Assembly (NCBI RefSeq): GCF_011947285.1
Contig: NZ_JAAOZT010000012.1
Span: 248,001 to 312,000, forward strand
DNA: 64,000 nt
Direction of reading: 5' to 3'
From: Glaciimonas immobilis
GTDB lineage: Bacteria; Pseudomonadota; Gammaproteobacteria; Burkholderiales; Burkholderiaceae_D
In this document: piece after piece, positions 1-64,000 of the stretch
Layout: the number at the start of each line of letters is the position of its first letter
Position numbering within the stretch: the stretch's first letter is position 1
Program-made: the position numbers and the translations under genes
The notes under the pieces: model-generated
Told to the model about the DNA's origin: nothing
Database searches by the model: none
The model's input: only the letters and a program-made list of their open reading frames with translations

Positions 1-365
1 AGAGTAATGAGGGAAGAAACCAAAATTTGTGGAAGGGCAAGGTTCGGATCGTTGAACCGAAGATTGAGGCCCAAGCGAAAAAGAATATAGAAAGCGATGA
101 CTGCAAGCAATACCAGCGTGGCACTGCGATAAAATGCGGTGCTCGAAAGAACATCTTGCCAATAACAGGCAAACAGCAGGCCGATCGCCAAGAAGGACGT
201 CCCGGCCGCCAGGAAATAGCGACGCATGCGTAGCGCTTGTTTGGGGTCGTCGTAATAACCTAAAAAAATATTCAGCCATTCCAGCGACCATGCGAATGAT
301 TTGGCGTCTTCTTTAAGTACTTCCGAGACGCAATCGCCGAGGATTTCTTGGTTGTAGTTGCACAT
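1..365 (-). CDS. Membrane protein N-terminus, probable diguanylate cyclase (partial)
   Basis: The reading frame is open from an ATG at 365 to the window edge, giving about 121 residues without a stop; the C-terminal part lies outside. An acidic cytoplasmic start (residues 1-30) is followed by the motif LGYYDDPKQALRMRRY (residues 35-50). Two hydrophobic segments follow at about 50-69 and 79-96, then LNLRFNDPNLALPQ (100-113). From memory, this 'RxGLNLRFxDPxL' layout is typical of N-terminal membrane sensor regions of betaproteobacterial GGDEF proteins. The GGDEF domain itself is not in the window, so the enzymatic call is an inference. No strong ribosome binding site precedes the ATG, and no other in-frame ATG, GTG or TTG lies just upstream. 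Confidence 0.55.
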   Translation of the reverse strand, partial: MCNYNQEILGDCVSEVLKEDAKSFAWSLEWLNIFLGYYDDPKQALRMRRYFLAAGTSFLAIGLLFACYWQDVLSSTAFYRSATLVLLAVIAFYILFRLGLNLRFNDPNLALPQILVSSLIT

Positions 366-977
366 ATCCGAGCGGTACCGGCGATTTTGGGACAGGATTG
401 CAATTCTGCAACATGAATTCACAACATGAGGGAAAGACGATTAAACAATGCTTTTCTCGCGCTAAGTCGGCATAGTTTCTTATTTTCAAATGTTGCATGT
501 TGCTTAATAGTACCGTTTTATCTAGACCTCGTCATCAGAATATCTTATACACCCGCAATTTTGTCCAACTTTTTCATCCTACTTATTCGTGAAAAACCTG
601 TGAACTCGCTCCAATCAGCACCAGAAGACTCTTCGGTAATCCCCGCAATACTGCACCACACATTGCCCGGCAATAACTTTCCATTTTTCACCTATGGTGA
701 ACAATGTATTTAGTGCACATTCTTTAAGTGGTAAACCTTGGCAGCGTTAGTAGGGATTCTCGAATACAGCACGAAAATATCAAAGACTGCCTGATTCGGC
801 AAGCGGTGCAAATAAATAAAGCCTTGCATTGCTGCAAGGCTTTCGTATTTTTGACTTTGTTGTAAGGCCTTTGCACTTTATTAAATTTGTGGTGCGTTAC
901 AAGACGCGGTTAACTCTTATTTAATTAACGTCTCGCAGCGTACATTCCCTGCACCTCAACACTGACCATTTCCAGCG
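366..977. other. Intergenic region, no convincing gene
   Basis: These 612 bases separate the left-edge membrane gene from tcuC. A 95-codon plus-strand frame (426-713) has no ribosome binding site or recognisable protein character and I do not call it. The region is AT-rich. Its only clear structure is the hairpin at 818-843, listed separately. Confidence 0.6.
818..843. terminator. Intrinsic terminator downstream of tcuC
   Basis: An 11-base perfect inverted repeat, AAAGCCTTGCA / TGCAAGGCTTT, encloses a 4-base loop. On the minus strand it is followed by a T-rich run (TTTATTTATTT), as expected for a terminator of the tcu operon about 135 bases past the tcuC stop. On the plus strand it is followed by CGTATTTTTG, so it may act in both directions. 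Confidence 0.75.
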
Positions 978-2297
978 CTAACCGGGAACCCGGCCGTCTT
1001 TGAATGCATGCCTGGATCCTTTCGCGCCCCTATACAGCATCAAGGTTGCTAGCAGGCCACAAACAGCAGCGAAGCTCATCCAATAAGCGGGTGCGGCCTT
1101 GTCACCTGTGATTTGAATGAGGAAAGTCGAGACTGCAGGCGTGGAGCCGCCAAAAATAGCGGTAGCCAAACTGAAAGCGAGCGAAAAGCCTGCAACACGC
1201 ACATTGACCGGCATCACTTCCGTTAACGCTGCGACCATCGCGCCGTTATAGACACCAAAGAAAAATGAATACCACAACAGCACAATGAGCATACGCCCGA
1301 AGCTAGGAGCGCTGACGAGCCAGGATAAGGTGGGATAAGCAGTAAAAATGGCCAATAGGGTAATGCCAATCAAAATCGGCCGGCGGCCAATGCGGTCCGA
1401 CAACGCCCCGCCAATCGGCAGCCAGATAAAATTCGAAATTCCGACACAAAAAGTCACTATGAGACTATCTGCAGTGCTTAGCTTGAGCACTGTCCGACCA
1501 AACGTCGGCGTGTAAACGGTGATCAGATAAAACGTGGTCGTGGTCATTGCCACCAATAATGTCCCGGCAACTACCGTGCGCCAGTTATGGATCATCGAGC
1601 GAAAGACTTCACGCGTACTGGGATGATGGGTGCGAGCATTGAATTCTGCAGTTTCCTGTAAAGACTGACGCAGAAAAAAGATGAAGGGCACAATGGCGCA
1701 ACCGATAAAGAACGGAATGCGCCAGCCCCAGTCGGCAATCGCCGAGGCGGACATAAAGGCGTTCAATCCATAACCCAGTGCGGCAGCCACCACGATAGCG
1801 ACTTGCTGACTGGCAGATTGCCAGCTGGTATAAAAACCCTTATTTCCGGGAGTCGCCATTTCGGACAGATAAACCGAGACGCCACCAAGTTCTGCGCCAG
1901 CTGAAAATCCTTGCAACAAACGCCCTATCAAGACTAACAGCGGCGCTATCAGACCGATGGTCGCGTAACCGGGCATACAGGCGATCAGGATAGTTCCGCT
2001 GGCCATAATCGACAACGTGACAATCAATCCCTTGCGCCGCCCCACCTTGTCGATATAGGAACCCAGCACAACTGCCCCCACCGGGCGCATCAGAAATCCT
2101 GCACCGAAGACTGCAAAAGTCAGCATCAAAGAAGCAAACTGACTCCCCGCCGGGAAAAATGTTTTGGCAATTTGTGTAGCGTAAAAGCCAAATAAGAAAA
2201 AATCGAATTGTTCGAGAAAATTTCCACTAGTGACGCGTAAAATTGCGCCCCATTTTGAGGATGATTTACCCGTTACATCGGGGGATGGCACGGTCAT
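978..2297 (-). CDS. tcuC: MHS-family MFS symporter, probable tricarballylate:H+ symporter TcuC
   Basis: This is a 439-residue, 12-helix inner-membrane transporter of the metabolite:H+ symporter (MHS) branch of the major facilitator superfamily. The loop 2-3 signature D-K-V-G-R-R-K-G lies at residues 83-90, and the MHS-like stretch [15 protein letters not shown] at about 125-139. The start ATG is preceded by AGGAGAC. The gene follows tcuA and tcuB on the same strand, about 100 bases after tcuB. In the Salmonella tricarballylate operon this position is held by the uptake symporter TcuC. Citrate and other tricarboxylates are alternative substrates, but the tcuAB context makes tricarballylate the best guess. 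Confidence 0.85.
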
Positions 2298-2397
2298 GAC
2301 TAGTCTCCTGAAAAAGGAAGTTAATAATTATTATATTTTTGGTGCAAAAAAACAGAAATCTTTGCGGTACAAAAGCGCCACACTGCGCCCCGCCGCA

Positions 2398-3537
2398 TCA
2401 TTCGTCGGCTGTTCGCAGTTTGGTTGGCTGGCGTTTTTCGATTGCCCATTTAAGTAGCGCGGCACTGCGATAAATCCCATGTGCGAATTTACCATAGGGC
2501 AGTGTCAGAAAAAGTGCCATGACCACGCCAAGGTGCACTGCCAGCAGCAGCGTCATGGCGCCGGTATCGCGCCACAACAGCAAAGCCAGCCCGGTCACGC
2601 TGGTGACCAAAAGCAGTACGATGAAGCCACGATCCATCGGCTTTTGCGCTTGATCACCATGCATCGGATGGCGCCGCAAATTTAGCCATAATAATCCGGT
2701 GGGTCCGATCAGTAATCCGATCCCGCCAGCGACACCCAGCAAAACCGGTAAGCTGAAGAATGGATAAGGCACTTCCAGCACGCCAAAAAAATGATACAGC
2801 GTCGCCACGCTGGTGGCCGCAAAACAGAGCATGAAACCGTAAAAAGTAAAGTGATGGAAACGTCGCCGCCACAGCGTAAATGCATCGTCGGCGTTGTTGC
2901 AACCCTCTCCATGGCCACCTCCGAGATAGGTCAGTTGCAACACATTGCCGCTCGCCTCTGCCATCGCACCAGCGGAAGCCGGGCCGGGTGATTCGGTGCG
3001 CCAAAAGCGCCGCACGCCAATCCCCAGAGCCAACATCGCAAATAGAAACACGGTGCCAAACATTAATGCCAGCGTGTTATGCGGAAAAATTGCATAAAAA
3101 TTTCCGTGCAGCGGCGTAAATAAAAGTGTTCCGCGCATAATCATCACCAGCGCAAGAAATAACGAAAGCGCGCCCGCGGTAGCAAGGGCAAGCGTCAATC
3201 CATTGCGCTGATACAGTGTCCCCAATGCAGCTGGCCATGCATAATCCGTGTAAGTCTGCAAACGTACTGTAGCCATAGCCTTCGGTACGTTGACCGCAAA
3301 CTCATGCGGTAACGCGTACTGGCATGCATGGAGGCATGCACCACAGTTGTGGCACAAATTGGCGAGATAGTGAATGTCGGACTTACCGAATTCAAGCCGT
3401 CGCGCCATGGCCGGAAACACTGCACAGAATCCTTCGCAATAACGACAAGAATTACAAATGGTCATTACGCGGCTCACTTCGAGTTCATTAGCAGCCAGGC
3501 CTCGCGCCTCATTGATCAAACCTTCAAGCGTCTCCAT
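2398..3537 (-). CDS. tcuB: Tricarballylate utilisation protein B (Fe-S, membrane)
   Basis: TcuB (379 residues) is known to reoxidise the reduced FAD of TcuA and pass the electrons to the membrane quinone pool. The N-terminus has two ferredoxin-like cysteine clusters, Cys28/31/34/38 and Cys62/65/68/72, consistent with two 4Fe-4S centres. Several hydrophobic helices follow, with histidines that could bind heme or contact quinone. I chose the ATG at 3537 because it gives the expected family N-terminus (METLEGLIN). A longer frame reaching upstream would overlap tcuA heavily. The start lies within the last 14 bases of tcuA, so the two are probably translationally coupled. Confidence 0.9.
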
Positions 3538-4954
3538 TGCGCACTTTCTCTTGGTTATTTTTTTTCTGCCTTGAAAATCCGGCGGCGTTGGCGGCTTCCG
3601 TGCCGGCGATCCGACCAAAAGCAGTACCGATCGCCATTCCCACGCCCGCCGTGTATCCCTTACCCAGCACGTTGCCAGCCATCATTTCCCCGGCAACGAA
3701 CAAATTGGCACTTGGCTTGCCATCAAAATGGACCGTCGCACGTTCGTCGACTTTGAGGCCAAGATAAGTAAATGTAATACCAGGCCTCAGCGCGTAAGCG
3801 TAAAACGGCGCCTGATCAATGGGCTGCGCCCAATGCGTTTTGGCGGGAGTCAAACCCTCGGTGTGGCAATCATCCAATATGCCATGATCGAAAGTGCCCA
3901 CCCTGCAAGCGGCGTTGTACTCTTCTATGGTGTGCACGAAGGCAACCGGATCCAGACCCAGCAATAGCCCCAACTCGTGTAAGGTATTGGCTTTCGTCCC
4001 CGGGAAAACCGGCGGCATAAAGCGTCCTATGGCTTTTGAATCAATGACCGAGTAGCCAATCTGGCCCGGCTGCAGCGCCACCAGCCGGCCCCAGATGGCG
4101 TATCGCTTCGGCCAGAAATCTTCGCCTTCGTCATAAAAACGTTGCGCATTTTTGTTCAGCATGACGCCCAGTGAAACGCAATCGATGCGGGTACAGATCC
4201 CACCGTCGTAAAGTGGTGCCCGTGCATCGATAGCAACGCAGTGCGACTGTGATGGATCGCCGATCATGTCTGCCCCGGCATCGCGCATGAACTTTAACAA
4301 TACGCCCATGTTGAATCGTGTGCCACGAATCAGAAAATTGTCAGCAACCCATTCGCCGTTGATTTGTCCCCACGCTTCCCGTAACCATTCACGGTTTGAC
4401 TCGAACCCTCCGGAGGCCAGCACACAGCTGCGCGCTTCGATACGCTCGGTGCCGATTCGCGCTGCAAGAAACCGGCCATCATTATCGATATCGAGCGCAT
4501 CAACGGCAGCGTTATAACGGATCGAGATACCTAATTTTTCGGCGCTGCGATAATAAGCATTGACCAGTGCCTTGCCGCCACCCATAAAAAAAGCATTGGT
4601 GCGGGCAACGTGGAGCGTGCCCGAAATAGGCGCCTGAAAATGGACCCCGTGACTACGCATCCAGTCGCGACATGTCGCGGAGGCACGTATGGTCAGTCGT
4701 GCGAGCTTTTCGTCGGTCAGACCGCCGGTGACCTTTAACAGATCCTGCCAGTACTCCTCCTCCGGATAAGTCTCGATCAACACATCTTGCGGCGCATCGT
4801 GCATGCAGCGTAGATTACGCGTATGTTGAGAATTGCCACCGCGCCATTCGCGCGGTGCCGATTCCAGCAGTAACACCGATGCCCCTTGTTCGCGCGCCAT
4901 CAGCGCTGCGCATAAAGCAGCATTTCCACCCCCGATTATCAGTACATCGAACAT
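3524..4954 (-). CDS. tcuA: FAD-dependent tricarballylate dehydrogenase
   Basis: TcuA (476 residues) oxidises tricarballylate to cis-aconitate, which then enters the TCA cycle. The N-terminus carries the FAD-binding dinucleotide fold [17 protein letters not shown]. The C-terminus has [19 protein letters not shown], typical of the fumarate reductase/succinate dehydrogenase flavoprotein family. The frame extends upstream to 5026, but the ATG at 4954 gives the family N-terminus and is preceded by GGGAGAC. The gene sits between the LysR regulator (82 bases upstream) and tcuB (14-base overlap), which supports the tricarballylate assignment over other fumarate-reductase-like flavoproteins. Confidence 0.92.
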
Positions 4955-5030
4955 TACTATTGTCTCCCGGCCATTTGACGCACTATAACCGCCCGGGTCT
5001 TCACGCACTAGCGGACAATCAGACAACAGG

Positions 5031-5049
5031 TCTTCACTATTTGTGAAGA
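5031..5049. repeat. Short inverted repeat at the tcuR 3' end, upstream of tcuA
   Basis: The sequence TCTTCAC-tattt-GTGAAGA has perfect 7-base arms and overlaps the tcuR stop codon. It lies about 80 bases before the tcuA start. It could be a LysR-type operator for the tcuA promoter or a small transcript-processing hairpin. There is no T-run, so it is not a typical terminator. Confidence 0.4.
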
Positions 5050-5960
5050 GTGGCGCCCGGCCAGCGACCTTCAGATACCAGGGTGCGCGTCACATCTGCC
5101 AGTACCACCCGTGCAGCTAATCCTGACGGCGACAACTCATTGTCCGACAAGCTCACCAGCAGATTGGATCGACGCGCATGTTTGTCGGATATATGCACTG
5201 CTGTAAGCAATTCTGCGTCCCCCCGGGCAAGCGCCGCTCCGGGTTGGATCGTCGCACCGAAACCGGCGCGTACGGCATCCATTAACATTGCCAGACCGTC
5301 AATTTCCGCCACGACACACGGTGTACATGTCGCGCGCGCAAACGCAGCGCTGAGCAAAGAACGCAAGCCATGCGGTCCACTGGGAAGAATTAAAGGCACG
5401 TTGGCGAGCTGGGACAAGCGCACCGACTTTCCCGATGGCATGGTGATAACATCGCTTGCGCCGATGACAAACAAGCGTTCTTCCAGCAAGGGCATGACAC
5501 TCCAGCGTTGCGCCGGGTCGGCATGAAACAGAATCGCCAGATCGATTTGTCGGGCCGTCAGCATGGCCGTGAGATGACCCGATAAACTTTCTACCATATG
5601 GAGACGGACATCTGGATAGCGCTCGCGCATCGCGCGCATAAAGGGCAGTCCGAGCACACCGCTGGTACTGGGTGCCATTCCCACGCTGACATGGCCCGAC
5701 AATCGCGCCTGCTGTGCGGCGCGCGCCGCATCATCAACGTGCCGCAATGCTAGTTGTGCCTGATGCATGAAGGCAAGCCCGGCGTCGGTAGGCGTGACCC
5801 CACTTGACGTACGCTGCAATAAGCGCGTCGATAATTCGCTTTCAAGTCGACTTATTTGCTGGCTCAGGGCGGATGTAACAACCCCAAGTTCGCGGGCAGC
5901 GCGTCCCATGCTACCCTGCTCCACTACGCGCACAAAATAGCGCAACTGCCGTAGTTCCAT
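5037..5960 (-). CDS. tcuR: LysR-family regulator of tricarballylate utilisation
   Basis: This 307-residue LysR-type regulator has its winged helix-turn-helix in the first 60 residues (AARELGVVTSALSQQISRLE at about 21-40). A substrate-binding domain follows from about residue 90. The linker text LSGHVSVGMAPSTSGVLGLP and the N-terminus MELRQLRYFVRVVEQGSMGRAA match TcuR as I remember it. In Salmonella, TcuR activates the tcu operon in response to tricarballylate. Here the regulator is co-directional with tcuABC and directly upstream of it. That layout suggests either read-through from the regulator promoter or an internal promoter in the 82-base gap. Confidence 0.88.
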   Translation of the reverse strand: MELRQLRYFVRVVEQGSMGRAARELGVVTSALSQQISRLESELSTRLLQRTSSGVTPTDAGLAFMHQAQLALRHVDDAARAAQQARLSGHVSVGMAPSTSGVLGLPFMRAMRERYPDVRLHMVESLSGHLTAMLTARQIDLAILFHADPAQRWSVMPLLEERLFVIGASDVITMPSGKSVRLSQLANVPLILPSGPHGLRSLLSAAFARATCTPCVVAEIDGLAMLMDAVRAGFGATIQPGAALARGDAELLTAVHISDKHARRSNLLVSLSDNELSPSGLAARVVLADVTRTLVSEGRWPGATLHK

Positions 5961-6438
5961 AGCGGTTCCAATGTATAACGGGGATGGTGAAATTAGTACT
6001 TTTACGTCGAGCGGATACCCACGCTGCGTTTAACAAAAACAAAAGTGAGGCTATTCTGCGCGCTTTTTAGGTCCATGCGGATAATGCCAGAAAAAGGGAG
6101 TCCCGAATTGCGTTGGTTGTGCAACAGATCGTAATCCAGCACAGCTTAAAATAAATTTATCACGCATACGGTTCTTCCCGAGCACCCTTCTGCTCAAATC
6201 GATCTGATAAAATTACTACAGGTGGTGCACGCAGGCGTATTTTTAGCGCTGGCATGGGTTGTCCGGTGGAGATCAATGACTTCAAGGCGCGTAATAAACC
6301 GCAGCAGGCATGATCTACATACCGCTTAACCGATGTTTGCCTATACTTTTCTGCCCGTTCTAACGCTGTGCGCAGTCCCTCACAACCTCACAACCCGATC
6401 ATCATTCCGTATCCTACCCAGTTGCTTCGAGAGTGCTT
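5961..6438. other. Intergenic region between tcuR and the photolyase locus
   Basis: About 480 bases lie between the divergent tcuR and DUF2256 genes, so this stretch must hold both promoters. I found no convincing coding frame, riboswitch or strong palindrome in it. Confidence 0.5.
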
Positions 6439-6588
6439 ATGAAAATGCAAAAAAAATCTAACCTCCCGAGTAAGGTTTGTCTCAGTTGCGGCTTGCCGTT
6501 TGCGTGGCGCAAAAAATGGGCGACGGTGTGGGATCAGGTCAAATATTGCTCAGCGCGATGCCGCAAGGCTAAACGTAGCGGAACATAA
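6439..6588 (+). CDS. DUF2256 small cysteine-rich protein
   Basis: This 49-residue basic protein has a treble-clef-like arrangement CLSCGLPF...KYCSARCR: Cys14, Cys17, Cys37 and Cys41 could bind one zinc. The pattern 'K(V)C..CG.PF.WRKKW...W..V.YCS..CR' is the hallmark of the DUF2256 family. The family is often found beside photolyase/cryptochrome genes, as here, 67 bases before the photolyase. No function has been shown as far as I know. The start ATG at 6439 has an alternative ATG two codons later; only a weak GAG-type ribosome binding site is visible. Confidence 0.85.
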   Translation: MKMQKKSNLPSKVCLSCGLPFAWRKKWATVWDQVKYCSARCRKAKRSGT

Positions 6589-6655
6589 ATACCATTGACA
6601 ACGTCAGCCCCTCCCCTCACTATCTCGCCGCATAAATCGTAACGACGGAGATTAC

Positions 6656-8194
6656 ATGACCAACAAGTCCACCATCCGATTAGTCCTCGGTGACCAACTT
6701 AATCCATTGCATAGCTGGTTCAATTTGCCGCGGGATGACGTGCATATCCTCATGATGGAGGTGCGACAAGAAACCGATTACGTCCTGCATCACGCCCAGA
6801 AAATTATCGCCATTTTCGCAGGTATGCGCGACTTCGCCCAGCGCCTGACTAAGGCGGGGCATCACGTGCATTATCTGGCGATTGACGATCCGGACAATCT
6901 ACAATCGTTACCCGCAAATATAGACCGGATAATTACGCATTTTGATGCTGGCACCTTTGAATATCTGGCGCCAGACGAGTGGCGACTTGACCGGCAAATG
7001 GACGACTATGTGCAGCAGTTATCCATACCGTCGCAGATGGTGGATAGCGAACACTTTTACACGAAACGTGAGGAGGTCGGCACCCTGTTTAAGGGGCGAA
7101 AAAAGTGGATGATGGAGACTTTTTATCGCCATATGCGGGTCAGACACCGTGTATTGATGGAAGCCGGTAACAAGCCCGTGGGTGGGCAGTGGAATTATGA
7201 TCACGATAACCGTAAGTCCTGGCCGGGCTTGCCTGCCGAGCCACCCGATGGTCGCATCCGGCATGATCATTCCGCACTCTGGAGGACGATCGAAGCGGCA
7301 GGCGTTGAAAGCTTCGGTCAGCCAAATGCAGCACAATTTGCATGGCCATTGAATCGCGCCGAGGCGTTGCAACAACTTGACGATTTTTTGGTCAGCGCGC
7401 TTCCGTATTTCGGCCAGTTTCAGGATGCCATGAGTAGTAAAGCGTGGCGCTTATTTCACTCCCTGCTGTCGTTCGCGCTCAATACCAAGATGCTCGGTCC
7501 GGGCGAGGTGGTGACGAAGGTTGAGACCGCGTGGCGTACCGGAAGCGTACCCCTGGAAGCAGCCGAAGGTTTTATCCGGCAAATCCTGGGGTGGCGTGAA
7601 TACGTGCGGGGCATGTATTGGCATCATATGCCCGATTATGCAGCGCAAAATGTATTCGCTCACGAGCGCCCGTTACCAAAATGGTTTTGGACCGGAGAGA
7701 CCAAAATGCGCTGCCTTTCAATGTCCATTACGCATTCTTTAAAAGAAGCGCACGCGCATCATATTCAACGTCTGATGGTAATCGGCAACTTTGCCTTGCT
7801 GGCTGGGCTGGACCCCGGCGAGGTGCATCGTTGGTACCTCGGCGTCTACATTGACGCATTTGAATGGGTGGAGTTGCCCAATACCATAGGAATGAGCCAG
7901 TTTGCCGATGGTGGCTTAATGGCGACCAAACCCTATGTGTCGAGCGCAGCCTATATTGACCGGATGAGTGATTATTGCAAAGGGTGTCACTACGATAAAA
8001 AGCTACGTTTAGGCGAGCGCGCCTGTCCTTATAACGCCCTCTACTGGAATTTTTTTTCTCGCAACCAAAAGCACTTAGGGACCAATCCACGCCTTGGCAT
8101 GGTGTATCAACAATTGCGCAAAATGGACATTACCGCATACACCGCCATGCAAGCGCAGGCTGAGGGGTTACTGGGCCAGCTGGACGACCTTTGA
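6656..8194 (+). CDS. phrB: PhrB-type prokaryotic (6-4) photolyase with Fe-S cluster
   Basis: This 512-residue protein belongs to the FeS-BCP/CryPro branch of the photolyase-cryptochrome family. These enzymes use FAD and light to repair (6-4) photoproducts and carry a ribolumazine antenna and a 4Fe-4S cluster. The N-terminal antenna domain begins IRLVLGDQLNPLHSW. The C-terminal half is the FAD-binding helical domain (ILGWREYVRGMYW, ALLAGLDPGEVHRWYLGVYIDAFEWVELPN). Four cysteines at 353, 441, 444 and 457 have exactly the spacing of the cluster ligands 350/438/441/454 in Agrobacterium PhrB, so the cluster should be present. It is probably co-transcribed with the DUF2256 gene. A cryptochrome-like signalling role cannot be excluded. 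Confidence 0.9.
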   Translation: MTNKSTIRLVLGDQLNPLHSWFNLPRDDVHILMMEVRQETDYVLHHAQKIIAIFAGMRDFAQRLTKAGHHVHYLAIDDPDNLQSLPANIDRIITHFDAGTFEYLAPDEWRLDRQMDDYVQQLSIPSQMVDSEHFYTKREEVGTLFKGRKKWMMETFYRHMRVRHRVLMEAGNKPVGGQWNYDHDNRKSWPGLPAEPPDGRIRHDHSALWRTIEAAGVESFGQPNAAQFAWPLNRAEALQQLDDFLVSALPYFGQFQDAMSSKAWRLFHSLLSFALNTKMLGPGEVVTKVETAWRTGSVPLEAAEGFIRQILGWREYVRGMYWHHMPDYAAQNVFAHERPLPKWFWTGETKMRCLSMSITHSLKEAHAHHIQRLMVIGNFALLAGLDPGEVHRWYLGVYIDAFEWVELPNTIGMSQFADGGLMATKPYVSSAAYIDRMSDYCKGCHYDKKLRLGERACPYNALYWNFFSRNQKHLGTNPRLGMVYQQLRKMDITAYTAMQAQAEGLLGQLDDL

Positions 8195-8229
8195 TGACAA
8201 ATCAATGTATCTGTATCCGTCATCAGACT

Positions 8230-9426
8230 TTAGTCGCACAACACGGCATCGGTTATGGGGAGCAGCGCACGCTGGCACAGCGCTAGCGCGGCACCTGCAA
8301 AAAGCACCAGTGCCGAAAACACGAATCCCGTCGCTAGTCCCCCAGGGCCATCGGCAATCCAGCCGGTGACCGTCGGACCTGCGATTTGCCCCAGCGCAAA
8401 TGCGATCGTGAAGACGCTGATGCCTGCTGACCATGCGGCACTGGGCAAGTTATGACGTACCAATGCGGTGGCTGAGCTGACTACAGACAAAAAGACGCCA
8501 CCAAATAATATTCCCGATATGAAGAGCACCGGCGTCGATACCGTCAAGACCGGCAAAAGGGTCGCCACACCAAGCAAGCCATTCAAAATCGCCAGCGTTT
8601 GACCACCTTTGAAGTAGTCCAGCATGCGCGCCCAGATAAACGACGACGCCATCACCGCTATCCCCAAGGCGGTATAAAACAGCGTAATCATCGAAGGCCG
8701 CATACCCTGTTCCTTGAGGAGTGCCACGATGAAAGTCATGTATCCAATATAGCCCACGCCAAACAGAAAATACGATGTCAGACCGAAGCCGAACAAACGT
8801 ACCTTAAAGTGATCATGCCCACCCTTAAGTTGCGATGTCTGAGGGATGCTGCTAGTTGCAAAGCGCATGAGGAGTGTGGCGAGAAAACAAATCGCTCCCA
8901 GTGCATACCATGCCCATTGCCATGCATGAGAAGCGCCATGTATCTGCGCCGCGGTTAAGGTGATCGGGACGACGATTGCGGACAGCACGATACCAACGCC
9001 GGTGCCGCCATAGTACAGGCCGAGCAGCAAACCCACCTGCTTGCCACGCAATGCGCCCAGATGTGCGGCCAGTACACCGCCGGCGATAAAGATGAAGGCA
9101 CTGGAAATACCCGCCAAAACACGCTGAAATAACAGCACGCCAGCGTGCGTCACAAAACCGGACAGCAACATGAACGCGCCTGTTAACACTGCGCCGATGA
9201 TCATTAATCGTTGCGGTCCGACCCGTCGTATGATGCTTGGGGTGACCAGCGCACCCAGAAAGTAACCGAACGCATTACCGGTATTCATCGCTCCCGCGAG
9301 CAAATAAGACCATCCCAAATCGGCCCGCATAGGCAGCAGTAGCAAGCCGTATGAGAAGCGTGATAAGCCTAAAGCAACCGCGGCACCAAAGGACAAAAAG
9401 ACTGCTATTAAAATGGGATGGCGCAT
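8230..9426 (-). CDS. YbfB/YjiJ-family MFS transporter
   Basis: This 398-residue protein has about 12 hydrophobic segments spread over its whole length. The N-terminus (FLSFGAAVALGLSRFSYGLLLLPMRADLGWSY) and the feature NTGNAFGYFLGAL are typical of the YbfB/YjiJ major facilitator subfamily. Those members are mostly uncharacterised; the substrate is unknown. The gene converges with the photolyase (36 bases between the stops) and is divergent from the exbD operon. The best ribosome binding site, AAGGAG, is about 19 bases from the ATG, with a small hairpin between (listed separately). Confidence 0.8.
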   Translation of the reverse strand: MRHPILIAVFLSFGAAVALGLSRFSYGLLLLPMRADLGWSYLLAGAMNTGNAFGYFLGALVTPSIIRRVGPQRLMIIGAVLTGAFMLLSGFVTHAGVLLFQRVLAGISSAFIFIAGGVLAAHLGALRGKQVGLLLGLYYGGTGVGIVLSAIVVPITLTAAQIHGASHAWQWAWYALGAICFLATLLMRFATSSIPQTSQLKGGHDHFKVRLFGFGLTSYFLFGVGYIGYMTFIVALLKEQGMRPSMITLFYTALGIAVMASSFIWARMLDYFKGGQTLAILNGLLGVATLLPVLTVSTPVLFISGILFGGVFLSVVSSATALVRHNLPSAAWSAGISVFTIAFALGQIAGPTVTGWIADGPGGLATGFVFSALVLFAGAALALCQRALLPITDAVLCD

Positions 9427-9432
9427 TTCGCT

Positions 9433-9446
9433 GTCGGCTAACCGAC
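9433..9446 (-). promoter_or_regulatory. Hairpin between ribosome binding site and start of the YbfB-type gene
   Basis: On the minus strand, AAGGAGTCGG-ttag-CCGAC precedes CAGCGAA-ATG. The 5-base stem GTCGG/CCGAC overlaps the end of the purine-rich site. When folded it would shorten an otherwise over-long distance (about 19 bases) between AAGGAG and the ATG at 9426. This is an inference from sequence only; the stem is short. Confidence 0.3.
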
Positions 9447-9691
9447 TCCTTCGTTTGATGTACTGGAGGCGCAGGCCGCAGAGGTGATGGTCGAATAGTC
9501 TGATTAATTTTTTTAAGTTGCCATTTTAGCAGGAACAACGTCTAAGCTGTTTGTCACCCATTCAGCGGGATTTTACATTTCGGGCCGCCGATGTAATACC
9601 GCTGAAATAAATCCTCTATATGCTCCGCCTAATCAAAAAATTATAATTTTAGCACCTCTTTTTTTAAAAAATCGTTAATCGGAGTAACACC

Positions 9692-10099
9692 ATGCGTAGT
9701 TGGGATGAACCAAAAAAACGGAAAGCACGCGTGGAAATTATTCCAATGATCGACGTGATGATGTTTTTGTTGGTATTTTTTGTACTGATAAGTTTGAACG
9801 TGATCCCGGCGCTAGGCCTCAAAACACATTTACCAAGTTCCAACAGTTCACAAGAACTAAAGCCGCAGAATAAGGCTGTAATAACGCTCGGTTTACACGA
9901 TGCGTTACAAGTTGATGGTATCGCTATCCAGATGGGTGAACTGGTCGCGCGCCTGAACAGTAGCAAGAAGTCCGGCGAACAACTGAACGTCATTGTTAAT
10001 AGTGATCGCGGGGTTGAAGTACAACGGTTGGTAGATGTCATGGATATCTTAAAGCAGAACGGCTTTGAATCGATTTCTATCGCCACCCGCAAGCGTTAG
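9692..10099 (+). CDS. exbD: ExbD-type biopolymer transport protein (first TonB system)
   Basis: This 135-residue protein has one N-terminal membrane helix (about 19-40) and a periplasmic domain. The essential aspartate of ExbD/TolR proteins is present as Asp21 in IPMIDVMMFLLVFF. With ExbB it forms the proton-driven motor that energises TonB. A GGAG ribosome binding site sits 8 bases before the ATG. It is the first gene of an operon continuing with tonB, a receptor, exbB and two exported phosphoesterases. Its paralogue at 31914-32324 belongs to the second TonB locus. Confidence 0.93.
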   Translation: MRSWDEPKKRKARVEIIPMIDVMMFLLVFFVLISLNVIPALGLKTHLPSSNSSQELKPQNKAVITLGLHDALQVDGIAIQMGELVARLNSSKKSGEQLNVIVNSDRGVEVQRLVDVMDILKQNGFESISIATRKR

Positions 10100-10105
10100 C
10101 GTGCC

Positions 10106-10861
10106 ATGATGACGATGCCATTTTTGTTCCGTTTTCGAAATGCTGCAGCAAGCCTTCCGGCAATTTTTTTGCTTGTCATTCTGGTGGTTACAGGCCTGCA
10201 AAAGGCGATCAGCATCGCACCGCATCAGGATGATACGCTCGTAAAGATTACCTTGATGGAACCTGCCGCGGTGCTGGTGCCAAATCTTCCATCGCCCCCG
10301 CCCCCCAAGTCGACGCCGCCGATGAAGGCTAGCGTGGTGCAACCTCCCCCGCAGAATCGTCCGATTCTTCAAGCGGCTGCGCCAACTTCAATCGCCGAGG
10401 TGAGCCCGAGCCACGTGCCGGGTAACCCCACCGCGACGCAAGTCGCCGTGCCCGTGCCGACTCCTGTAGCGCCTGCGCTTACGCCGATACCCGCTACCAG
10501 GCCCAGCGTTGATTTCTCTATTGAGAAAAGTTATTACGCCAAACTGAAGGCAGATGTAGAGCGCCAAAAAACTTATCCACATTCGCGGGAGGCCACCATG
10601 GAGCAGCCGCAAGGCAAGGTGGTGGTATGGCTTGAGGTCAATCGTAATGGAGAGGTCACCGGATCGGGAATTGACACGCCAGCGTCAAGCATGCTGTTGA
10701 ACAGGGCTGCAGAAGGCAGTTTAAGACGGCTAAAACAGGTCGAAAAATTTCCATCGGACGCGTTTAAGGGCATAGACCAAAAACGCTTTATCGTCACATT
10801 TCTTTACAGCACTGATACACACAGGGAACCAAATGATTTACAAGGGGAAACGCATGAATAA
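10106..10861 (+). CDS. tonB: TonB-like energy transducer (first TonB system)
   Basis: This 251-residue protein has the TonB layout. There is an N-terminal membrane anchor at about 12-32, then a proline-rich periplasmic spacer (about 55-135, with PSPPPPKSTPP and VPVPTPVAPALTPIP). The C-terminal TonB domain is at about 150-240 (YAKLKADVERQKTYP...GKVVVWLEVNRNGEV). The TonB-C domain contacts the TonB box of the outer-membrane receptor encoded next. The gene begins 6 bases after exbD. Its 3' end overlaps the start of the receptor gene, consistent with a coupled operon. Several ATGs cluster at 10106-10117; the first is used here. Confidence 0.88.
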   Translation: MMTMPFLFRFRNAAASLPAIFLLVILVVTGLQKAISIAPHQDDTLVKITLMEPAAVLVPNLPSPPPPKSTPPMKASVVQPPPQNRPILQAAAPTSIAEVSPSHVPGNPTATQVAVPVPTPVAPALTPIPATRPSVDFSIEKSYYAKLKADVERQKTYPHSREATMEQPQGKVVVWLEVNRNGEVTGSGIDTPASSMLLNRAAEGSLRRLKQVEKFPSDAFKGIDQKRFIVTFLYSTDTHREPNDLQGETHE

Positions 10862-13169
10862 CAAGGGGCTAAGCGAGAGCAACGGCAAACATAGTAGTCC
10901 TAAAAAACTGCAATATCGCCCTTTATACCTAGCTATGATCGTCGCCGGGCTGGCGGGTTGCACGACCATGGCATTTGCTGCTGATGGCGTAAATCTGGGT
11001 AATATCGATGTCCAAAGCGATGTGCGCAGCGGTGGCCTGATGGTGGATGAAGAAGCGCCTAAGTCGCGTTCGACCATCACTGGTGAAGCTTTAAAACAGA
11101 GGCCCGCAACAAATAATGCGGTACAACTGCTTTCCTCGGTGCCCGGCGTGCATGTAACCTCTAGCGACGCCGCCGGTTTGGCCGACGCCAACTTCACCAT
11201 GCGCGGCTTTAACTCGGATCAGATAGGTTTTACCGTCGATGGTGCGCCAGTTAACGACTCAGGCAACTTCGCTATTTATCCAACCGAGCTGGGCGACATA
11301 GAAAACTTGCAGCAAATTTTTGTTACGCAGGGTTCGACTGATACCGATGCACCGCATATCGGCGCCAGCGGCGGCAATATCGGTTTAGTGACGATGCTGC
11401 CGACCAGGGAATTTGGCGCGTATATTGAGCAGATAGTGGGCAACAACCGACTGAATAAAGAATTTGTCCGTATTAATACCGGTGAGCACGATGTGGGCAT
11501 TGGGAAAATGCGCACCTGGTTTTCAGCGTCGCATACTGGCGAAAATAAATGGCGTGAACCTGGCAGCTTACGCACAAATCGCTTTGAGATGAAATCGGTA
11601 CTGGATATCAATCCGGATAACAGCCTGGATTTCACCTTTAAGTACAACCATCAGGACAATGATCAGTTCAGTAGCTTGACCAAGGCGCAGTATCAGGCCG
11701 GTAATGCCCTTTACACCAATTCACTGCTGGGTAGCAATGGCAAGGTCAATACCAATTACTACCAGTTTCATCAAAATCCTTTCGAGAACTATCTTGCCGT
11801 CCTCAATGGGAAATTTAAACTAGCCGATAATCTGCAACTGATCATTAATCCGTATTTTTGGTATGGCAATGGTGGCGGCTCTAGTGGACAGATCGGCTTC
11901 CCTGCGGGCGCACTAACCACCCAAACTTTACCAAGCGGTTCGCGCACTGACGCTTTTTATAAGATTTCCAATACTGTCACTTATCGTCCTGGCATAACGA
12001 CCATCCTTAAAACCAGTCTGGGTGCAAATGACCTGAGCCTGGGTTACTGGATGGAGCGGTCGCGCCAAATGCAGACTGGTCCCTTCATTCCTATCGATCA
12101 AAGCGGTAGCCCCTCTGATTCCTGGGGACAATCGAACGGGCTGATGGACAAGAACGGCAACATCGTTCAAGCCAGTGGCCGCAATCGCTACACTACGACA
12201 ATTTCACAGAAGCTTTTCTTGCAAGACTCGGTCATTTTCAACGACCAGTTCAGCGTCTTAGCCGGCGTTGCCTACGATCACGTCCGCCGCAGCGGAGATG
12301 ATTACGGTACCTTGGCAAATACCAAAGGTCAGGATGTCAAAGCCAGCAAAGACTATCAGGAGTTTTTGCCGAGTATTGGGCTGAAGTACCAGATGGACCA
12401 ACGTAATAGTACGTTTTATAACCTGACCCACACGTTCCGCGCGCCGCAAAATTATACGTTGTACGATTTCACCGTACTGCCTAACGGTAACGTCACGCGC
12501 AAGGCCGATCAAATGCCGGAGACGTCATGGTCGCAAGAACTTGGCTGGCGTTATACAGCAGAACGGGCAGCTTTTGGCGCGACTCTGTTCTACATCAGTT
12601 TCAGCAATCGCATGGCACAGGTGGTTGATACCGACGGTACCAGCTTTAACTTCAACGTCGGTAACGTCGTGAATAAAGGCTTTGAACTCGAAGCCAGCTA
12701 CGCATTGAGCAAGACTCTTAATGTGCACAGTGCATATAGTTTTACCAGCGCGATTCAACAGGATAACTTCGTTACCAACGGCGTCTCGCTGCCGACACAA
12801 GGTAAGCAGTTCACCAATACGCCACGGCAGATGTTGAGTGCCAGCCTGGGCTATGACGACAAGCGGTTCTTTTCAACTTTGACTGGTAAATACACCAGCA
12901 GTGTCTATGGCGACATGACGAACAACGAGAGGATCGGTGGCTTTACGTTGTTTGATGTGAGCGCTGGTTACCGCTTTGAAAAAATCGGATTCATGAAGGG
13001 CGCAACGATCACGCTGTCCGGTTTGAATTTATTTAACAAACAGTATCTTGCCGCAGTCAATAGCGTCGCCACCAATGCGATAGCCTACGGCAAAGTTGCC
13101 GCGGGTGTGCCTAATTACGTTGTCGGTGGCGCACGCGCCGCAACGATAACATTGGCGGGTTCGTTCTAA
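10854..13169 (+). CDS. TonB-dependent outer-membrane receptor (first TonB system)
   Basis: This 771-residue receptor has a signal sequence ending near AFA-ADG (about residue 42). A plug domain follows (TITGEALKQRPATNNAVQLLSSVPGV, then FTMRGFNSDQIGFTVDGAPV), and then a 22-strand-type barrel ending in a terminal Phe (ATITLAGSF). The ATG at 10854 is preferred over 10833 because AAGGGGAAACGC lies just before it. The receptor lies between tonB and exbB, so it has a dedicated motor. The two exported phosphoesterases encoded downstream suggest a nucleotide- or phosphate-derived ligand, but I cannot read the substrate from the sequence. Confidence 0.9.
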   Translation: MNNKGLSESNGKHSSPKKLQYRPLYLAMIVAGLAGCTTMAFAADGVNLGNIDVQSDVRSGGLMVDEEAPKSRSTITGEALKQRPATNNAVQLLSSVPGVHVTSSDAAGLADANFTMRGFNSDQIGFTVDGAPVNDSGNFAIYPTELGDIENLQQIFVTQGSTDTDAPHIGASGGNIGLVTMLPTREFGAYIEQIVGNNRLNKEFVRINTGEHDVGIGKMRTWFSASHTGENKWREPGSLRTNRFEMKSVLDINPDNSLDFTFKYNHQDNDQFSSLTKAQYQAGNALYTNSLLGSNGKVNTNYYQFHQNPFENYLAVLNGKFKLADNLQLIINPYFWYGNGGGSSGQIGFPAGALTTQTLPSGSRTDAFYKISNTVTYRPGITTILKTSLGANDLSLGYWMERSRQMQTGPFIPIDQSGSPSDSWGQSNGLMDKNGNIVQASGRNRYTTTISQKLFLQDSVIFNDQFSVLAGVAYDHVRRSGDDYGTLANTKGQDVKASKDYQEFLPSIGLKYQMDQRNSTFYNLTHTFRAPQNYTLYDFTVLPNGNVTRKADQMPETSWSQELGWRYTAERAAFGATLFYISFSNRMAQVVDTDGTSFNFNVGNVVNKGFELEASYALSKTLNVHSAYSFTSAIQQDNFVTNGVSLPTQGKQFTNTPRQMLSASLGYDDKRFFSTLTGKYTSSVYGDMTNNERIGGFTLFDVSAGYRFEKIGFMKGATITLSGLNLFNKQYLAAVNSVATNAIAYGKVAAGVPNYVVGGARAATITLAGSF

Positions 13170-13325
13170 ACAGGAGCCATAGTAAATCGTCCTTGCCGCT
13201 ATACGCCTTTGGGCAGCAAGGACGATCCGACCAAACACACAACTGTCTTCATCTGCAAGTTTTATCAAGCTTTCGCTTTTACTCCCTTGTATAACCTCAC
13301 TTCATTTATGTAAAAAGGTTCACGC

Positions 13326-13976
13326 ATGAACATGCAATTATTTCACCAGCTGGCGTTCTATGTGATGTACGCGTGCGCTGCCTTGGCAATCTTCGTGATT
13401 ATCGAGCGCGGATTGTTTTTCAATTACACGCTGCGTCAGGCAATTGGATTAGAAAAAGCGATGACGCATGCGGTACAGCATGTACAAGAATTGCCACCGG
13501 AACTGACCGCGCAGCCTAGTTTACCGCTCACGTTAGTGTCCGATATTTTGGCCGAAAAACATCAATTAACTACCGAAAAAGACCTCGAAGATTTTAGTGA
13601 GTCGGTATACATTGCCAACCGCGGTGCAATCCAGCACCGGCTATGGATTCTCGATACGATCGTCACCGCCGCGCCTCTGCTGGGCCTGCTTGGTACGATC
13701 TTAGGTATCATCGATACCTTTAAAGCGCTGGCCGTGTCCGGCGTGTCAGATCCAGGTCAGGTGTCACAAGGGATCGGTACGGCGCTCTACGCCACAGCGC
13801 TGGGTATCGGCATCGCCGTAGTGGGGATGTTTTTCTTCAATATGTTTCAGGAGCGTATCGAACGTATTAACGATCATTTGAAAGTGTTGATGCTACGCGC
13901 CTGTGTCGGCGGCATCACCGACAAACGTACCCAGATACAGGCTGCGGTGGAGTCCAACAAATTGCATATCGCTTGA
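13326..13976 (+). CDS. exbB: ExbB-type proton channel protein (first TonB system)
   Basis: This 216-residue MotA/TolQ/ExbB-family protein has three membrane segments: about 9-27, about 115-137 and about 155-175. The conserved core LLGLLGTILGIIDTFKAL matches ExbB/TolQ. With ExbD it forms the proton-conducting motor. A weak AAAGG site precedes the ATG. The TGA stop overlaps the next start by one base (TGATG), so the 5'-nucleotidase gene is translationally coupled to it. Separation of exbB from exbD by tonB and a receptor is unusual. Confidence 0.92.
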   Translation: MNMQLFHQLAFYVMYACAALAIFVIIERGLFFNYTLRQAIGLEKAMTHAVQHVQELPPELTAQPSLPLTLVSDILAEKHQLTTEKDLEDFSESVYIANRGAIQHRLWILDTIVTAAPLLGLLGTILGIIDTFKALAVSGVSDPGQVSQGIGTALYATALGIGIAVVGMFFFNMFQERIERINDHLKVLMLRACVGGITDKRTQIQAAVESNKLHIA

Positions 13977-15694
13977 TGAAAGATTTAAATACTATGCGTA
14001 AAAAACCTTTGCCTTGGAAAGTAATTTTTTGTGGCACTGTTTTAATTGCAATCACAGCCTGTAGCGCGTTGCAAAACGCTTCGTCGGGAGCGCCGATTGA
14101 AGTCAATCTGGTCGCTATAAACGATTTACATGGTCATCTTGAATCAGAAACGAAAAGCTTTATCGGTGTTGGCGAACCGGCTGCACGTAAGATAAAAGTT
14201 GGCGGCATCGATACCATCGGCGGTGCCCTGAATGCCTGGCGTGCCGAAGATCGACAATTATTATTCGTGGGTGCTGGCGATATGATTGGCGCCACTCCGG
14301 CACTATCGTCACTATGGGCCGATGAGCCGACTATCTTGGCGCTCAACCAGCTAAAACTACGCGTAAGCTCAGTTGGAAATCACGAATTTGATCAAGGAAG
14401 CGCAGAGTTAATGCGCTATCAACATGGCGGTTGTAAATCAACCCGTCCAGACAAAGCTTGTCGTTTTGAGAGTAATTTTCCAGGCGCACACTTTCCCTAT
14501 CTTGCCGCTAACGTTATCGACAACACCAGCAACCAACCCATACTGGCGGCGTATCACATCGAACAGGCACATGGCATCAAGATCGCTTTCATCGGCGCGG
14601 TTCTGCAAGGTACCGCAGGGATTGTATCCGGTAGCGGTATCGCTAACGTGCATTTTACGGATGAAGCGAATGCTATCAATCGGTGGGTGCCTGAGATTAA
14701 AGCGCAAGGTGTCAGCGCTATCGTAGTCTTGATTCATCAGGGTGGCGAGACGGAGGAGCCATTCGACCAGACCGGTTGTTCGCAGTTGCGCGGTCCGATA
14801 GTCGAGATCGTCAAACATCTGGACCCGGCAATCAAACTGATCATCAGTGCGCATACCCACCATGGCTACACTTGCCAGGTCGATGGACGCACCGTGACAC
14901 AGGGAGAATCCTACGGTCACATGTTGACCCGCATTACATTAACAATCGATCCCAAAATTTCTGATGTATCAAAAAAAATTACTGCTATCACTGCGCACAA
15001 CGTCTTGATGGAAACTAATAAATACGTGCCGGACCCTGCTCTTTCCCTATTTCTACAAAAACTAAAGGCACGCAGCGAAGCGGTATTGGCAAAACCGATT
15101 GCCCACCTTGCGTTGCCACGTATCGAACGCGCGATGAACGATGCTGGAGAGTCGCCATTGGGTGATGTGATCGCCGATTCACAACTGGCGGCGACCCGCG
15201 AATTTGGCGCAAAAATCGCAATGCTTAACCAAAGCAGCATCCGCGAGGATTTGGAAAGCGGTGCCAATGGCAGTAACTATGCGCAGCTTGCGATCACTAT
15301 GCCATTTGGTAACACGCTGATCGTGGAATCGCTCAGCGGCGCTCAGCTAATAGCCTTGCTTGAGCAACAAGGCTGGGGTCACAATATGCTGCAAATTTCG
15401 GATGGTCTGCAGTATCGCTGGGACCTGAAACGACCCGTCGGACACCGTGTACTACCAGGCAGCGTGACGCTCAATGGGATTGCTATAGACACGCATCAGC
15501 AATACCGGGTCAGCCTCAATAGCTTCATTGCCCAGGGCGGCGACGGGTTTAGTGTGCTAACCCAAGGCACCGAACGTCTGGATACCGGCATCAATGATCT
15601 GGATGCGCTCAGCAGGTATTTGATTGCACGCGAACGCGATGGACATCCGGCAGGACTGCCACAAGCAGCCAAGCGGATTGTGCGCGTGCACTGA
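13976..15694 (+). CDS. Exported lipoprotein 5'-nucleotidase / metallophosphatase
   Basis: This bifunctional-type metallophosphatase/5'-nucleotidase (572 residues) should release phosphate and nucleosides from nucleotides outside the cytoplasm. The metallophosphatase motifs are all visible: NDLHGHLE, GAGDMIGATP, SVGNHEFDQG and SAHTHHGYT. The C-terminal nucleotide-binding domain has GESPLGDVIADSQL, LNQSSIREDL and SLNSFIAQGGDGFSVL. The N-terminus is a lipoprotein signal (IAITAC, lipid-modified Cys near residue 29), so the enzyme is membrane-anchored on the exported side. The start overlaps the exbB stop; an ATG six codons later would also fit. Its own stop overlaps the start of the PLD-like gene, again TGATG. 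Confidence 0.88.
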   Translation: MKDLNTMRKKPLPWKVIFCGTVLIAITACSALQNASSGAPIEVNLVAINDLHGHLESETKSFIGVGEPAARKIKVGGIDTIGGALNAWRAEDRQLLFVGAGDMIGATPALSSLWADEPTILALNQLKLRVSSVGNHEFDQGSAELMRYQHGGCKSTRPDKACRFESNFPGAHFPYLAANVIDNTSNQPILAAYHIEQAHGIKIAFIGAVLQGTAGIVSGSGIANVHFTDEANAINRWVPEIKAQGVSAIVVLIHQGGETEEPFDQTGCSQLRGPIVEIVKHLDPAIKLIISAHTHHGYTCQVDGRTVTQGESYGHMLTRITLTIDPKISDVSKKITAITAHNVLMETNKYVPDPALSLFLQKLKARSEAVLAKPIAHLALPRIERAMNDAGESPLGDVIADSQLAATREFGAKIAMLNQSSIREDLESGANGSNYAQLAITMPFGNTLIVESLSGAQLIALLEQQGWGHNMLQISDGLQYRWDLKRPVGHRVLPGSVTLNGIAIDTHQQYRVSLNSFIAQGGDGFSVLTQGTERLDTGINDLDALSRYLIARERDGHPAGLPQAAKRIVRVH

Positions 15695-16941
15695 TGCTTT
15701 CCAATAAACTCGAGAAATCCAGCATGTTTAAGATGATCCTTACGCTCCAAATCTTGCTGGGATGCGCCGTGCAGGCACATGCTGAATTCGGCATTCCCGG
15801 CTATGAACTGGTGCATACGGTACCGCTCGAAACCACACTGACTACCCCTGATTTACGTGAACCGCTACAAGTCTGGCGTGAGATGTTTGATGCAGCCCGG
15901 GAGGAGATTGACCTGGGTCAGTTTTATGTTGCAGGTAAATCTGGCGAGGCGTTTGATCAAGTCATCGAACGGCTGGATGCTGCCGGTCGGCGCGGGGTAA
16001 AAATTCGGTTTTTAATGGAGGAAAAGGGGAAATTTGCGTCAGATATCGCAACGATAGAACAACTCCAACGCATCCCTAACCTGACATTTCGGTATCTTAA
16101 CTATTCCAAACTGACTGGCAACGGCATCATCCATGCCAAATATATGTTGGTCGATGGCACCGCTGCATACGTCGGAAGTCAAAACTTTGACTGGCGCGCT
16201 TTTGCGCACATTCATGAAACAGGATTACGGATCACCGACAGCGTCGTCGTCAAGCAATTACAACAAATTTTTGAATTTGACTGGCATGCGCAAGCGCTGA
16301 TTGCGCAAGGCCTGCCCGTATTGCCCAGCAATCAGGCCCTGGTACTCGCAAACGAGGACCAGGCAGCTTATCTGGTCGCCAGTCCCAATGCCTTCAACCC
16401 GGCCGGCGTGGGAGACTCAGAAACAGAATTACCTAAACTACTGGCAGCGGCGACATCCGAAGTAAAAGTCCAGCTGCTCGATTATGCACCGCTTAGTTAT
16501 GGCCCTAATCATACACATTCTTACTACGCGGTGATAGATAACGCGATACGCGCTGCACTAGCGCGCGGAGTCAAGATTCAGTTGATGGTTTCTCACTGGA
16601 ATACCGGTAAACCGGCGATAGATTATTTGAAAAGTCTGGCCTTGCTGCCCGGCATGGAAATAAAAATCGTGACGTTACCGCAAGCCAGCACCGGATTTAT
16701 TCCATTTGCCCGCGTCATTCATAGCAAGATAATGTCGATCGATGGACAGGTCGCCTGGATCGGCACAAGTAACTGGAGCGGCGGCTACATGGATAAGTCA
16801 CGCAACCTTGAAATCATTTTACGAAATAAAAAAATGGCAAAAAGGATTGCCGATTTGCATCAGCAAACGTGGGACTCGATTTACGCCCAGCCGATTGATG
16901 TAATGAAGAATTATCCGCCGCCAAAAAAAGGAACAAATTAA
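15694..16941 (+). CDS. Exported PLD3/PLD4-like phospholipase D-superfamily protein
   Basis: This 415-residue protein has a signal peptide (cut near AVQAHA-EFG) and two HKD motifs: HAKYMLVDGTAAYVGSQNFD at about 147-166 and HSKIMSIDGQVAWIGTSNWSG at about 347-367. Text such as the first-motif DWRA, the second-motif GTSNWSGGY and the inter-motif ARGVKIQLMVSHW resembles animal PLD3/PLD4 and vaccinia K4. Those proteins act as 5' exonucleases on single-stranded nucleic acid. A phospholipase role is the alternative. The start codon overlaps the 5'-nucleotidase stop; the ATG at 15724 would give a shorter signal peptide. It is the last gene of the TonB operon, which suggests it feeds the 5'-nucleotidase and receptor. 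Confidence 0.82.
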   Translation: MLSNKLEKSSMFKMILTLQILLGCAVQAHAEFGIPGYELVHTVPLETTLTTPDLREPLQVWREMFDAAREEIDLGQFYVAGKSGEAFDQVIERLDAAGRRGVKIRFLMEEKGKFASDIATIEQLQRIPNLTFRYLNYSKLTGNGIIHAKYMLVDGTAAYVGSQNFDWRAFAHIHETGLRITDSVVVKQLQQIFEFDWHAQALIAQGLPVLPSNQALVLANEDQAAYLVASPNAFNPAGVGDSETELPKLLAAATSEVKVQLLDYAPLSYGPNHTHSYYAVIDNAIRAALARGVKIQLMVSHWNTGKPAIDYLKSLALLPGMEIKIVTLPQASTGFIPFARVIHSKIMSIDGQVAWIGTSNWSGGYMDKSRNLEIILRNKKMAKRIADLHQQTWDSIYAQPIDVMKNYPPPKKGTN

Positions 16942-17068
16942 GCCTGTTCAACACCTGTGGCGCCGTTTTCAACACCGTCTGAGAAGGATCACTGCTGGCT
17001 TATTTCAAGTACGACCGGCATGAAAGGTTAAGGCTTTATATTATCGGCATTGGCTTTGTTGCTGCACT

Positions 17069-18307
17069 TCAACCAGCAAGTGTCGGATGACTGTTCTGCC
17101 ACGCAACAAAGGTTTGCCATTGCTGCTGCGTTGTATGCGTCATTTCTACCGACGCATCCAGCATCTCTTCCATCCAGTCATCCCCTTGTGCGAAGGCGAT
17201 CAGCGCATCTGCATTAGCTGCGCCTGATCGCCCGGATGCGCGAAGTTGATCCCATGCCAGATTGCGGCCCATCGTGGATACGACCTCCTTCAGGCGGTCG
17301 AGCTTTTTGCCCCAGTCGCCGATCGCCACCCGATCTTCTGAGGGTTGTAAGCCTTTAAGGATGCACGACAATCCAGCCAGTTTTACCGGCTGTAAAAATG
17401 CGTGATCAACCGCTTGCATCCGTTTTTGAATCGCCACTACACGGCTCGCTTCATCCGCCCAAACCGGCTGTTTGATCCCTAGACGGACGAGATGAGGTGC
17501 CAGCGCGGACGGCTTGGCCTCTTTAATGTCGAGCAGATAGTTGCCGTCCGGAGAGCCCTTTCCATTGACCAGCACGACAAAACGTTCCACCCCAAGGCTA
17601 CCGGTACCCGCAATACGGCGTGCCACATCGAGTACCTGAAAAAAATTCGGGTTCTGTTGGGTGGAGGCATAACGATCCATAAACTTGATGACCGTCTTTT
17701 TTTGGGTATCAGAGGCAGGCAGCGCCTTTACGCCGTCTATTTTCAAGCTACGTCGCTGGCCCTTGGAAATTGTCCTCTTATTCAAGAACGCAGCACGCTC
17801 ACGACCCTGCAAGGCGGTTAACAGCGTATTGACAAGCCCACTGGAGGTTTCCCGTTCGACCCAGAGCGGCTTGCCGGTAATGAGGGCACTACGGTAAGCA
17901 TCCAGACAGCACTGGCTAACCGCCAACGCTTCGGCACGGGTCGCACGCAGCGCATCAGCCCCGCACTGGATGCTGGTCAGCAGTCTTACCATATCCCACG
18001 TAGCGGGAGCCAAAGCTGCCTCGTCGTAGTCATTGATATCGAAATAAACCAGCCGGTTGTCGCCCTTGTAGCTGCCGAAGTTCTCAAAGTGCAAATCGCC
18101 GCAACTCCATGCCAGAGGCGCGTCCCGAAATTGTGGCGTATCCGGCAATGCATCGTAGAACAAATGGCAAGTACCGCGCAGGAAGATGAACGCGTTCTGG
18201 GCCATCTTGGTGTACTTCATCGCTAGTCGCTCCGGCTCACGGCCTGCATTGTTGCGCTGGATGGCGTCAATAATGATGGAAGAAGACTTGGCATTCTGCT
18301 TGGGCAT
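17069..18307 (-). CDS. DUF2252 family protein, kinase-like fold
   Basis: This 412-residue protein matches DUF2252: MKYTKMAQNAFIFLRGTCHLFY near the start, then CGDLHFENFG and YFDINDYDEAALAPATWDMVRL. The last two motifs resemble the catalytic and metal-binding loops of aminoglycoside phosphotransferase-type kinases (HGDLHxxN and D-x-D). A phosphotransfer activity is possible but has not been shown for the family to my knowledge. The start is uncertain: the ATG at 18307 lacks a clear ribosome binding site, and a TTG lies at 18322. The gene stands alone, convergent with the TonB/nucleotidase operon. Confidence 0.75.
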   Translation of the reverse strand: MPKQNAKSSSIIIDAIQRNNAGREPERLAMKYTKMAQNAFIFLRGTCHLFYDALPDTPQFRDAPLAWSCGDLHFENFGSYKGDNRLVYFDINDYDEAALAPATWDMVRLLTSIQCGADALRATRAEALAVSQCCLDAYRSALITGKPLWVERETSSGLVNTLLTALQGRERAAFLNKRTISKGQRRSLKIDGVKALPASDTQKKTVIKFMDRYASTQQNPNFFQVLDVARRIAGTGSLGVERFVVLVNGKGSPDGNYLLDIKEAKPSALAPHLVRLGIKQPVWADEASRVVAIQKRMQAVDHAFLQPVKLAGLSCILKGLQPSEDRVAIGDWGKKLDRLKEVVSTMGRNLAWDQLRASGRSGAANADALIAFAQGDDWMEEMLDASVEMTHTTQQQWQTFVAWQNSHPTLAG

Positions 18308-18461
18308 TGGGCATCCGATCAATGGCTGGGAACAGCCATCGTATCGAAATTACGGTTGTTTTGCTAGTTCGCACTGAGCGGAGGGGGTTGAACTGACTGC
18401 CTGGATCAAAACACCATCGAAGCCGGGCTGCCACGATTTAGAGCAGACACCGACACATAAT

Positions 18462-19280
18462 TTAATCGATCAAGCTATCACCATCGTAAAACGGATATGG
18501 CCCGTCAAATTCACCGATATAGGCGGTGTGACTTATCAGGCCGGCATCTGCATCCAATACATGCAACTGAAACGCCGGTGGCTCCATAACAAAGCAAGAT
18601 TCAGCCTGCGGACTTAGATCCAGCGCCACCTGATGCGCAACCCCGGGGCAAGTTGAGGCGATGCTTCCGCCAAAGCGTACCTGAATAGCGCGGTGCAAGT
18701 GTCCGCACAGAATACGCTCTACCTGTGGATGCCGTTGCACCACGGCGGCCAACACCTGCGGTTCTGCTAAGCCAATTTTGTCCATATGGCCGATGCCGGT
18801 ATGAAACGGCGGATGATGCATGATGATGACGGTCGGCTTGTGCAGCTGCGCTGCCAGCACCTGATCAAGCCACACCAGGCTGTCGGCGGCCAAAGCGCCG
18901 CAGCTGGATTGCGGAATGACAGTGTCCAGCGCCACTATGCGCAGCGGATAATCATCAATCACGTACTCTATCCGCTCTTTGCTTTGCTGAAGATATGTGT
19001 GTTCGGGAAAGGCGTCTCTTAAATTACTGCGATCATCATGATTACCCGGAATCAGGTAAAACGGCATCTCCAGCGATTGCAGCAAATGGCGTAGGAATAC
19101 GTATTCTTCCGCCAGACCAAAATCTACAAGATCGCCAGTAATCACCATCGCATCGGGTCGCGGCCTGAGGGCGTTTACCTGCGCGACACAGCGCCGCAAA
19201 CTTTCTGCGGTATCGACGATGCGATACGATTTTTTGCCATGCGCCTTGATATGCAAATCGGAAATTTGACACAGTATCAT
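18462..19280 (-). CDS. Calcineurin-like metallophosphodiesterase
   Basis: This 272-residue cytoplasmic-type metallophosphoesterase carries all family motifs: ISDLHIKAHG, ITGDLVDFG, IPGNHDDRSNL, IIMHHPPFHTG and CGHLHRAIQ. The set resembles CpdA-type (3',5'-cAMP) and glycerophosphodiester phosphodiesterases. The start overlaps the end of the ABC ATPase gene by 4 bases. It is thus the last gene of the LacI-regulated importer operon and most likely acts on the imported compound. That makes a phosphodiester substrate plausible, but this is an inference from context. Confidence 0.85.
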   Translation of the reverse strand: MILCQISDLHIKAHGKKSYRIVDTAESLRRCVAQVNALRPRPDAMVITGDLVDFGLAEEYVFLRHLLQSLEMPFYLIPGNHDDRSNLRDAFPEHTYLQQSKERIEYVIDDYPLRIVALDTVIPQSSCGALAADSLVWLDQVLAAQLHKPTVIIMHHPPFHTGIGHMDKIGLAEPQVLAAVVQRHPQVERILCGHLHRAIQVRFGGSIASTCPGVAHQVALDLSPQAESCFVMEPPAFQLHVLDADAGLISHTAYIGEFDGPYPFYDGDSLID

Positions 19281-20338
19281 GCCGCCACCTCATCCTGAAA
19301 ATGCAACAATGCGTGTTCCGGGACGCGCAGCGCGATACGTTGTCCCACTTGCCAGGATGCGCTGCGGCCAGTATCAACGACCACCGCTTGCCCCGCACCA
19401 ACGTTGACGTGCAGGCGGGTGCGGTCACCCAAAAAGAAGGTTGAGAGAATCTCTCCGTGCATGTTCGCAGTGCCCATGCCATCGGCCACGACTTCAACGT
19501 CTTCCGGCCGGAACATCAGCGTGGCCTGACTGCCGGCGGCCGAGACGGCGTACGGTAGTTGTCCTCCGGAAAATCGTACCTGACCCCCCCCTGCGACGCC
19601 CGTCACGCGATTCATGGTGCCGATGAAATCGGCGACAAAATGGCTGACGGGACGATAGTAAATATCTTGCGGCGTGCCAATCTGCGCGATCTTGCCACGC
19701 TCCATGACCACCACGCGGTCACCCAATGCCATCGCCTCGCTCTGATCATGCGTCACATAAATCGTCGTAATGCCGAGCGTTCGCAGCAATTGATTAAGAT
19801 CGGCGCGCAGCGTTTCACGCAGCTTGGCATCCAGCGCCGTTAACGGCTCGTCCAACAATAATACCCGCGGCTCAACCGCCAGCGCACGCGCCAGAGCGAC
19901 ACGCTGCTTCTGACCGCCCGATAGCTGGTCGATACGGCGCTGGCCTAGTCCTTGCAGGTGCACCATCTCCAGCAAAGCATCGATTTTTTTGAGGCGCTGG
20001 GCGGCTGGAATTTTGCGGATCTTCAGGCCATAGGCAATGTTTTCTCCCACCGTCATGTTGGGAAACAACGCGTAATTTTGAAACACCATTCCAACGCCAC
20101 GCTTTTCTATCGGCAATCCGGTAACGTCTTCACCGTCGAACAAAACCTGCCCGCCAGCATCAGGAAATTCGAGACCGGCAATCAGGCGCAGAGTCGTCGT
20201 TTTTCCGCAGCCGGAGGGGCCCAGCAGCACCACGGTTTCACCGGGACGGATCGCCAACTCTATCGGCTGCAGCGCCTGCGCGCCGTTGGCGAAAGTTTTT
20301 CCGCACTGAATCAATTGGATGGAAACAGCATTCTTCAT
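19277..20338 (-). CDS. ABC importer ATP-binding protein (PotA/FbpC/PhnT type)
   Basis: This 353-residue ATPase has Walker A GPSGCGKTT, the Q-loop in VFQNYALFP, signature LSGGQKQRVALARAL, Walker B VLLLDEPLTALD and the H-loop TIYVTHDQSEA. A C-terminal TOBE-type domain (about 240-350) follows, as in polyamine, iron and 2-aminoethylphosphonate importers. The ATG at 20338 overlaps the permease stop by 4 bases and is preferred over upstream in-frame codons. It energises the two permeases encoded just upstream. Confidence 0.9.
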   Translation of the reverse strand: MKNAVSIQLIQCGKTFANGAQALQPIELAIRPGETVVLLGPSGCGKTTTLRLIAGLEFPDAGGQVLFDGEDVTGLPIEKRGVGMVFQNYALFPNMTVGENIAYGLKIRKIPAAQRLKKIDALLEMVHLQGLGQRRIDQLSGGQKQRVALARALAVEPRVLLLDEPLTALDAKLRETLRADLNQLLRTLGITTIYVTHDQSEAMALGDRVVVMERGKIAQIGTPQDIYYRPVSHFVADFIGTMNRVTGVAGGGQVRFSGGQLPYAVSAAGSQATLMFRPEDVEVVADGMGTANMHGEILSTFFLGDRTRLHVNVGAGQAVVVDTGRSASWQVGQRIALRVPEHALLHFQDEVAA

Positions 20339-21138
20339 AAACGGACTCTTGAGCGTGTGGTGTGCGTGACCCATTGCATGGCGATCAGCAACGGGATGAT
20401 CATCAGAAAGAAAATCAGCGTGTAAGCAGACCCGACTTCCAGCCGCATTGAGGCATAGCTATCGGCCAGTCCAACCGGCAGAGTCATAGTCAGCGGCGTG
20501 TGCAGCATCCAGGTGATGTTGAACTCGCCTATCGACAAGGTCACTACCATCAATGCGCCAGCAAGGATGCCAGAAAACACGTTGGGAATCACGATGCCAA
20601 AAAACCGCTGTAGTGGACCTGCACCAAGGCTGGCAGCGGCCTCCTCCAACACAGGCAGTTGCGCCGACTGCATGACCGCCAGCACCGGACGCACCATAAA
20701 CGGTAGCGTGAACATCACATGGCCGACCAGGATAAACAGCAAACTGCTGCGAAATTCACGATACTGGCCATAAGCCATGATCAACGCCAGTGCCGTCGCC
20801 AGTCCTGGCACCGCCACAGGCATCATCAGCAATTCTTCGATTGCCCGCGCCAGACGGCTGTTACCGCCCTTGTGACGTGCCAACATATAGGCCAGCGGCA
20901 CGCCCACCAGCGTGGTGACTACCAGACAAGCTAATGCGATAGCTATCGAGCGCCAGATGGTCACCTGATAGGTATCCCAAACCTGCACTATCCAGCGCGT
21001 AGTAAAACCGCTGGACCAGCCGATGAAAAAATTATCAGTAATCCCCGCCAGCATCGACAGGATGATCGGAATGATCAGGAAGGCGCATACCAGCAGTGTC
21101 AATCCAAGCTGGACATAAAAACGGAATGATTTATGCAT
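20335..21138 (-). CDS. ABC importer inner-membrane permease, second subunit
   Basis: This 267-residue permease has about six membrane segments and a binding-protein-dependent transport loop EEAAASLGAGPLQRFFGIVIPNV, which contacts the ATPase. It resembles PotC/PhnV-type permeases. It follows the first permease by 13 bases and overlaps the ATPase gene by 4. Confidence 0.88.
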   Translation of the reverse strand: MHKSFRFYVQLGLTLLVCAFLIIPIILSMLAGITDNFFIGWSSGFTTRWIVQVWDTYQVTIWRSIAIALACLVVTTLVGVPLAYMLARHKGGNSRLARAIEELLMMPVAVPGLATALALIMAYGQYREFRSSLLFILVGHVMFTLPFMVRPVLAVMQSAQLPVLEEAAASLGAGPLQRFFGIVIPNVFSGILAGALMVVTLSIGEFNITWMLHTPLTMTLPVGLADSYASMRLEVGSAYTLIFFLMIIPLLIAMQWVTHTTRSRVRL

Positions 21139-21151
21139 ATTCTCGCCTGTC

Positions 21152-22000
21152 CTAAGCCGCTGCAGCGGCTGTATTACCCGACCATGAACGGGCTAATGCA
21201 AGGACCAGCCAGGTCATCGCTCCCAGTACGATTGATAGTGCTGCGGCCATCGCAAAATTCGCGTAACTGGTAAATTCGTTATAGATCACCATCGGTAAAA
21301 CATCAATATTGGTGGCTAATGTGAAAGCCGTGCCGAAAGCGCCGACACTGGTGGCAAAGCAGATGGCTCCGGATGATATCAATGCCGGCGTCAAGGCGGG
21401 CAACACAACATTAGAAAATACCTGCAACGGATTTGCGCCTAGAGAGCGGGCTGCTTCTTCCAGGGCAGGGTCAAGTTTCTCTGCGGCGGCCATAACAGTG
21501 AGGATCACGCGGGGAATCGAAAAATACAGATATCCGAGGAATAAGCCGCCGAGAGAATAAGCAAAAACCCAGGCATCGCCGAACAACCAGTTGCTTACAC
21601 CACCAATCAAGCCTTGACGCCCTGCCAGCATAATCACCATAAAACCGACCACCACGCCGGGAAAAGCCAACGGGAAGGTCAGCATGGCAAGCAACAGCGA
21701 CTTTCCGGCAAAGCGGTTACGTTGCAAGAACAGGCCGACCAATACCGAAATCAACAACGTCGTTAAGGTCACCAATGCCGACAGCAGCAATGTTGCGATC
21801 AGACTCATCAAATAACGGTGATTGGTGACCACTGCCAAATAGGCGGCTGCCCCGGTGGGACCGCTGGCACCAACTGCCAGCAGACGGAGCATCGGTAGCA
21901 ACCAGAAGGCCAGGAATAACGTCATACCGGGCAACGCAAACCAGAGGTAGCGCTGGCGCTGAGACCGTGGTTTTGGTAGTTTAGGCAGCAAATTTGTCAC
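21152..22000 (-). CDS. ABC importer inner-membrane permease, first subunit
   Basis: This 282-residue permease has about six membrane segments. Its ATPase-contact loop LDPALEEAARSLGANPLQVFSNVVLPAL is close to the standard EAA motif. It resembles PotB/PhnU-type subunits. Its start overlaps the end of the solute-binding protein gene by 4 bases. Confidence 0.88.
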   Translation of the reverse strand: MTNLLPKLPKPRSQRQRYLWFALPGMTLFLAFWLLPMLRLLAVGASGPTGAAAYLAVVTNHRYLMSLIATLLLSALVTLTTLLISVLVGLFLQRNRFAGKSLLLAMLTFPLAFPGVVVGFMVIMLAGRQGLIGGVSNWLFGDAWVFAYSLGGLFLGYLYFSIPRVILTVMAAAEKLDPALEEAARSLGANPLQVFSNVVLPALTPALISSGAICFATSVGAFGTAFTLATNIDVLPMVIYNEFTSYANFAMAAALSIVLGAMTWLVLALARSWSGNTAAAAA

Positions 22001-23004
22001 CGAACTTCGGCCTGATAGCGTTCACTGAATGCCCGCTGCCCCTCAGCCATCTTGCTGTAATCGATCGATTTGGCACGCGCGTATTCTGCCGCGGGCAAAA
22101 AGTGCGCCTGCGCTTCTTTCGACATGGCGGAAGCACGTACCGGCCGCAGATAGGCATTGGCCCAGATAGCCTGTCCTTCATTAGACAGCAAAAAGTCCAG
22201 CACCTTCTTCGCGTTTGCCGGATTCGGGCCATTTTTTACGAGACTGACGACGTAGGGCACGCTCAACGTTCCTTCGCTTGGGATTACGAAAGCGACATTG
22301 GCTTTATCCTTGTATTTGGCCCGGTAAGCATCAAAATCGTAGCCAAACAAAATTGGGATTTCGCCCGATAGCAGACGCGCATACGAGGTCTGCTTAGGAA
22401 CGATGGGCTGGTTCTTTTGCAGGGCCTTCAAGAAGTTGATGCCCGGATTAAAGTTCTCTAGCGTACCGCCAAGAGCCTGGTTAATTGCCACCGCACCGAC
22501 ATAACCAACAAAGGCGCTGGCCGGATCAAGGTAACCGATCAGGCCTTTATATTCAGGCTTCAGCAAATCCTGCCAGGAACGTGGCACTGGCTTACCCTTG
22601 AGCGCATCGACGTTTACCATCAAACCCATGGTGCCGGAATGGATAGTGAACCAGTAACCGTCCGGGTCTTTCAGTTCATTTGGAATTTCGTTCCAGCCGA
22701 CTGGCTTATAAGGCGTAGTCACCTCTCTCTTTTTCGCTTCAATGCCGAAGGTCACGCCGACGTAGGTAAAATCGGCAACAGGGCTGGCCTTTTCAGCGAT
22801 GATCTGGGACAGCGACTGGCCACTGTTCTTGTTATCAGGCGGCACCGTAATGCCGGTCTTGTCCTTGATGGCCTTAATTTGCGTTGCCCAGTCTGCCCAC
22901 TCGGGCGGACAGTTGTAACAAATCGCATTTTGCGCGACGGCATGAGTGGATACGGCGAGAGCAAGGGCGGCGACCATCGCCTGGAAAACACGTGCTAAAC
23001 GCAT
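21997..23004 (-). CDS. ABC importer periplasmic solute-binding protein
   Basis: This 335-residue protein has a signal peptide (LALAVSTHAVAQNA, cut near residue 24). Its extracellular solute-binding fold resembles the family that includes iron-, polyamine-, thiamine- and 2-aminoethylphosphonate-binding proteins. An unusual CYNCP lies directly after the signal peptide; the pair of cysteines might form a disulfide. The gene lies 26 bases after the LacI gene and is the first importer gene. The substrate cannot be told from sequence; the linked metallophosphodiesterase favours an organophosphate. Confidence 0.82.
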   Translation of the reverse strand: MRLARVFQAMVAALALAVSTHAVAQNAICYNCPPEWADWATQIKAIKDKTGITVPPDNKNSGQSLSQIIAEKASPVADFTYVGVTFGIEAKKREVTTPYKPVGWNEIPNELKDPDGYWFTIHSGTMGLMVNVDALKGKPVPRSWQDLLKPEYKGLIGYLDPASAFVGYVGAVAINQALGGTLENFNPGINFLKALQKNQPIVPKQTSYARLLSGEIPILFGYDFDAYRAKYKDKANVAFVIPSEGTLSVPYVVSLVKNGPNPANAKKVLDFLLSNEGQAIWANAYLRPVRASAMSKEAQAHFLPAAEYARAKSIDYSKMAEGQRAFSERYQAEVR

Positions 23005-23030
23005 GCTGCTTCCTTTCTAGGTTGGCTGAA

Positions 23031-24110
23031 TCAAGGGAGAGTAGTAAAGAGTTGGATAACCGGCTGAACAAACGGCTTAACAAACGGCTGAACAAATGGT
23101 TTGACCGACCCGCCAAGGCGGACGGTGTGGGGCAAAATGTGTGTGGCTACAGAGGTCGGATGCCCTTCTTGTTGTTCTTCAATCGCGGTCACCAGCGTGC
23201 GCAGTGCAAGTGCGCCGATCTGCTCGGATGGTTGTTCGACGCTGCTTAACATCGGATCCATCAATTCGCCGAGCGGAATGCCGTCGAAGCCCATGACCGA
23301 GACATCATCCGGCACGCGTAAGCCTAGTACGCGCAAATCGCGCATCACGCTTAAAGCCAGCAGATCATTGGAACAAAACAGGGCGCTCGGCCGTTGCGAC
23401 GGATCACGGAAAGTTTGCAGGTAGTCAAAGTCGAGTGATGTGTAGGTATGGCGCGCCACTTCAATCGGTGCCAGCGGCTCCAGACCGTGCTGTTGCATGG
23501 CCTGGAGATAACCGTGATAGCGCTGCAAGGCACGATCGGATGCATGAAAGTGTCCTGCCAGCATCTGAATTTGGCGGTGGCCAAGCTCGATCAACTTTGA
23601 CACTGCATCATAGGCAGCCAGTTGATTGTCGACCGACACCGACGGCCGCACACTTTGTTGCGGCTGGTTGTACACCAGCACGTAGGGAATTTTTTCATGG
23701 TCAAGTAAATCCAGCGTAGTGCTGGCTTCGGCATCGGCGACCGTAAGAATGACGCCATCGACACGATGCGCTAATAGTAGTTCGACTGCCGCGGCTTCAT
23801 CTTGCTGGCGGTATTCCGTTGCAGTGACCATGACCGAATATTCGCGCTCGCGTGCAACGGTTTCCAGACCCTGCAGGCACTGCGCAAATACCGTATTGGA
23901 AAACGTCGGCAATACCACTCCCACCGTGCGCGAGCGCCCGGCACGTAGGTTACGCCCGCTAAAATTCGGTCGAAACGCGAGCGTCTTCATCGCCTGATAG
24001 ACCTTGCTGGCAGTATCGATGCCGACCGAATCCGGCTGGTTCATCAGACGCGATACGGTGGCGATCGACACGCCTGCTTGTAGAGCAACTTGCTTGATGG
24101 ATGGACGCAC
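23031..24110 (-). CDS. LacI-family transcriptional regulator
   Basis: This regulator has a classical LacI head, RPSIKQVALQAGVSIATVSRLMN, and a hinge with RPNFSGRNLRAGRS. A sugar-binding-protein-like effector domain follows (GVVLPTFSNTVFAQCLQGLE). I place the start at the GTG at 24110, giving MRPSIKQVA, the usual LacI N-terminus. The upstream ATG at 24152 would put a perfect palindromic operator inside the coding sequence. The C-terminus ends in an odd tail, VKPFVQPFVKPFVQPVIQLF, encoded by 12-base tandem repeats. It is the first gene of the importer operon and probably represses both itself and the importer. Confidence 0.85.
   Translation of the reverse strand: MRPSIKQVALQAGVSIATVSRLMNQPDSVGIDTASKVYQAMKTLAFRPNFSGRNLRAGRSRTVGVVLPTFSNTVFAQCLQGLETVAREREYSVMVTATEYRQQDEAAAVELLLAHRVDGVILTVADAEASTTLDLLDHEKIPYVLVYNQPQQSVRPSVSVDNQLAAYDAVSKLIELGHRQIQMLAGHFHASDRALQRYHGYLQAMQQHGLEPLAPIEVARHTYTSLDFDYLQTFRDPSQRPSALFCSNDLLALSVMRDLRVLGLRVPDDVSVMGFDGIPLGELMDPMLSSVEQPSEQIGALALRTLVTAIEEQQEGHPTSVATHILPHTVRLGGSVKPFVQPFVKPFVQPVIQLFTTLP
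23055..23102. repeat. 12-base tandem repeats in the 3' end of the LacI gene
   Basis: Four units related to AACAAACGGCTG occur back to back; the first, GATAACCGGCTG, is the most diverged. They are in frame and encode alternating KPFV and QPFV-like blocks in the C-terminal tail of the regulator. Change in copy number would lengthen or shorten the tail without a frameshift. Confidence 0.8.
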
Positions 24111-24120
24111 AATACAACCC

Positions 24121-24142
24121 AAGATGTAAACGTTTACATCTT
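24121..24142. promoter_or_regulatory. Palindromic LacI-type operator
   Basis: A perfect 22-base palindrome has the core GATGTAAACGTTTACATC, extended by AA and TT. The TGTAAACG/CGTTTACA half-sites with a central CG are characteristic of LacI/GalR operators. It lies just upstream of the proposed GTG start of the LacI gene, so autorepression and control of the whole importer operon are likely. Confidence 0.85.
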
Positions 24143-24236
24143 GCCGAGACATTGTTACCTGCTCATGACTGAACGATTAAAATAGAACTAATCGGCATCT
24201 CTATAAGGATCGTGGGACGGCAGCGGCGTCTACAGT

Positions 24237-25376
24237 TTACATTCCCGGTTTTAAAACCACCTTAGTCCATCCATCCTTGCGTGCGTCAAAATTTTTATAG
24301 GCCTTTGCGGCTTCCTCTAACGGCAATTCATGCGAAATGAGAAAGGACGGCGTCGCTTTACCCGCCGCAATTAACTTACATAGCTTGCGGTTGTAAGCCT
24401 TTACGTTGGCCTGACCAGTCGCTATATGTTGCCCCTTAAACCAGAACTGCCCCATATCGAAGGCAATTTTTCCTTCCCTGGCGAGCTTGTCGGCTGCGCC
24501 CGGGTCTTCCGGAATAAAAACGCCGACCACGCCAATGCCACCTGTAGCGCGCACGGTCTGCACCAGACTATTCATCGTCAGATTCGGCACCTCATGCCGT
24601 TTATGGTCGCAACATTGATAACCGACACATTCGCACCCGCGGTCAGCACCCATCCCGTCCGTCAACGCCAATACCTGCTCTATACCGGACCCGTCACTAT
24701 CATCGATTGGAATCGCCCCAATTTTTTCAGCAAGATCTAGTCGGTCCTTATGGATATCAACAACCATCACCTTGCTTGCGCCTTTAATGATTGATGAGTA
24801 GGCCGCCATCAGACCGACAGGTCCGGCGCCATACACAACCACTGAATCGCCCACCTGCACGCCGGCGAGTTCCGTGGCGTGATAGCCGGTGGGAAATATA
24901 TCTGACAGCATGACGTAATCATTTTCTTTTTCTTCGGCATCGGGCGGCAAAACAAGACAATTGAAATCGGCATAAGGAACGCGCAACAGTTCTGCCTGCC
25001 CTCCTTTATACGGCCCCATCCCTGCGAAGCCATACGCTGCCCCGGCAGAGCCAGGATTTGCGATCAAGCAATATCCGGTCAGTCCACGTTCACAGTTTTC
25101 GCAAAAACCACATCCAATGTTAAAGGGCATGCAGACGTGATCGCCCACTTTGATGCGCTCTACGGCACTACCGATTTCAATCACCACACCCAGGTTTTCA
25201 TGCCCAAAAATATTTCCCGGTTCGAAATTGGTCCTCCCTTCATACATATGAAGATCCGATCCGCAAATATTGGTGGTGGTAATTTTCACCAGCACATCGG
25301 TAGCTTTCTCAATCGTGGCATCAGGAACTTCTTTCACCTCGACATCGCGTGGACCTTTATAGATGACTGCTTTCAT
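24237..25376 (-). CDS. fdhA: Zinc alcohol dehydrogenase, glutathione-independent formaldehyde dehydrogenase type
   Basis: This 379-residue medium-chain zinc dehydrogenase has catalytic zinc ligands in NICGSDLHMYEGR (Cys) and GHENLG (His-Glu). The structural zinc loop is CGFCENCERGLTGYC, and the Rossmann motif VVVYGAGPVGLMAA. The extended length and sequences such as NPGSAGAAYGFAGMGPYKGGQAELLRVPYAD are those of the glutathione-independent formaldehyde dehydrogenase group, which oxidises or dismutates aldehydes with bound NAD. The gene stands alone. It is 126 bases from the LacI gene start, on the same strand and upstream of it, and seems unrelated to that operon. Confidence 0.88.
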   Translation of the reverse strand: MKAVIYKGPRDVEVKEVPDATIEKATDVLVKITTTNICGSDLHMYEGRTNFEPGNIFGHENLGVVIEIGSAVERIKVGDHVCMPFNIGCGFCENCERGLTGYCLIANPGSAGAAYGFAGMGPYKGGQAELLRVPYADFNCLVLPPDAEEKENDYVMLSDIFPTGYHATELAGVQVGDSVVVYGAGPVGLMAAYSSIIKGASKVMVVDIHKDRLDLAEKIGAIPIDDSDGSGIEQVLALTDGMGADRGCECVGYQCCDHKRHEVPNLTMNSLVQTVRATGGIGVVGVFIPEDPGAADKLAREGKIAFDMGQFWFKGQHIATGQANVKAYNRKLCKLIAAGKATPSFLISHELPLEEAAKAYKNFDARKDGWTKVVLKPGM

Positions 25377-25787
25377 AACGACTCCTTCTGTATGGTGGTC
25401 ACATCGGGGTTGCGGTTACTCCAGACACAAAAAAAGACGCCGCTCGCAAAAAACGTCTCTTGAGCTTACGCAACTAATACGTTTATCTTGCTACAGACAA
25501 CAGGTTAAATAACACGATAAACATTCAAAATTCGGCGCATTTACTGAGAATTTTTCAAAAAATGATTCTCTAAAACATTGCTAATATTTGCAGTAATAAA
25601 AAATATTTCTCAAGATTTGGTAGATAAAGTTATGAAAAAATAGTTCCGCACCAATTGCGGTCTTATTGCCGCGAACTCACCCAAAATTTAGCGTAACGGA
25701 AGGTAGACAGTCGTTTTACATCAACATCAAATGCGACAGACCGATTCGGTAATGCAGCCTTGAAGTAAACCGTTACAACTGCATCAA
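25377..25787. other. AT-rich intergenic region
   Basis: These 411 bases separate the dehydrogenase start from the stop of the beta-barrel gene. They are AT-rich in the middle. A short inverted repeat, GAGAAT/ATTCTC with a 13-base loop, occurs at 25546-25570. No convincing coding frame is seen. Confidence 0.5.
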
Positions 25788-26630
25788 TCAGAAGTGCGTA
25801 CCGACAATAAACTTCAGTACCCAGCGGTCCGCATCGTTGGTGAGACCTCGGCCTATACCGGCGTTAACATCAAATCCACCAACTTCCTGATCCAGCACCG
25901 CATACAATGTTTTGCTGTTTTTGTTGAGTGCCTGAGGATTACTCACAGGACCTAGTTCGTTGTATATTTCGAAGCCAATCTGCGTCTTTTCTGCCAAGCT
26001 ATACGCTACTTTTCCATCAAGCGACCCTACCACCGGGCCACCACCTTTTGATGGGCTCCAATCCAGATTTGGATTGATGGCCAATGTCCACGGACCTGTC
26101 CGATAACCCAAAATACCTTTTAACTGAGCATTCCAAGCCATTTCCGATACACGTAAATTAGTTTTCCCTGCTTCCAGATTAACGCCCCAAAAAAACCCCG
26201 TTGTTGCATCGTGAGGAGCGATGTACTTGATTCGGACCTTGCCACCTTCGTTGTGAGTCCCTCCCTGCGCATCACGCGTGGTCAGGACGTACAGGCCTAA
26301 TTCAATTGTTTTGGTCAGCCCATAATAAAATTCAGGCGTCAGACGGTACACATGGCGAGGAGGCAGCTCCCCCTTATAACCAGGTGTATCAGCCCCAGAA
26401 ATCACATAGTTGTTATGCACATCCAGACCGAACTGACCGGGACCACTCAAATCGTCCATGTAGACTTGAATTTCTTCTGGTGCAGCTTGGACCGGTAATG
26501 AACAACCCGCGCTCAACGCGAAGGTGCAACCTAGCAAACTACGCACAAACCGTGCGCGGGGACGACTTTTGGAAGTGCTTGGTTGAAACCCTGCAATTGA
26601 CCCTTGACGGTTTTTTTTGAAAGTTAACAT
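25788..26630 (-). CDS. Predicted outer-membrane beta-barrel protein
   Basis: This 280-residue protein has an extended signal region ending near SLPVQA-APE (about residue 50). The remainder alternates aromatic and polar residues, for example YRLTPEFYYGLTKTIELGLYVLTT and GFFWGVNLEAGKTNLRVSE. It ends in a terminal Phe (KFIVGTHF), as expected for an outer-membrane barrel. I recognise it only as a generic 'transporter/beta-barrel' hypothetical of Burkholderiales. It is a single gene, divergent from the second TonB locus. A ribosome binding site AAGGGA precedes the ATG. Confidence 0.65.
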   Translation of the reverse strand: MLTFKKNRQGSIAGFQPSTSKSRPRARFVRSLLGCTFALSAGCSLPVQAAPEEIQVYMDDLSGPGQFGLDVHNNYVISGADTPGYKGELPPRHVYRLTPEFYYGLTKTIELGLYVLTTRDAQGGTHNEGGKVRIKYIAPHDATTGFFWGVNLEAGKTNLRVSEMAWNAQLKGILGYRTGPWTLAINPNLDWSPSKGGGPVVGSLDGKVAYSLAEKTQIGFEIYNELGPVSNPQALNKNSKTLYAVLDQEVGGFDVNAGIGRGLTNDADRWVLKFIVGTHF

Positions 26631-27167
26631 TTTTTTCCCTTTTTAACGTCATGTTCTTTGGTTATGCCGAACTGAATGTGGCGGTGATGATAGTGCTGAT
26701 AGTGGTAAAAGTAACGCGAGTTACTTCAACACCATTGCCCATTACCCAGGTGCTCTGATGCAACAGAAAATAGCACTCACGCTTGAGACGGTGGCGCGCC
26801 AGTATATGCATAGGAATGGCGATAGCTTCCATTAAATTAATAAAAATAGCTGATAGTCCGGATCAATGAGAATGTGCGACTGAAAGTTGAAATTGCGTTT
26901 TTACAAAATGTTGTTCGAGGATTTTTCTGCGGTCAGGAATGCCGTAAAAACTTCCCTTTTTACCAGCATAAATAAGCGAGGGCGCGTGATCTTAGTACTG
27001 AATACTTATCCAATACTTAGCCAGCGATGATCGTGTTTGATTGCAACGGAATGTATAGCATTGTAATGCTCTGGTAACAAAACGCGTAGATATTGAGCAC
27101 TCTTTGCAATCCCCCACGTCCGGCGGGTTGCTGTAATAGTGATATCGAATTCGTTAAGGAATCTATA
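26631..27167. other. Divergent intergenic region before the second TonB locus
   Basis: This 537-base region must carry promoters for the barrel gene (minus) and the second TonB operon (plus). The frame open from 27093 into the receptor gene is judged an upstream extension. Apart from the inverted repeat at 26709-26726, I see no strong site and no clear Fur box. Confidence 0.5.
26709..26726. repeat. Perfect inverted repeat, possible operator
   Basis: AAGTAAC-gcga-GTTACTT is an 18-base perfect inverted repeat. It lies about 80 bases upstream of the barrel gene ATG and about 440 bases before the receptor gene. The size and position fit a repressor site for the barrel gene; the regulator is unknown. 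Confidence 0.4.
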
Positions 27168-30089
27168 ATGCTGCGTAAAAAACGAGCACAACGAGTATGC
27201 ATCTTGTTGGGGCTTACCACCAACGTCATCGCACATGTTGCTATTGCCGCGACTTCAGGTGGTTTACAGGGTCATCTTCAATCTAATGGGGACATGCGCC
27301 CGGTAGCAAATGCTCGGCTGGAAATTCGCGAGACCGGTGCCAGCACGTCTAGTGCCAGCGACGGTGAATTTTTATTTAAAGACTTGCCGCCGGGCGACTA
27401 CACGCTGGTGATTACGGTAGGAAAACAAACACCTGTGGAGCAGGCGGTCCATGTGGACACAGGTTCGGTAACGACCCGTGCTATCACTATCGGAATTGAG
27501 AGCAAAGGGGTAGCTGAGTCAGAAAAGTCAGAAAAGGCCGAAGGGGCCAAGGACGCCAATGTAGCTGCCCTCGCAAACGTCACCATCAACTCCCGCCGCA
27601 GCGCAGTCACCGTGTCACGTGCCAGGCAGGAAGTGGCACCCAATATGATTAACATATTGCCAGCTGAAGAAATTCGCAAGCTACCGGACGTCAACGCAGG
27701 CGAAGCAGTGCGCCGCATTCCCGGGGTATCGCTGGAAAGCGATACCGGCGAAGGCCGCTTTGTGAATATACGTGGCTTGGATGCGGATCTTACCGGCACC
27801 ACTTTTGGCGGTGTGCGGTTACCGCCGACCAATACCGCCAGCCCGTTTGGCGGCGGTCGTGCAGTCGCCTTCGATTCCATTCCTGCGGGAATAATCGGAT
27901 CGATAGTCGTCACCAAAACCAACAAACCCGAGCAGGATGCTGAAGCGTTGGGCGGCACGGTAGAAATCACGCCAAAGACTGTTCCGTTATCCGGCAAGCC
28001 CTTCCTGGAAGCCAAAATTGGCACTGGTATCGAGCCACTGCGCAACACCGGCATTAAAGACCTCGGCGTCACTTTCGGCGGCAGATTTGGTGCACGGGAG
28101 AATGCGCCGAAAGATGGGCAATTTGTCGCTTATTCAGACAGGCCATTTAGTTTTATCGGCACGCTGTCTTATTACGAAGACAGACGTGGCGTTGACGATC
28201 TGGAAGCGTCGTATGTCGACGGACAACCGGCGATTCCCGACAAAGCGTATGGATCATTAGAACAACGGTATTACAACTATCATCGTAAGCGCCATGGTTA
28301 CGGCGGTGAGCTGGCGTATGAGCCTGATGCCGCCAACAAATGGTACGTGCGTTATTACGATGCCGGATATACCGAAACTGTCAGTCGCAATCGCTTGCTT
28401 CTGAATTTTCCGGGTAGTCCGACGACCAACGCAGATGGTAGTTTTACCGAGCAAGGGGTGACCTTCGATAAGACGCTGCGCGACGAAAAAGAAACCATCG
28501 ACACCAAAATATTTACCATCGGCGGAAAGCACGATCTGGGTGGCGCAAAGCTTGATTATCAGCTCGCGCATACCATCGGCTCATACGACAAACAGCACGA
28601 TTACAATTCTGATTTTTCTAATTCCGGCGCGTCGACAGTTACCTATAACAACACGGCAAGTCCAAATTTTCCGACCTACAATATTGTCGGTGGGACCAAT
28701 CCGCTTGATACATCGGGTTATACGTTGACCGGCTTTAATAATGGCACACAGCAAAATACCACCCGTGAATGGTCTGCTGCAACCAACCTTGCGATAGCCA
28801 CGCATTTCACCGCCGCAGAAGACGAGGAATTAAAGTTTGGCGCAAGTGTTCGGCTGCGTAAGAATACCCAGGCGATCGGTGCCTTTACTTATTCAGCCGT
28901 ACCGGCGATCCCGTTATCTCAGGCGACTAGCGGATCGGGTGTCACGTACTACGACAATCACTATCAGAATGGTCCACAAGTCAATCAGGAACTAATGCGA
29001 AGCACCTACCAGAATGGCACCGGCTTCGTACAAAATACTGCTGCCGATGCCGCAACCGCTGCACGTGGTGCCGCTGACAACAAAGAAAACGTGTATGCCT
29101 TATACGGTCAATATCAATTTGGATTCGGCAGACTTGGCGTCCTGACCGGTTTGCGTGCCGAACTCACTCGGGCACAATTCAACGGCAATGCGGTATCGAC
29201 ACAAGTAGACTCCGCCAACAATACAACTTACCCTTCGCAGCGGATATCTGCCGACAGCAAATATACAAATTATTTTCCATCGCTGCAGGCGCGCTATGAG
29301 TTTGCGCCATCTTTAATCGGCCGGGCTATCTACTCCAGTACCATCTCTCGCCCGGGCTTTAACCAAACCAGTGCTGCCATGAACATTAATCCGGGCGGCG
29401 ATTTTGTGTCGCAAGGGAATCCAGGTTTAAAGGCCACCACGTCCAACAACATCGATCTTTCGATAGAGCATTATTTGGCCCAAGGCGGCATTGCATCGTT
29501 TGGGATATTTAATAAGGCACTGTCGAATTACATCGTCAGTAAAGTGAGTACACAAACTTTTCCTAATAATGGATTGTTTGCTGGATTTACCGGACCCGCT
29601 AAAGTGTTTACGTATGACAACGTATCCTCAGCGCGAGTATTCGGATACGAACTGAATTACGAACAACGTTACCGGTCGTTGCCGGGATTGCTGAGCGGGT
29701 TCGGCACTTCATTCAACTGGACGTGGGTCCATTCGCGCCTTGAAATTCGTCCCGGTGAATTTGCGGCACTGCCTTCGACCTCTAAAAATACCGGCAATGC
29801 CGCGCTATTTTATGAGCGCAATGGTCTGGACATGCGCCTGGCGGCGTACTACGTCAGTAGAAATCTATTTGGTGTGGGAAGCTCTGCGGCAACCGATATC
29901 TATTCCGAGCCACGCTTCTCGCTAGATTTTGGTGCGAGTTACGCCCTCAAAAGCAACATCAGTATTTATCTGAATGTAAAAAATCTAACCAATACAGCGA
30001 TGAAGTTTACTGAAGGAACCGATAATCGCCCTATCCAGCGCGAGACCTACGGTAAGACGATTCAGGTCGGTCTGATGGCTAATTACTAA
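27168..30089 (+). CDS. TonB-dependent receptor with carboxypeptidase-regulatory-like N-terminal domain
   Basis: This 973-residue receptor has a signal peptide (cut near AIAATSG). A CarboxypepD_reg-like beta-sandwich spans about 30-110 (LQGHLQSNGDMRPVANARL...DLPPGDYTLVI). The plug has IRKLPDVNAGEAVRRIPGVS and VNIRGLDADLTGTTFGGVRL, and a long barrel ends KTIQVGLMANY. The plug text resembles the TonB-dependent receptor family first described from Xanthomonas and Caulobacter (TIGR01782 type). The ATG at 27168 is chosen because AAGGAA lies before it and the signal peptide starts there. It heads an operon with a YncE protein and exbB-exbD-tonB. Ligand unknown. Confidence 0.88.
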   Translation: MLRKKRAQRVCILLGLTTNVIAHVAIAATSGGLQGHLQSNGDMRPVANARLEIRETGASTSSASDGEFLFKDLPPGDYTLVITVGKQTPVEQAVHVDTGSVTTRAITIGIESKGVAESEKSEKAEGAKDANVAALANVTINSRRSAVTVSRARQEVAPNMINILPAEEIRKLPDVNAGEAVRRIPGVSLESDTGEGRFVNIRGLDADLTGTTFGGVRLPPTNTASPFGGGRAVAFDSIPAGIIGSIVVTKTNKPEQDAEALGGTVEITPKTVPLSGKPFLEAKIGTGIEPLRNTGIKDLGVTFGGRFGARENAPKDGQFVAYSDRPFSFIGTLSYYEDRRGVDDLEASYVDGQPAIPDKAYGSLEQRYYNYHRKRHGYGGELAYEPDAANKWYVRYYDAGYTETVSRNRLLLNFPGSPTTNADGSFTEQGVTFDKTLRDEKETIDTKIFTIGGKHDLGGAKLDYQLAHTIGSYDKQHDYNSDFSNSGASTVTYNNTASPNFPTYNIVGGTNPLDTSGYTLTGFNNGTQQNTTREWSAATNLAIATHFTAAEDEELKFGASVRLRKNTQAIGAFTYSAVPAIPLSQATSGSGVTYYDNHYQNGPQVNQELMRSTYQNGTGFVQNTAADAATAARGAADNKENVYALYGQYQFGFGRLGVLTGLRAELTRAQFNGNAVSTQVDSANNTTYPSQRISADSKYTNYFPSLQARYEFAPSLIGRAIYSSTISRPGFNQTSAAMNINPGGDFVSQGNPGLKATTSNNIDLSIEHYLAQGGIASFGIFNKALSNYIVSKVSTQTFPNNGLFAGFTGPAKVFTYDNVSSARVFGYELNYEQRYRSLPGLLSGFGTSFNWTWVHSRLEIRPGEFAALPSTSKNTGNAALFYERNGLDMRLAAYYVSRNLFGVGSSAATDIYSEPRFSLDFGASYALKSNISIYLNVKNLTNTAMKFTEGTDNRPIQRETYGKTIQVGLMANY

Positions 30090-30131
30090 ACTCTATCCTC
30101 CGACTATTTACACATTTGAATTGGCACAATA

Positions 30132-31175
30132 ATGAAGAACTTCACACTTAAAACGATGATCACGGTGACGCTATTGCCGATCGCACTGCTATCAACTGTT
30201 CACGCATCAACCCAGCATCAGTACGAGATAGCCTCTAAATATCCGCTTAGTGGTGTCGAAGGGTGGGACTATATCGCCCTCGATAGCAAGCGCGGCCATC
30301 TGTTTATCAGCCGCTCGGATCATGTCCAGGTTATGGATACAGCAACGGGAAAAATGGTCGGCAGTATCGTTGATACTGCGGGCGTTCACGGTGTTGCGTT
30401 TGCGCAGGATCTCAATCTTGGCTTTACCAGCAATGGCAAGTCCGACACCGTCACCGTGTTTGAACTCGATAGCTTGAAGGTAGTTGACACCATCAAGACC
30501 ACCGGTCATGGTCCCGATGCCATTTTGTACAATCCGGCACTCAAACGAATCTACACTTTTAACGGTCATGGTCAAAACGTGACGGTGATCGATGCAATGA
30601 CACGCAAGGTGATTGCCACCATCGCCGTTGCTGGCCGTCCGGAATTTGCAGTGAATGATAGTCAGGGCCATATCTTTTTTAATATCGAAGATAAGAACGA
30701 GATGGCGATGATCGATACGCAATCCTCAACCATCGTCAAGCGCTGGTCTTTGGCACCGTGCGAAGAGCCAAGCGGCTTAGCGATAGATGAAGCACAGCAT
30801 CGCCTGTTTGCTGTATGTAGTAACAAGAAAATGATGGTAGTGGACGCAGTCTCGGGAAAAATCGTTACGACCGTAGCAGTCGGCGATGGTCCGGACGCCG
30901 TCGCGTTTGATCCACATTCAAAACTGATATTTGTTTCTAACGGCAGCGGAGCGCTGACTGTGGTGCATCAGGAAACGCCAGATCGTTACACCGTGAAGAC
31001 AAATCTGCCAACCCAAAAAGGGGCGAAAACATTAGCGCTTAACCCAGATACGCATACGGTGTATCTGGTCGGCGCCCAATTCAGCCCGGCACCAGCAGTC
31101 ACCGCAAATGCGCCGCACCCGCGTCCTTCCGTGATCGCTGACACAGTCAACGTCATGGTGGTCTCACCCAAATAA
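30132..31175 (+). CDS. YncE-family beta-propeller protein, exported
   Basis: This 347-residue protein has a signal peptide (ALLSTVHAS). It then shows repeated YVTN/YncE blade sequences such as VQVMDTATGKMVGSIVD, VTVIDAMTRKVIATIAVAGRP and MMVVDAVSGKIVTTVAVGDGPDAVAF. The fold should be a seven-bladed propeller in the periplasm. In the family, E. coli YncE is periplasmic with no settled function. Being 42 bases after a receptor and before exbBD-tonB, it may bind the imported ligand or assist the receptor. Confidence 0.85.
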   Translation: MKNFTLKTMITVTLLPIALLSTVHASTQHQYEIASKYPLSGVEGWDYIALDSKRGHLFISRSDHVQVMDTATGKMVGSIVDTAGVHGVAFAQDLNLGFTSNGKSDTVTVFELDSLKVVDTIKTTGHGPDAILYNPALKRIYTFNGHGQNVTVIDAMTRKVIATIAVAGRPEFAVNDSQGHIFFNIEDKNEMAMIDTQSSTIVKRWSLAPCEEPSGLAIDEAQHRLFAVCSNKKMMVVDAVSGKIVTTVAVGDGPDAVAFDPHSKLIFVSNGSGALTVVHQETPDRYTVKTNLPTQKGAKTLALNPDTHTVYLVGAQFSPAPAVTANAPHPRPSVIADTVNVMVVSPK

Positions 31176-31243
31176 TTCGGAAAATGTGAATGTGACAGCA
31201 TCTACATTCACCAAACGTACACCGTTAGAATGAGGAATATAAA

Positions 31244-31894
31244 ATGTTAAACAGTATCATTAGCTTCTCCGCCCAGTCCTACGGCTTGCTGCCGCTGATG
31301 GCTTTTATTTTGCTTATAGCGCTCATCGTCATTGCAGATCGGGTTATTTTCTTTGCGGTGTCGGTAAAAAAAGGGACGCACCTGGACGACGATCTGGAGT
31401 TGGTCAATCCGGGAAATCTTGCCGATCTCCATAAACTTTCAGCGCACTATACGGGTTCGGTGCAAGGTGCATTAGTAAGCCATGCCATCAGATATCAAGC
31501 CAGTGGAGAGGTCGAACTTGAACGCAAGATAGAAGAAGCGATTATGCGTCAGATGCCAAAACTGGATCGTAATCTTTGGGTGTTGGATACGGCCGTCACG
31601 TTGGGGCCTCTGCTGGGTTTGTTTGGCACTATCGCAGGCATGATCGGTTCGTTTAATGTACTGGGCGCATCCGGCACTGGCAATCCGATGGCTGTATCGG
31701 GCGGGATCGCCCACGCATTAATCGCAACAGGTTTTGGTCTCACCATCGCCATTATCGGCATGGTAATGCTGAATTATCTTAATAAGCGCGTGCGCATGGT
31801 GATTCTGCAAATGGACCTAATCAAATCGATGCTTATTTCACGCCTGACGCATACGGCGCAGGTTGAAAAGCGCCTGACCGCTGTAGCGCACTAA
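31244..31894 (+). CDS. exbB: ExbB-type proton channel protein (second TonB system)
   Basis: This 216-residue three-helix MotA/TolQ/ExbB protein has the core LGPLLGLFGTIAGMIGSFNVLG and a conserved third helix region (AHALIATGFGLTIAIIGMVML). It is followed after 19 bases by exbD. It differs clearly from the ExbB at 13326-13976, so the two loci are not a recent duplication. Confidence 0.93.
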   Translation: MLNSIISFSAQSYGLLPLMAFILLIALIVIADRVIFFAVSVKKGTHLDDDLELVNPGNLADLHKLSAHYTGSVQGALVSHAIRYQASGEVELERKIEEAIMRQMPKLDRNLWVLDTAVTLGPLLGLFGTIAGMIGSFNVLGASGTGNPMAVSGGIAHALIATGFGLTIAIIGMVMLNYLNKRVRMVILQMDLIKSMLISRLTHTAQVEKRLTAVAH

Positions 31895-31913
31895 ACGGAG
31901 AATCAACGATTTT

Positions 31914-32324
31914 ATGAGAAATCATCGCGCCCACTATTTTGGCAGTGAAGAAAAAGCCCGTATCGAGATCATCCCGATGATCGACATCATGATGTTTTTA
32001 CTGGTTTTCTTTATGTTAGTCACACTCAAAATGATTGAAAACAACGGAATGAAACTCGAACTTCCGCAATCATCGACATCCGCGCCCATCGAAACCACCA
32101 AAATTACTTTGGGCGTCACACGCGATGGCGCGCTGCATCTGAATGGTGTCGCTATTTCGGAAGTGAATTTAATTGCTCGCCTGAAAGAACTTCAGGCAAC
32201 GAAAAAAGTTGACGTGGTCATCGCTGGCGATAAAGGCGTGGACTATCAACGGATCGTCAGGACCATGGACGTGGTGCGTATGGCCGGTATCAGCTCGGTT
32301 GCGCTTGCGACCAGCCAAAACTGA
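31914..32324 (+). CDS. exbD: ExbD-type biopolymer transport protein (second TonB system)
   Basis: This 136-residue protein has a single N-terminal membrane helix. The essential aspartate is in IEIIPMIDIMMFLLVFFML (Asp23). The periplasmic domain contains ITLGVTRDGALHLNGV and VVIAGDKGVDYQRIVRTMDVV. A GGAG site lies about 14 bases before the ATG. It lies between exbB and tonB. Confidence 0.93.
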   Translation: MRNHRAHYFGSEEKARIEIIPMIDIMMFLLVFFMLVTLKMIENNGMKLELPQSSTSAPIETTKITLGVTRDGALHLNGVAISEVNLIARLKELQATKKVDVVIAGDKGVDYQRIVRTMDVVRMAGISSVALATSQN

Positions 32325-32386
32325 TTGCCACATTGCTTGGTCATTACTTGATTAACCCGTTGGAATCGTTGGATAAGGTCAGTAAA

Positions 32387-33103
32387 ATGAATGCAAGTGT
32401 TTTATCTCCTGGTGCGGGGGCTTTGTGGAGTCCCGGCGCGTCCCGTTCCGGGGAGCATCGGACCATGGCGATAGCGATTGTCATCGGCATTATGATTGAG
32501 GTTATTTTGCTGGTTGGCGCAGCCACCCTACATTTTTCAAACGCAGCTATTCCACCTGCCCCGACACCGACGCGAATTGTCATGCATGCGGAGTTGGTGA
32601 AGATCGACACACCACTTCCACCGCCACCGCCGATGCCTGAAATCAAGAAAATCGTCAAGCATCAGTCAATCGTGCCCCGCCCAACCGCCCAGCAAAGTCC
32701 ACAAAAAAGTCTGCCGGTCGAAGCACCCATGATGCCGGTTGCGGCGGTCCCCGCTCCGAGCGCGCCGGCAGTGGCGACAACAACCAATAACGTGACACCG
32801 CAAGCGGCAGCCCCAGCGCCCGCGCGCGTAAATAGCGGGCCTGTCGCCATTGGTCTGGTCTGCCCGGTGCAATCCAAACCAGAGATGCCGAAACGCGCCG
32901 AAGCGGAAGGAATTTCAGGTAGCGTGATTGCGCGCGCAACGATCAGCGCGGGCAAAGTCGTGCATGTCGAGATTGTCCGGTCACGACCCCCGGGCGTTTT
33001 TGACGAAGTTGTGCGCCGGGCCATGTCGCAATATCAATGCGACAGCAATGCCGCGGGCACTGTTGTTGCAGAGCAAAGCTTTAATTTTACGTTATCTGAT
33101 TAG
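32387..33103 (+). CDS. tonB: TonB-like energy transducer (second TonB system)
   Basis: This 238-residue protein has a membrane anchor at about 27-48 (AIAIVIGIMIEVILLVGAATL). A proline/alanine-rich spacer follows (PLPPPPPMPEIKKIV, APAPARVNSG), then a C-terminal TonB domain (PEMPKRAEAEGISGSVIARATISAGKVVHVEIVRSRPPGVFDEVV). The ATG at 32387 has an AAGGTC site; a longer frame would have to start from a TTG at 32333. It closes the operon receptor-yncE-exbB-exbD-tonB. Confidence 0.9.
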   Translation: MNASVLSPGAGALWSPGASRSGEHRTMAIAIVIGIMIEVILLVGAATLHFSNAAIPPAPTPTRIVMHAELVKIDTPLPPPPPMPEIKKIVKHQSIVPRPTAQQSPQKSLPVEAPMMPVAAVPAPSAPAVATTTNNVTPQAAAPAPARVNSGPVAIGLVCPVQSKPEMPKRAEAEGISGSVIARATISAGKVVHVEIVRSRPPGVFDEVVRRAMSQYQCDSNAAGTVVAEQSFNFTLSD

Positions 33104-33185
33104 CGCGGACGACAAGGTAAACGATAACTTAAACGATAACGCAGACCATAAAGCGGACCACGCGGACAAAAATGCTCTGCCTGTC

Positions 33186-33209
33186 TGGCGGGCTAAGGGT
33201 AACCCGCCA
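33186..33209. repeat. GC-rich hairpin after the second TonB operon
   Basis: TGGCGGG and CCCGCCA arms of 7 bases enclose a 10-base loop between the convergent tonB and DUF3597 genes. No T-run follows on either strand, so it may slow transcription or protect mRNA ends rather than act as a classical terminator. Confidence 0.4.
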
Positions 33210-33248
33210 CGACTAACGGGGCGCACCGGAAGTAACGCACCGGAAATA

Positions 33249-33674
33249 TCAGTCCTTAAGATCAGCTGGCACCTTTCCGCCATTTTGCGCAACCTTATTC
33301 ATGACTTGCCGGTGCAACCATATATTCATCGCAGCCGAATCGCTAGTGTCGCCAGAATAGTTTAATTCATGTGCTAACGATGTTCTTGACTGCAGGCTGC
33401 TATCAAGCCCCAACAGTTTCATCAAGTCCACTATCGACGTGCGCCAGTTCAACTGCTGGGCCGAAGGCATGGCATCAAGGACATTTTCAACGTCTACCTC
33501 CTGAATTGCCTGACTAGCTGCTGGTGCATCTGGCGCAATAGTTGACCCGCCAGCTGACGATGGCTGTGCAGGTGCTGCGGAAGACCCTGAGGTACTCCCG
33601 CTTGCAGCGCTCTGCGTCACCGCCGGATGTGATGGCGGGAAAATTTTTTGAAAAATGCTGGATAGAATGCCCAT
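33249..33674 (-). CDS. DUF3597 family protein
   Basis: This 141-residue protein begins MGILSSIFQKIFPP, has a low-complexity Ser/Ala/Gly/Pro linker (about 20-58), then a conserved domain. That domain reads VDVENVLDAMPSAQQLNWRTSIVDLMKLLGLDSSLQSR...LAHELNY and ends with a short helix. This is the DUF3597 pattern as I remember it; function unknown. The ATG at 33674 is preceded by CAGGAGTTAATA; the frame runs further upstream without a better site. It lies 37 bases after the CmpX-like gene on the same strand, so the two are probably co-transcribed. Confidence 0.8.
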   Translation of the reverse strand: MGILSSIFQKIFPPSHPAVTQSAASGSTSGSSAAPAQPSSAGGSTIAPDAPAASQAIQEVDVENVLDAMPSAQQLNWRTSIVDLMKLLGLDSSLQSRTSLAHELNYSGDTSDSAAMNIWLHRQVMNKVAQNGGKVPADLKD

Positions 33675-33711
33675 TATTAACTCCTGACGAGATTGGTAGG
33701 GTAGGCAAGCC

Positions 33712-34455
33712 TTATTGCCTTGGGTTGGTAGGGTCCGTGACAATTGAGGCGACGTGTTCTATTTTCGACGCTGCATCATCGCTTTTATCATACCATTTGG
33801 CAACAATCTTGGACGCTGTGTCTTTTCCACCCAGACCAAACGCCAGACCGAGGGCTAAAGCCAACGCACCAACGAATCCCATAAACAGCGTATTGATCAA
33901 CGTGACCGCAATGCCAAGCTGATTGACGGCAATGACAATGGTAAAAATCCACACTGCTGTTTTCGCAACTTTTGCCAGAAGATCCGGTTTCGAAAAGTCC
34001 GCTTCCGATGCCGCGCCGCGTGCCATTGCCTCCAATGCCTGAGCAGCCAGTCCGCCTAATACAATAATCACAAGTGCAACGATCAAGTTCGGCAACCATA
34101 ACAGGAACTGGGCAAGAACTGCAGAGATGGCTGGCAAGCCCAACGCATCAAAGGCGATAACCATTACAATCAGACGCAGAAACCATTTGATAATTTCGCC
34201 CAAAAAACCTGAAGCATCAGTCTGCATGCCCGTCCTGCGAATGAACTCGGAAATGCCGGCCCGATCCGCTAAGATATTGAATTTCACTGCGTGAAGAAGT
34301 GCCGCCACCGCTTTACCTATCAGGGTTGCAATAAACCAACCTATGATTAAGATCAGCACAAAACCAATGAGGCGAGGGATCGCTGAAAAAAACAACGCAA
34401 TCGCACCAGACATAGAGGCCATCATCGTGTCGCCGAAATCCGTCACTGTATTCAT
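33712..34455 (-). CDS. CmpX-like membrane protein with mechanosensitive-channel-type TM helix repeats
   Basis: This 247-residue inner-membrane protein has hydrophobic segments at about 22-45, 90-108, 118-140, 165-185 and 190-212. It matches the 'conserved TM helix' repeat proteins related to small-conductance mechanosensitive channels. The closest described example I know of is CmpX. The glycine-rich pore-like stretch GALALALGLAFGLGGKDTASKIV resembles the MscS pore helix. The C-terminal beta domain of true MscS is missing. A role in envelope stress or osmotic response is an inference. Confidence 0.75.
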   Translation of the reverse strand: MNTVTDFGDTMMASMSGAIALFFSAIPRLIGFVLILIIGWFIATLIGKAVAALLHAVKFNILADRAGISEFIRRTGMQTDASGFLGEIIKWFLRLIVMVIAFDALGLPAISAVLAQFLLWLPNLIVALVIIVLGGLAAQALEAMARGAASEADFSKPDLLAKVAKTAVWIFTIVIAVNQLGIAVTLINTLFMGFVGALALALGLAFGLGGKDTASKIVAKWYDKSDDAASKIEHVASIVTDPTNPRQ

Positions 34456-34696
34456 AGATTCTCCTAATTAAGATAGCGTAAGGCAGCAATTTTGCAGATA
34501 GTGGTAGTTTATACAAGTTAGATTTCACCGCGCGTAGGGCAAATGCTGAACAGTACGTAGGAGGAGCTTCCCGCTGGCGGCGATTTGTAATTACCGTTAA
34601 TCAACCTTGCACAGATTTTGCATGCAAATGCGCACCCAGCCCTGCGGGGTTTTGACAGGATAGCCCCGCCCACCGTTGCACTTTGGAGATTTGCAA

Positions 34697-35101
34697 ATGA
34701 CGACAACTAAACAAACTTTTTCATTCCCGCAAAGCCAGGGGGTACCGCCCCAGGTTGGCCCGTTTGCGCACGCTACACAATGGGGCAACTTGTTGTTTAT
34801 TACCGGGCAAATGCCGACCGATCCGGCTACCGGTGCTGTGGTCGGTGACGATATCGTTACGCAAGCTACGCAAGTGCGCAAAAACCTTGAAGCCGTGCTG
34901 GCGCAGTTCGGCCTGACATTCGATGATGCGTTGATGGTGCGTATATACCTCACCTCTTTTGAGGATTACGCGGCGTTTAATACTGCCTACGCCAGCTGGT
35001 TCAAAGGTCCGTTGCCCAGCCGCACTTGCGTGGGCGTCACCGGGCTTGCTGTGGGAGCGATTGTTGAGATTGATTTGATTGCTGGAATTGCCAACGGGTA
35101 A
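34697..35101 (+). CDS. RidA family deaminase-type protein
   Basis: This 134-residue protein belongs to the RidA/YjgF/UK114 family, whose members hydrolyse reactive enamine/imine intermediates. The typical text is present: PFAHATQWGNLLFITGQMPTDPATG, VRIYLTSFEDYAAFNTAYASWF and PSRTCVGVTGLAVGAIVEIDLIA. The substrate-binding arginine is the Arg in PSRT, and the conserved glutamate is in VEID. The ATG at 34697 is preceded by TTTGGAGATT. It converges with the gamma-glutamyltransferase-family gene. It could support the amino-acid or amide chemistry of that neighbour. Confidence 0.88.
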   Translation: MTTTKQTFSFPQSQGVPPQVGPFAHATQWGNLLFITGQMPTDPATGAVVGDDIVTQATQVRKNLEAVLAQFGLTFDDALMVRIYLTSFEDYAAFNTAYASWFKGPLPSRTCVGVTGLAVGAIVEIDLIAGIANG

Positions 35102-35138
35102 ACGATTGACATGTTGACGTCACGCAGTTAACGCAACA

Positions 35139-35163
35139 ACATGCATCCGTATCAGATGCATGT
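35139..35163. terminator. Hairpin between convergent genes
   Basis: Perfect 9-base arms ACATGCATC / GATGCATGT enclose a 7-base loop between the stops of the RidA gene and the gamma-glutamyltransferase-family gene. It probably ends or stabilises both transcripts. A T-run is lacking, so classical intrinsic termination is uncertain. Confidence 0.45.
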
Positions 35164-35192
35164 GCAAACACACTTAGCCGCACTTAGCCACA

Positions 35193-36770
35193 CTACACGC
35201 CCGCGCAAACGCCGTCTGCACGGGGATCGGTCGCGCCTTCAATCATGCCGCTGGGATGGACCGCAACTGCGCCAGCATGTCCCATCATGTCGGCGTAATC
35301 GGCAACGATTTCGACCGCATGCCCCGCGCGCCGCAAGGCTTCGATGGTCTGCAAATCAATGCGTCCTTCCACCTTGAGGTTAGTCGACACGTCACCCCAC
35401 GTGCGACCGAGTAGCCAACGCGGGGCGCTGATGGCCTGTTGCATATTTTGACCAAACATTACGTGACGCGTAAACACTGCTGCCTGCGTCTGCGGTTGGC
35501 CTTCACCGCCCATGGTGCCGTAGGCAATCGTGCGACCATCGTTGAGCTTCGCCAAGGATGGGTTGAGGGTGTGGAAAGGCAGTTTACCCGGCAGGAGCTG
35601 ATTCACGCTATCGTCCAGAGAAAAGCTGGCACCACGGTTTTGCCAGACTACGCCGGTGTCAGGGACCACAACCCCACTTCCGAACTCCCAAAAGATACTT
35701 TGAATATAGCTGACGACTCTGCCTTGGGCATCTGCCGCGCCCATCCAGATAGTGTCGCCCGGCTTGGCGGCATGCGGCCAAGGTGCTGCCAGATCGGGGC
35801 GAATAAAAGCGGCCTCGCTTTCGAGCAGCGCTTCTGTGAGCCAATCGCGGGCGTTGACCGACATGTGAGCGGGGTCGGTGACATGCGCATTGCGCAAGAT
35901 GAAGGCACGCTTAGTCGCCTCTACCAGACTGTGGATATGCGCGAAACCATCGGCTTCCGTCACGCCTAAACGGTCAAACAGGCCAATGATCATCAGGGCT
36001 GAGACACCTTGCGTCGGTGGCGGCAAATTATAGACACTACCTGAACGCAATTGCACCTTTAAGGGAGTCACCATTTGCGCACGGTAGGCCGCAAGATCGG
36101 CTGCACGGAGGGGACTGCCTAGCTGTTGCAGCCCGCTACTCAAGGTGTTTGCCAGATCGCCGCGATAAAAATCGTCCAGTCCTGCGTGTGCCATTCGCTC
36201 CAGCGTCGCCGCCAGCGCGGGTTGTTTGAGAATATCCCCCTCGCTCGGCAAGCCAGCGGGAGCATAGGTGTCAACAAAGCCGGGCTGATCGTACAACTGA
36301 TCCCATTTATCGCGTGTCAGTTGCACTTGGGAACGGGTAATCGGCACACCAGCTTTAGCGTGCCCGATTGCATCGGATAATAGTCGTGAAACCGGCAATG
36401 CCTTACCCCAACGGCTGGCATGCGCTAACGCCACTGACCAGCCGGAGACTGCACCTGCTACCGTCAAGGCTGCGCGGGGACCGCGGGTAGGGATACTAGC
36501 TTCACCAGCATAAAAATCACGATCAGCCAAACCTGCCGACGGACCGCATGCCTGAATTGCAACGGGTTCGTGACCGGGTTCGCTGATGACCCAAAAGCCG
36601 TCCCCGCCGATCCCGTTCATATGCGGATACACCACCGCAATGGCGGCTGCGGCGGCAACCATGGCCTCGACCGCATTACCGCCTTCGCGCAATACCGCAG
36701 CGCCAGCCTGGGCCGCGAGATGATGCGGTGCGGTAACCATACCGCCGATACACGTTTTACTATGCAACAT
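35193..36770 (-). CDS. Gamma-glutamyltransferase-family protein
   Basis: This 525-residue N-terminal-nucleophile hydrolase of the GGT family begins MVTAPHHLAAQAGAAVLREGGNAVEAMVAAA and has HMNGIGGDGFW. The expected autocleavage and nucleophile threonine is Thr340 in PGDTIWMGAADAQGRVVS. The small-subunit motif MGGEGQPQTQ follows. No export signal is apparent, so it may be a cytoplasmic member rather than a classical periplasmic GGT. A GGAG site precedes the ATG. Neighbours are RidA and an amidase. The group suggests breakdown of an amide or gamma-glutamyl compound, but the substrate is not identifiable. Confidence 0.85.
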   Translation of the reverse strand: MLHSKTCIGGMVTAPHHLAAQAGAAVLREGGNAVEAMVAAAAAIAVVYPHMNGIGGDGFWVISEPGHEPVAIQACGPSAGLADRDFYAGEASIPTRGPRAALTVAGAVSGWSVALAHASRWGKALPVSRLLSDAIGHAKAGVPITRSQVQLTRDKWDQLYDQPGFVDTYAPAGLPSEGDILKQPALAATLERMAHAGLDDFYRGDLANTLSSGLQQLGSPLRAADLAAYRAQMVTPLKVQLRSGSVYNLPPPTQGVSALMIIGLFDRLGVTEADGFAHIHSLVEATKRAFILRNAHVTDPAHMSVNARDWLTEALLESEAAFIRPDLAAPWPHAAKPGDTIWMGAADAQGRVVSYIQSIFWEFGSGVVVPDTGVVWQNRGASFSLDDSVNQLLPGKLPFHTLNPSLAKLNDGRTIAYGTMGGEGQPQTQAAVFTRHVMFGQNMQQAISAPRWLLGRTWGDVSTNLKVEGRIDLQTIEALRRAGHAVEIVADYADMMGHAGAVAVHPSGMIEGATDPRADGVCAGV

Positions 36771-36945
36771 GCTTGCTCCTGTTTATTTAAAGTGATGCCT
36801 TCCCTCCTACTTTATAGCCAGTGCCGGCGTCGTGGAGCGAATCTGTAAAAAAAAGTGGAATCTTGCTCCTCATCCAAAGGCCGCTGTCGCTGTATTACGC
36901 TGTATTATTCTATTCAATAAGCGTAGATATGCGATTTTTTGTCAC

Positions 36946-36985
36946 CACAAAAAACGCCAGATCAAATTATTTGATCCGACGTTTT
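36946..36985 (-). terminator. Intrinsic terminator of the amidase gene
   Basis: On the minus strand an interrupted hairpin reads AAAACG, then GATCAAA-taa-TTTGATC, then CGTTTT, running directly into a T-run (CGTTTTTTG). It starts 14 bases after the amidase stop codon, where a terminator is expected. Confidence 0.7.
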
Positions 36986-36998
36986 CAGTTGCTATCAG

Positions 36999-38372
36999 TT
37001 ATTTATATTGGAGGCTGATTCCAGCCAGCGCCGCCTCTACCGCTAACCCAATCTTCAGAATCTTGCGATCATTGCCACCGGCAGCGGCCAGCATCAAACC
37101 TACCGGTGCTTCGCCCGCTGCATGACACGGTAGCGAAAGCGCACAGCCATTGAGAAAGTTGATCGCTGTTGGATTACGCAAAATCTTGGCATTGGCCGCG
37201 TAATACGCCTTGTCATTGGCTTCCAGCCCGGCAATGGTCGGTGCCACGATAGGAACGGTCGGCATCAACAATGCATCGTAACCGTACACCCTGCGTTCTA
37301 CCGCTGCAATCCATTGCTTGCGTGCAGCGAACAGGTCTAGCAGGTCCGCTGCACTCATATCCTTGCCCCGCAATATGCGTGACACTACACGCGGGTCGTA
37401 GGACGCGGCGCGCTCGGCAATTAGCGTCCGATGCCAAGCGTAAGCCTCGGCACCGGTGAATCCGCTTTTGGCGTTAATTGCAGCAAGTGCAGCAAATTCA
37501 GGTATTTCGATTTCTACAACTAGCGCCCCCGCGTCTTGTAGTCTCTGGCGTGCAGTGGCAAATGCTGTGGCGACCTGGCTGTCCATGCCCTCCAGTACCA
37601 TCGTAGTCGGCAGCCCCAGACGCAAACCGCGCAAGGCATAAGGCGTCAGCGGCAGGAGCGGTTCGCCAGCCATGATTGCATCAATTGTCGCGCAACAGCT
37701 AACGCTATTGGTAATAGCCCCGATTGAGTCAAGTTGGGCCGATAGCGGTAAAACACCTTCCAGCGATACCCTGTTTGCGGTCGGTTTAAAGCCTGTCAGA
37801 CCACACAAAGCGGCGGGGATGCGAATAGAACCGCCGGTATCGGAACCAATTCCCGCAACCGCCATGCCATCGCTTACCGACACCGCAGCGCCTGACGAAG
37901 AACCGCCGGGAATGCGACCAACACTTCTGTCCCAAGGATTGCGTGGCGTGCCGTAATGGGGATTAATGCCCAGGCCGGAATAAGCGAACTCGGTCATGTT
38001 GGTGCGACCGATAATCACTGCACCGGCGGCGACCAGACGCTGCACCACCACCGCGCTAACCTGCGCCGGGGACGCATCGTTGAGCGCCACCGAACCGGCC
38101 CGGGTAACACTGCCGGCGACATCGAACAGGTCCTTGATGGAGATAGGCAAGCCGTCTATCGGCGAACGGGTCTGGCCGCTGGCGCGCAGCAAGTCGGAGG
38201 CTTGCGCCGCTGCCCTTGCTGCTGTTTCATAAAGCTCAGTGAACACACGGCTACCTTCGCCGGACGTTGCCAGGGCGCGTTGCAGCGCAGTCTCAGTGAG
38301 TGCTGCCGAGGTGATGGTCTTGTGATGCAATGCTTCGGACAAAGCTTGCAATGTTGGGTGCGTCGTCATCAT
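36999..38372 (-). CDS. Amidase signature family enzyme
   Basis: This 457-residue amidase-signature protein has the Ser-cisSer-Lys triad visible as Lys80 (LPISIKDLFD), a serine at about 158 in PGGSSSGAAV and nucleophile Ser182 in SDTGGSIRIPAA. Members hydrolyse amides such as aryl-amides, ureidocarboxylates or allophanate, and the substrate cannot be told from the motifs. It is on the same strand as the GGT-family gene but is followed by its own terminator. The first two codons are both ATG; either could be the start. Confidence 0.88.
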   Translation of the reverse strand: MMTTHPTLQALSEALHHKTITSAALTETALQRALATSGEGSRVFTELYETAARAAAQASDLLRASGQTRSPIDGLPISIKDLFDVAGSVTRAGSVALNDASPAQVSAVVVQRLVAAGAVIIGRTNMTEFAYSGLGINPHYGTPRNPWDRSVGRIPGGSSSGAAVSVSDGMAVAGIGSDTGGSIRIPAALCGLTGFKPTANRVSLEGVLPLSAQLDSIGAITNSVSCCATIDAIMAGEPLLPLTPYALRGLRLGLPTTMVLEGMDSQVATAFATARQRLQDAGALVVEIEIPEFAALAAINAKSGFTGAEAYAWHRTLIAERAASYDPRVVSRILRGKDMSAADLLDLFAARKQWIAAVERRVYGYDALLMPTVPIVAPTIAGLEANDKAYYAANAKILRNPTAINFLNGCALSLPCHAAGEAPVGLMLAAAGGNDRKILKIGLAVEAALAGISLQYK

Positions 38373-38606
38373 ATAGTCTCGGAAAGTGGAGTGAATTCCA
38401 ACTCAGCGCAGGCGATGGCAAAATCTTATAAGCAAAAAAGCCAGCCAGACGAAAGTTTCGAGGAAACGGGTGTTCATTAGTCTATCGGCAATGTTTATTG
38501 ATAAGGCTTCAGTGTAGCGCATTAAGAAACTTTGAAGAATGCCTTCAGACTGCTTTTACTTTGCAAGCATCCACGAATAGCGCTTATATTATTTAGAATA
38601 AATGAT

Positions 38607-40253
38607 TCAGGTCACAGGTGCCGGATTAAACAAGGTCAGCGCATTGTGTAGCTTCCAATGCTCTGCCCATGTTTTGCGGCCGCTGGCAACCTCCAGCATC
38701 AACTTAAATAATTCCCAGCCGACATCTTCGATGGTGGCCTCGCCGGTGGCGATGCGGCCAGCGTTGACATCCATCAGGTCATGCCAGCGGCGCGCCAGAT
38801 CGTCGCGTGTGGCGACCTTGATGACTGGCACTGCTGCGAGACCGTAGGGCGTTCCGCGTCCGGTGGTAAAGATGTGCAGGTTCATCCCGGCGGCCAGTTG
38901 CAGCGTACCGCAGATAAAATCACTGGCCGGCGTAGCAGCATAGATCAAACCCTTTTGTTTGAGCTTTTCACCCGGTGCCAGCACGCCAGAAATCGCGCTG
39001 GTGCCGGACTTAACGATGGAGCCCATGGCTTTTTCGACGATGTTGGCGAGACCGCCCTTTTTATTGCCTGGCGTAGTGTTGGCGCTGCGGTCAACGCCGC
39101 CTTTTTTGAGATAGTCATCGTACCAGGCCATCTCACGGATCATGTCATTGGCGACATCGGCATTGATAGCGCGTGAAGTCAGTTGATCGATTCCATCGCG
39201 CACCTCGGTGGTTTCCGAGAACATGACCGTGGCTCCGGCGCGGACCAGCAGATCGGTAGCATACCCGACCGCCGGGTTCGCCGTTACGCCAGAGAACGCG
39301 TCACTTCCACCGCATTGCACACCAACGACCAGATCCGCGGCGCTGCAAGTTTCCCGCGTGCGCAGGTTCAGTGCTTGAAGCCGCAACTTCGCCATATCCA
39401 TGATCGCGGTAATCATTGATTCAAAACCAACGTGAACGTCGTCCTGCAAGGTGACGATGTAGGGACCGTTCTGAATCGGTATCGCGCCTTCTGGCAGCAA
39501 GCGCGACGGTTGCAGCTTTTCGCAGCCAAGGCTAACGACCATCGTCTGCCCGCCAAAATTCGGATTCAAGCTGATGTTACGTAGCGTCCGTATCGGGATG
39601 TTTGCGTTCGGCGCATCTATCGCCACGCCGCAACCATAGGTGTGCTCCAGCCCGATCACGTCATCCACGTTCGGGTACTGCGACAACAATTCATCTTTGA
39701 TCCGTTTAACCGCGTGCTCAACTACGCCAGCGACACACTGCACAGTGGTAGTAATGGCAAGAATATTACGGGTCGCCACGCTGCCATCCGCGTTGCGGTA
39801 GCCTTGAAAAGTGTAACCCTCAAGCGCTGCTGCGGGTGGCAACACACGGGTCGAGATCGGCAAGCCATCCAGTTCACGCGCTGGCGGCATCCGCACCAGC
39901 GATTCCTCGATCCAGCTGCCTTGCTCGATGGCGCGGACCGCATAGCCAATGACAACATCGTAGCGAATAATCGGCGCGCCCTCGGACAGGGCAATCAAGG
40001 CAATTTTATGTCCTTGTGGAACCCGATTTTTCAGTACAAACTCACCGGGGAATTCAGTACCAGCCGGCAGGCCGCCATCATTGACCACAATCGCCACATT
40101 GTCGTTATCGTGCATTTTGATATACAACGGCCCGGTGCGTGCGACCGCTTGCACAACTGCGCTTGGTATTGTGTCGATTGTTAATGTGTCGATTGTTATT
40201 GTGTCGATTGTTATTGTGTCGATTGTTACTGTGTCGATTGTTACTGAGTTCAT
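38607..40253 (-). CDS. garD: Galactarate dehydratase
   Basis: GarD (548 residues) converts D-galactarate to 5-keto-4-deoxy-D-glucarate. Family text is clear: [92 protein letters not shown] and a C-terminus LFNPAPVT. The start ATG at 40253 has AGGAG close by. The N-terminus is extended by five copies of TIDT-type pentapeptides from a 15-base tandem repeat, not seen in E. coli GarD. It lies 36 bases after the lactonase gene in the GudP-lactonase-GarD run. Confidence 0.93.
40171..40245. repeat. 15-base tandem repeat at the 5' end of garD
   Basis: Five consecutive 15-base units close to GTGTCGATTGTTATT (plus-strand reading) occupy the first codons of garD. They differ only at the last two or three bases of each unit. 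They encode TIDT plus one variable residue per unit. Because the unit is a multiple of three, copy-number changes stay in frame. Confidence 0.92.
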
Positions 40254-40289
40254 CGGGATCTCCTGGGTGTTACCTGTTAGTACGTGGTG

Positions 40290-41354
40290 TTAAACGGCGC
40301 CGCGTGTTTCCACGTATAAAGCATACAGCGAATGCGAGCTTGCCATCAGCAAACGATTTTTCTTCGCGCCACCGAAAGCCAAATTTGTGCAGCGTTCCGG
40401 CAAATGAATATGCGCGATGGGTTTTCCCTGCGGATTGAATACCATCACGCCGTCAAGATCAGCAGGATTAACGCCAAGCCTGCCATCGCTGCCCCAGCCA
40501 ACCCACAAATTGCCATCCATATCGACCTTGAAGCCGTCAATACTGCCGGGGCCGTTAGCATCAATGACGAGCGTGCGCGCTCCCAACTTCTGACCGCCAT
40601 CCATCACCTGATAAGCCCAGATCTTACGGCTCGGTGTTGCGCGTGATTCAACGATATAAAGTAACTTTTCATCTGGAGAAAAAGCCAGTCCATTGGGACC
40701 TGCCAATGTGTCATTGATCAACGTAAGCTTGTTGGATGGTCCATCGATACGATAGACAGAATGCGGTAATTCAGCGGTTGCCTTATCACCCTCCCATTCG
40801 GTGCCGATCCCAAACGGTGGATCGGTGAACCACACCGAACCGTCCGATTTGCAGACGATATCGTTGGGCGAATTGAAACGCTTGCCGTTATATCCGTCCG
40901 CCAGCACTGTGATACGGCCATCGTACTCGGTACGGGTCACGCGCCGCGTCAAGTGTTCGCAAGTGAGCAAACGGCCTTGGCGATCACGTGCCATGCCGTT
41001 AGAAAAATTGGAAGGATTACGGAATACGGACGTGGCGCCGGTTACCTCGTCCCAGCGCATGATACGGTTATTGGGAATATCGCTAAACAGTAGAAAACGA
41101 CCATCACCGAACCATACCGGGCCTTCCATCCATCGGAAACCGGTAGCGAGCTGCTCTACAGTCGAACTGTATAAACGATACTTCAAGAAGCTGGGATCGA
41201 GCACCTGTACACTAGAGTCTGGATAACGCGAATTGATTTTAAAGTCAACGCTTTGCGCCCCGGCTGTCAGCGCGGTGGTCGCAGCGGCAAGGCCGCTAAG
41301 AAGTGCTACACGACGGCCGGCGTCAACACAATTATTCTTCTTATCATTCTTCAT
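40290..41354 (-). CDS. SMP-30/gluconolactonase-type lactonase, exported
   Basis: This 354-residue beta-propeller of the SMP-30/gluconolactonase/LRE family has metal-ligand motifs GFRWMEGPVWF, NSPNDIVCKSDGSVWFTDPPFG and PGSIDGFKVDMDGNLW. The N-terminus has a twin-arginine-like signal (AGRRVALLSGLAAATTALTAGA), so periplasmic location via Tat is plausible. In this operon it probably opens galactaro- or glucarolactones before or during uptake. It lies between the transporter and garD on the same strand. Confidence 0.85.
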   Translation of the reverse strand: MKNDKKNNCVDAGRRVALLSGLAAATTALTAGAQSVDFKINSRYPDSSVQVLDPSFLKYRLYSSTVEQLATGFRWMEGPVWFGDGRFLLFSDIPNNRIMRWDEVTGATSVFRNPSNFSNGMARDRQGRLLTCEHLTRRVTRTEYDGRITVLADGYNGKRFNSPNDIVCKSDGSVWFTDPPFGIGTEWEGDKATAELPHSVYRIDGPSNKLTLINDTLAGPNGLAFSPDEKLLYIVESRATPSRKIWAYQVMDGGQKLGARTLVIDANGPGSIDGFKVDMDGNLWVGWGSDGRLGVNPADLDGVMVFNPQGKPIAHIHLPERCTNLAFGGAKKNRLLMASSHSLYALYVETRGAV

Positions 41355-41475
41355 TATGTTCTCTGATATGGATAAATCTTAAGGGTTAAGTATGATTGGT
41401 TGCGGTTGCGGTTTCGGCTGGGGGACCGCAGACAAGAACTATCAGCATTTCGATTAGCGCAAGCTGCAATGCGCG

Positions 41476-42867
41476 CTAAACCGCGCTTTGAGATTGCGCA
41501 GAAATTACTGCCGGGTCCCGCGTTTTCTTGAATTCAAAGCGCTTGATATCGCCCACCATAAACAGGTAAGACAGAATCGCTACTGCGGCGTTGGCACCGA
41601 CAAACACCAGCGCTCCGGCGAACGAGCCGGTCGCTTGCAAAATGATGCCGATCACGATGGGCGTGGTAATACCTGCGACGTTGCCGAAAGTGTTGAACAA
41701 CGCACCACTCAGGCCGCCGGCTTCTTTTGGCGCGGTGTCGGACACCACGGCCCAGCCCAGCGCGCCGATGCCTTTGCCAAAAAAGGCCAGCGCCATGATG
41801 GCGACCACGAGCCAGTCGGCGTCCACATAATTACAAAATATCATGCTCATGGCGAGCAACATGCCGCCAACAATCGGTGTCTTGCGCGCTACCGATAGGG
41901 AATAGCCGGATCGGATCAGGCGGTCGGAAATAAAACCACCCAGGATTCCCCCAAGGAAACCAGCGATTGCCGGCAACGCGGCAACAAAGCCAACTTTGAG
42001 GATGGTCATATGACGTTCGGTCACCAAATACACAGGAAACCAGGTCAGGAAGAAATAAGTCAACGTGTTGATGCAATACTGGCCGATGTAGGTGCCCAGT
42101 AGCATGCGATTGCCTAGCATTTCTTTGATAGAAGCGAAGGTATTAATCTTGGTAACCGGTTTACCTTGAGTCGCACTTTCAATGTCAACGAGCGCACCGC
42201 CCGCTTCAATATAAGCGAGTTCTGCCGCATTAATGCGCGGGTGGTCCTTCGGTCCATAGATGGTCTTGCGCCACACGAAAGCCATCACGATACCGAGAGC
42301 GCCCATGACATAAAACACGCTCTGCCAGCCGTAGGTATGCACCAGCCATCCCATCAACGGCGCGAATAACACGGTGGCAAAATATTGCGCCGAGTTAAAG
42401 ATGGCGGCAGCGGTACCGCGCTCATTTGTCGGAAACCAGGCCGAAGTGATACGACTGTTACCGGGAAAAGACGGTGCTTCGGCTGCGCCAATCAGCAGGC
42501 GCAAAATAAATAAAACAGCAATTGCGGTACCGCCGGTAAAAAAGCCGACCCAGCCCATCATCATGGTGAACACGGACCAGAGAAAAATGCTAAAGAAATA
42601 GGTGATCTTGGACCCAAAACGATCCAGCAGCCAACCGCCCGGCAATTGCGCCAGCACGTAGGACCAGGCGAAGGCGGAAAAAACGAAGCCCATTTCGACT
42701 GGCGATAAACCCAGCAATCTTTTCAATTCAGGTCCGGCGATCGCTATCGTTGCGCGGTCCGCAAAATTGATGGTCGTGACAATGAACAGCACCGCAAGGA
42801 TGCTCCAGCGAACACGGCTGGCCTTGGCACTGACTGCCACGGACGGAATGACTTGCGGAATATGCAT
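41476..42867 (-). CDS. gudP: MFS hexarate transporter, GudP/GarP type
   Basis: This 463-residue, 12-helix transporter is of the anion:cation symporter branch of the major facilitator superfamily. Text such as NFADRATIAIAGPELKRLLGLSPVEMGFVFSAFAWSY and LLIGAAEAPSFPGNSRITSAWFPTNERGTAAAIFNS is typical of glucarate/galactarate (GudP/GarP) permeases. It is the first gene of the minus-strand run GudP-lactonase-GarD and is divergent from the GntR-type regulator, with a candidate operator between them. D-glucarate, galactarate or both could be carried. Confidence 0.88.
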   Translation of the reverse strand: MHIPQVIPSVAVSAKASRVRWSILAVLFIVTTINFADRATIAIAGPELKRLLGLSPVEMGFVFSAFAWSYVLAQLPGGWLLDRFGSKITYFFSIFLWSVFTMMMGWVGFFTGGTAIAVLFILRLLIGAAEAPSFPGNSRITSAWFPTNERGTAAAIFNSAQYFATVLFAPLMGWLVHTYGWQSVFYVMGALGIVMAFVWRKTIYGPKDHPRINAAELAYIEAGGALVDIESATQGKPVTKINTFASIKEMLGNRMLLGTYIGQYCINTLTYFFLTWFPVYLVTERHMTILKVGFVAALPAIAGFLGGILGGFISDRLIRSGYSLSVARKTPIVGGMLLAMSMIFCNYVDADWLVVAIMALAFFGKGIGALGWAVVSDTAPKEAGGLSGALFNTFGNVAGITTPIVIGIILQATGSFAGALVFVGANAAVAILSYLFMVGDIKRFEFKKTRDPAVISAQSQSAV

Positions 42868-42961
42868 TTTGTCTCCTGAAGCATTATGAGGGGCACCGCA
42901 TGAATGGGGGCAGTCTTGGACGGCCTGCGTTCATTCCTATTTTCAATACACCAACTTGTTA

Positions 42962-42983
42962 TTGTTATCGGTTATCAGACAAC
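42962..42983. promoter_or_regulatory. Candidate operator of the hexarate regulon, site 1
   Basis: This 22-base site matches 18 of 22 bases with the site at 43914-43935 when read on the opposite strand. The shared pattern is GTTGTnnGATnACnGATAAC, followed by AA. It lies in the divergent gudP/GntR promoter and overlaps the likely -35 of the GntR gene. This position fits autorepression and control of gudP by the GntR-type protein. Confidence 0.6.
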
Positions 42984-43000
42984 TGACGTTGGAGTATAAT
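42972..43000 (+). promoter_or_regulatory. Predicted sigma-70 promoter of the GntR-type gene
   Basis: A perfect -10 TATAAT at 42995-43000 is preceded, 17 bases earlier, by TTATCA (42972-42977, four of six consensus bases). Transcription would start about 50 bases before the ATG at 43060. The -35 region overlaps the candidate operator. Confidence 0.6.
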
Positions 43001-43059
43001 CAGGTCACCCAAAAATAGCAATCAAGTTTTCTCCCCAATAATTTAATCGGATCAATGTC

Positions 43060-43803
43060 ATGAACTTCCCCGCTACGCCCTCGGCACCGCCTAAAAAACA
43101 TCGTAATTTGGCGCAAGGCGTGGTTGCTTATATCGCCGATGGCATCCGCGAGGGCCATATCAGCCCGGGGGATAAACTACCCACGGAGTCAGAAATCATG
43201 CGCATCCGTGGCGTCAGCCGAACTGTGGTGCGAGAGGCAATTTCGCACCTGCAGGCATCCGGTATGGTCGAAACACGGCACGGCATTGGCACCTTCGCAT
43301 TAGCACCCGCTCCTGCCGCCCATTTGGGAATTGACCCAAATACCATCATCACCATGCGCGATGTGTTGGCCATCCTTGAACTGCGCATCAGCCTTGAGAC
43401 GGAGTCCGCCGGATTAGCCGCCAGCCGCCGCACTGAGGGCCAGCTTCAACAACTGCGTAGTGCGCTCGACAAATTCCAAATCAGTTCCATGGGCGATGGC
43501 GAAACGGTCACGGCGGACCTGCAATTTCACCTGACCATCGCACTGGCTTCGGGTAACCGCTATTTTCATGACATCCTTACCCACCTCGGCACCAATATCA
43601 TTCCGCGCGCACGGCTCAACTCCGCCAAGCTGGCACAGGACGATCCTGCTATCTATATGGAGCGCGTTAATCGTGAACACGAAGACATCTTCAACGCCAT
43701 CGCGCGTCAGGACCCGGAGTCAGCCCGCGCCGCCATGCGTACGCATTTAAGCAACAGTCGTGAACGCCTGCGTCGTGCGCAGGAACTGATCGAAGCATCC
43801 TGA
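43060..43803 (+). CDS. GntR-family (FadR/FCD type) regulator of hexarate catabolism
   Basis: This 247-residue regulator has an N-terminal winged helix (about 15-82; GDKLPTESEIMRIRGVSRTVVREAISHLQASGMVETRHGIGTF). A C-terminal FCD effector domain at about 100-235 has metal-binding-type residues (Asp in VTADLQFHLTIA, His in REHEDIFNAIARQD). FCD-type GntR proteins commonly sense sugar acids. The gene lies between the divergent gudP operon and kdgD. Similar 22-base sites occur in both promoters, making it the likely local regulator. Confidence 0.88.
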   Translation: MNFPATPSAPPKKHRNLAQGVVAYIADGIREGHISPGDKLPTESEIMRIRGVSRTVVREAISHLQASGMVETRHGIGTFALAPAPAAHLGIDPNTIITMRDVLAILELRISLETESAGLAASRRTEGQLQQLRSALDKFQISSMGDGETVTADLQFHLTIALASGNRYFHDILTHLGTNIIPRARLNSAKLAQDDPAIYMERVNREHEDIFNAIARQDPESARAAMRTHLSNSRERLRRAQELIEAS

Positions 43804-43913
43804 GTTGCCATCACTTTTCTTTTAATCCCGCGGCACCTGCTGCCGGAGAGCACGCCAACTAATTTTGTTTATTTGAAAGGGTGACCACGAGCGCTTGCAT
43901 TTGGATGCCTCAT

Positions 43914-43935
43914 GTTGTACGATGACTGATAACAA
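43914..43935. promoter_or_regulatory. Candidate operator of the hexarate regulon, site 2
   Basis: This site shares 18 of 22 bases with 42962-42983 (opposite orientation), including GTTGT at one end and GATAACAA at the other. It lies 57-78 bases upstream of the kdgD start, in the expected promoter region. The same GntR-type regulator is the likely binder. Confidence 0.58.
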
Positions 43936-43991
43936 GTGGGACGTTTGATATCGACGTCATCGCTTCCCATTCATCATTAATCGGTGCCTCC

Positions 43992-44906
43992 ATGTTTACT
44001 CCTCAAGACCTGAAACAAATTCTTTCGTCCGGCCTGCTGTCATTTCCGATCACCGACTTCGATGCGCACGGCGACTTCGTCCCAGGCACTTATGCCGACC
44101 GTTTGGAATGGCTGGCACCCTACGGCGCGACCGCGTTATTCGTCGCAGGCGGCACGGGTGAATTCTTTTCGCTGACGCCAGAAGATTACACACAGGTAGT
44201 TAAGGTCGCGGTGGAAACATGTCGGGGCAAAGTACCCATTCTGGCTGGCGCTGGCGGCCCTACCCGTACTGCCATCGCCTACGCTCAGGAAGCAGAACGC
44301 CTTGGTGCACACGGTGTTCTGCTGATGCCGCACTATTTGACCGAAGCCAGCCAGGACGGTTTGGTCGCGCACATCGCAGCGGTCTGTAAGTCGGTCAAGT
44401 TTGGCGTCGTCATCTACAACCGTAATGTCTGCAAACTGAGCGCGGAATCACTCATGCAACTGGCTGACTTGTGCCCGAACCTGATTGGCTTCAAGGATGG
44501 CGTCGGCGAAATCGAAACCATGGTCACTATTCGCCGCAAGTTGGGCGATCGCTTTACTTATTTGGGTGGCTTGCCAACTGCTGAAGTGTATGCGGCAGCC
44601 TACAAAGCGCTGGGCGTGCCGGTGTACTCGTCGGCGGTATTCAACTTCATCCCAAAAACGGCGATCGAATTTTACGAAGCGATCAGGACCGATGACTTCG
44701 CTACTACCAATCGCCTGATTGACGATTTCTTCCTGCCATATCTGGACATCCGTAACAAGAAAGCCGGTTATGCAGTCAGTATTGTAAAAGCCGGCGCGAC
44801 ATTGGTTGGACACGGCGCTGGCCCGGTACGCACGCCGCTGATCGATCTGAATCCGCAGGAATGTGAACAACTGGGTGCTTTGATCGCATCACTCGGCCCG
44901 CAATAG
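43992..44906 (+). CDS. kdgD: 5-dehydro-4-deoxyglucarate dehydratase
   Basis: KdgD (304 residues) is a class I aldolase-fold (DHDPS/NAL family) enzyme. It dehydrates and decarboxylates 5-keto-4-deoxy-D-glucarate to 2,5-dioxopentanoate (2-oxoglutarate semialdehyde). The Schiff-base lysine is Lys168 in [11 protein letters not shown] and the catalytic tyrosine Tyr142 in [15 protein letters not shown] (53-62) is the substrate-carboxylate loop. It is followed, 132 bases later, by the semialdehyde dehydrogenase gene. GarD plus KdgD plus that dehydrogenase form the non-phosphorylating route to 2-oxoglutarate, distinct from the E. coli aldolase route. Confidence 0.94.
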
Positions 44907-45038
44907 TTCTTTCTGGCCCGCCTGATCCGCAATATATCAAGACCGGGTAACGACTATTTTTTACGGCGTGCTGTGACCTTTTTTGGCTGCGCGCCGATGT
45001 GTCTCTAATTAATTCGCATCTGCTCCAAGGAGAATATT

Positions 45039-46622
45039 TTGACGACTCTTATAAACGGCGACATGCTGATTGGCCAAACGGCCGTGCACGGTACCGCAAC
45101 CCCATTTCACGCCATCAATCCAGCTTCCGGCGCGACAATCGAGCCCTCTTTCGGCACAGGTACACTAGCTGATGTACAACAAGCCTGCGCGTTGGCGGAG
45201 CAAGCTTTCGACGTTTACCGTGACACTTCACTTGAAGAACGGGCTGCTTTTCTAGAGCAAATTGCCCAGAATATTGTTGACATCGGTCCTGCTTTGATCG
45301 AACGCGCTATGCAAGAATCCGGCTTACCACAAGCGCGGCTGGAAGGTGAGCGCGGTCGCACGGTCGGACAATTGCGCCTGTTCGCCAAAGTAATACGCGA
45401 TGGCAACTGGTTGGCGACCGCACTTGACTCGGCATTGCCTGATCGCGCGCCACCGCGTCCTGATCTGCGTCTGCGCAAGATCGCCCTCGGGCCGGTCGTG
45501 GTCTTCGGTGCCAGCAACTTCCCGTTGGCGTTTTCAGTAGCTGGCGGCGATACCGCTTCCGCATTAGCAGCAGGTTGTCCTGTCATCGTCAAAGCGCACG
45601 GCGCGCATCCCGGCACATCCGAACTGGTCGCCAAAGCAGTGCAAGCGGCAGTCGCCAGTTGCAAATTGCCAGAAGGTGTATTTTCGATGTTGCATGGCGA
45701 CGGCCGCACCATCGGTCAGGCACTGGTCACGCATCCTGCTATCAAGGCAGTCGGTTTTACCGGTTCCCGCCAAGGTGGTCTGGCGCTGGTACGGAGCGCC
45801 GCGCAACGTGACGAACCGATTCCGGTGTATGCGGAAATGAGCAGTATCAACCCAATGTTTCTGCTGCCGGATGCAATGGCGCAAGGTGCCGCCAAGATCG
45901 GAAGCGGGTTCATCGACTCGCTCACCATGGGCGCCGGTCAGTTTTGCACCAATCCGGGCCTGGTGATTGCGATTGACGGCACTGATCTCGACACCTTTTG
46001 CGATGCAGCGGTTACCGCCCTGCAAGGAAAAGCCGCCAGTACCATGCTGACGCCAGGTATTCACGCAGCATTTAACGATGGTGTCAGTCGGTTGGCTGGC
46101 GCTTCGGGCGTCGCGCTATTGGCACGAGGTCAAACCGGTGCGAGCGCAAGCGCTGGTCAAGCTGGACTATTCGTGACGGATGCGGCGACATTTTTAGAGA
46201 ATCCCGCATTGGAGGAAGAAATTTTCGGCGCCAGTTCGCTCGTGATCAAATGCCGCGATATCGCCCAGTTCAAAGAAATCGCTGAGTATCTGGACGGACA
46301 ACTGACCGCCACCTTATTTCTGACCGAAAATGACAAGACCGCAGCGCAGGCCCTGCTACCGACGCTGGAACGTAAAGTTGGCCGTATTCTGGTCAACAAC
46401 TACCCAACCGGCGTGGAAGTATCGCATGCGATGGTGCATGGTGGCCCCTTCCCCGCTACCTCCGACAGTCGCGGCACTTCGGTCGGCGCTAGTGCAATTG
46501 AGCGCTTCCTGCGTCCGGTCAGCTATCAGGACTTACCGGCATGGCTATTACCGACAGCACTGCAAGATAATAATCCGCTCAATTTGTGGCGGTTGCGTGA
46601 CGGTGCATTGATGCAGGCTTAA
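45039..46622 (+). CDS. 2-oxoglutarate semialdehyde (2,5-dioxovalerate) dehydrogenase
   Basis: This 527-residue NADP-type aldehyde dehydrogenase has the catalytic cysteine Cys303 in GAGQFCTNPG and the general-base glutamate in YAEMSSINP. Cofactor-binding text is FGASNFPLAFSVAGGDTASALAAGCPVIVKAH. These sequences are typical of the ketoglutarate semialdehyde dehydrogenase group that ends hexarate and pentose pathways. The start is a TTG at 45039 with a strong AAGGAG seven bases upstream. It lies directly after kdgD and ends before a strong terminator. Confidence 0.92.
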   Translation: MTTLINGDMLIGQTAVHGTATPFHAINPASGATIEPSFGTGTLADVQQACALAEQAFDVYRDTSLEERAAFLEQIAQNIVDIGPALIERAMQESGLPQARLEGERGRTVGQLRLFAKVIRDGNWLATALDSALPDRAPPRPDLRLRKIALGPVVVFGASNFPLAFSVAGGDTASALAAGCPVIVKAHGAHPGTSELVAKAVQAAVASCKLPEGVFSMLHGDGRTIGQALVTHPAIKAVGFTGSRQGGLALVRSAAQRDEPIPVYAEMSSINPMFLLPDAMAQGAAKIGSGFIDSLTMGAGQFCTNPGLVIAIDGTDLDTFCDAAVTALQGKAASTMLTPGIHAAFNDGVSRLAGASGVALLARGQTGASASAGQAGLFVTDAATFLENPALEEEIFGASSLVIKCRDIAQFKEIAEYLDGQLTATLFLTENDKTAAQALLPTLERKVGRILVNNYPTGVEVSHAMVHGGPFPATSDSRGTSVGASAIERFLRPVSYQDLPAWLLPTALQDNNPLNLWRLRDGALMQA

Positions 46623-46998
46623 TGCCGAACAAACGCATTTTCATGGCAATATAAAACGCCCTTTTTTACTGCGTTACATAACGCGGTAAAAAAGGGAGAT
46701 GCTTCGTTGTACGCCTTGCGACGCTCTCGTTTACGGGAAGATTTTTTATTCCTTCACAGACTGTCCACGCTTTTCCTCCTTAATTTCCTCGCTGATTTCT
46801 TACCTGCCGGACCACGCCTTCAGGTCTCTGCTTAATAACGCCTGCGTATCTTATTGGCGGTTCTCCTGATTCGCCGCTTTGCAACCTTTAGGCGTTTCAA
46901 CGCTCAGGAAGTTATAATTTCCTTACGCGACACTGAGATCGTTAACCACGTGATGAATACCAGCAATTAACTATTGGTTTGTGAAAGAAGAAAGACGG
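46623..46998. other. Intergenic region after the hexarate operon
   Basis: The region holds the terminator at 46659-46696 and about 300 bases with no recognisable gene or repeat before the uncharacterised gene at 46999. In-frame GTG at 46981 is a possible longer start for that gene. Confidence 0.5.
46659..46696. terminator. Strong hairpin terminator after the semialdehyde dehydrogenase gene
   Basis: CCCTTTTTTAC and GTAAAAAAGGG arms flank an inner GCGTT-acat-AACGC stem, giving a near-perfect 38-base hairpin 37 bases past the stop codon. The A and T runs are inside the stem, so it could act in both directions. Confidence 0.75.
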
Positions 46999-47739
46999 AT
47001 GGCGATCATCGAATTACCTTTTCGGGCAACAACGGCGCAGGCCTGCCACTGGCTGGCGCAACACACCGGCACGCCGTGGACCTTGGCGCGCTTGATAGAG
47101 AGCGGCTTGACTCCCTACGTATGGCTAGACTATGACGCTGATTATGCAGCACTCTTTGGCGATGCCAACGGTGGTTATGCGGCGCCGATATTTTTTGAAG
47201 GCGACACCCAGCGGCTCGCTGCCGGTAGCGAAGATGTGCTCATCACGATGACTAAAGACGTCTATCGCATCGTGACCCAACTCAAGCCGCCCGGCTTTCG
47301 CAGGGCGTTGGATGAACTACGTTTTTTGAAGAAGGATCTGGAGCGCCACGCCAGCAAACTCAAACGGGAAGCCGAAGCGGAAGTTCAAGCTGAAATTCAG
47401 GCCCGGCAAGAACCAGCCGACGTTGAAGGTGCAAAAGAATCGCAGACGGGGATTAATAAAGAACAGGTATTGATAGCGTTCGCGCGCCTCGTCAAAATTG
47501 ATCTGGCGCAGGCCCTTGATGCTGGCGGCGGAATATTTGGTGATGAGGGGTCGAGGGTTAAAGGCAGTACAAAAAAAGCAAAAAATAAAATCGTCTGGAA
47601 TCCCGTTACGTTAGCATTGGGCTTAAATGACGTTTATCGGGTGCCATTGCCACATCTGAAACGCGCCTTTAGTTCGCATGAATTTTTGGATGCATGGGCC
47701 GCGGAATGGCACAAGACGATGGCACTGCTAGGTAAATAA
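46999..47739 (+). CDS. Uncharacterised protein
   Basis: I do not recognise this 246-residue protein. It begins MAIIELPFRATTAQACHWLAQHTGTPWTLARLIESGLTPYVWLDYD, a stretch that could be a small helical DNA-binding-like fold. A charged coiled-coil-like helix spans about 100-140 (LRFLKKDLERHASKLKREAEAEVQAEIQARQ), then a Lys-rich linker. The C-terminal helical segment is VYRVPLPHLKRAFSSHEFLDAWAAEWHKTM. No signal peptide or membrane helix is seen. The ATG at 46999 is used; a GTG six codons earlier is possible. It stands alone between the hexarate and secretion loci. Similar architectures occur in mobile-element-type hypothetical proteins, but nothing mobile is nearby. Confidence 0.7.
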   Translation: MAIIELPFRATTAQACHWLAQHTGTPWTLARLIESGLTPYVWLDYDADYAALFGDANGGYAAPIFFEGDTQRLAAGSEDVLITMTKDVYRIVTQLKPPGFRRALDELRFLKKDLERHASKLKREAEAEVQAEIQARQEPADVEGAKESQTGINKEQVLIAFARLVKIDLAQALDAGGGIFGDEGSRVKGSTKKAKNKIVWNPVTLALGLNDVYRVPLPHLKRAFSSHEFLDAWAAEWHKTMALLGK

Positions 47740-47775
47740 GACTAATGCGTAAGATTAATGCGTAAGATTACTGCA
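47737..47775. repeat. 13-base tandem repeats at a gene end
   Basis: Three consecutive copies close to TAAGATTAATGCG begin exactly at the TAA stop of the uncharacterised gene. Copies one and two differ at one base; the third differs at two. Such arrays arise by replication slippage; no function is apparent. Confidence 0.75.
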
Positions 47776-47847
47776 AGATGCATTAAGCCAAAAGGTCAAG
47801 GGCATGAGGCCTTTACCGATAGGCCCACCTGTGATTGCTGCGCCCGC

Positions 47848-48360
47848 TTACTGGTTGTGTGTTTCCGAGCCTGGCGGTGGTAACGGTGCTGGTGTGATCA
47901 ATTCTAACTTTGGCGTGGTGTCTTCTGGCAGCATTACGCGCTGTAAAATACCGCCTTTGGATAGCAGAACAAAGTTAGGATGCACTTCCTTGATAACGAT
48001 CCCGGGCAGCAGTTCTTTGCCCTGCATGACCGCTTGTGCTGGCTTGCCGTCGGCGCTAAGAATGGCGACACTTTCTCCCACTTTTTTTGAAACCACTACG
48101 CCTGTCAATTGGTAATTGCTGACGACCGTTACTGCGCCCTGCGCGCCAAACAGGCCGACTGCCTGACTAATATCTACCGGTGCCACGTCAACTGGTGGAG
48201 GCGCGGCGATTGTACGTACCGGTGGTTTGAGCAGCTGCATCGTCCAGTACGCGCCGCATGCGCATAGCAGCATAAATAAGACCAGACTAACTAAACCGGG
48301 CAAACGCGTGGGATGGCGGCGTAACGCGTTGCCGACGCTGCCGTTAAAATATTTTGCCAT
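47848..48360 (-). CDS. gspC: Type II secretion protein GspC
   Basis: This 170-residue inner-membrane protein has one N-terminal helix (about 20-42) and a periplasmic homology region (ISQAVGLFG..., YQLTGVVVSKKVGESVAILSADGKPAQAVMQGKELLPGIVIKEVHPNFVLL). GspC links the inner-membrane platform to the GspD secretin. It is short and lacks a PDZ domain; the end is a proline-rich tail. It is the last gene of the operon, 36 bases after gspF. Confidence 0.88.
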   Translation of the reverse strand: MAKYFNGSVGNALRRHPTRLPGLVSLVLFMLLCACGAYWTMQLLKPPVRTIAAPPPVDVAPVDISQAVGLFGAQGAVTVVSNYQLTGVVVSKKVGESVAILSADGKPAQAVMQGKELLPGIVIKEVHPNFVLLSKGGILQRVMLPEDTTPKLELITPAPLPPPGSETHNQ

Positions 48361-48396
48361 GTGGCGATCCTTAATTGAACTAACGTAATAATTGAA

Positions 48397-49617
48397 CTAG
48401 CGTACTAACTGGTTGATTTCAATAATCGGCATCAGCACAGCTAACACGATCAACAAAACGACGACGCCCATCGCCAGAATCAAAGCGGGCTCAAGCAGTC
48501 CAGCAATCGTCATTGCCCGTCGCTCCAGATCTTGCTCCTGCGCGCTGGCCGCACGATCGAGCATTGCTGGCAGTTCACCAGTGGCCTCCCCGGCGCGAAT
48601 CATGTGAATCAGCATCGGCGGAAAATGCTTGTGGCGTGCCAGTGCCTGCGCAAGCCCAACGCCCTCGCTCACGCTGGCTGCGGCGGTGTCGACTTGCTGG
48701 CGCATGGCGACGTTGGATAACGTATCGCGACTGGTTTGCAGCGCCTTTAAAATCGGTACGCCGGAACCTGTCGTAATCGCCAGCGTGCTGGCAAAGCGCG
48801 ATGTATTCAGACTGCGCTCGAATTTGCCGTACAACGGCGCGCGGAGTAGCCAGGTGTGCCAACGCATTTTAGTCGCCGGATTTTTGAGTGCTGCGCGCCA
48901 GCCGTAGAATAATGCGATGACGGCTACCAGTACCATCCAGCCGTAATGCCGCACGAAGTCGGAGGTCGCCAGCATCAGCACTGTCAGCAGCGGTAACTTT
49001 TGTTTGGTATTGGCAAAGACTGCAACAATCTGCGGCACTACATACGTCAGCAAAAAAATCACTATCACAAACGCGACCACGGTAACAATGGCCGGATAAG
49101 TAAATGCCAGCTTGACCTTTTGCACCAGCGCATTGCGGCGCTCGATGTAATCCGCCAGCCGCGACAAGACCCGCGATAGTTGCCCGATTTGCTCACCCGA
49201 GGCGACCAATGCGCGATAGATGTCGGCGAAGTCGCGGGGATGCGCAGCCAGCGCCGCCGACAGCGATGCGCCGCCAGTGACGTCGGAACGTATTGAGGCG
49301 ATCAGATCGCGTTGATAGGTGCGCTCGGCCTGCTCCAGCAATGCAGTTAAGGCTTGCTCCAGGGGTAGTCCCGCCTCTAACAGACTGGCGAGCTGGCGCG
49401 TAAACAAGGCGATCTCTGTTGTGGAAAGATGTTCGGCAAACCCGCGCCGCTGAAGGTTGCCAGCGGCATCGGTTTGCTGCGCAATCGCTTCTACCAGAAG
49501 TGGTAACAAACCCTGTGCGCGCAAATCCACGCGTGCCGCCTTGGCGCTATCGGCGTTGAGCACGCCTTTGGTTGTACTGCCAACCGCATCGACTGCTTCA
49601 TAACGAAATGCTGGCAC
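48397..49617 (-). CDS. gspF: Type II secretion platform protein GspF
   Basis: This 406-residue polytopic protein has two GspF domains (about 72-195 and 275-395) and three membrane segments. Typical text is MPAFRYEAVDAVGSTTKGVL, FTRQLASLLEAGLPLEQALTALLEQA and EPALILAMGVVVLLIVLAVLMPIIEINQLV. GspF is the inner-membrane platform on which GspE acts. It begins 5 bases after gspE. Confidence 0.93.
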   Translation of the reverse strand: MPAFRYEAVDAVGSTTKGVLNADSAKAARVDLRAQGLLPLLVEAIAQQTDAAGNLQRRGFAEHLSTTEIALFTRQLASLLEAGLPLEQALTALLEQAERTYQRDLIASIRSDVTGGASLSAALAAHPRDFADIYRALVASGEQIGQLSRVLSRLADYIERRNALVQKVKLAFTYPAIVTVVAFVIVIFLLTYVVPQIVAVFANTKQKLPLLTVLMLATSDFVRHYGWMVLVAVIALFYGWRAALKNPATKMRWHTWLLRAPLYGKFERSLNTSRFASTLAITTGSGVPILKALQTSRDTLSNVAMRQQVDTAAASVSEGVGLAQALARHKHFPPMLIHMIRAGEATGELPAMLDRAASAQEQDLERRAMTIAGLLEPALILAMGVVVLLIVLAVLMPIIEINQLVR

Positions 49618-49622
49618 GCTAC

Positions 49623-51065
49623 CTACTCCTTGGTTACACGCAACAATTCGGCTTGTGTGGTGGTACCGTCAAGCAGCCAGCGATCACCGTCGGCGCGCAT
49701 GGTATGCATGCCATCGCGCTGCGCAATTTGCTGGATCTCTGCCTCCGATGCACGATTATGAATCAACGCCTGAATCTCATCCGTGGCGAGCAGCAACTCA
49801 TAGACGCCAACACGCCCCTGATAACCGGTGTGACCGCATTGCTCGCAACCAACCGCCTGCCATTGCTGACCGTCGTGATGGCGACAATGGGTACAGAGTT
49901 TGCGCACCAGTCTTTGCGCGACGACACCGAGCAAAGAGGAAGATAACAAAAACGGCTCGATCCCCATATCCAGCAGGCGCGTCACGGCGGCGGCTGAGTC
50001 GTTGGTATGCAATGTGGCCAGCACCAGATGTCCGGTTAATGATGCCTGCACTGCTATCTGAGCAGTTTCCAGATCGCGGATTTCACCGATCATGATAACG
50101 TCCGGATCTTGCCGCAGAATTGCACGCAGTGCTTTGGCAAAGCTCATGTCGATGCGTGCATTCACTTGGGTCTGACCGACGCCCGCTAACTCATACTCAA
50201 TCGGATCTTCGACCGTGAGGATGTTGACGCTACTGGTATTGAGCTGTGTCAGTGCGGCATACAACGTGGTGGTTTTGCCCGAGCCGGTCGGCCCGGTCAC
50301 TAATACAATGCCATGGGGTTGCGAGATCAAACGACCGAACTCTTGCTGCATTGCATGGTTCATACCGAGATGTTCAAGGTCGAGTCGACCCGCTTCCTTA
50401 TCCAGCAAACGCAGTACTGCGCGCTCGCCATGGCCGGTGGGAAGCGTCGATACGCGCACATCGACTGGCTTGCCGCCAACCCGCAACGTAATTCGACCAT
50501 CTTGCGGCAAACGCTTTTCTGCAATATCCAGTTGCGCCATGATCTTGATACGCGAAATCAAGGCGGCGTGGATCGCTTTTTTGGGCCGCACTACGTCGCG
50601 CAGATTGCCATCGATGCGAAAGCGTACGACTGAAATTTGTTCGAACGGCTCGATATGAATATCCGATGCGCCTTCACGCAAGGCCTGTGTCAACAAAGCG
50701 TTGATCATGCGGATCACAGGCGCGTCATCAGCCGCTTCCAGCAAGTCTTTGATCGCTGGCATATCCTGCATCAGTTTGGCGAGGTCAAGATCGGATTCAA
50801 ACTCATCCACGACCTGTGCCGCATCGCCGCCAGAGCCTGCGTACGCTTTGGCAATTGCGGCTTCCAGCTGATCAAACGGCATGGTGCGTAATCGGATCGG
50901 ACCAAACAAACGCCCTACTTCTGCAATCGCACTCGCCTGCGTTTTGTCGGAGACCGACAGCTCAAGCGCGCCAGCCATCCCGTCCGGGCGATGCGCTAGC
51001 AAGGAAAACTTGCGGGCAAAAGCGTAGGGCAACAGGCGCGCGTCGGAGGTGACTAGCTCGCTCAT
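49623..51065 (-). CDS. gspE: Type II secretion ATPase GspE
   Basis: This 480-residue ATPase drives pseudopilus assembly. Walker A GPTGSGKTTTLYAAL is at about 257-270, Asp box TVEDPIEYEL, Walker B RQDPDVIMIGEIRD and His box ATLHTNDSAAAVTRL. The C-terminal zinc-binding loop has two CxxC pairs (KLCTHCRHH and GCEQCGHTG). The start overlaps the gspD stop by 4 bases. Confidence 0.95.
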   Translation of the reverse strand: MSELVTSDARLLPYAFARKFSLLAHRPDGMAGALELSVSDKTQASAIAEVGRLFGPIRLRTMPFDQLEAAIAKAYAGSGGDAAQVVDEFESDLDLAKLMQDMPAIKDLLEAADDAPVIRMINALLTQALREGASDIHIEPFEQISVVRFRIDGNLRDVVRPKKAIHAALISRIKIMAQLDIAEKRLPQDGRITLRVGGKPVDVRVSTLPTGHGERAVLRLLDKEAGRLDLEHLGMNHAMQQEFGRLISQPHGIVLVTGPTGSGKTTTLYAALTQLNTSSVNILTVEDPIEYELAGVGQTQVNARIDMSFAKALRAILRQDPDVIMIGEIRDLETAQIAVQASLTGHLVLATLHTNDSAAAVTRLLDMGIEPFLLSSSLLGVVAQRLVRKLCTHCRHHDGQQWQAVGCEQCGHTGYQGRVGVYELLLATDEIQALIHNRASEAEIQQIAQRDGMHTMRADGDRWLLDGTTTQAELLRVTKE

Positions 51066-53371
51066 GGCGTACGGTCCATGACTGGTTCCGGGGAAGTGAC
51101 AACTGGCGCAGGCTGAGGTGACTGTGGTGACTGTGGTGGAAGAGTTAAGGTCGGCACGCCTTGCGCAGAAAGACGCATGAACGGCCCGCCCTGATCCTGC
51201 GCTGGCACGACTGCTGATCCAAAATCCATCAACAGACTTTTTTCTGGCTCTGCTTCGATCTGCGCCTGTCGGATGTAATCGTAACGGTTCGCCACGACGG
51301 TACCGCTTTGTTCTTTATTGCGAACGACCGTTGGTCGCAGGAAAATCATCAGATTGGTCTTGGCTCTGGCACCGCTTTGATATTTAAAAAAATTGCCAAT
51401 AAACGGTAGATCGCCCAGCAACGGCACCTTCTGCACAGAGCTCGACTTGTTGTCTCCAATCAGTCCGCCCAGCACAATGATCTCGCCATCGTCCATTACT
51501 ACATTGGTGTCGAGTGAACGCTTGTTAGTCGTCAGTCCGGCAGAATTGTTCAGGCTGGCGGGATCAACGCTGGATACTTCTTGCGATATCTCCATACGCA
51601 CGGTGCCACCTTCCGAAATGTGCGGTCTCACGCGCAATGCAACACCGACATCTTTACGTTCAATGGTCTGAAATGGATTCTGGGCTGCGCCGCCAGAATT
51701 TGGCACGTACGAACCCGTGATGAAAGGAACGTTTTGACCGACGATGATCTTTGCTTCTTCGTTGTCCAGGGTCAATAAGTTGGGCATCGACAGCACGCTG
51801 CTACCATCTTTTCCGTCGAGCGCATGGGCCAGCGCACCTAACCCAATTTTGCCTGCAATCTGGCGAAAGATGCCGATGGTCAAGCCGTTACCTGGTGTCT
51901 GCACGGACCCACCGGTCCTTAGTCCCAGTGCCTGATTGATGATGTTGTCACCGCCAGAACTGAAGCTGGTACCGCCGGCAACGCGATATGCGCTGGTACT
52001 GTTGCCGCTTAACCCTAGCCATTGCACGCCCAATTGCGCGCTCAGCTTGTCCGTAACTTCAACGATCAATGCTTCCACGTAGACCTGCGCACGACGGGTA
52101 TCTAACTGATCGATGACGCCGCGTAAATTGCGGTACACCGGTTCGCTGGCGGTAATGATCAGCGTATTGGTTGTTTCGTCCGCCTGTATGAACCCGGCGG
52201 AGTGCCCATCCGATGACTGTGAGGATGTACCGACGCTGCCGGAATTCCCGGATGCAGACGTGGCAGCGGTACCGCCCGTTGACGTCTGTAGCATCCCGCC
52301 CGGCGGTGTCGCTGCCGTGGAAGCCGTGGCATTGGGCGCCGCTGTCGTATCCTGCGACACCATATTGCGCAGCGTCCGGGCCAGTTTTGCGGCGTCTGCA
52401 TTACGCAAATAGACAACGTGCACGTTACCTACCTGCGCAGTCGGTTGGTCGAGTTTAGCGATCAGGGATTTGGCCAAATTGGCGCGCCCGTTTGACGGTG
52501 CACGCAGAATGACCGAATTAGTTCTTGAGTCAGCGAGAATAACAATCCGACCATTGTCGCTGCCGCCAGCGCTCGAGCCGCTGTCCAGCAGCTTGCTGGC
52601 CATCACGGCAATATCGCTGGCAACCGCGTAACGGATCGGGATCACGTCCAGATCGCTTACCGCAGGCACGTCCATTGCAGCGATCATTTTACCGAGACGC
52701 TGTAGATTCTCGGCATAGTCGGTAACGATCAATGTGTTGTTGCCGGGATTCGCATTGATCGTATTATTTGGTGAAATCAGCGGTCGCAGCACTGGCAAAA
52801 TATTGATCGCCGATTCATAGTTCAACGTAAAAATACGGGTTGCCATCTGGTCGCCACGAATGGGACCGTTGGTGCCGGTAACGCCATTGGTGCCAGCCGC
52901 AAGTTGCAACTTGGCATCCGCCTCTGGTACCACTTTGGCAAAACCATCACCGCGCACTACCACATAACCTTGCAGGCGCAGCGTTGACGCGAGTAAATCA
53001 AACGCGTCCGATTTGGTCAACGGTTTCTCTGAAACTAGATTGACCGTTCCCTTTACGCGCGGATCAATGATGAACGTAGTGTTGGTGTATTGGCCGACAG
53101 CCTTGATCACCGATACGATGTCGGCGCCAACAAAATTCATCGCAGCTTGCTCACTATTGCCGCCCACGGCTTTGCTTGCACCCTTACTTATAGCGGTTTC
53201 GCGCGTACTACCGCTGCCGCTACCACCGGCCATCCCGGGCGCGGCCATCGCAGGTTGTGTTGTGGTAATCGCGACACAGGTCATTAGCGCAATGACCGCA
53301 GCAGTGCGCCGGCTCGGGATATCGAAGGTGGAACGTATTGCAGGACCCATTGTGTGCATTGTATTTTTCAT
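51062..53371 (-). CDS. gspD: Type II secretion secretin GspD
   Basis: This 769-residue outer-membrane secretin has a signal peptide (ending TTQPAMA-AP). The periplasmic N0-N3 domains span about 75-440 (FVGADIVSVIKAVGQYTNTTFIIDPRVKGTVNLVSEKPL; IPIRYAVASDIAVMASKLL; VHVVYLRNADAAKLARTLRNM). The C-terminal secretin domain has VLSMPNLLTLDNEEAKIIVGQNVPF and GEIIVLGGLIGDN. A Gly/Ser/Thr/Ala-rich insertion of about 50 residues lies in N3. It ends in a proline-rich tail after the S-like domain. It overlaps gspE and gspN by 4 bases each. Confidence 0.95.
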   Translation of the reverse strand: MKNTMHTMGPAIRSTFDIPSRRTAAVIALMTCVAITTTQPAMAAPGMAGGSGSGSTRETAISKGASKAVGGNSEQAAMNFVGADIVSVIKAVGQYTNTTFIIDPRVKGTVNLVSEKPLTKSDAFDLLASTLRLQGYVVVRGDGFAKVVPEADAKLQLAAGTNGVTGTNGPIRGDQMATRIFTLNYESAINILPVLRPLISPNNTINANPGNNTLIVTDYAENLQRLGKMIAAMDVPAVSDLDVIPIRYAVASDIAVMASKLLDSGSSAGGSDNGRIVILADSRTNSVILRAPSNGRANLAKSLIAKLDQPTAQVGNVHVVYLRNADAAKLARTLRNMVSQDTTAAPNATASTAATPPGGMLQTSTGGTAATSASGNSGSVGTSSQSSDGHSAGFIQADETTNTLIITASEPVYRNLRGVIDQLDTRRAQVYVEALIVEVTDKLSAQLGVQWLGLSGNSTSAYRVAGGTSFSSGGDNIINQALGLRTGGSVQTPGNGLTIGIFRQIAGKIGLGALAHALDGKDGSSVLSMPNLLTLDNEEAKIIVGQNVPFITGSYVPNSGGAAQNPFQTIERKDVGVALRVRPHISEGGTVRMEISQEVSSVDPASLNNSAGLTTNKRSLDTNVVMDDGEIIVLGGLIGDNKSSSVQKVPLLGDLPFIGNFFKYQSGARAKTNLMIFLRPTVVRNKEQSGTVVANRYDYIRQAQIEAEPEKSLLMDFGSAVVPAQDQGGPFMRLSAQGVPTLTLPPQSPQSPQPAPVVTSPEPVMDRTP

Positions 53372-54162
53372 GATGTAAATTCTAGTCCGATAACATTTTT
53401 ACCATTCACCCGACGCGACTGACCCAGTAAGCTCAGTAAGCCAGCTAACCTATCCTCTTGCCCTGCCGCGGCCTCTGCTGTTCCAGAAAACTGGAAATGA
53501 CCCTGACCCACAGTGCCACCACCATTTAATACAAGCGATCCACTCAAGGTCTGTAACGTCAATCCCGCCCGCTCACCTCGCCAGTCCAGTTGCATCCGAT
53601 AACTTCCCAATGGATTAAGTGGCGTCAGGCGGGTTTCTATTCCCCGCATATCCAGCGTCATCGCACCAAAACAATTGATACCAGTGGTCCCATCAGTGCG
53701 GCGCTCTAACCGCATCAACACCCAGCTCAACAGCAGCTTTCCTGTCGGCTGCAAGGTATTTAACGGCGCACCCAATGCCACCAGTCGCTCGGCTGGCAAT
53801 AGCAAACTACCGGGGCTGATCGTCCAGCTATACCAGTTACCGAGAACGCTGACGGGCTGCGCCAACACCTGCGTGTTTTCTATCGTTGCCTTCGTGCGTC
53901 CCAACAATATCAGTGGAGAAAGGTGCCAGCTAAAGCGTCCGGGTAATAGAGACATCACAGCGTCTTTGCCGCTCGGTGCTGCACCCAAGAATGCAGAGCC
54001 GTTCCATAATGAGCCTTGTGCATCGCCCAGAGTAATGCGGCCCCCAGTGCTACGTTCTACCAGCGGTGCCAACCACGCGGCTGGCAAAAAAGCCGATACG
54101 GTTAACAGCACGCTTAGCACCGCAGCGCTCACCCATATGCATCCAGTAGTAAATGGCCGCAT
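53368..54162 (-). CDS. gspN: Type II secretion protein GspN
   Basis: This 264-residue accessory protein has an N-terminal membrane anchor or signal (about 8-28) and typical GspN text: LAPLVERSTGGRITLGDAQGSLWNGSAFLG and LNPLGSYRMQLDWRGERAGLTLQTLSGSLVLNGGG. GspN is present in only some systems and is not always essential. It lies between gspM and gspD. Confidence 0.88.
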   Translation of the reverse strand: MRPFTTGCIWVSAAVLSVLLTVSAFLPAAWLAPLVERSTGGRITLGDAQGSLWNGSAFLGAAPSGKDAVMSLLPGRFSWHLSPLILLGRTKATIENTQVLAQPVSVLGNWYSWTISPGSLLLPAERLVALGAPLNTLQPTGKLLLSWVLMRLERRTDGTTGINCFGAMTLDMRGIETRLTPLNPLGSYRMQLDWRGERAGLTLQTLSGSLVLNGGGTVGQGHFQFSGTAEAAAGQEDRLAGLLSLLGQSRRVNGKNVIGLEFTS

Positions 54163-54237
54163 TACGCTCCCATCGACTGGATTTTAGCGGCAGTGGCAAT
54201 GATAGCCACTGCATGCATAAAATTGATGGCTCGCAAA

Positions 54238-54780
54238 CTATTGCTCATGGTGTTGCTGCAACAAAGTGATCGTGGCATTTACGCTGTCCGATTGTACGTC
54301 CCGACCGCTTGACGCGTTGACGTTAGCTTCACTTACCTGCCAATGGGCGTTCTTTTGTGCATCGTTAAGCCAGTCAAATAAAGCCGCGAATGCTACGCCT
54401 GAGAACTGTACCTTGGCGGTCTCGCCATTGACGATCACACTCTGCGGATTTAGCCCTTTGCTTTTGATCGATGCTTCAAGAGTATCCTTACTTAATGGCA
54501 ATATATTTGCCGAAGCCTGACGCGCAGGCAGTGCAGCGGCCTTTGCTATCAGCGCCTGTAGTTCGGCAGATTGCTGGTGCAAAGTCGGTAACTCTTTTTG
54601 TAAGCGCGTTCGTCCTTGCCGGGCGGGATCTACAAATGTCAGATAAACGAGGGCGACAACAATGAACACTATTAGAGAGGTGAGCAAGCGACGCTCACTC
54701 CGATTCCGCTGGGCCCAAAACGAACCTAGCGACGCCTGCAATTTTCCGATTGTCGGATGTTTTGAACTGGAGGTCGACAT
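54238..54780 (-). CDS. gspM: Type II secretion protein GspM
   Basis: This 180-residue bitopic inner-membrane protein has its helix at about 30-50 and a periplasmic domain (LKGLNPQSVIV-type text SIKSKGLNPQSVIVNGETAKVQFSGVAFAALFDWLNDAQ). It partners GspL in the platform. The start codon overlaps the gspL stop by one base. Confidence 0.9.
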   Translation of the reverse strand: MSTSSSKHPTIGKLQASLGSFWAQRNRSERRLLTSLIVFIVVALVYLTFVDPARQGRTRLQKELPTLHQQSAELQALIAKAAALPARQASANILPLSKDTLEASIKSKGLNPQSVIVNGETAKVQFSGVAFAALFDWLNDAQKNAHWQVSEANVNASSGRDVQSDSVNATITLLQQHHEQ

Positions 54781-56114
54781 TAATTGCTACTCCCAATTTG
54801 CAATGCGTTGCCGGTTGGCTTTGACAGCGTTAATTTCCTGGCTTCAAGCATTTTTCTGAGACCTTTTTCAGCAGCGTCCGTATCGGCGGCAGTTTTAAAA
54901 CGCACTAATAATTGATGGTCACCATATTCAAGAGCGGCGATTGCGCCGTGGTCGGCGCGCTGCGGTAGCGCGGATAGAATATCACCGACAGTGGTTGTCA
55001 ACGCAATGAAATCGCCGGGTGCCATTTGTCCGCTATCCCGTGCCGCAGCCGTCACTTTTTGCTTCATCTGCGCAATCGGATCGATGATCACGGTTTCCTT
55101 CGGATAAGCGATGCGATAGCTTTGGATCATGCCAATACGTAAATCGGACGCCTCGTGACGCAAGCCCCACCAATCGACATTCAGGCTGATAATATTTACC
55201 AAAACTAACGCCGTCGCCAAGCCCAGCGGCCAGCGCCAGCGATACCAATTAAAGCTGGTTCCGGCGGCCTGCGTGGTGAGTCCTTGCATCAAATCAATAC
55301 TGGATGCGCGAATCAATTCCTGCGCGCCAGCAATCCAGAGCGGCCAGTTATCGGCGTACACCTCGGCGCCACCGTTACCCTCTACGTTGATTTGTACGGT
55401 AGCGCGTTCCTGATAGGTCGCAACGCTGGCATCTGGCACATAAAGCGTTACAGTGCGCTGCGGCAAAATTGCCGTTAGCCCGTCCAGTACTTCCTGCGCT
55501 ACCGAACGACCAGAGACCTCGGGTGACAGCCAGCCAATACCCTCTTCCATGCCGGTCCGCAAGGCGATCTCGCAGTCGCCGCCATGATCGGTAACGACAG
55601 CCACCGCAGCGTCGGTATCACCTGCGGGCAAACATAGTTGTCCGGGGAGCGCGAGCAAATTCCGGCCGCCGAGCGTTTGCACAGCGGTGACTAATAGCGC
55701 CAACCAGTCGCGTTGAACCACACCAATAAGCCGTTTATTATCAGAATCGGCGGCTTTGTCGGTGATGCCCTTGCGCTTCAGGGCAGCCACGATAACGCAG
55801 TCGAGTGGATCGACCAACAAATGCTCCTCGACCAGATTGGGCAATGCCATCTTGAGTTTGGCATCCGATAAAGGCGGCACGGGCAAGCGCAACAAATTGA
55901 CGTCTACCGCGGCAAGTATCAACACTACTCTATCGGCTACGGCAAACTGTTCGGATAGCTCAGATAACTGTTTATTGCCGTGTTGCGTAATCAGGCCCTG
56001 CCTTGATTCCAGCGCATACCGGCAATCGGGCATAGGTAATGCCGCAACACCCTTATGCGTAGTTTGCACATTTAACATTGCCCTGGCTGGCACGCGGATA
56101 AATAAAATACTCAC
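54780..56114 (-). CDS. gspL: Type II secretion protein GspL
   Basis: This 444-residue protein has a cytoplasmic actin-like domain that docks GspE (MSILFIRVPARAML, LKMALPNLVEEHLLVDPLDC). A single membrane helix at about 295-315 and a periplasmic ferredoxin-like domain follow. It partners GspM, encoded directly after. It lies 14 bases after gspK. Confidence 0.9.
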   Translation of the reverse strand: MSILFIRVPARAMLNVQTTHKGVAALPMPDCRYALESRQGLITQHGNKQLSELSEQFAVADRVVLILAAVDVNLLRLPVPPLSDAKLKMALPNLVEEHLLVDPLDCVIVAALKRKGITDKAADSDNKRLIGVVQRDWLALLVTAVQTLGGRNLLALPGQLCLPAGDTDAAVAVVTDHGGDCEIALRTGMEEGIGWLSPEVSGRSVAQEVLDGLTAILPQRTVTLYVPDASVATYQERATVQINVEGNGGAEVYADNWPLWIAGAQELIRASSIDLMQGLTTQAAGTSFNWYRWRWPLGLATALVLVNIISLNVDWWGLRHEASDLRIGMIQSYRIAYPKETVIIDPIAQMKQKVTAAARDSGQMAPGDFIALTTTVGDILSALPQRADHGAIAALEYGDHQLLVRFKTAADTDAAEKGLRKMLEARKLTLSKPTGNALQIGSSN

Positions 56115-56128
56115 TGTATTTTGTCCAT

Positions 56129-57106
56129 TTAATATTCTCTGACCCAGACAATGCTAGTGCCAGTCCGGTTATTGGTACGCTGTATCAAGGAAGTGGTGTT
56201 AAGTGTAGCGCGACCCATGCGCACTTTGCCAGTGACGAGAAAGTAATTACTGGAGAGGCCGATATTAGTCGTGTCCGAAAAATCCTTACCAAATAACTGT
56301 TTCATTTGGGTCGATAAATTCGGCATGTCCATAAATGGAGCGCTACGCCGAACGGCGACTAAAGTAGTTGCCTGCGCCATTGATAGTGTGGGGAAACGCG
56401 CTGCAATCAACTCCGCCGCGGCAGTATTGACATTAACTGGCGTGCCTTCTGGCAACAACACGACGTAATCAGTTAATTGATGTACGGTCTGTGGGCTAAA
56501 CCCCGGTAAAGCTAACAAATCATCGATCTGCATCATTGGTAAAGTGCCATTAGCGGAAGGGGCCGACGTCCCCGCAGGTGATGATGTTGAATCGGAAGGT
56601 ACCGTTGCTTGTCCGTTGGCGATGCCTTGAGCGACGACCATCGCTAAATTCGGTGGCAACCGCAAATTGATGAGCAGGCGACCAAAAATTGCCAACTCAA
56701 CAGGGTTGATAACACCGTTCAGACTTAAATTATTCAGGTTATAGCGCGACTGGGCGTCGATGATACCACCCGAGAGGACCGCATCGCCGACGTTATCGCC
56801 GGTCTGACCGTCCTCAACATATTGATCAAGCCGGGTCTCGGCCAGCGGCGTTGCCCACGGCTGACCCAAGTCGTCTACTGTTGATTGCCGTCCACCTGCG
56901 CGCAAAATCATGCTGGCCCAATCCAGCGCACCGCGCAGGATCCAGCCCTTCTGCAGTTGCAAGCGTTGATTTTCAATCGACCGTACTTGTACCTGTTGCT
57001 GCCAGAACAAACTGGCAACAATCGTGACGGCGAGGGTTGCCAGCAGCAATGCAGTGACGACCGCAACGCCACATTGTTTGGAAAGACTGACGGGTAACGC
57101 TCTCAT
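56129..57106 (-). CDS. gspK: Type II secretion minor pseudopilin GspK
   Basis: This 325-residue large minor pseudopilin has a type III-like N-terminal helix (QCGVAVVTALLLATLAVTIVASLFW; cleavage expected after Gly13). The globular domain includes DDLLALPGFSPQTVHQLTDYVVLLPEGTPVNVNTAAAELIAARFP, the helix-hairpin-type part of GspK. As known for the family, it caps the pseudopilus with GspI and GspJ. It overlaps gspJ by 4 bases. Confidence 0.92.
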   Translation of the reverse strand: MRALPVSLSKQCGVAVVTALLLATLAVTIVASLFWQQQVQVRSIENQRLQLQKGWILRGALDWASMILRAGGRQSTVDDLGQPWATPLAETRLDQYVEDGQTGDNVGDAVLSGGIIDAQSRYNLNNLSLNGVINPVELAIFGRLLINLRLPPNLAMVVAQGIANGQATVPSDSTSSPAGTSAPSANGTLPMMQIDDLLALPGFSPQTVHQLTDYVVLLPEGTPVNVNTAAAELIAARFPTLSMAQATTLVAVRRSAPFMDMPNLSTQMKQLFGKDFSDTTNIGLSSNYFLVTGKVRMGRATLNTTSLIQRTNNRTGTSIVWVREY

Positions 57107-57786
57107 ACACCACCCAGCAAGAACGTTTTCACCATATTGCCGCTGTGCCCTTGCAACTGCAGTGCAACTTCAAGCCCGGTCCAGCGATTCCCGCCAGCGC
57201 TATTACTTTGGCTACCGGTCGCGGTTGCGTCGGCCGGGCGCCAGACTAGTGCGTCGCTATCCCATACCTGCATCTGCAGGGAGGCAATATGGGATTGCAG
57301 TTGCACAGCTTGCGTAGCGCCGTTTCCAGCATCGTTCAGCGCAGATTGCCACATTGCATCAAGCGCGTTCAGATCGCGGGTTGGTGTAGATTCTTCGCGT
57401 TGAAGTTCGCCATTTATCAGTCGATAATCAACTATTTGCACGCGTGCAGGCTGTTGTTCAGCAAATACCATCCGGACCATTAGCAGACGATTTTGCAGCG
57501 CTAACACGGTGGGACGTGCCAGCAACAGACTCGCTGGGGCCAATTGTGCAGCATCACTTTGCAGTTGCGCAAAGGTCAGCTGCAGGGCGCGGGTGGCCTC
57601 CATCTCGGATGTTAAGGTCACGCGCGCGCGCACAATACCGTCCAGCCCGCGCCAGCCCAATACCGCCACCAGCGCTAATATGGCAATGGCAATTGTTAAC
57701 TCGACCAAAGTAAAGCCGCGTGCGTTTATCTTTCGGCTGGCAGCTTTGATTTGAAGTGTTGCGGTAGCGTGATCCCTAATGTGCAT
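57103..57786 (-). CDS. gspJ: Type II secretion minor pseudopilin GspJ
   Basis: This 227-residue pseudopilin has a prepilin peptidase site ARG-FTLVELTIAIAIL after a 23-residue leader. The globular domain carries typical GspJ text MEATRALQLTFAQLQSDAAQLAP. Its start overlaps gspI by 11 bases. Confidence 0.92.
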   Translation of the reverse strand: MHIRDHATATLQIKAASRKINARGFTLVELTIAIAILALVAVLGWRGLDGIVRARVTLTSEMEATRALQLTFAQLQSDAAQLAPASLLLARPTVLALQNRLLMVRMVFAEQQPARVQIVDYRLINGELQREESTPTRDLNALDAMWQSALNDAGNGATQAVQLQSHIASLQMQVWDSDALVWRPADATATGSQSNSAGGNRWTGLEVALQLQGHSGNMVKTFLLGGV

Positions 57787-58177
57787 TAGGAATCACCTGG
57801 GTGAGTTTTACGATGCGCGATTGCTGACTGTTGGCGTCAAATACCGAGACTTCTACGCGCCGAAAATAGGGATTTGGCGTGCCGAGAACATGCTCCTCAC
57901 AGATAAGTTGCAGTTCGCCTTGAGCACAATTGAACGAGCGATTGCCGATGGGGGGCCACTCTTGGCCGAGGCGAATTTGCGTCAGTCGATTTTCAGCCGA
58001 CCAGCTGGCCATCATTACCACACGCAGTCCACTGCTATTTTGCATCAGGCTACCCACCGCACGCAGACTGGCCCCCAGTGCGGTGCAAACAATGACCAGC
58101 GCTACCAGGACTTCCAATAGGGTAAAACCTGCCGGACAAGCACGATGGCGATGGGAAGTTACACATGACATTGCCAT
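57776..58177 (-). CDS. gspI: Type II secretion minor pseudopilin GspI
   Basis: This 133-residue pseudopilin has the site PAG-FTLLEVLVALVIVCTALGASLRAVGSL and a GspI-like ENRLTQIRLGQEWPPIG. It follows gspH with no gap and overlaps gspJ by 11 bases. Confidence 0.92.
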   Translation of the reverse strand: MAMSCVTSHRHRACPAGFTLLEVLVALVIVCTALGASLRAVGSLMQNSSGLRVVMMASWSAENRLTQIRLGQEWPPIGNRSFNCAQGELQLICEEHVLGTPNPYFRRVEVSVFDANSQQSRIVKLTQVIPNAH

Positions 58178-58756
58178 CTATTCCACCGAGAAATGGCCGA
58201 TACCATCCGCACGAATTTTCACACTACTGTCACCATTAGACAGCGATAGCGTAAAAGGCTTGTCCACGGGCTCACGGCCAAAAATAATGCGGAGCGAATT
58301 TTGTCCGGTCGTAGCGGCGTCAGCGGCAGACTGTGGGCTCATCAATAATTGCATAGGCGAACGTTTAAATTCCCGTTGCCGCAACATGTCATCCTGCGCC
58401 AGCAATTGCCAACCGGTGTCTGCCCGGACCAAAAATCGGTAACCGGTCGAATCGGCTTCAAAAGCGGTGGGACGATTGCGCAAGATTGCCTCTTCGCGCG
58501 TCAATTGCAATAACAAAGCGATACGTTGCGCATCGTTTTGAATTAACTGGCGATCACTGCGGAATGCAGTGATGGATACGATACCCAATGTAATACCGGC
58601 GATTACTACGACTACCAGCAGTTCCAGAAGAGTAAATCCGCGCACCTTAGCTGAGTGCGCCAAATGCGTTATTTGCGCTTGTACTGATAGTGGTCGTCTG
58701 CGCCGATGCGTCCCATCATTGCGACGGCATGCGTGCACCCCGACCCAAACCATCAT
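58178..58756 (-). CDS. gspH: Type II secretion minor pseudopilin GspH
   Basis: This 192-residue pseudopilin has the site VRG-FTLLELLVVVVIAGITLGIVSI, preceded by an unusually long leader of about 39 residues if the ATG at 58756 is used. That ATG overlaps the gspG stop by 4 bases, and no other in-frame ATG lies before the cleavage site, so the long leader may be real. The C-terminal domain has GspH-type text RIALLLQLTREEAILRNRPTAFEAD. Confidence 0.88.
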   Translation of the reverse strand: MMVWVGVHACRRNDGTHRRRRPLSVQAQITHLAHSAKVRGFTLLELLVVVVIAGITLGIVSITAFRSDRQLIQNDAQRIALLLQLTREEAILRNRPTAFEADSTGYRFLVRADTGWQLLAQDDMLRQREFKRSPMQLLMSPQSAADAATTGQNSLRIIFGREPVDKPFTLSLSNGDSSVKIRADGIGHFSVE

Positions 58757-59220
58757 AATTGCCAGGAGCCGATGTCAGCATCGTTACCTTCGCCACCGGG
58801 CAAGCCGTCGGCCCCAAGTGAGAGGACGTCGATTTCACCTTTAATTCCTGGTGACAAATATTGGTAGGGATTACCCCAAGGATCTTTCGGGAGTTTGTCG
58901 ATGTAACCACCGGTTTTCCAGCCGTTTGCTGCCGGCCCAGCTGCAGGTTTGGTAACCAGGGCCTGCAAACCTTGCTCTGTGGTTGGATAACGCTGGTTAT
59001 CCAGTTTGTATAATTTCAACGACGACATAATGGTGGAAATATCTGCGCGTGCCGCCATCACCCGCGCATCATCGGTGCGCCCCATCAATTTGGGTACAAC
59101 CAATGCCGCCAGAATTCCCATGATGACAACTACCACCATGATCTCGATCAGTGTGAAACCACGATGGTAAAAAAGGCGACGCGTTTCATTAAGGACCGGC
59201 TTACTGGCTAGCTTACTCAT
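58753..59220 (-). CDS. gspG: Type II secretion major pseudopilin GspG
   Basis: This 155-residue major pseudopilin has the prepilin site HRG-FTLIEIMVVVVIMGILAALVVPKLMG. It has the strongly conserved C-terminal half ALKLYKLDNQRYPTTEQGL-type text (SSLKLYKLDNQRYPTTEQGLQALV, KDPWGNPYQYLSPG, DVLSLGADGLPGGEG) with calcium-site aspartates. The ATG at 59220 has AAGGG nearby; a GTG two codons earlier is also possible. It is the first gene of the gspGHIJKLMNDEFC operon. Confidence 0.95.
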   Translation of the reverse strand: MSKLASKPVLNETRRLFYHRGFTLIEIMVVVVIMGILAALVVPKLMGRTDDARVMAARADISTIMSSLKLYKLDNQRYPTTEQGLQALVTKPAAGPAANGWKTGGYIDKLPKDPWGNPYQYLSPGIKGEIDVLSLGADGLPGGEGNDADIGSWQL

Positions 59221-59430
59221 TTCCACCCTTTTTTGTGCTGCTGCATAACTCTTTTATAAAAATAGGACTACCGCAAAATTGTCCCAGCAACGGGTTTGCC
59301 AATCCTGCAAACGAAGGGGAAGTATATTCGTTCCGGCACGGTGGCCGGGCCAGAATGGTCGAGCTGGCTAGCAGGCTAGCAGAGCATAATGCGCTGGAGT
59401 GGTTTTGCCTAAGGCTTTATTCAGCTATTT

Positions 59431-60525
59431 CTAGAAAGTAACAATCAGGCCGGTACTAACGATCCCGTAACGATTGTTAAATTTGCTTGCCGTCAGCGTA
59501 TTATAAGCAAATGGAATCTCTCCGGTAAATTGATTCGTCATGTATTGTCCACGCACAAAAATAGAAGTGTTGGCGAACAATTTATAGATGACATCAGCCA
59601 TCAGTATGTGGTTACTTTGGTAGATTTTACCGCCGCGACTTTTTACGACATCATCGACATAATCGCGATTGATATACTGGTATTGATAACCGGCGCGTAA
59701 CTGCCAATTATCACTATGCCATTTCACATTCGCACCTGCATGATAAAAGGTCGCATTGTATTGGGTCTCTTTATTGACGTAGTAGCCAGTTGCAGCGTTG
59801 GATAGGGCAAAACGGTCAATCACGATGCTGGCGTTACACATTTGCGCCAATGTGCCCACCGTTTCTGTCTCTCCGAACGCAATGTTGTAATTGCATCCAG
59901 CGAAATTAGCGGTGCCATTCACCGAATTTATTGTCACGCGACTGGCACCAACACCACCGAACAAAGTTAATTCAGTGTGTTCAAACACTTTGGAGGTACC
60001 GATCAAATCCAGCTGGTACTGAACATCCTTAGGCTTGGAAACCGTCAGAGAACTCAACGTCGCACCACTTAACGTAGTAGGCGACGTTTTGGTCAATTGA
60101 TCCGCATAGTTGCCCCATGCACCCGCTCTTAGCGCAATGCTTGGTTCATAGCCGATACCATCGAATACTTTATACTGTCCCGCCAACTGCCAGGTATTGA
60201 TCTTCTGGATATCGCCACTGTACTGAATATTCCGCCTCCAGAACGCGCCATCAATCCATAGTCGCGGGGTGATCGCAACACCTGCACGCAAATGTCCACC
60301 GTGGTAGTCGCCGACATTGGTGCCGCTGTAGCCCGAACTGCTATTCCTGAAGTTAAATACGTCGATCGTGCTATTTACTAAATCGTAAGCAGCCTCGACC
60401 TGCACTTCACCAGGCGTACTGCTCTGATTTGCGGACAAAAACGCATCCATCGGGGCAGCAACCGTCGGTGCCGCTATCTGCACGCCGCCAACTAACAATG
60501 CGAGAGAGTAAAACAATTTTTTCAT
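59431..60525 (-). CDS. Predicted outer-membrane beta-barrel protein
   Basis: This 364-residue protein has a signal peptide (GGVQIAAPTVAAP, cut near residue 24). It shows alternating amphipathic strands such as GGHLRAGVAITPRLWIDGAFWRRNIQYSG and NWQLRAGYQYQYINRDYV, and a C-terminal YGIVSTGLIVTF ending in Phe. I do not recognise the family beyond 'outer-membrane barrel'. It lies 210 bases downstream of the gspG start, on the same strand as and upstream of the secretion operon. Confidence 0.65.
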   Translation of the reverse strand: MKKLFYSLALLVGGVQIAAPTVAAPMDAFLSANQSSTPGEVQVEAAYDLVNSTIDVFNFRNSSSGYSGTNVGDYHGGHLRAGVAITPRLWIDGAFWRRNIQYSGDIQKINTWQLAGQYKVFDGIGYEPSIALRAGAWGNYADQLTKTSPTTLSGATLSSLTVSKPKDVQYQLDLIGTSKVFEHTELTLFGGVGASRVTINSVNGTANFAGCNYNIAFGETETVGTLAQMCNASIVIDRFALSNAATGYYVNKETQYNATFYHAGANVKWHSDNWQLRAGYQYQYINRDYVDDVVKSRGGKIYQSNHILMADVIYKLFANTSIFVRGQYMTNQFTGEIPFAYNTLTASKFNNRYGIVSTGLIVTF

Positions 60526-60671
60526 GGGAAATATCTCATAAAGACGCTACCAGATCATGCAGAAATAACTAGCCTTACTTACGGAAAAACACAAGGCGCA
60601 CGTATGTCGCCCTGTGTTTTTTATAGCACTAGATATCAGTTTTTAACGCACAGTACATGCGAAACACGCGC

Positions 60672-62384
60672 TTACTGGATCGTTACTACGCCCTGAAAGC
60701 CTTCACCGCTTACGGCAGGCATACCGGCACCGTTAACCAGTACTGACAATCCTGCGGCAAGCCCTTTGCTTGTGCGTATGTCTAAGGTCGACATAACAAA
60801 CTTAACATTTAACGTACCCTTCAAGTATTGCAAGTTAGCCAATACTGGATTTTGGTTGTCAGTAGCAATTTTGTTGAACAACTGGCCCATATTGAAGGTA
60901 ATAGCATTATTTGCACCCACTGCTATCAAGTTAGGGGACAAATTGGTCAGTGTCAGATTCGCAGTTGTACCACTGCTTGTCGCGCCGTAAACATACACCT
61001 TAGCGCTGGCAGGTACCGCAACTGAGAGCAGCCCGTTAGCGTCATTGGATAGCGTCACGCCGTCAATCACCACTTGCAGCGACCGCTTGCTAGCAACTGT
61101 ATCCGACAACTCTAAGCCAAACTTAACCGTGGTTGTATTGACACCGCCGGTCGGTGGAATTGGCGTTCCGACTACCAGCGCCGAAAATGAGAAGATATCA
61201 AGGGAGGCATTTTTAGCAGTCGTTACAACCGCGCCCTGAGAGAACTGGTCAAGCGTGTAAGTACTACCGTTGATTGCGATCTGATCGTTAACTACGCCCA
61301 AATAGTTGGTTGGGGCAATAAATTTGCTCGAATCGATAGTCGCACCGGCGTTGCTAGCTTGCGTATTTAAAGCATTGGCGGCTGCAGTTTTTGATGCCGC
61401 GGTGCTTCCTGACGTGTTCGCAGCGACCAGACTAGTTAACGCAGTACCCACGCCAGAAACATCAACTGTGCTAGTAGTTACTAACAACGAGGAAAGCGCA
61501 TTTAACGCATTCGCAATGGTCACATCCGATTGCGCCGCAGTGGTCACTGAAAGCAAGTTGCTTGTTGTTGATGTTGCCAATGTTTGCGCTTGCGAAACGA
61601 TCGCCGCCGACGCAACGGTAGCAACTCTTGCTGGACTAAGTGTGGCGATAACGCTCTTGCTTGCCGCAAGCGCAGGATTAGCAGTTGTCGCAACATTGGT
61701 AACCGATTGCTGTACCACGCTGCTTACCAGCACGGGACTTATGTTACCGCTGCTATCGATCAGAATCGCAGTTGGATTAACGACCAGTGTCGATGCCACA
61801 CTCTTGACGACCTCTAGATAAATACCTTGTAGTGTAGCGCCGCTTGAGTTTTTTCCTAAAGCCGCGAGGGTATTGGTAGTTGACTGGATGATCTGTTGCA
61901 ATGCCAAGGTCCTTTTCAGCACATCCGGGGTGGACGCAACTGGATCAAGCTTGGTAACGTCGGTTCCTGCCGGCAAACCAAGGAATACCACGACTTGTGC
62001 GGTAGTTAAACCGGCATCCACCGTCAAAGTGGTCAAAGGCGTCGCTACAGTACTGCCCGCGGATGCCTTCAAAGTACCAGTGAATGGCAGTCCTGTATCA
62101 ATGTTCGTTCCACCCGTTACCACGATGTTGCCTGTGCATGCTGGCGAAAATACAAAGTTACCCTGAGAATCAGTTAAAACAGACACTTCCCCAGTATCCG
62201 CCGCACCATTTTTATTGGTATCGCACAATACTGTGGCACTGCTCAAGTAACCGTCAACGGCCTTGCCTGAGCCGGTTGATGCGACCGGTGTTGGGGTCGG
62301 CGTGGTCGACGAACCCCCGCCACCGCACGCGGTTAATGCCAAAGCAACAGCAATGGACAATAGGGTAACTTTTTTATCGAGCAT
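60672..62384 (-). CDS. Large low-complexity lipoprotein
   Basis: This 570-residue lipoprotein has the lipobox ALTAC-GGGG (Cys at about 20), a Ser/Thr/Pro linker, then an Ig-like/carboxypeptidase-regulatory-type start (GKAVDGYLSSATVLCDTNKNGAADTGEVSVLTDSQGNFVF). The central part (about 150-350) is very rich in Ala, Ser, Thr, Val and Leu. No catalytic motif is seen. The pair of cysteines in the first domain (C54 and C82 region) might be a disulfide. It neighbours the type II secretion operon and may be a surface-exposed protein, but this is an inference. Confidence 0.65.
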   Translation of the reverse strand: MLDKKVTLLSIAVALALTACGGGGSSTTPTPTPVASTGSGKAVDGYLSSATVLCDTNKNGAADTGEVSVLTDSQGNFVFSPACTGNIVVTGGTNIDTGLPFTGTLKASAGSTVATPLTTLTVDAGLTTAQVVVFLGLPAGTDVTKLDPVASTPDVLKRTLALQQIIQSTTNTLAALGKNSSGATLQGIYLEVVKSVASTLVVNPTAILIDSSGNISPVLVSSVVQQSVTNVATTANPALAASKSVIATLSPARVATVASAAIVSQAQTLATSTTSNLLSVTTAAQSDVTIANALNALSSLLVTTSTVDVSGVGTALTSLVAANTSGSTAASKTAAANALNTQASNAGATIDSSKFIAPTNYLGVVNDQIAINGSTYTLDQFSQGAVVTTAKNASLDIFSFSALVVGTPIPPTGGVNTTTVKFGLELSDTVASKRSLQVVIDGVTLSNDANGLLSVAVPASAKVYVYGATSSGTTANLTLTNLSPNLIAVGANNAITFNMGQLFNKIATDNQNPVLANLQYLKGTLNVKFVMSTLDIRTSKGLAAGLSVLVNGAGMPAVSGEGFQGVVTIQ

Positions 62385-62917
62385 TTGAGACTCCAGGTAA
62401 ACTTATTTTTATTAAAAGGGAAGCGAAGCACATCGAAAACACTAATTTATTTGCAGATAGTAACATTGCATGAAAGTATATCTGAGTATTTATGCAACCT
62501 TCATTGGGAGTTGCATTTACGCACAATAAGTTAACATAAAACAACAGGAAATAATGATAATTTATTAATTTAACGTTGTTCTATCGATTCCGTACAACTC
62601 CAAATTCTTTCTGCTTTCATTGCCTATTTATCAATAGACGAAGGGGCTGACCAACTTTATAATTACCGGATGGATATCTGATACTTTAAGTTTATCAACG
62701 CTCGAGTCTTCACACACTTTACGAACTTTGCGGAATAATAGGCGACGATCGATATCGTATTCGTAGAAAATGACGTGTGTATGAAATCGGGCTTATCTTC
62801 TCGCTCCAGCCTTAAACGATTGTTAATTTGCGCAGAATTTTATTAATAAAGTGAGTATTAATCTTCCTGACGTCCCCGCGCAGAAATTGCGACCCCAACA
62901 GCAAAAGGTACAGGCAG
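62385..62917. other. AT-rich divergent intergenic region
   Basis: These 533 bases contain the promoters of the lipoprotein (minus) and the solute-binding protein gene (plus). I see one inverted repeat, ATGCAAC/GTTGCAT with an 11-base loop, at 62492-62516, which could be an operator for the lipoprotein gene. No coding frame is convincing. Confidence 0.5.
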
Positions 62918-64000
62918 ATGCGCGCCGTTTATCGATTAATATATTTACTACATGCCTTGATCTGTTTATACGCAGTTACTAATCCCACTGATGCAGTTGC
63001 TAATTCCACTTTATTAACAGGTCCCTCCGCATCTGCCAAATCCGCAGACCCAACCAAAGTGATCCATGTCGCCTTTGAAGCGGCTGACGATGGGTTTGAT
63101 ATGGTCCGCACCAATAACAGCCTTTATTCCTCTTGGGTGGGAGAGGCAATCTTTGAAACATTGCTGACTTATGACTACCTGGCGCGACCCGCAAAACTGG
63201 TCCCTAAGACAATTGAGGCGATGCCTGAGGTCAGCAAGGACGGACTTACTTATGTATTCCACATAAAGAAAGGGATTTTCTTTACGCCAGACCCGGTCTT
63301 CAAAGACATCCGCCGTGAACTGACCGCGCAGGATTATATCTATTCTATTGAGCGCGTCCTCGATCCCAAAAATCGTTCGCCGCAAGCCAGTTCGTTCGAA
63401 GGCAAAATTGTCGGGCTGGACGCGGCAGTGGCGGAAGCAAAAAAAACCGGTCGTTTCCGGTATGAGGCGGCAATTGCGGGCCTTAGTGCGCCGGACCGCT
63501 ACACATTGCGGATCCAGTTAAACGCACTCGATCAGACCTTTCTATACCTACTGGCCAATCCGACGACCGGCGCAGTCGCGCGCGAAGTGATCGAGGCGTA
63601 CGGCGCTGATTCTGGACGGCATCCGATCGGTACTGGTGCGTATTTTTTAAAAGAATATGTCCCGCGCAGCAAAATTGTGCTCGAAGCAAATCCAGATTAT
63701 CGGGGCTATATCTGGGATTTCAAATCCTCCGGCGAGGCTTGGGACAATCAGTTAATCAAGGATATGCAAGGTAAGCGCATGCCGCAGATCGGGCGGGTTG
63801 AAATCAGCATTATCGAGGAAGAACAACCGCGCTGGTTAGCATTTGAGAGCGGTCAACTCGACCTAGGCGAATTGACAGGTAGTTCCGTCGCAAAAGCTTT
63901 GGACAAAAACGTCTTGCAACGGCAATATATTGCGCAGGGCGTGAAACTGTACCGTTTTGTCGGCGCGGAAATTACGCACACCATCTTTAATTTCAAGGAC
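62918..64000 (+). CDS. Family 5 extracellular solute-binding protein (partial)
   Basis: The frame is open from the ATG at 62918 to the window end (361 codons, no stop). An AGG-containing site lies 4-6 bases upstream. A hydrophobic export signal (YLLHALICLYAVTNPTDAVA) is followed by the oligopeptide-binding-protein fold. Recognisable text is IFETLLTYDYLARPAKLVPKTIEAMPEVSKDGLTYVFHIKKGIFFTPDPVF, HPIGTGAYFLKEYVPRSKIVLEANPDYRG and PRWLAFESGQLDLGELTG. It is the binding component of a peptide- or opine-type ABC importer; the ATPase and permeases must lie beyond the right edge. The C-terminal part is missing. Confidence 0.88.
   Translation, partial: MRAVYRLIYLLHALICLYAVTNPTDAVANSTLLTGPSASAKSADPTKVIHVAFEAADDGFDMVRTNNSLYSSWVGEAIFETLLTYDYLARPAKLVPKTIEAMPEVSKDGLTYVFHIKKGIFFTPDPVFKDIRRELTAQDYIYSIERVLDPKNRSPQASSFEGKIVGLDAAVAEAKKTGRFRYEAAIAGLSAPDRYTLRIQLNALDQTFLYLLANPTTGAVAREVIEAYGADSGRHPIGTGAYFLKEYVPRSKIVLEANPDYRGYIWDFKSSGEAWDNQLIKDMQGKRMPQIGRVEISIIEEEQPRWLAFESGQLDLGELTGSSVAKALDKNVLQRQYIAQGVKLYRFVGAEITHTIFNFKD

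Follow-up and report, generated by a model that had tools for sequence, protein, structure and literature searches.

To our knowledge, how nucleic acids used as food pass the Gram-negative outer membrane is mostly unexplained, passive pores and the competence machinery aside. The locus described here raises the question of what a TonB-dependent receptor imports when it is encoded together with exported phosphoesterases. All six ORFs proposed in a sequence-only reading of the window, a 64,000-nucleotide stretch of Glaciimonas immobilis DNA, were confirmed at 9692-16941, and all run in one direction (Table 1). These are exbD, tonB, the receptor gene, exbB and the genes for a lipoprotein of the 5'-nucleotidase family (NT5) and for a phosphodiesterase resembling PLD3/4 (PLD). 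We consider it quite probable, with the substrate inferred and no assay at hand, that this is a nutrient-scavenging locus for nucleic acids, with a receptor importing oligonucleotides for periplasmic digestion.

Table 1. Features of the locus, in window positions
Feature	Position	Strand	Properties
Degenerate Pho-box-like upstream element ATGTAATACCGCTGAAAT	9591..9608	+	about 100 nt 5' of exbD; tentative
exbD	9692..10099	+	135 aa; Pfam ExbD 104.9 bits
tonB	10106..10861	+	251 aa; TonB_C 22.4 bits, cut-off 24.6; clusters with gammaproteobacterial operon TonBs
TonB-dependent receptor	10833..13169	+	778 aa; likelier start 10854; Pfam barrel 167.4 bits, plug 56.6 bits
Hairpin in receptor-exbB gap	13186..13226	+	11-bp stem, without T run
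exbB	13326..13976	+	216 aa; Pfam MotA_ExbB 89.8 bits
NT5	13976..15694	+	likelier start ATG 13976; ORF from TTG 13973; 5_nucleotid_C 107.1 bits, Metallophos 31 bits
Exported PLD3/4-like phosphodiesterase	15694..16941	+	415 aa; Pfam PLDc_2 127.9 bits

The Pfam matches revealed ExbB, ExbD and a plug-barrel receptor together in one operon. The TonB protein was the weakest call; its match fell below the Pfam cut-off, yet a hydrophobic segment at the N-terminus and a linker rich in proline were recognised by eye. The genome contains 11 ExbD matches, which indicated that further Ton systems are present. Overlapping or near-abutting junctions, as described earlier, were found between exbD and tonB (6-nt spacing), between tonB and the receptor gene (overlapping, with the receptor ORF starting at 10833 or at an in-frame ATG at 10854) and at the exbB/NT5 and NT5/PLD junctions, both of which are TGATG overlaps. 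This description did not hold between the receptor gene and exbB, which are separated by 156 nt (13170-13325) containing a strong hairpin (z -2.48 for a 160-nt stretch), possibly an mRNA processing or stability element.

Conservation of the association was surveyed in 145 genomes of the same family, counting as adjacent an NT5 gene up to 3 kb and/or a PLD gene up to 6 kb from the receptor. One or both enzymes adjoined the receptor in 32 of the 36 genomes having the receptor clade, and 31 of 33 PLD genes adjoined NT5 and/or the receptor; the four receptor genomes without either enzyme nearby were G008, G065, G132 and G086, the last on a short contig. Exported phosphoesterases accompany a receptor that has ExbB-ExbD-TonB genes of its own; a lack of such conservation, which had been named as grounds for rejecting the proposal, was not observed. 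The recurrence of the row in many genera rules out a chance arrangement. The full six-gene set was not constant: NT5 or PLD was often absent, the same-genus genome G077 kept the operon without PLD, and Duganella-type receptors had no adjoining exbB, exbD or tonB. Additionally, 11 of 38 PLD loci were without a receptor (three having about 1 kb or less upstream), and 8 of the 38 named PLD loci contained an Oar-like TonB receptor in the receptor slot instead.

In relatives, genes for an S1/P1 nuclease and for purine catabolism also accompany the receptor. Duganella-type loci contained the row receptor-NT5-PLD, in most cases with the gene for an exported S1/P1 nuclease next in line, and with adenosine deaminase, guanine deaminase and xanthine dehydrogenase genes usually upstream of the row. 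Across the 38 named PLD loci we found NT5 in 21, S1/P1 in 16, adenosine deaminase in 17, guanine deaminase in 17, xdhC in 17 and xdhB in 14; the corresponding counts in 20 further receptor loci were 16 for NT5, 10 for S1/P1, 7 for adenosine deaminase and 6 for guanine deaminase. Guanine deaminase and XdhC exceeded curated cut-offs and S1/P1 the Pfam cut-off, and signal peptides were seen by eye in three of three S1/P1 nucleases and three of three adenosine deaminases. CpdB occupied the enzyme slot of the Methylosinus plasmid operon, and in locus L143 CpdB, over its cut-off, lay 1.7 kb upstream. The route read from the six genes alone, from nucleic acid to nucleotides and on to nucleosides and phosphate alongside a TonB receptor, was supported by the S1/P1, signal-peptide adenosine deaminase, guanine deaminase and xdh genes around the row and by the Methylosinus CpdB. 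With the BLAST probe set, none of these partners was found beside the alphaproteobacterial receptor relatives L126-L137, no S1/P1, deaminase or xdh gene was found in the neighbourhood of the window operon, and no S1/P1 nuclease was found in its own genome. An ABC permease in the relatives' loci, considered as nucleoside-type, was under the model cut-off and was dropped as evidence; two flanking ORFs considered elsewhere as candidate partners turned out to be an asparagine synthase and an AMP-binding enzyme.

Proteins with a Sec-type signal end up in the periplasm if no additional secretion system takes them further. By eye, PLD had a Sec-type signal and NT5 a lipobox (ITAC/S) with no Asp at +2. 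Plain Sec-type signals on PLD, S1/P1 nuclease and adenosine deaminase place these enzymes, by expectation, in the periplasm; PLD and NT5 are probably periplasmic, which makes import of oligonucleotides by the receptor more likely than import of finished products. We infer that oligonucleotides, as fragments of single-stranded DNA or RNA, would be carried over the outer membrane by the receptor with the help of proton motive force. The PLD3/4-like enzyme, or elsewhere the S1/P1 nuclease, would cut these fragments to mononucleotides in the periplasm, the lipoprotein NT5, or elsewhere CpdB, would strip phosphate from them, and inner-membrane carriers would take up the phosphate and nucleosides. 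Digestion outside the cell by surface or secreted enzymes, followed by import of small molecules (nucleotides or nucleosides, for example) through the receptor, was the sequence of steps in the earlier reading; it is rather unlikely but remains the most serious alternative. The missing Asp at +2 makes an outer-membrane, perhaps surface, placement of NT5 possible, and charged nucleotides cross membranes poorly (PMC8289736, available part). The Sec-type signals argue against it, and Tsx, in the partial account available, is a passive outer-membrane channel for nucleosides, so that TonB import of nucleosides would be wasteful. Import of a finished product, as in the earlier proposal, was not shown, and the likely periplasmic enzymes favour entry of oligonucleotides ahead of their digestion.

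NT5 was the sole PF02872 protein in the genome. Of its metal ligands (Metallophos and 5_nucleotid_C), seven positions were kept in 41 of 41 homologues and H294 in 40, with one gap; overall, the metal, Arg, Phe and Asp positions were retained in 40-41 of 41. NT5 is like UshA, CD73 and CpdB in its two-domain family, metal ligands and substrate Arg, Phe and Asp, but unlike them is a lipoprotein within a TonB operon. What we take to be the second base-stacking Phe of CD73 is Leu in NT5. Every match to named NCBIfam models was under cut-off, and no model decides between 5'- and 3'-nucleotide preference. The NT5 superfamily contains NAD nucleotidase and UDP-sugar hydrolase, which leaves room for uptake of another nucleotide-containing compound (NAD, a nucleotide sugar or a cobalamin-like compound) trimmed by NT5 and PLD; we regard this as improbable, as the S1/P1 nuclease and purine deaminases of relatives indicate nucleic acids.

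The closest solved relatives of PLD were SpPLD from Serratia plymuthica AS9 (PDB 7e0m, E 7.9e-156, aligned over residues 29-413), then human PLD3 (2.7e-34) and PLD4. The family motifs, two HxK(x)4D/E with GSxN and GTSN, were present, and H147, K149, D154, N164, H343, K345, D350 and N360 were invariant in 55 of 55 homologues (56 were found and one short row was left out). According to the available part of PMC10783504, Y126, D220 and Y411 of human PLD3 contact thymidine (the 5' nucleotide); these positions were kept as Y78 and D166 in 55 of 55 and as F338, with Phe in 49 and Tyr in 6, although phospholipases were not compared. PLD belongs to the sequence family of the human PLD3/PLD4 5' exonucleases and shares with them the two catalytic motifs and the positions at which the nucleotide is contacted, whereas the human enzymes are lysosomal and the second motif is HKE in PLD3 and HKD in PLD. 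Deposition and publication of 7e0m as a phospholipase D (PMC8004604), together with a phosphodiesterase and a 2-aminoethylphosphonate-type ABC importer near the operon, would suit scavenging of phospholipids or glycerophosphodiesters, with PLD acting as a phospholipase D and lipid fragments or head groups as the cargo of the receptor. However, PMC8004604, in the part available, gives no activity for SpPLD, describing it as a lone enzyme with an open substrate, and its authors note nuclease-like loops and ask about nucleic-acid cleavage. PLD3, the next relative, was found to act as a nuclease and not as a phospholipase (PMC11653685, available part), and the partner genes in relatives encode nucleotide and purine enzymes, which leaves the phospholipid explanation a slim chance.

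The best named model for the receptor was the siderophore-receptor model TIGR01783 (168.8 bits, under the 223.5 cut-off), and its solved sequence relatives were mostly siderophore receptors, including FhuA, FoxA and CntO, with the match covering part of the barrel. An AlphaFold2 model from a 15-row alignment had a mean pLDDT of 57.6 and was therefore not taken into a fold search. In the receptor tree, the window receptor shared a clade with gammaproteobacterial operon receptors, ExbB lay on the Oxalobacteraceae side (support 88/83, not starred) and ExbD was too short to be resolved. By these trees, the tonB-receptor pair was swapped in this lineage, with its neighbours retained.

Upstream of Duganella-type receptors, a Pho box of at least 11/14 on the gene's strand was found in 16 of 27 stretches, which are related rather than independent; the background at this threshold was 7 of 540 random stretches and 15 of 322 stretches upstream of ORFs in these loci. 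As a control, pstS showed at least 11/14 in 8 of 14 loci, the window's own genome included, and none in L177; a plainly wrong ORF was chosen in 5 of the 14 (L168, L170, L178, L179, L180). The phosphate-selective porin family was absent from the 15 genomes searched and was thus unusable as a Pho control. The window element matched 10/14 Pho-box positions (shuffle p 0.35), and 35 places in the window equalled or exceeded its score. TGTAA and GA.A positions were invariant in 11 upstreams, and a strict search of five genomes for the window/Collimonas element found a single copy at the operon in every genome and one further copy in G014; given this near-single occurrence, it is no regulon marker in that form. 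Induction by phosphate shortage through PhoB is probable on these predicted sites, which are good in Duganella-type loci and only tentative in the window. The best Fur box at the window operon was 11/19 (shuffle p 0.93), and among 30 upstream stretches the best was 13/19 (L071, L090) and the lowest shuffle p 0.03 (L039), none convincing; iron regulation, which was to have counted against the proposal, was therefore not supported. Uptake of a siderophore or another chelate, with companion genes that are there by chance or for regulatory reasons, suggested by the partial receptor resemblances and by an iron-type ABC transporter on the opposite strand near the homologous Methylosinus operon, is very unlikely given the phosphoesterases conserved beside the receptor, the absence of a good Fur box and the Pho boxes in relatives instead. 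The phosphoesterases, the relatives' neighbours and the Pho boxes thus favour the scavenging of nucleic acids over an uptake system for phospholipids or siderophores.

Polysaccharide utilisation loci encode an energised outer-membrane receptor with exported substrate-degrading enzymes. The present locus is similar in its TonB receptor and exported enzymes for its substrate, but different in that the enzymes are phosphoesterases or nucleases and the Ton motor genes lie inside the operon. Extracellular-DNA loci of marine sediment bacteria (Ca. Izemoplasmatales, Shewanella; PMC8289736) likewise group genes for nucleases, nucleotidases, nucleoside/phosphate import, purine deaminases and xanthine dehydrogenase, whereas TonB is unmentioned and a PLD3/4-like enzyme is not named in the available text. 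A publication on phosphate genes of Pantoea (PMC12889132) mentions, in its available text, neither ExbB nor a phospholipase. No description of this gene set was found in a literature search that was mostly without full texts and did not cover subscription literature. We advance, as a tentative proposal that may well fail, that the TonB receptor is an active outer-membrane food importer of nucleic-acid fragments, separate from natural transformation, which would supply nucleases and a nucleotidase in the periplasm, with a conserved layout and exchangeable receptors (two families) and enzymes (PLD3/4-like, S1/P1, CpdB, NT5).

The locus suggests a substrate for a bacterial family of PLD proteins; its closest member of known structure has, in the available part of its description, no reported activity. 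It also offers a testable set of receptor, motor and enzymes in the culturable soil genera Collimonas, Duganella, Janthinobacterium and Glaciimonas. Much soil phosphorus is organic, nucleic acids included, so that an importer linked to PhoB would be relevant to the cycling of phosphorus.

ORF and domain searches revealed that exbD, tonB, a TonB-dependent receptor gene, exbB, a gene for a 5'-nucleotidase-family lipoprotein (NT5) and a gene for a PLD3/4-like protein with two HKD motifs (PLD) run in one direction in the 4.9 Mb genome. The sequence-only reading had described overlapping or near-abutting junctions, which was true of all junctions except receptor-exbB, where a 156-nt gap containing an 11-bp hairpin was found. 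In the same-genus genome G077 (locus L097), a hairpin arm is partly repeated in the corresponding gap, and a DUF2252 gene adjoins the operon there too.

Features of the window (G000:C4:248001-312000)
Feature	Window position	Strand	Remark
Operon	9692-16941	+	
Hairpin	13186-13226		receptor-exbB gap
DUF2252 protein	17069-18322		directly 3' of operon, convergent with PLD
SpdA-like phosphodiesterase, ABC importer, LacI-type regulator	18462-24152	-	importer resembles 2-aminoethylphosphonate systems (models below cut-off)
Second TonB-type group	27093-32324		~10 kb from operon
Large receptor; beta-propeller protein	within 27093-32324		receptor above TIGR01782 cut-off
exbB-like ORF	31244-31894		
exbD	31914-32324		

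A PLD-based scan of named genomes yielded 38 loci, whose gene content was determined by BLAST with the operon and partner proteins. A receptor of the same clade was present in 18, and an Oar-like TonB receptor of ~1140 residues replaced it ahead of NT5 and PLD in eight (L048, L053, L054, L057, L058, L059, L061 and L069). BLAST detected no receptor in 11 (L047, L062-L067 and L072-L075), three of which have only ~1 kb or less of upstream sequence, and L050 is cut off by a contig end just ahead of NT5. The order exbD-tonB-receptor-exbB-PLD was found in all eight Collimonas, Glaciimonas and Herbaspirillum loci (L039-L046), three of which contain NT5; NT5 is missing but the other five genes are present in six operons of gammaproteobacteria (Pantoea formicae L071, L089-L092 and the Chimaeribacter arupi plasmid L100). 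On this plasmid, a PQQ-dependent glucose dehydrogenase gene adjoins the operon. Among 145 family genomes, the receptor clade occurred in 36, where its neighbour was NT5 alone in 16, PLD alone in 8, both enzymes in 8 and neither in 4, while the 33 PLD genes lay beside NT5 only (15), both (8), a clade receptor only (8) or neither (2). Across 398 genomes of the phylum, PLD was present in 11 and receptor profile matches in 18.

The usual order in Duganella, Rugamonas and Janthinobacterium loci was xdhB, xdhC, guanine deaminase, adenosine deaminase, receptor, NT5, PLD and S1/P1 nuclease, with signal peptides on the S1/P1 protein and adenosine deaminase. S1/P1 was found in 16 of the 38 loci, and adenosine deaminase, guanine deaminase and xdhC in 17 each. 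Twenty further receptor loci, which may share species with this set, contained NT5 (16), S1/P1 (10), adenosine deaminase (7), guanine deaminase (6) and PLD (3). On a Methylosinus plasmid, exbD is accompanied by a hypothetical gene where tonB would stand, by a receptor (29% identity), by exbB and by a gene annotated as CpdB, and locus L143 has a CpdB above the model cut-off 1.7 kb upstream of exbD. Thus, several unrelated nucleotide- or nucleic-acid-processing enzymes recur beside one receptor clade. A sugar- or nucleoside-like ABC permease (model below cut-off) recurs downstream in L049, L052 and similar loci.

The window ExbB and ExbD were 81-90% identical to those of Collimonas-type operons, whereas the receptor was ~34% identical. 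In the trees, the receptor (support 99) and the TonB C-terminus (100/100) grouped with gammaproteobacterial operons and PLD with Oxalobacteraceae (97). Topology tests, with groups named after the trees were seen, rejected constraining the receptor to its own family (p-AU 2.4e-34) and PLD to gammaproteobacteria (p-AU 0.0014). Judging from these sequence comparisons, the tonB-receptor pair therefore seems to have been replaced within an otherwise retained operon, which would be consistent with a need for TonB to match its receptor and with pressure on a protein exposed at the cell surface.

A Pho box with at least 11 of 14 matches was present in 17 of 27 receptor upstreams from loci with the NT5 or S1/P1 layout; 16 were on the gene's strand, two of them ~240 nt upstream, and 6 reached at least 12. 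As controls from the same loci, random 250-bp stretches reached 11/14 in 7 of 540 cases, and ORF upstreams, including some of the receptors' own, did so on the gene's strand in 15 of 322. The window and Collimonas upstreams have in common a conserved element at about -100 with weak Pho-box likeness (10/14, p 0.35). The upstream Fur box search gave no convincing match. In G014, a genome reported as belonging to the same genus (L098 13770-15020), a PstS-like binding protein (below model cut-off) is encoded upstream of the operon.

The closest solved relative of the window PLD was the Serratia plymuthica AS9 enzyme (PDB 7e0m), followed by human PLD3. The available part of the Serratia structure report gives no activity, calls the loops nuclease-like and asks whether nucleic acids are cut (PMC8004604). 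For human PLD3, the portions consulted describe nuclease activity and the absence of phospholipase activity (PMC11653685) and identify residues contacting thymidine (PMC10783504). These residues were conserved in all 55 PLD sequences examined, one position being either Phe or Tyr. PLD3-type cleavage leaves 3'-phosphates. Without activity data, such ends would suit CpdB and would demand 3'-nucleotidase activity of NT5.

The clustering of the genes, the signal sequences, the conservation of the active sites and the Pho boxes in relatives were observed; induction in the window's host is inferred. A role of the receptor as oligonucleotide importer is opposed by a siderophore-like receptor resemblance (below cut-off), by receptor relatives L126-L137, in which BLAST with the partner set found none of these partners, and by two genomes: G077, whose operon (L097, G077:C2:78000-97900), on a 123,406-base contig that is possibly a plasmid, is kept without PLD between NT5 and DUF2252, and G096, where PLD is reduced to a fragment. 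We nevertheless think, without an assay and with substrate, direction and place of digestion inferred, that the receptor is an oligonucleotide importer feeding periplasmic digestion, in which the imported oligonucleotides would be cut and then dephosphorylated. Since NT5 is the sole PF02872 protein of the window genome and no S1/P1 protein was found there, PLD and NT5 would here carry out the steps in which S1/P1 takes part elsewhere.
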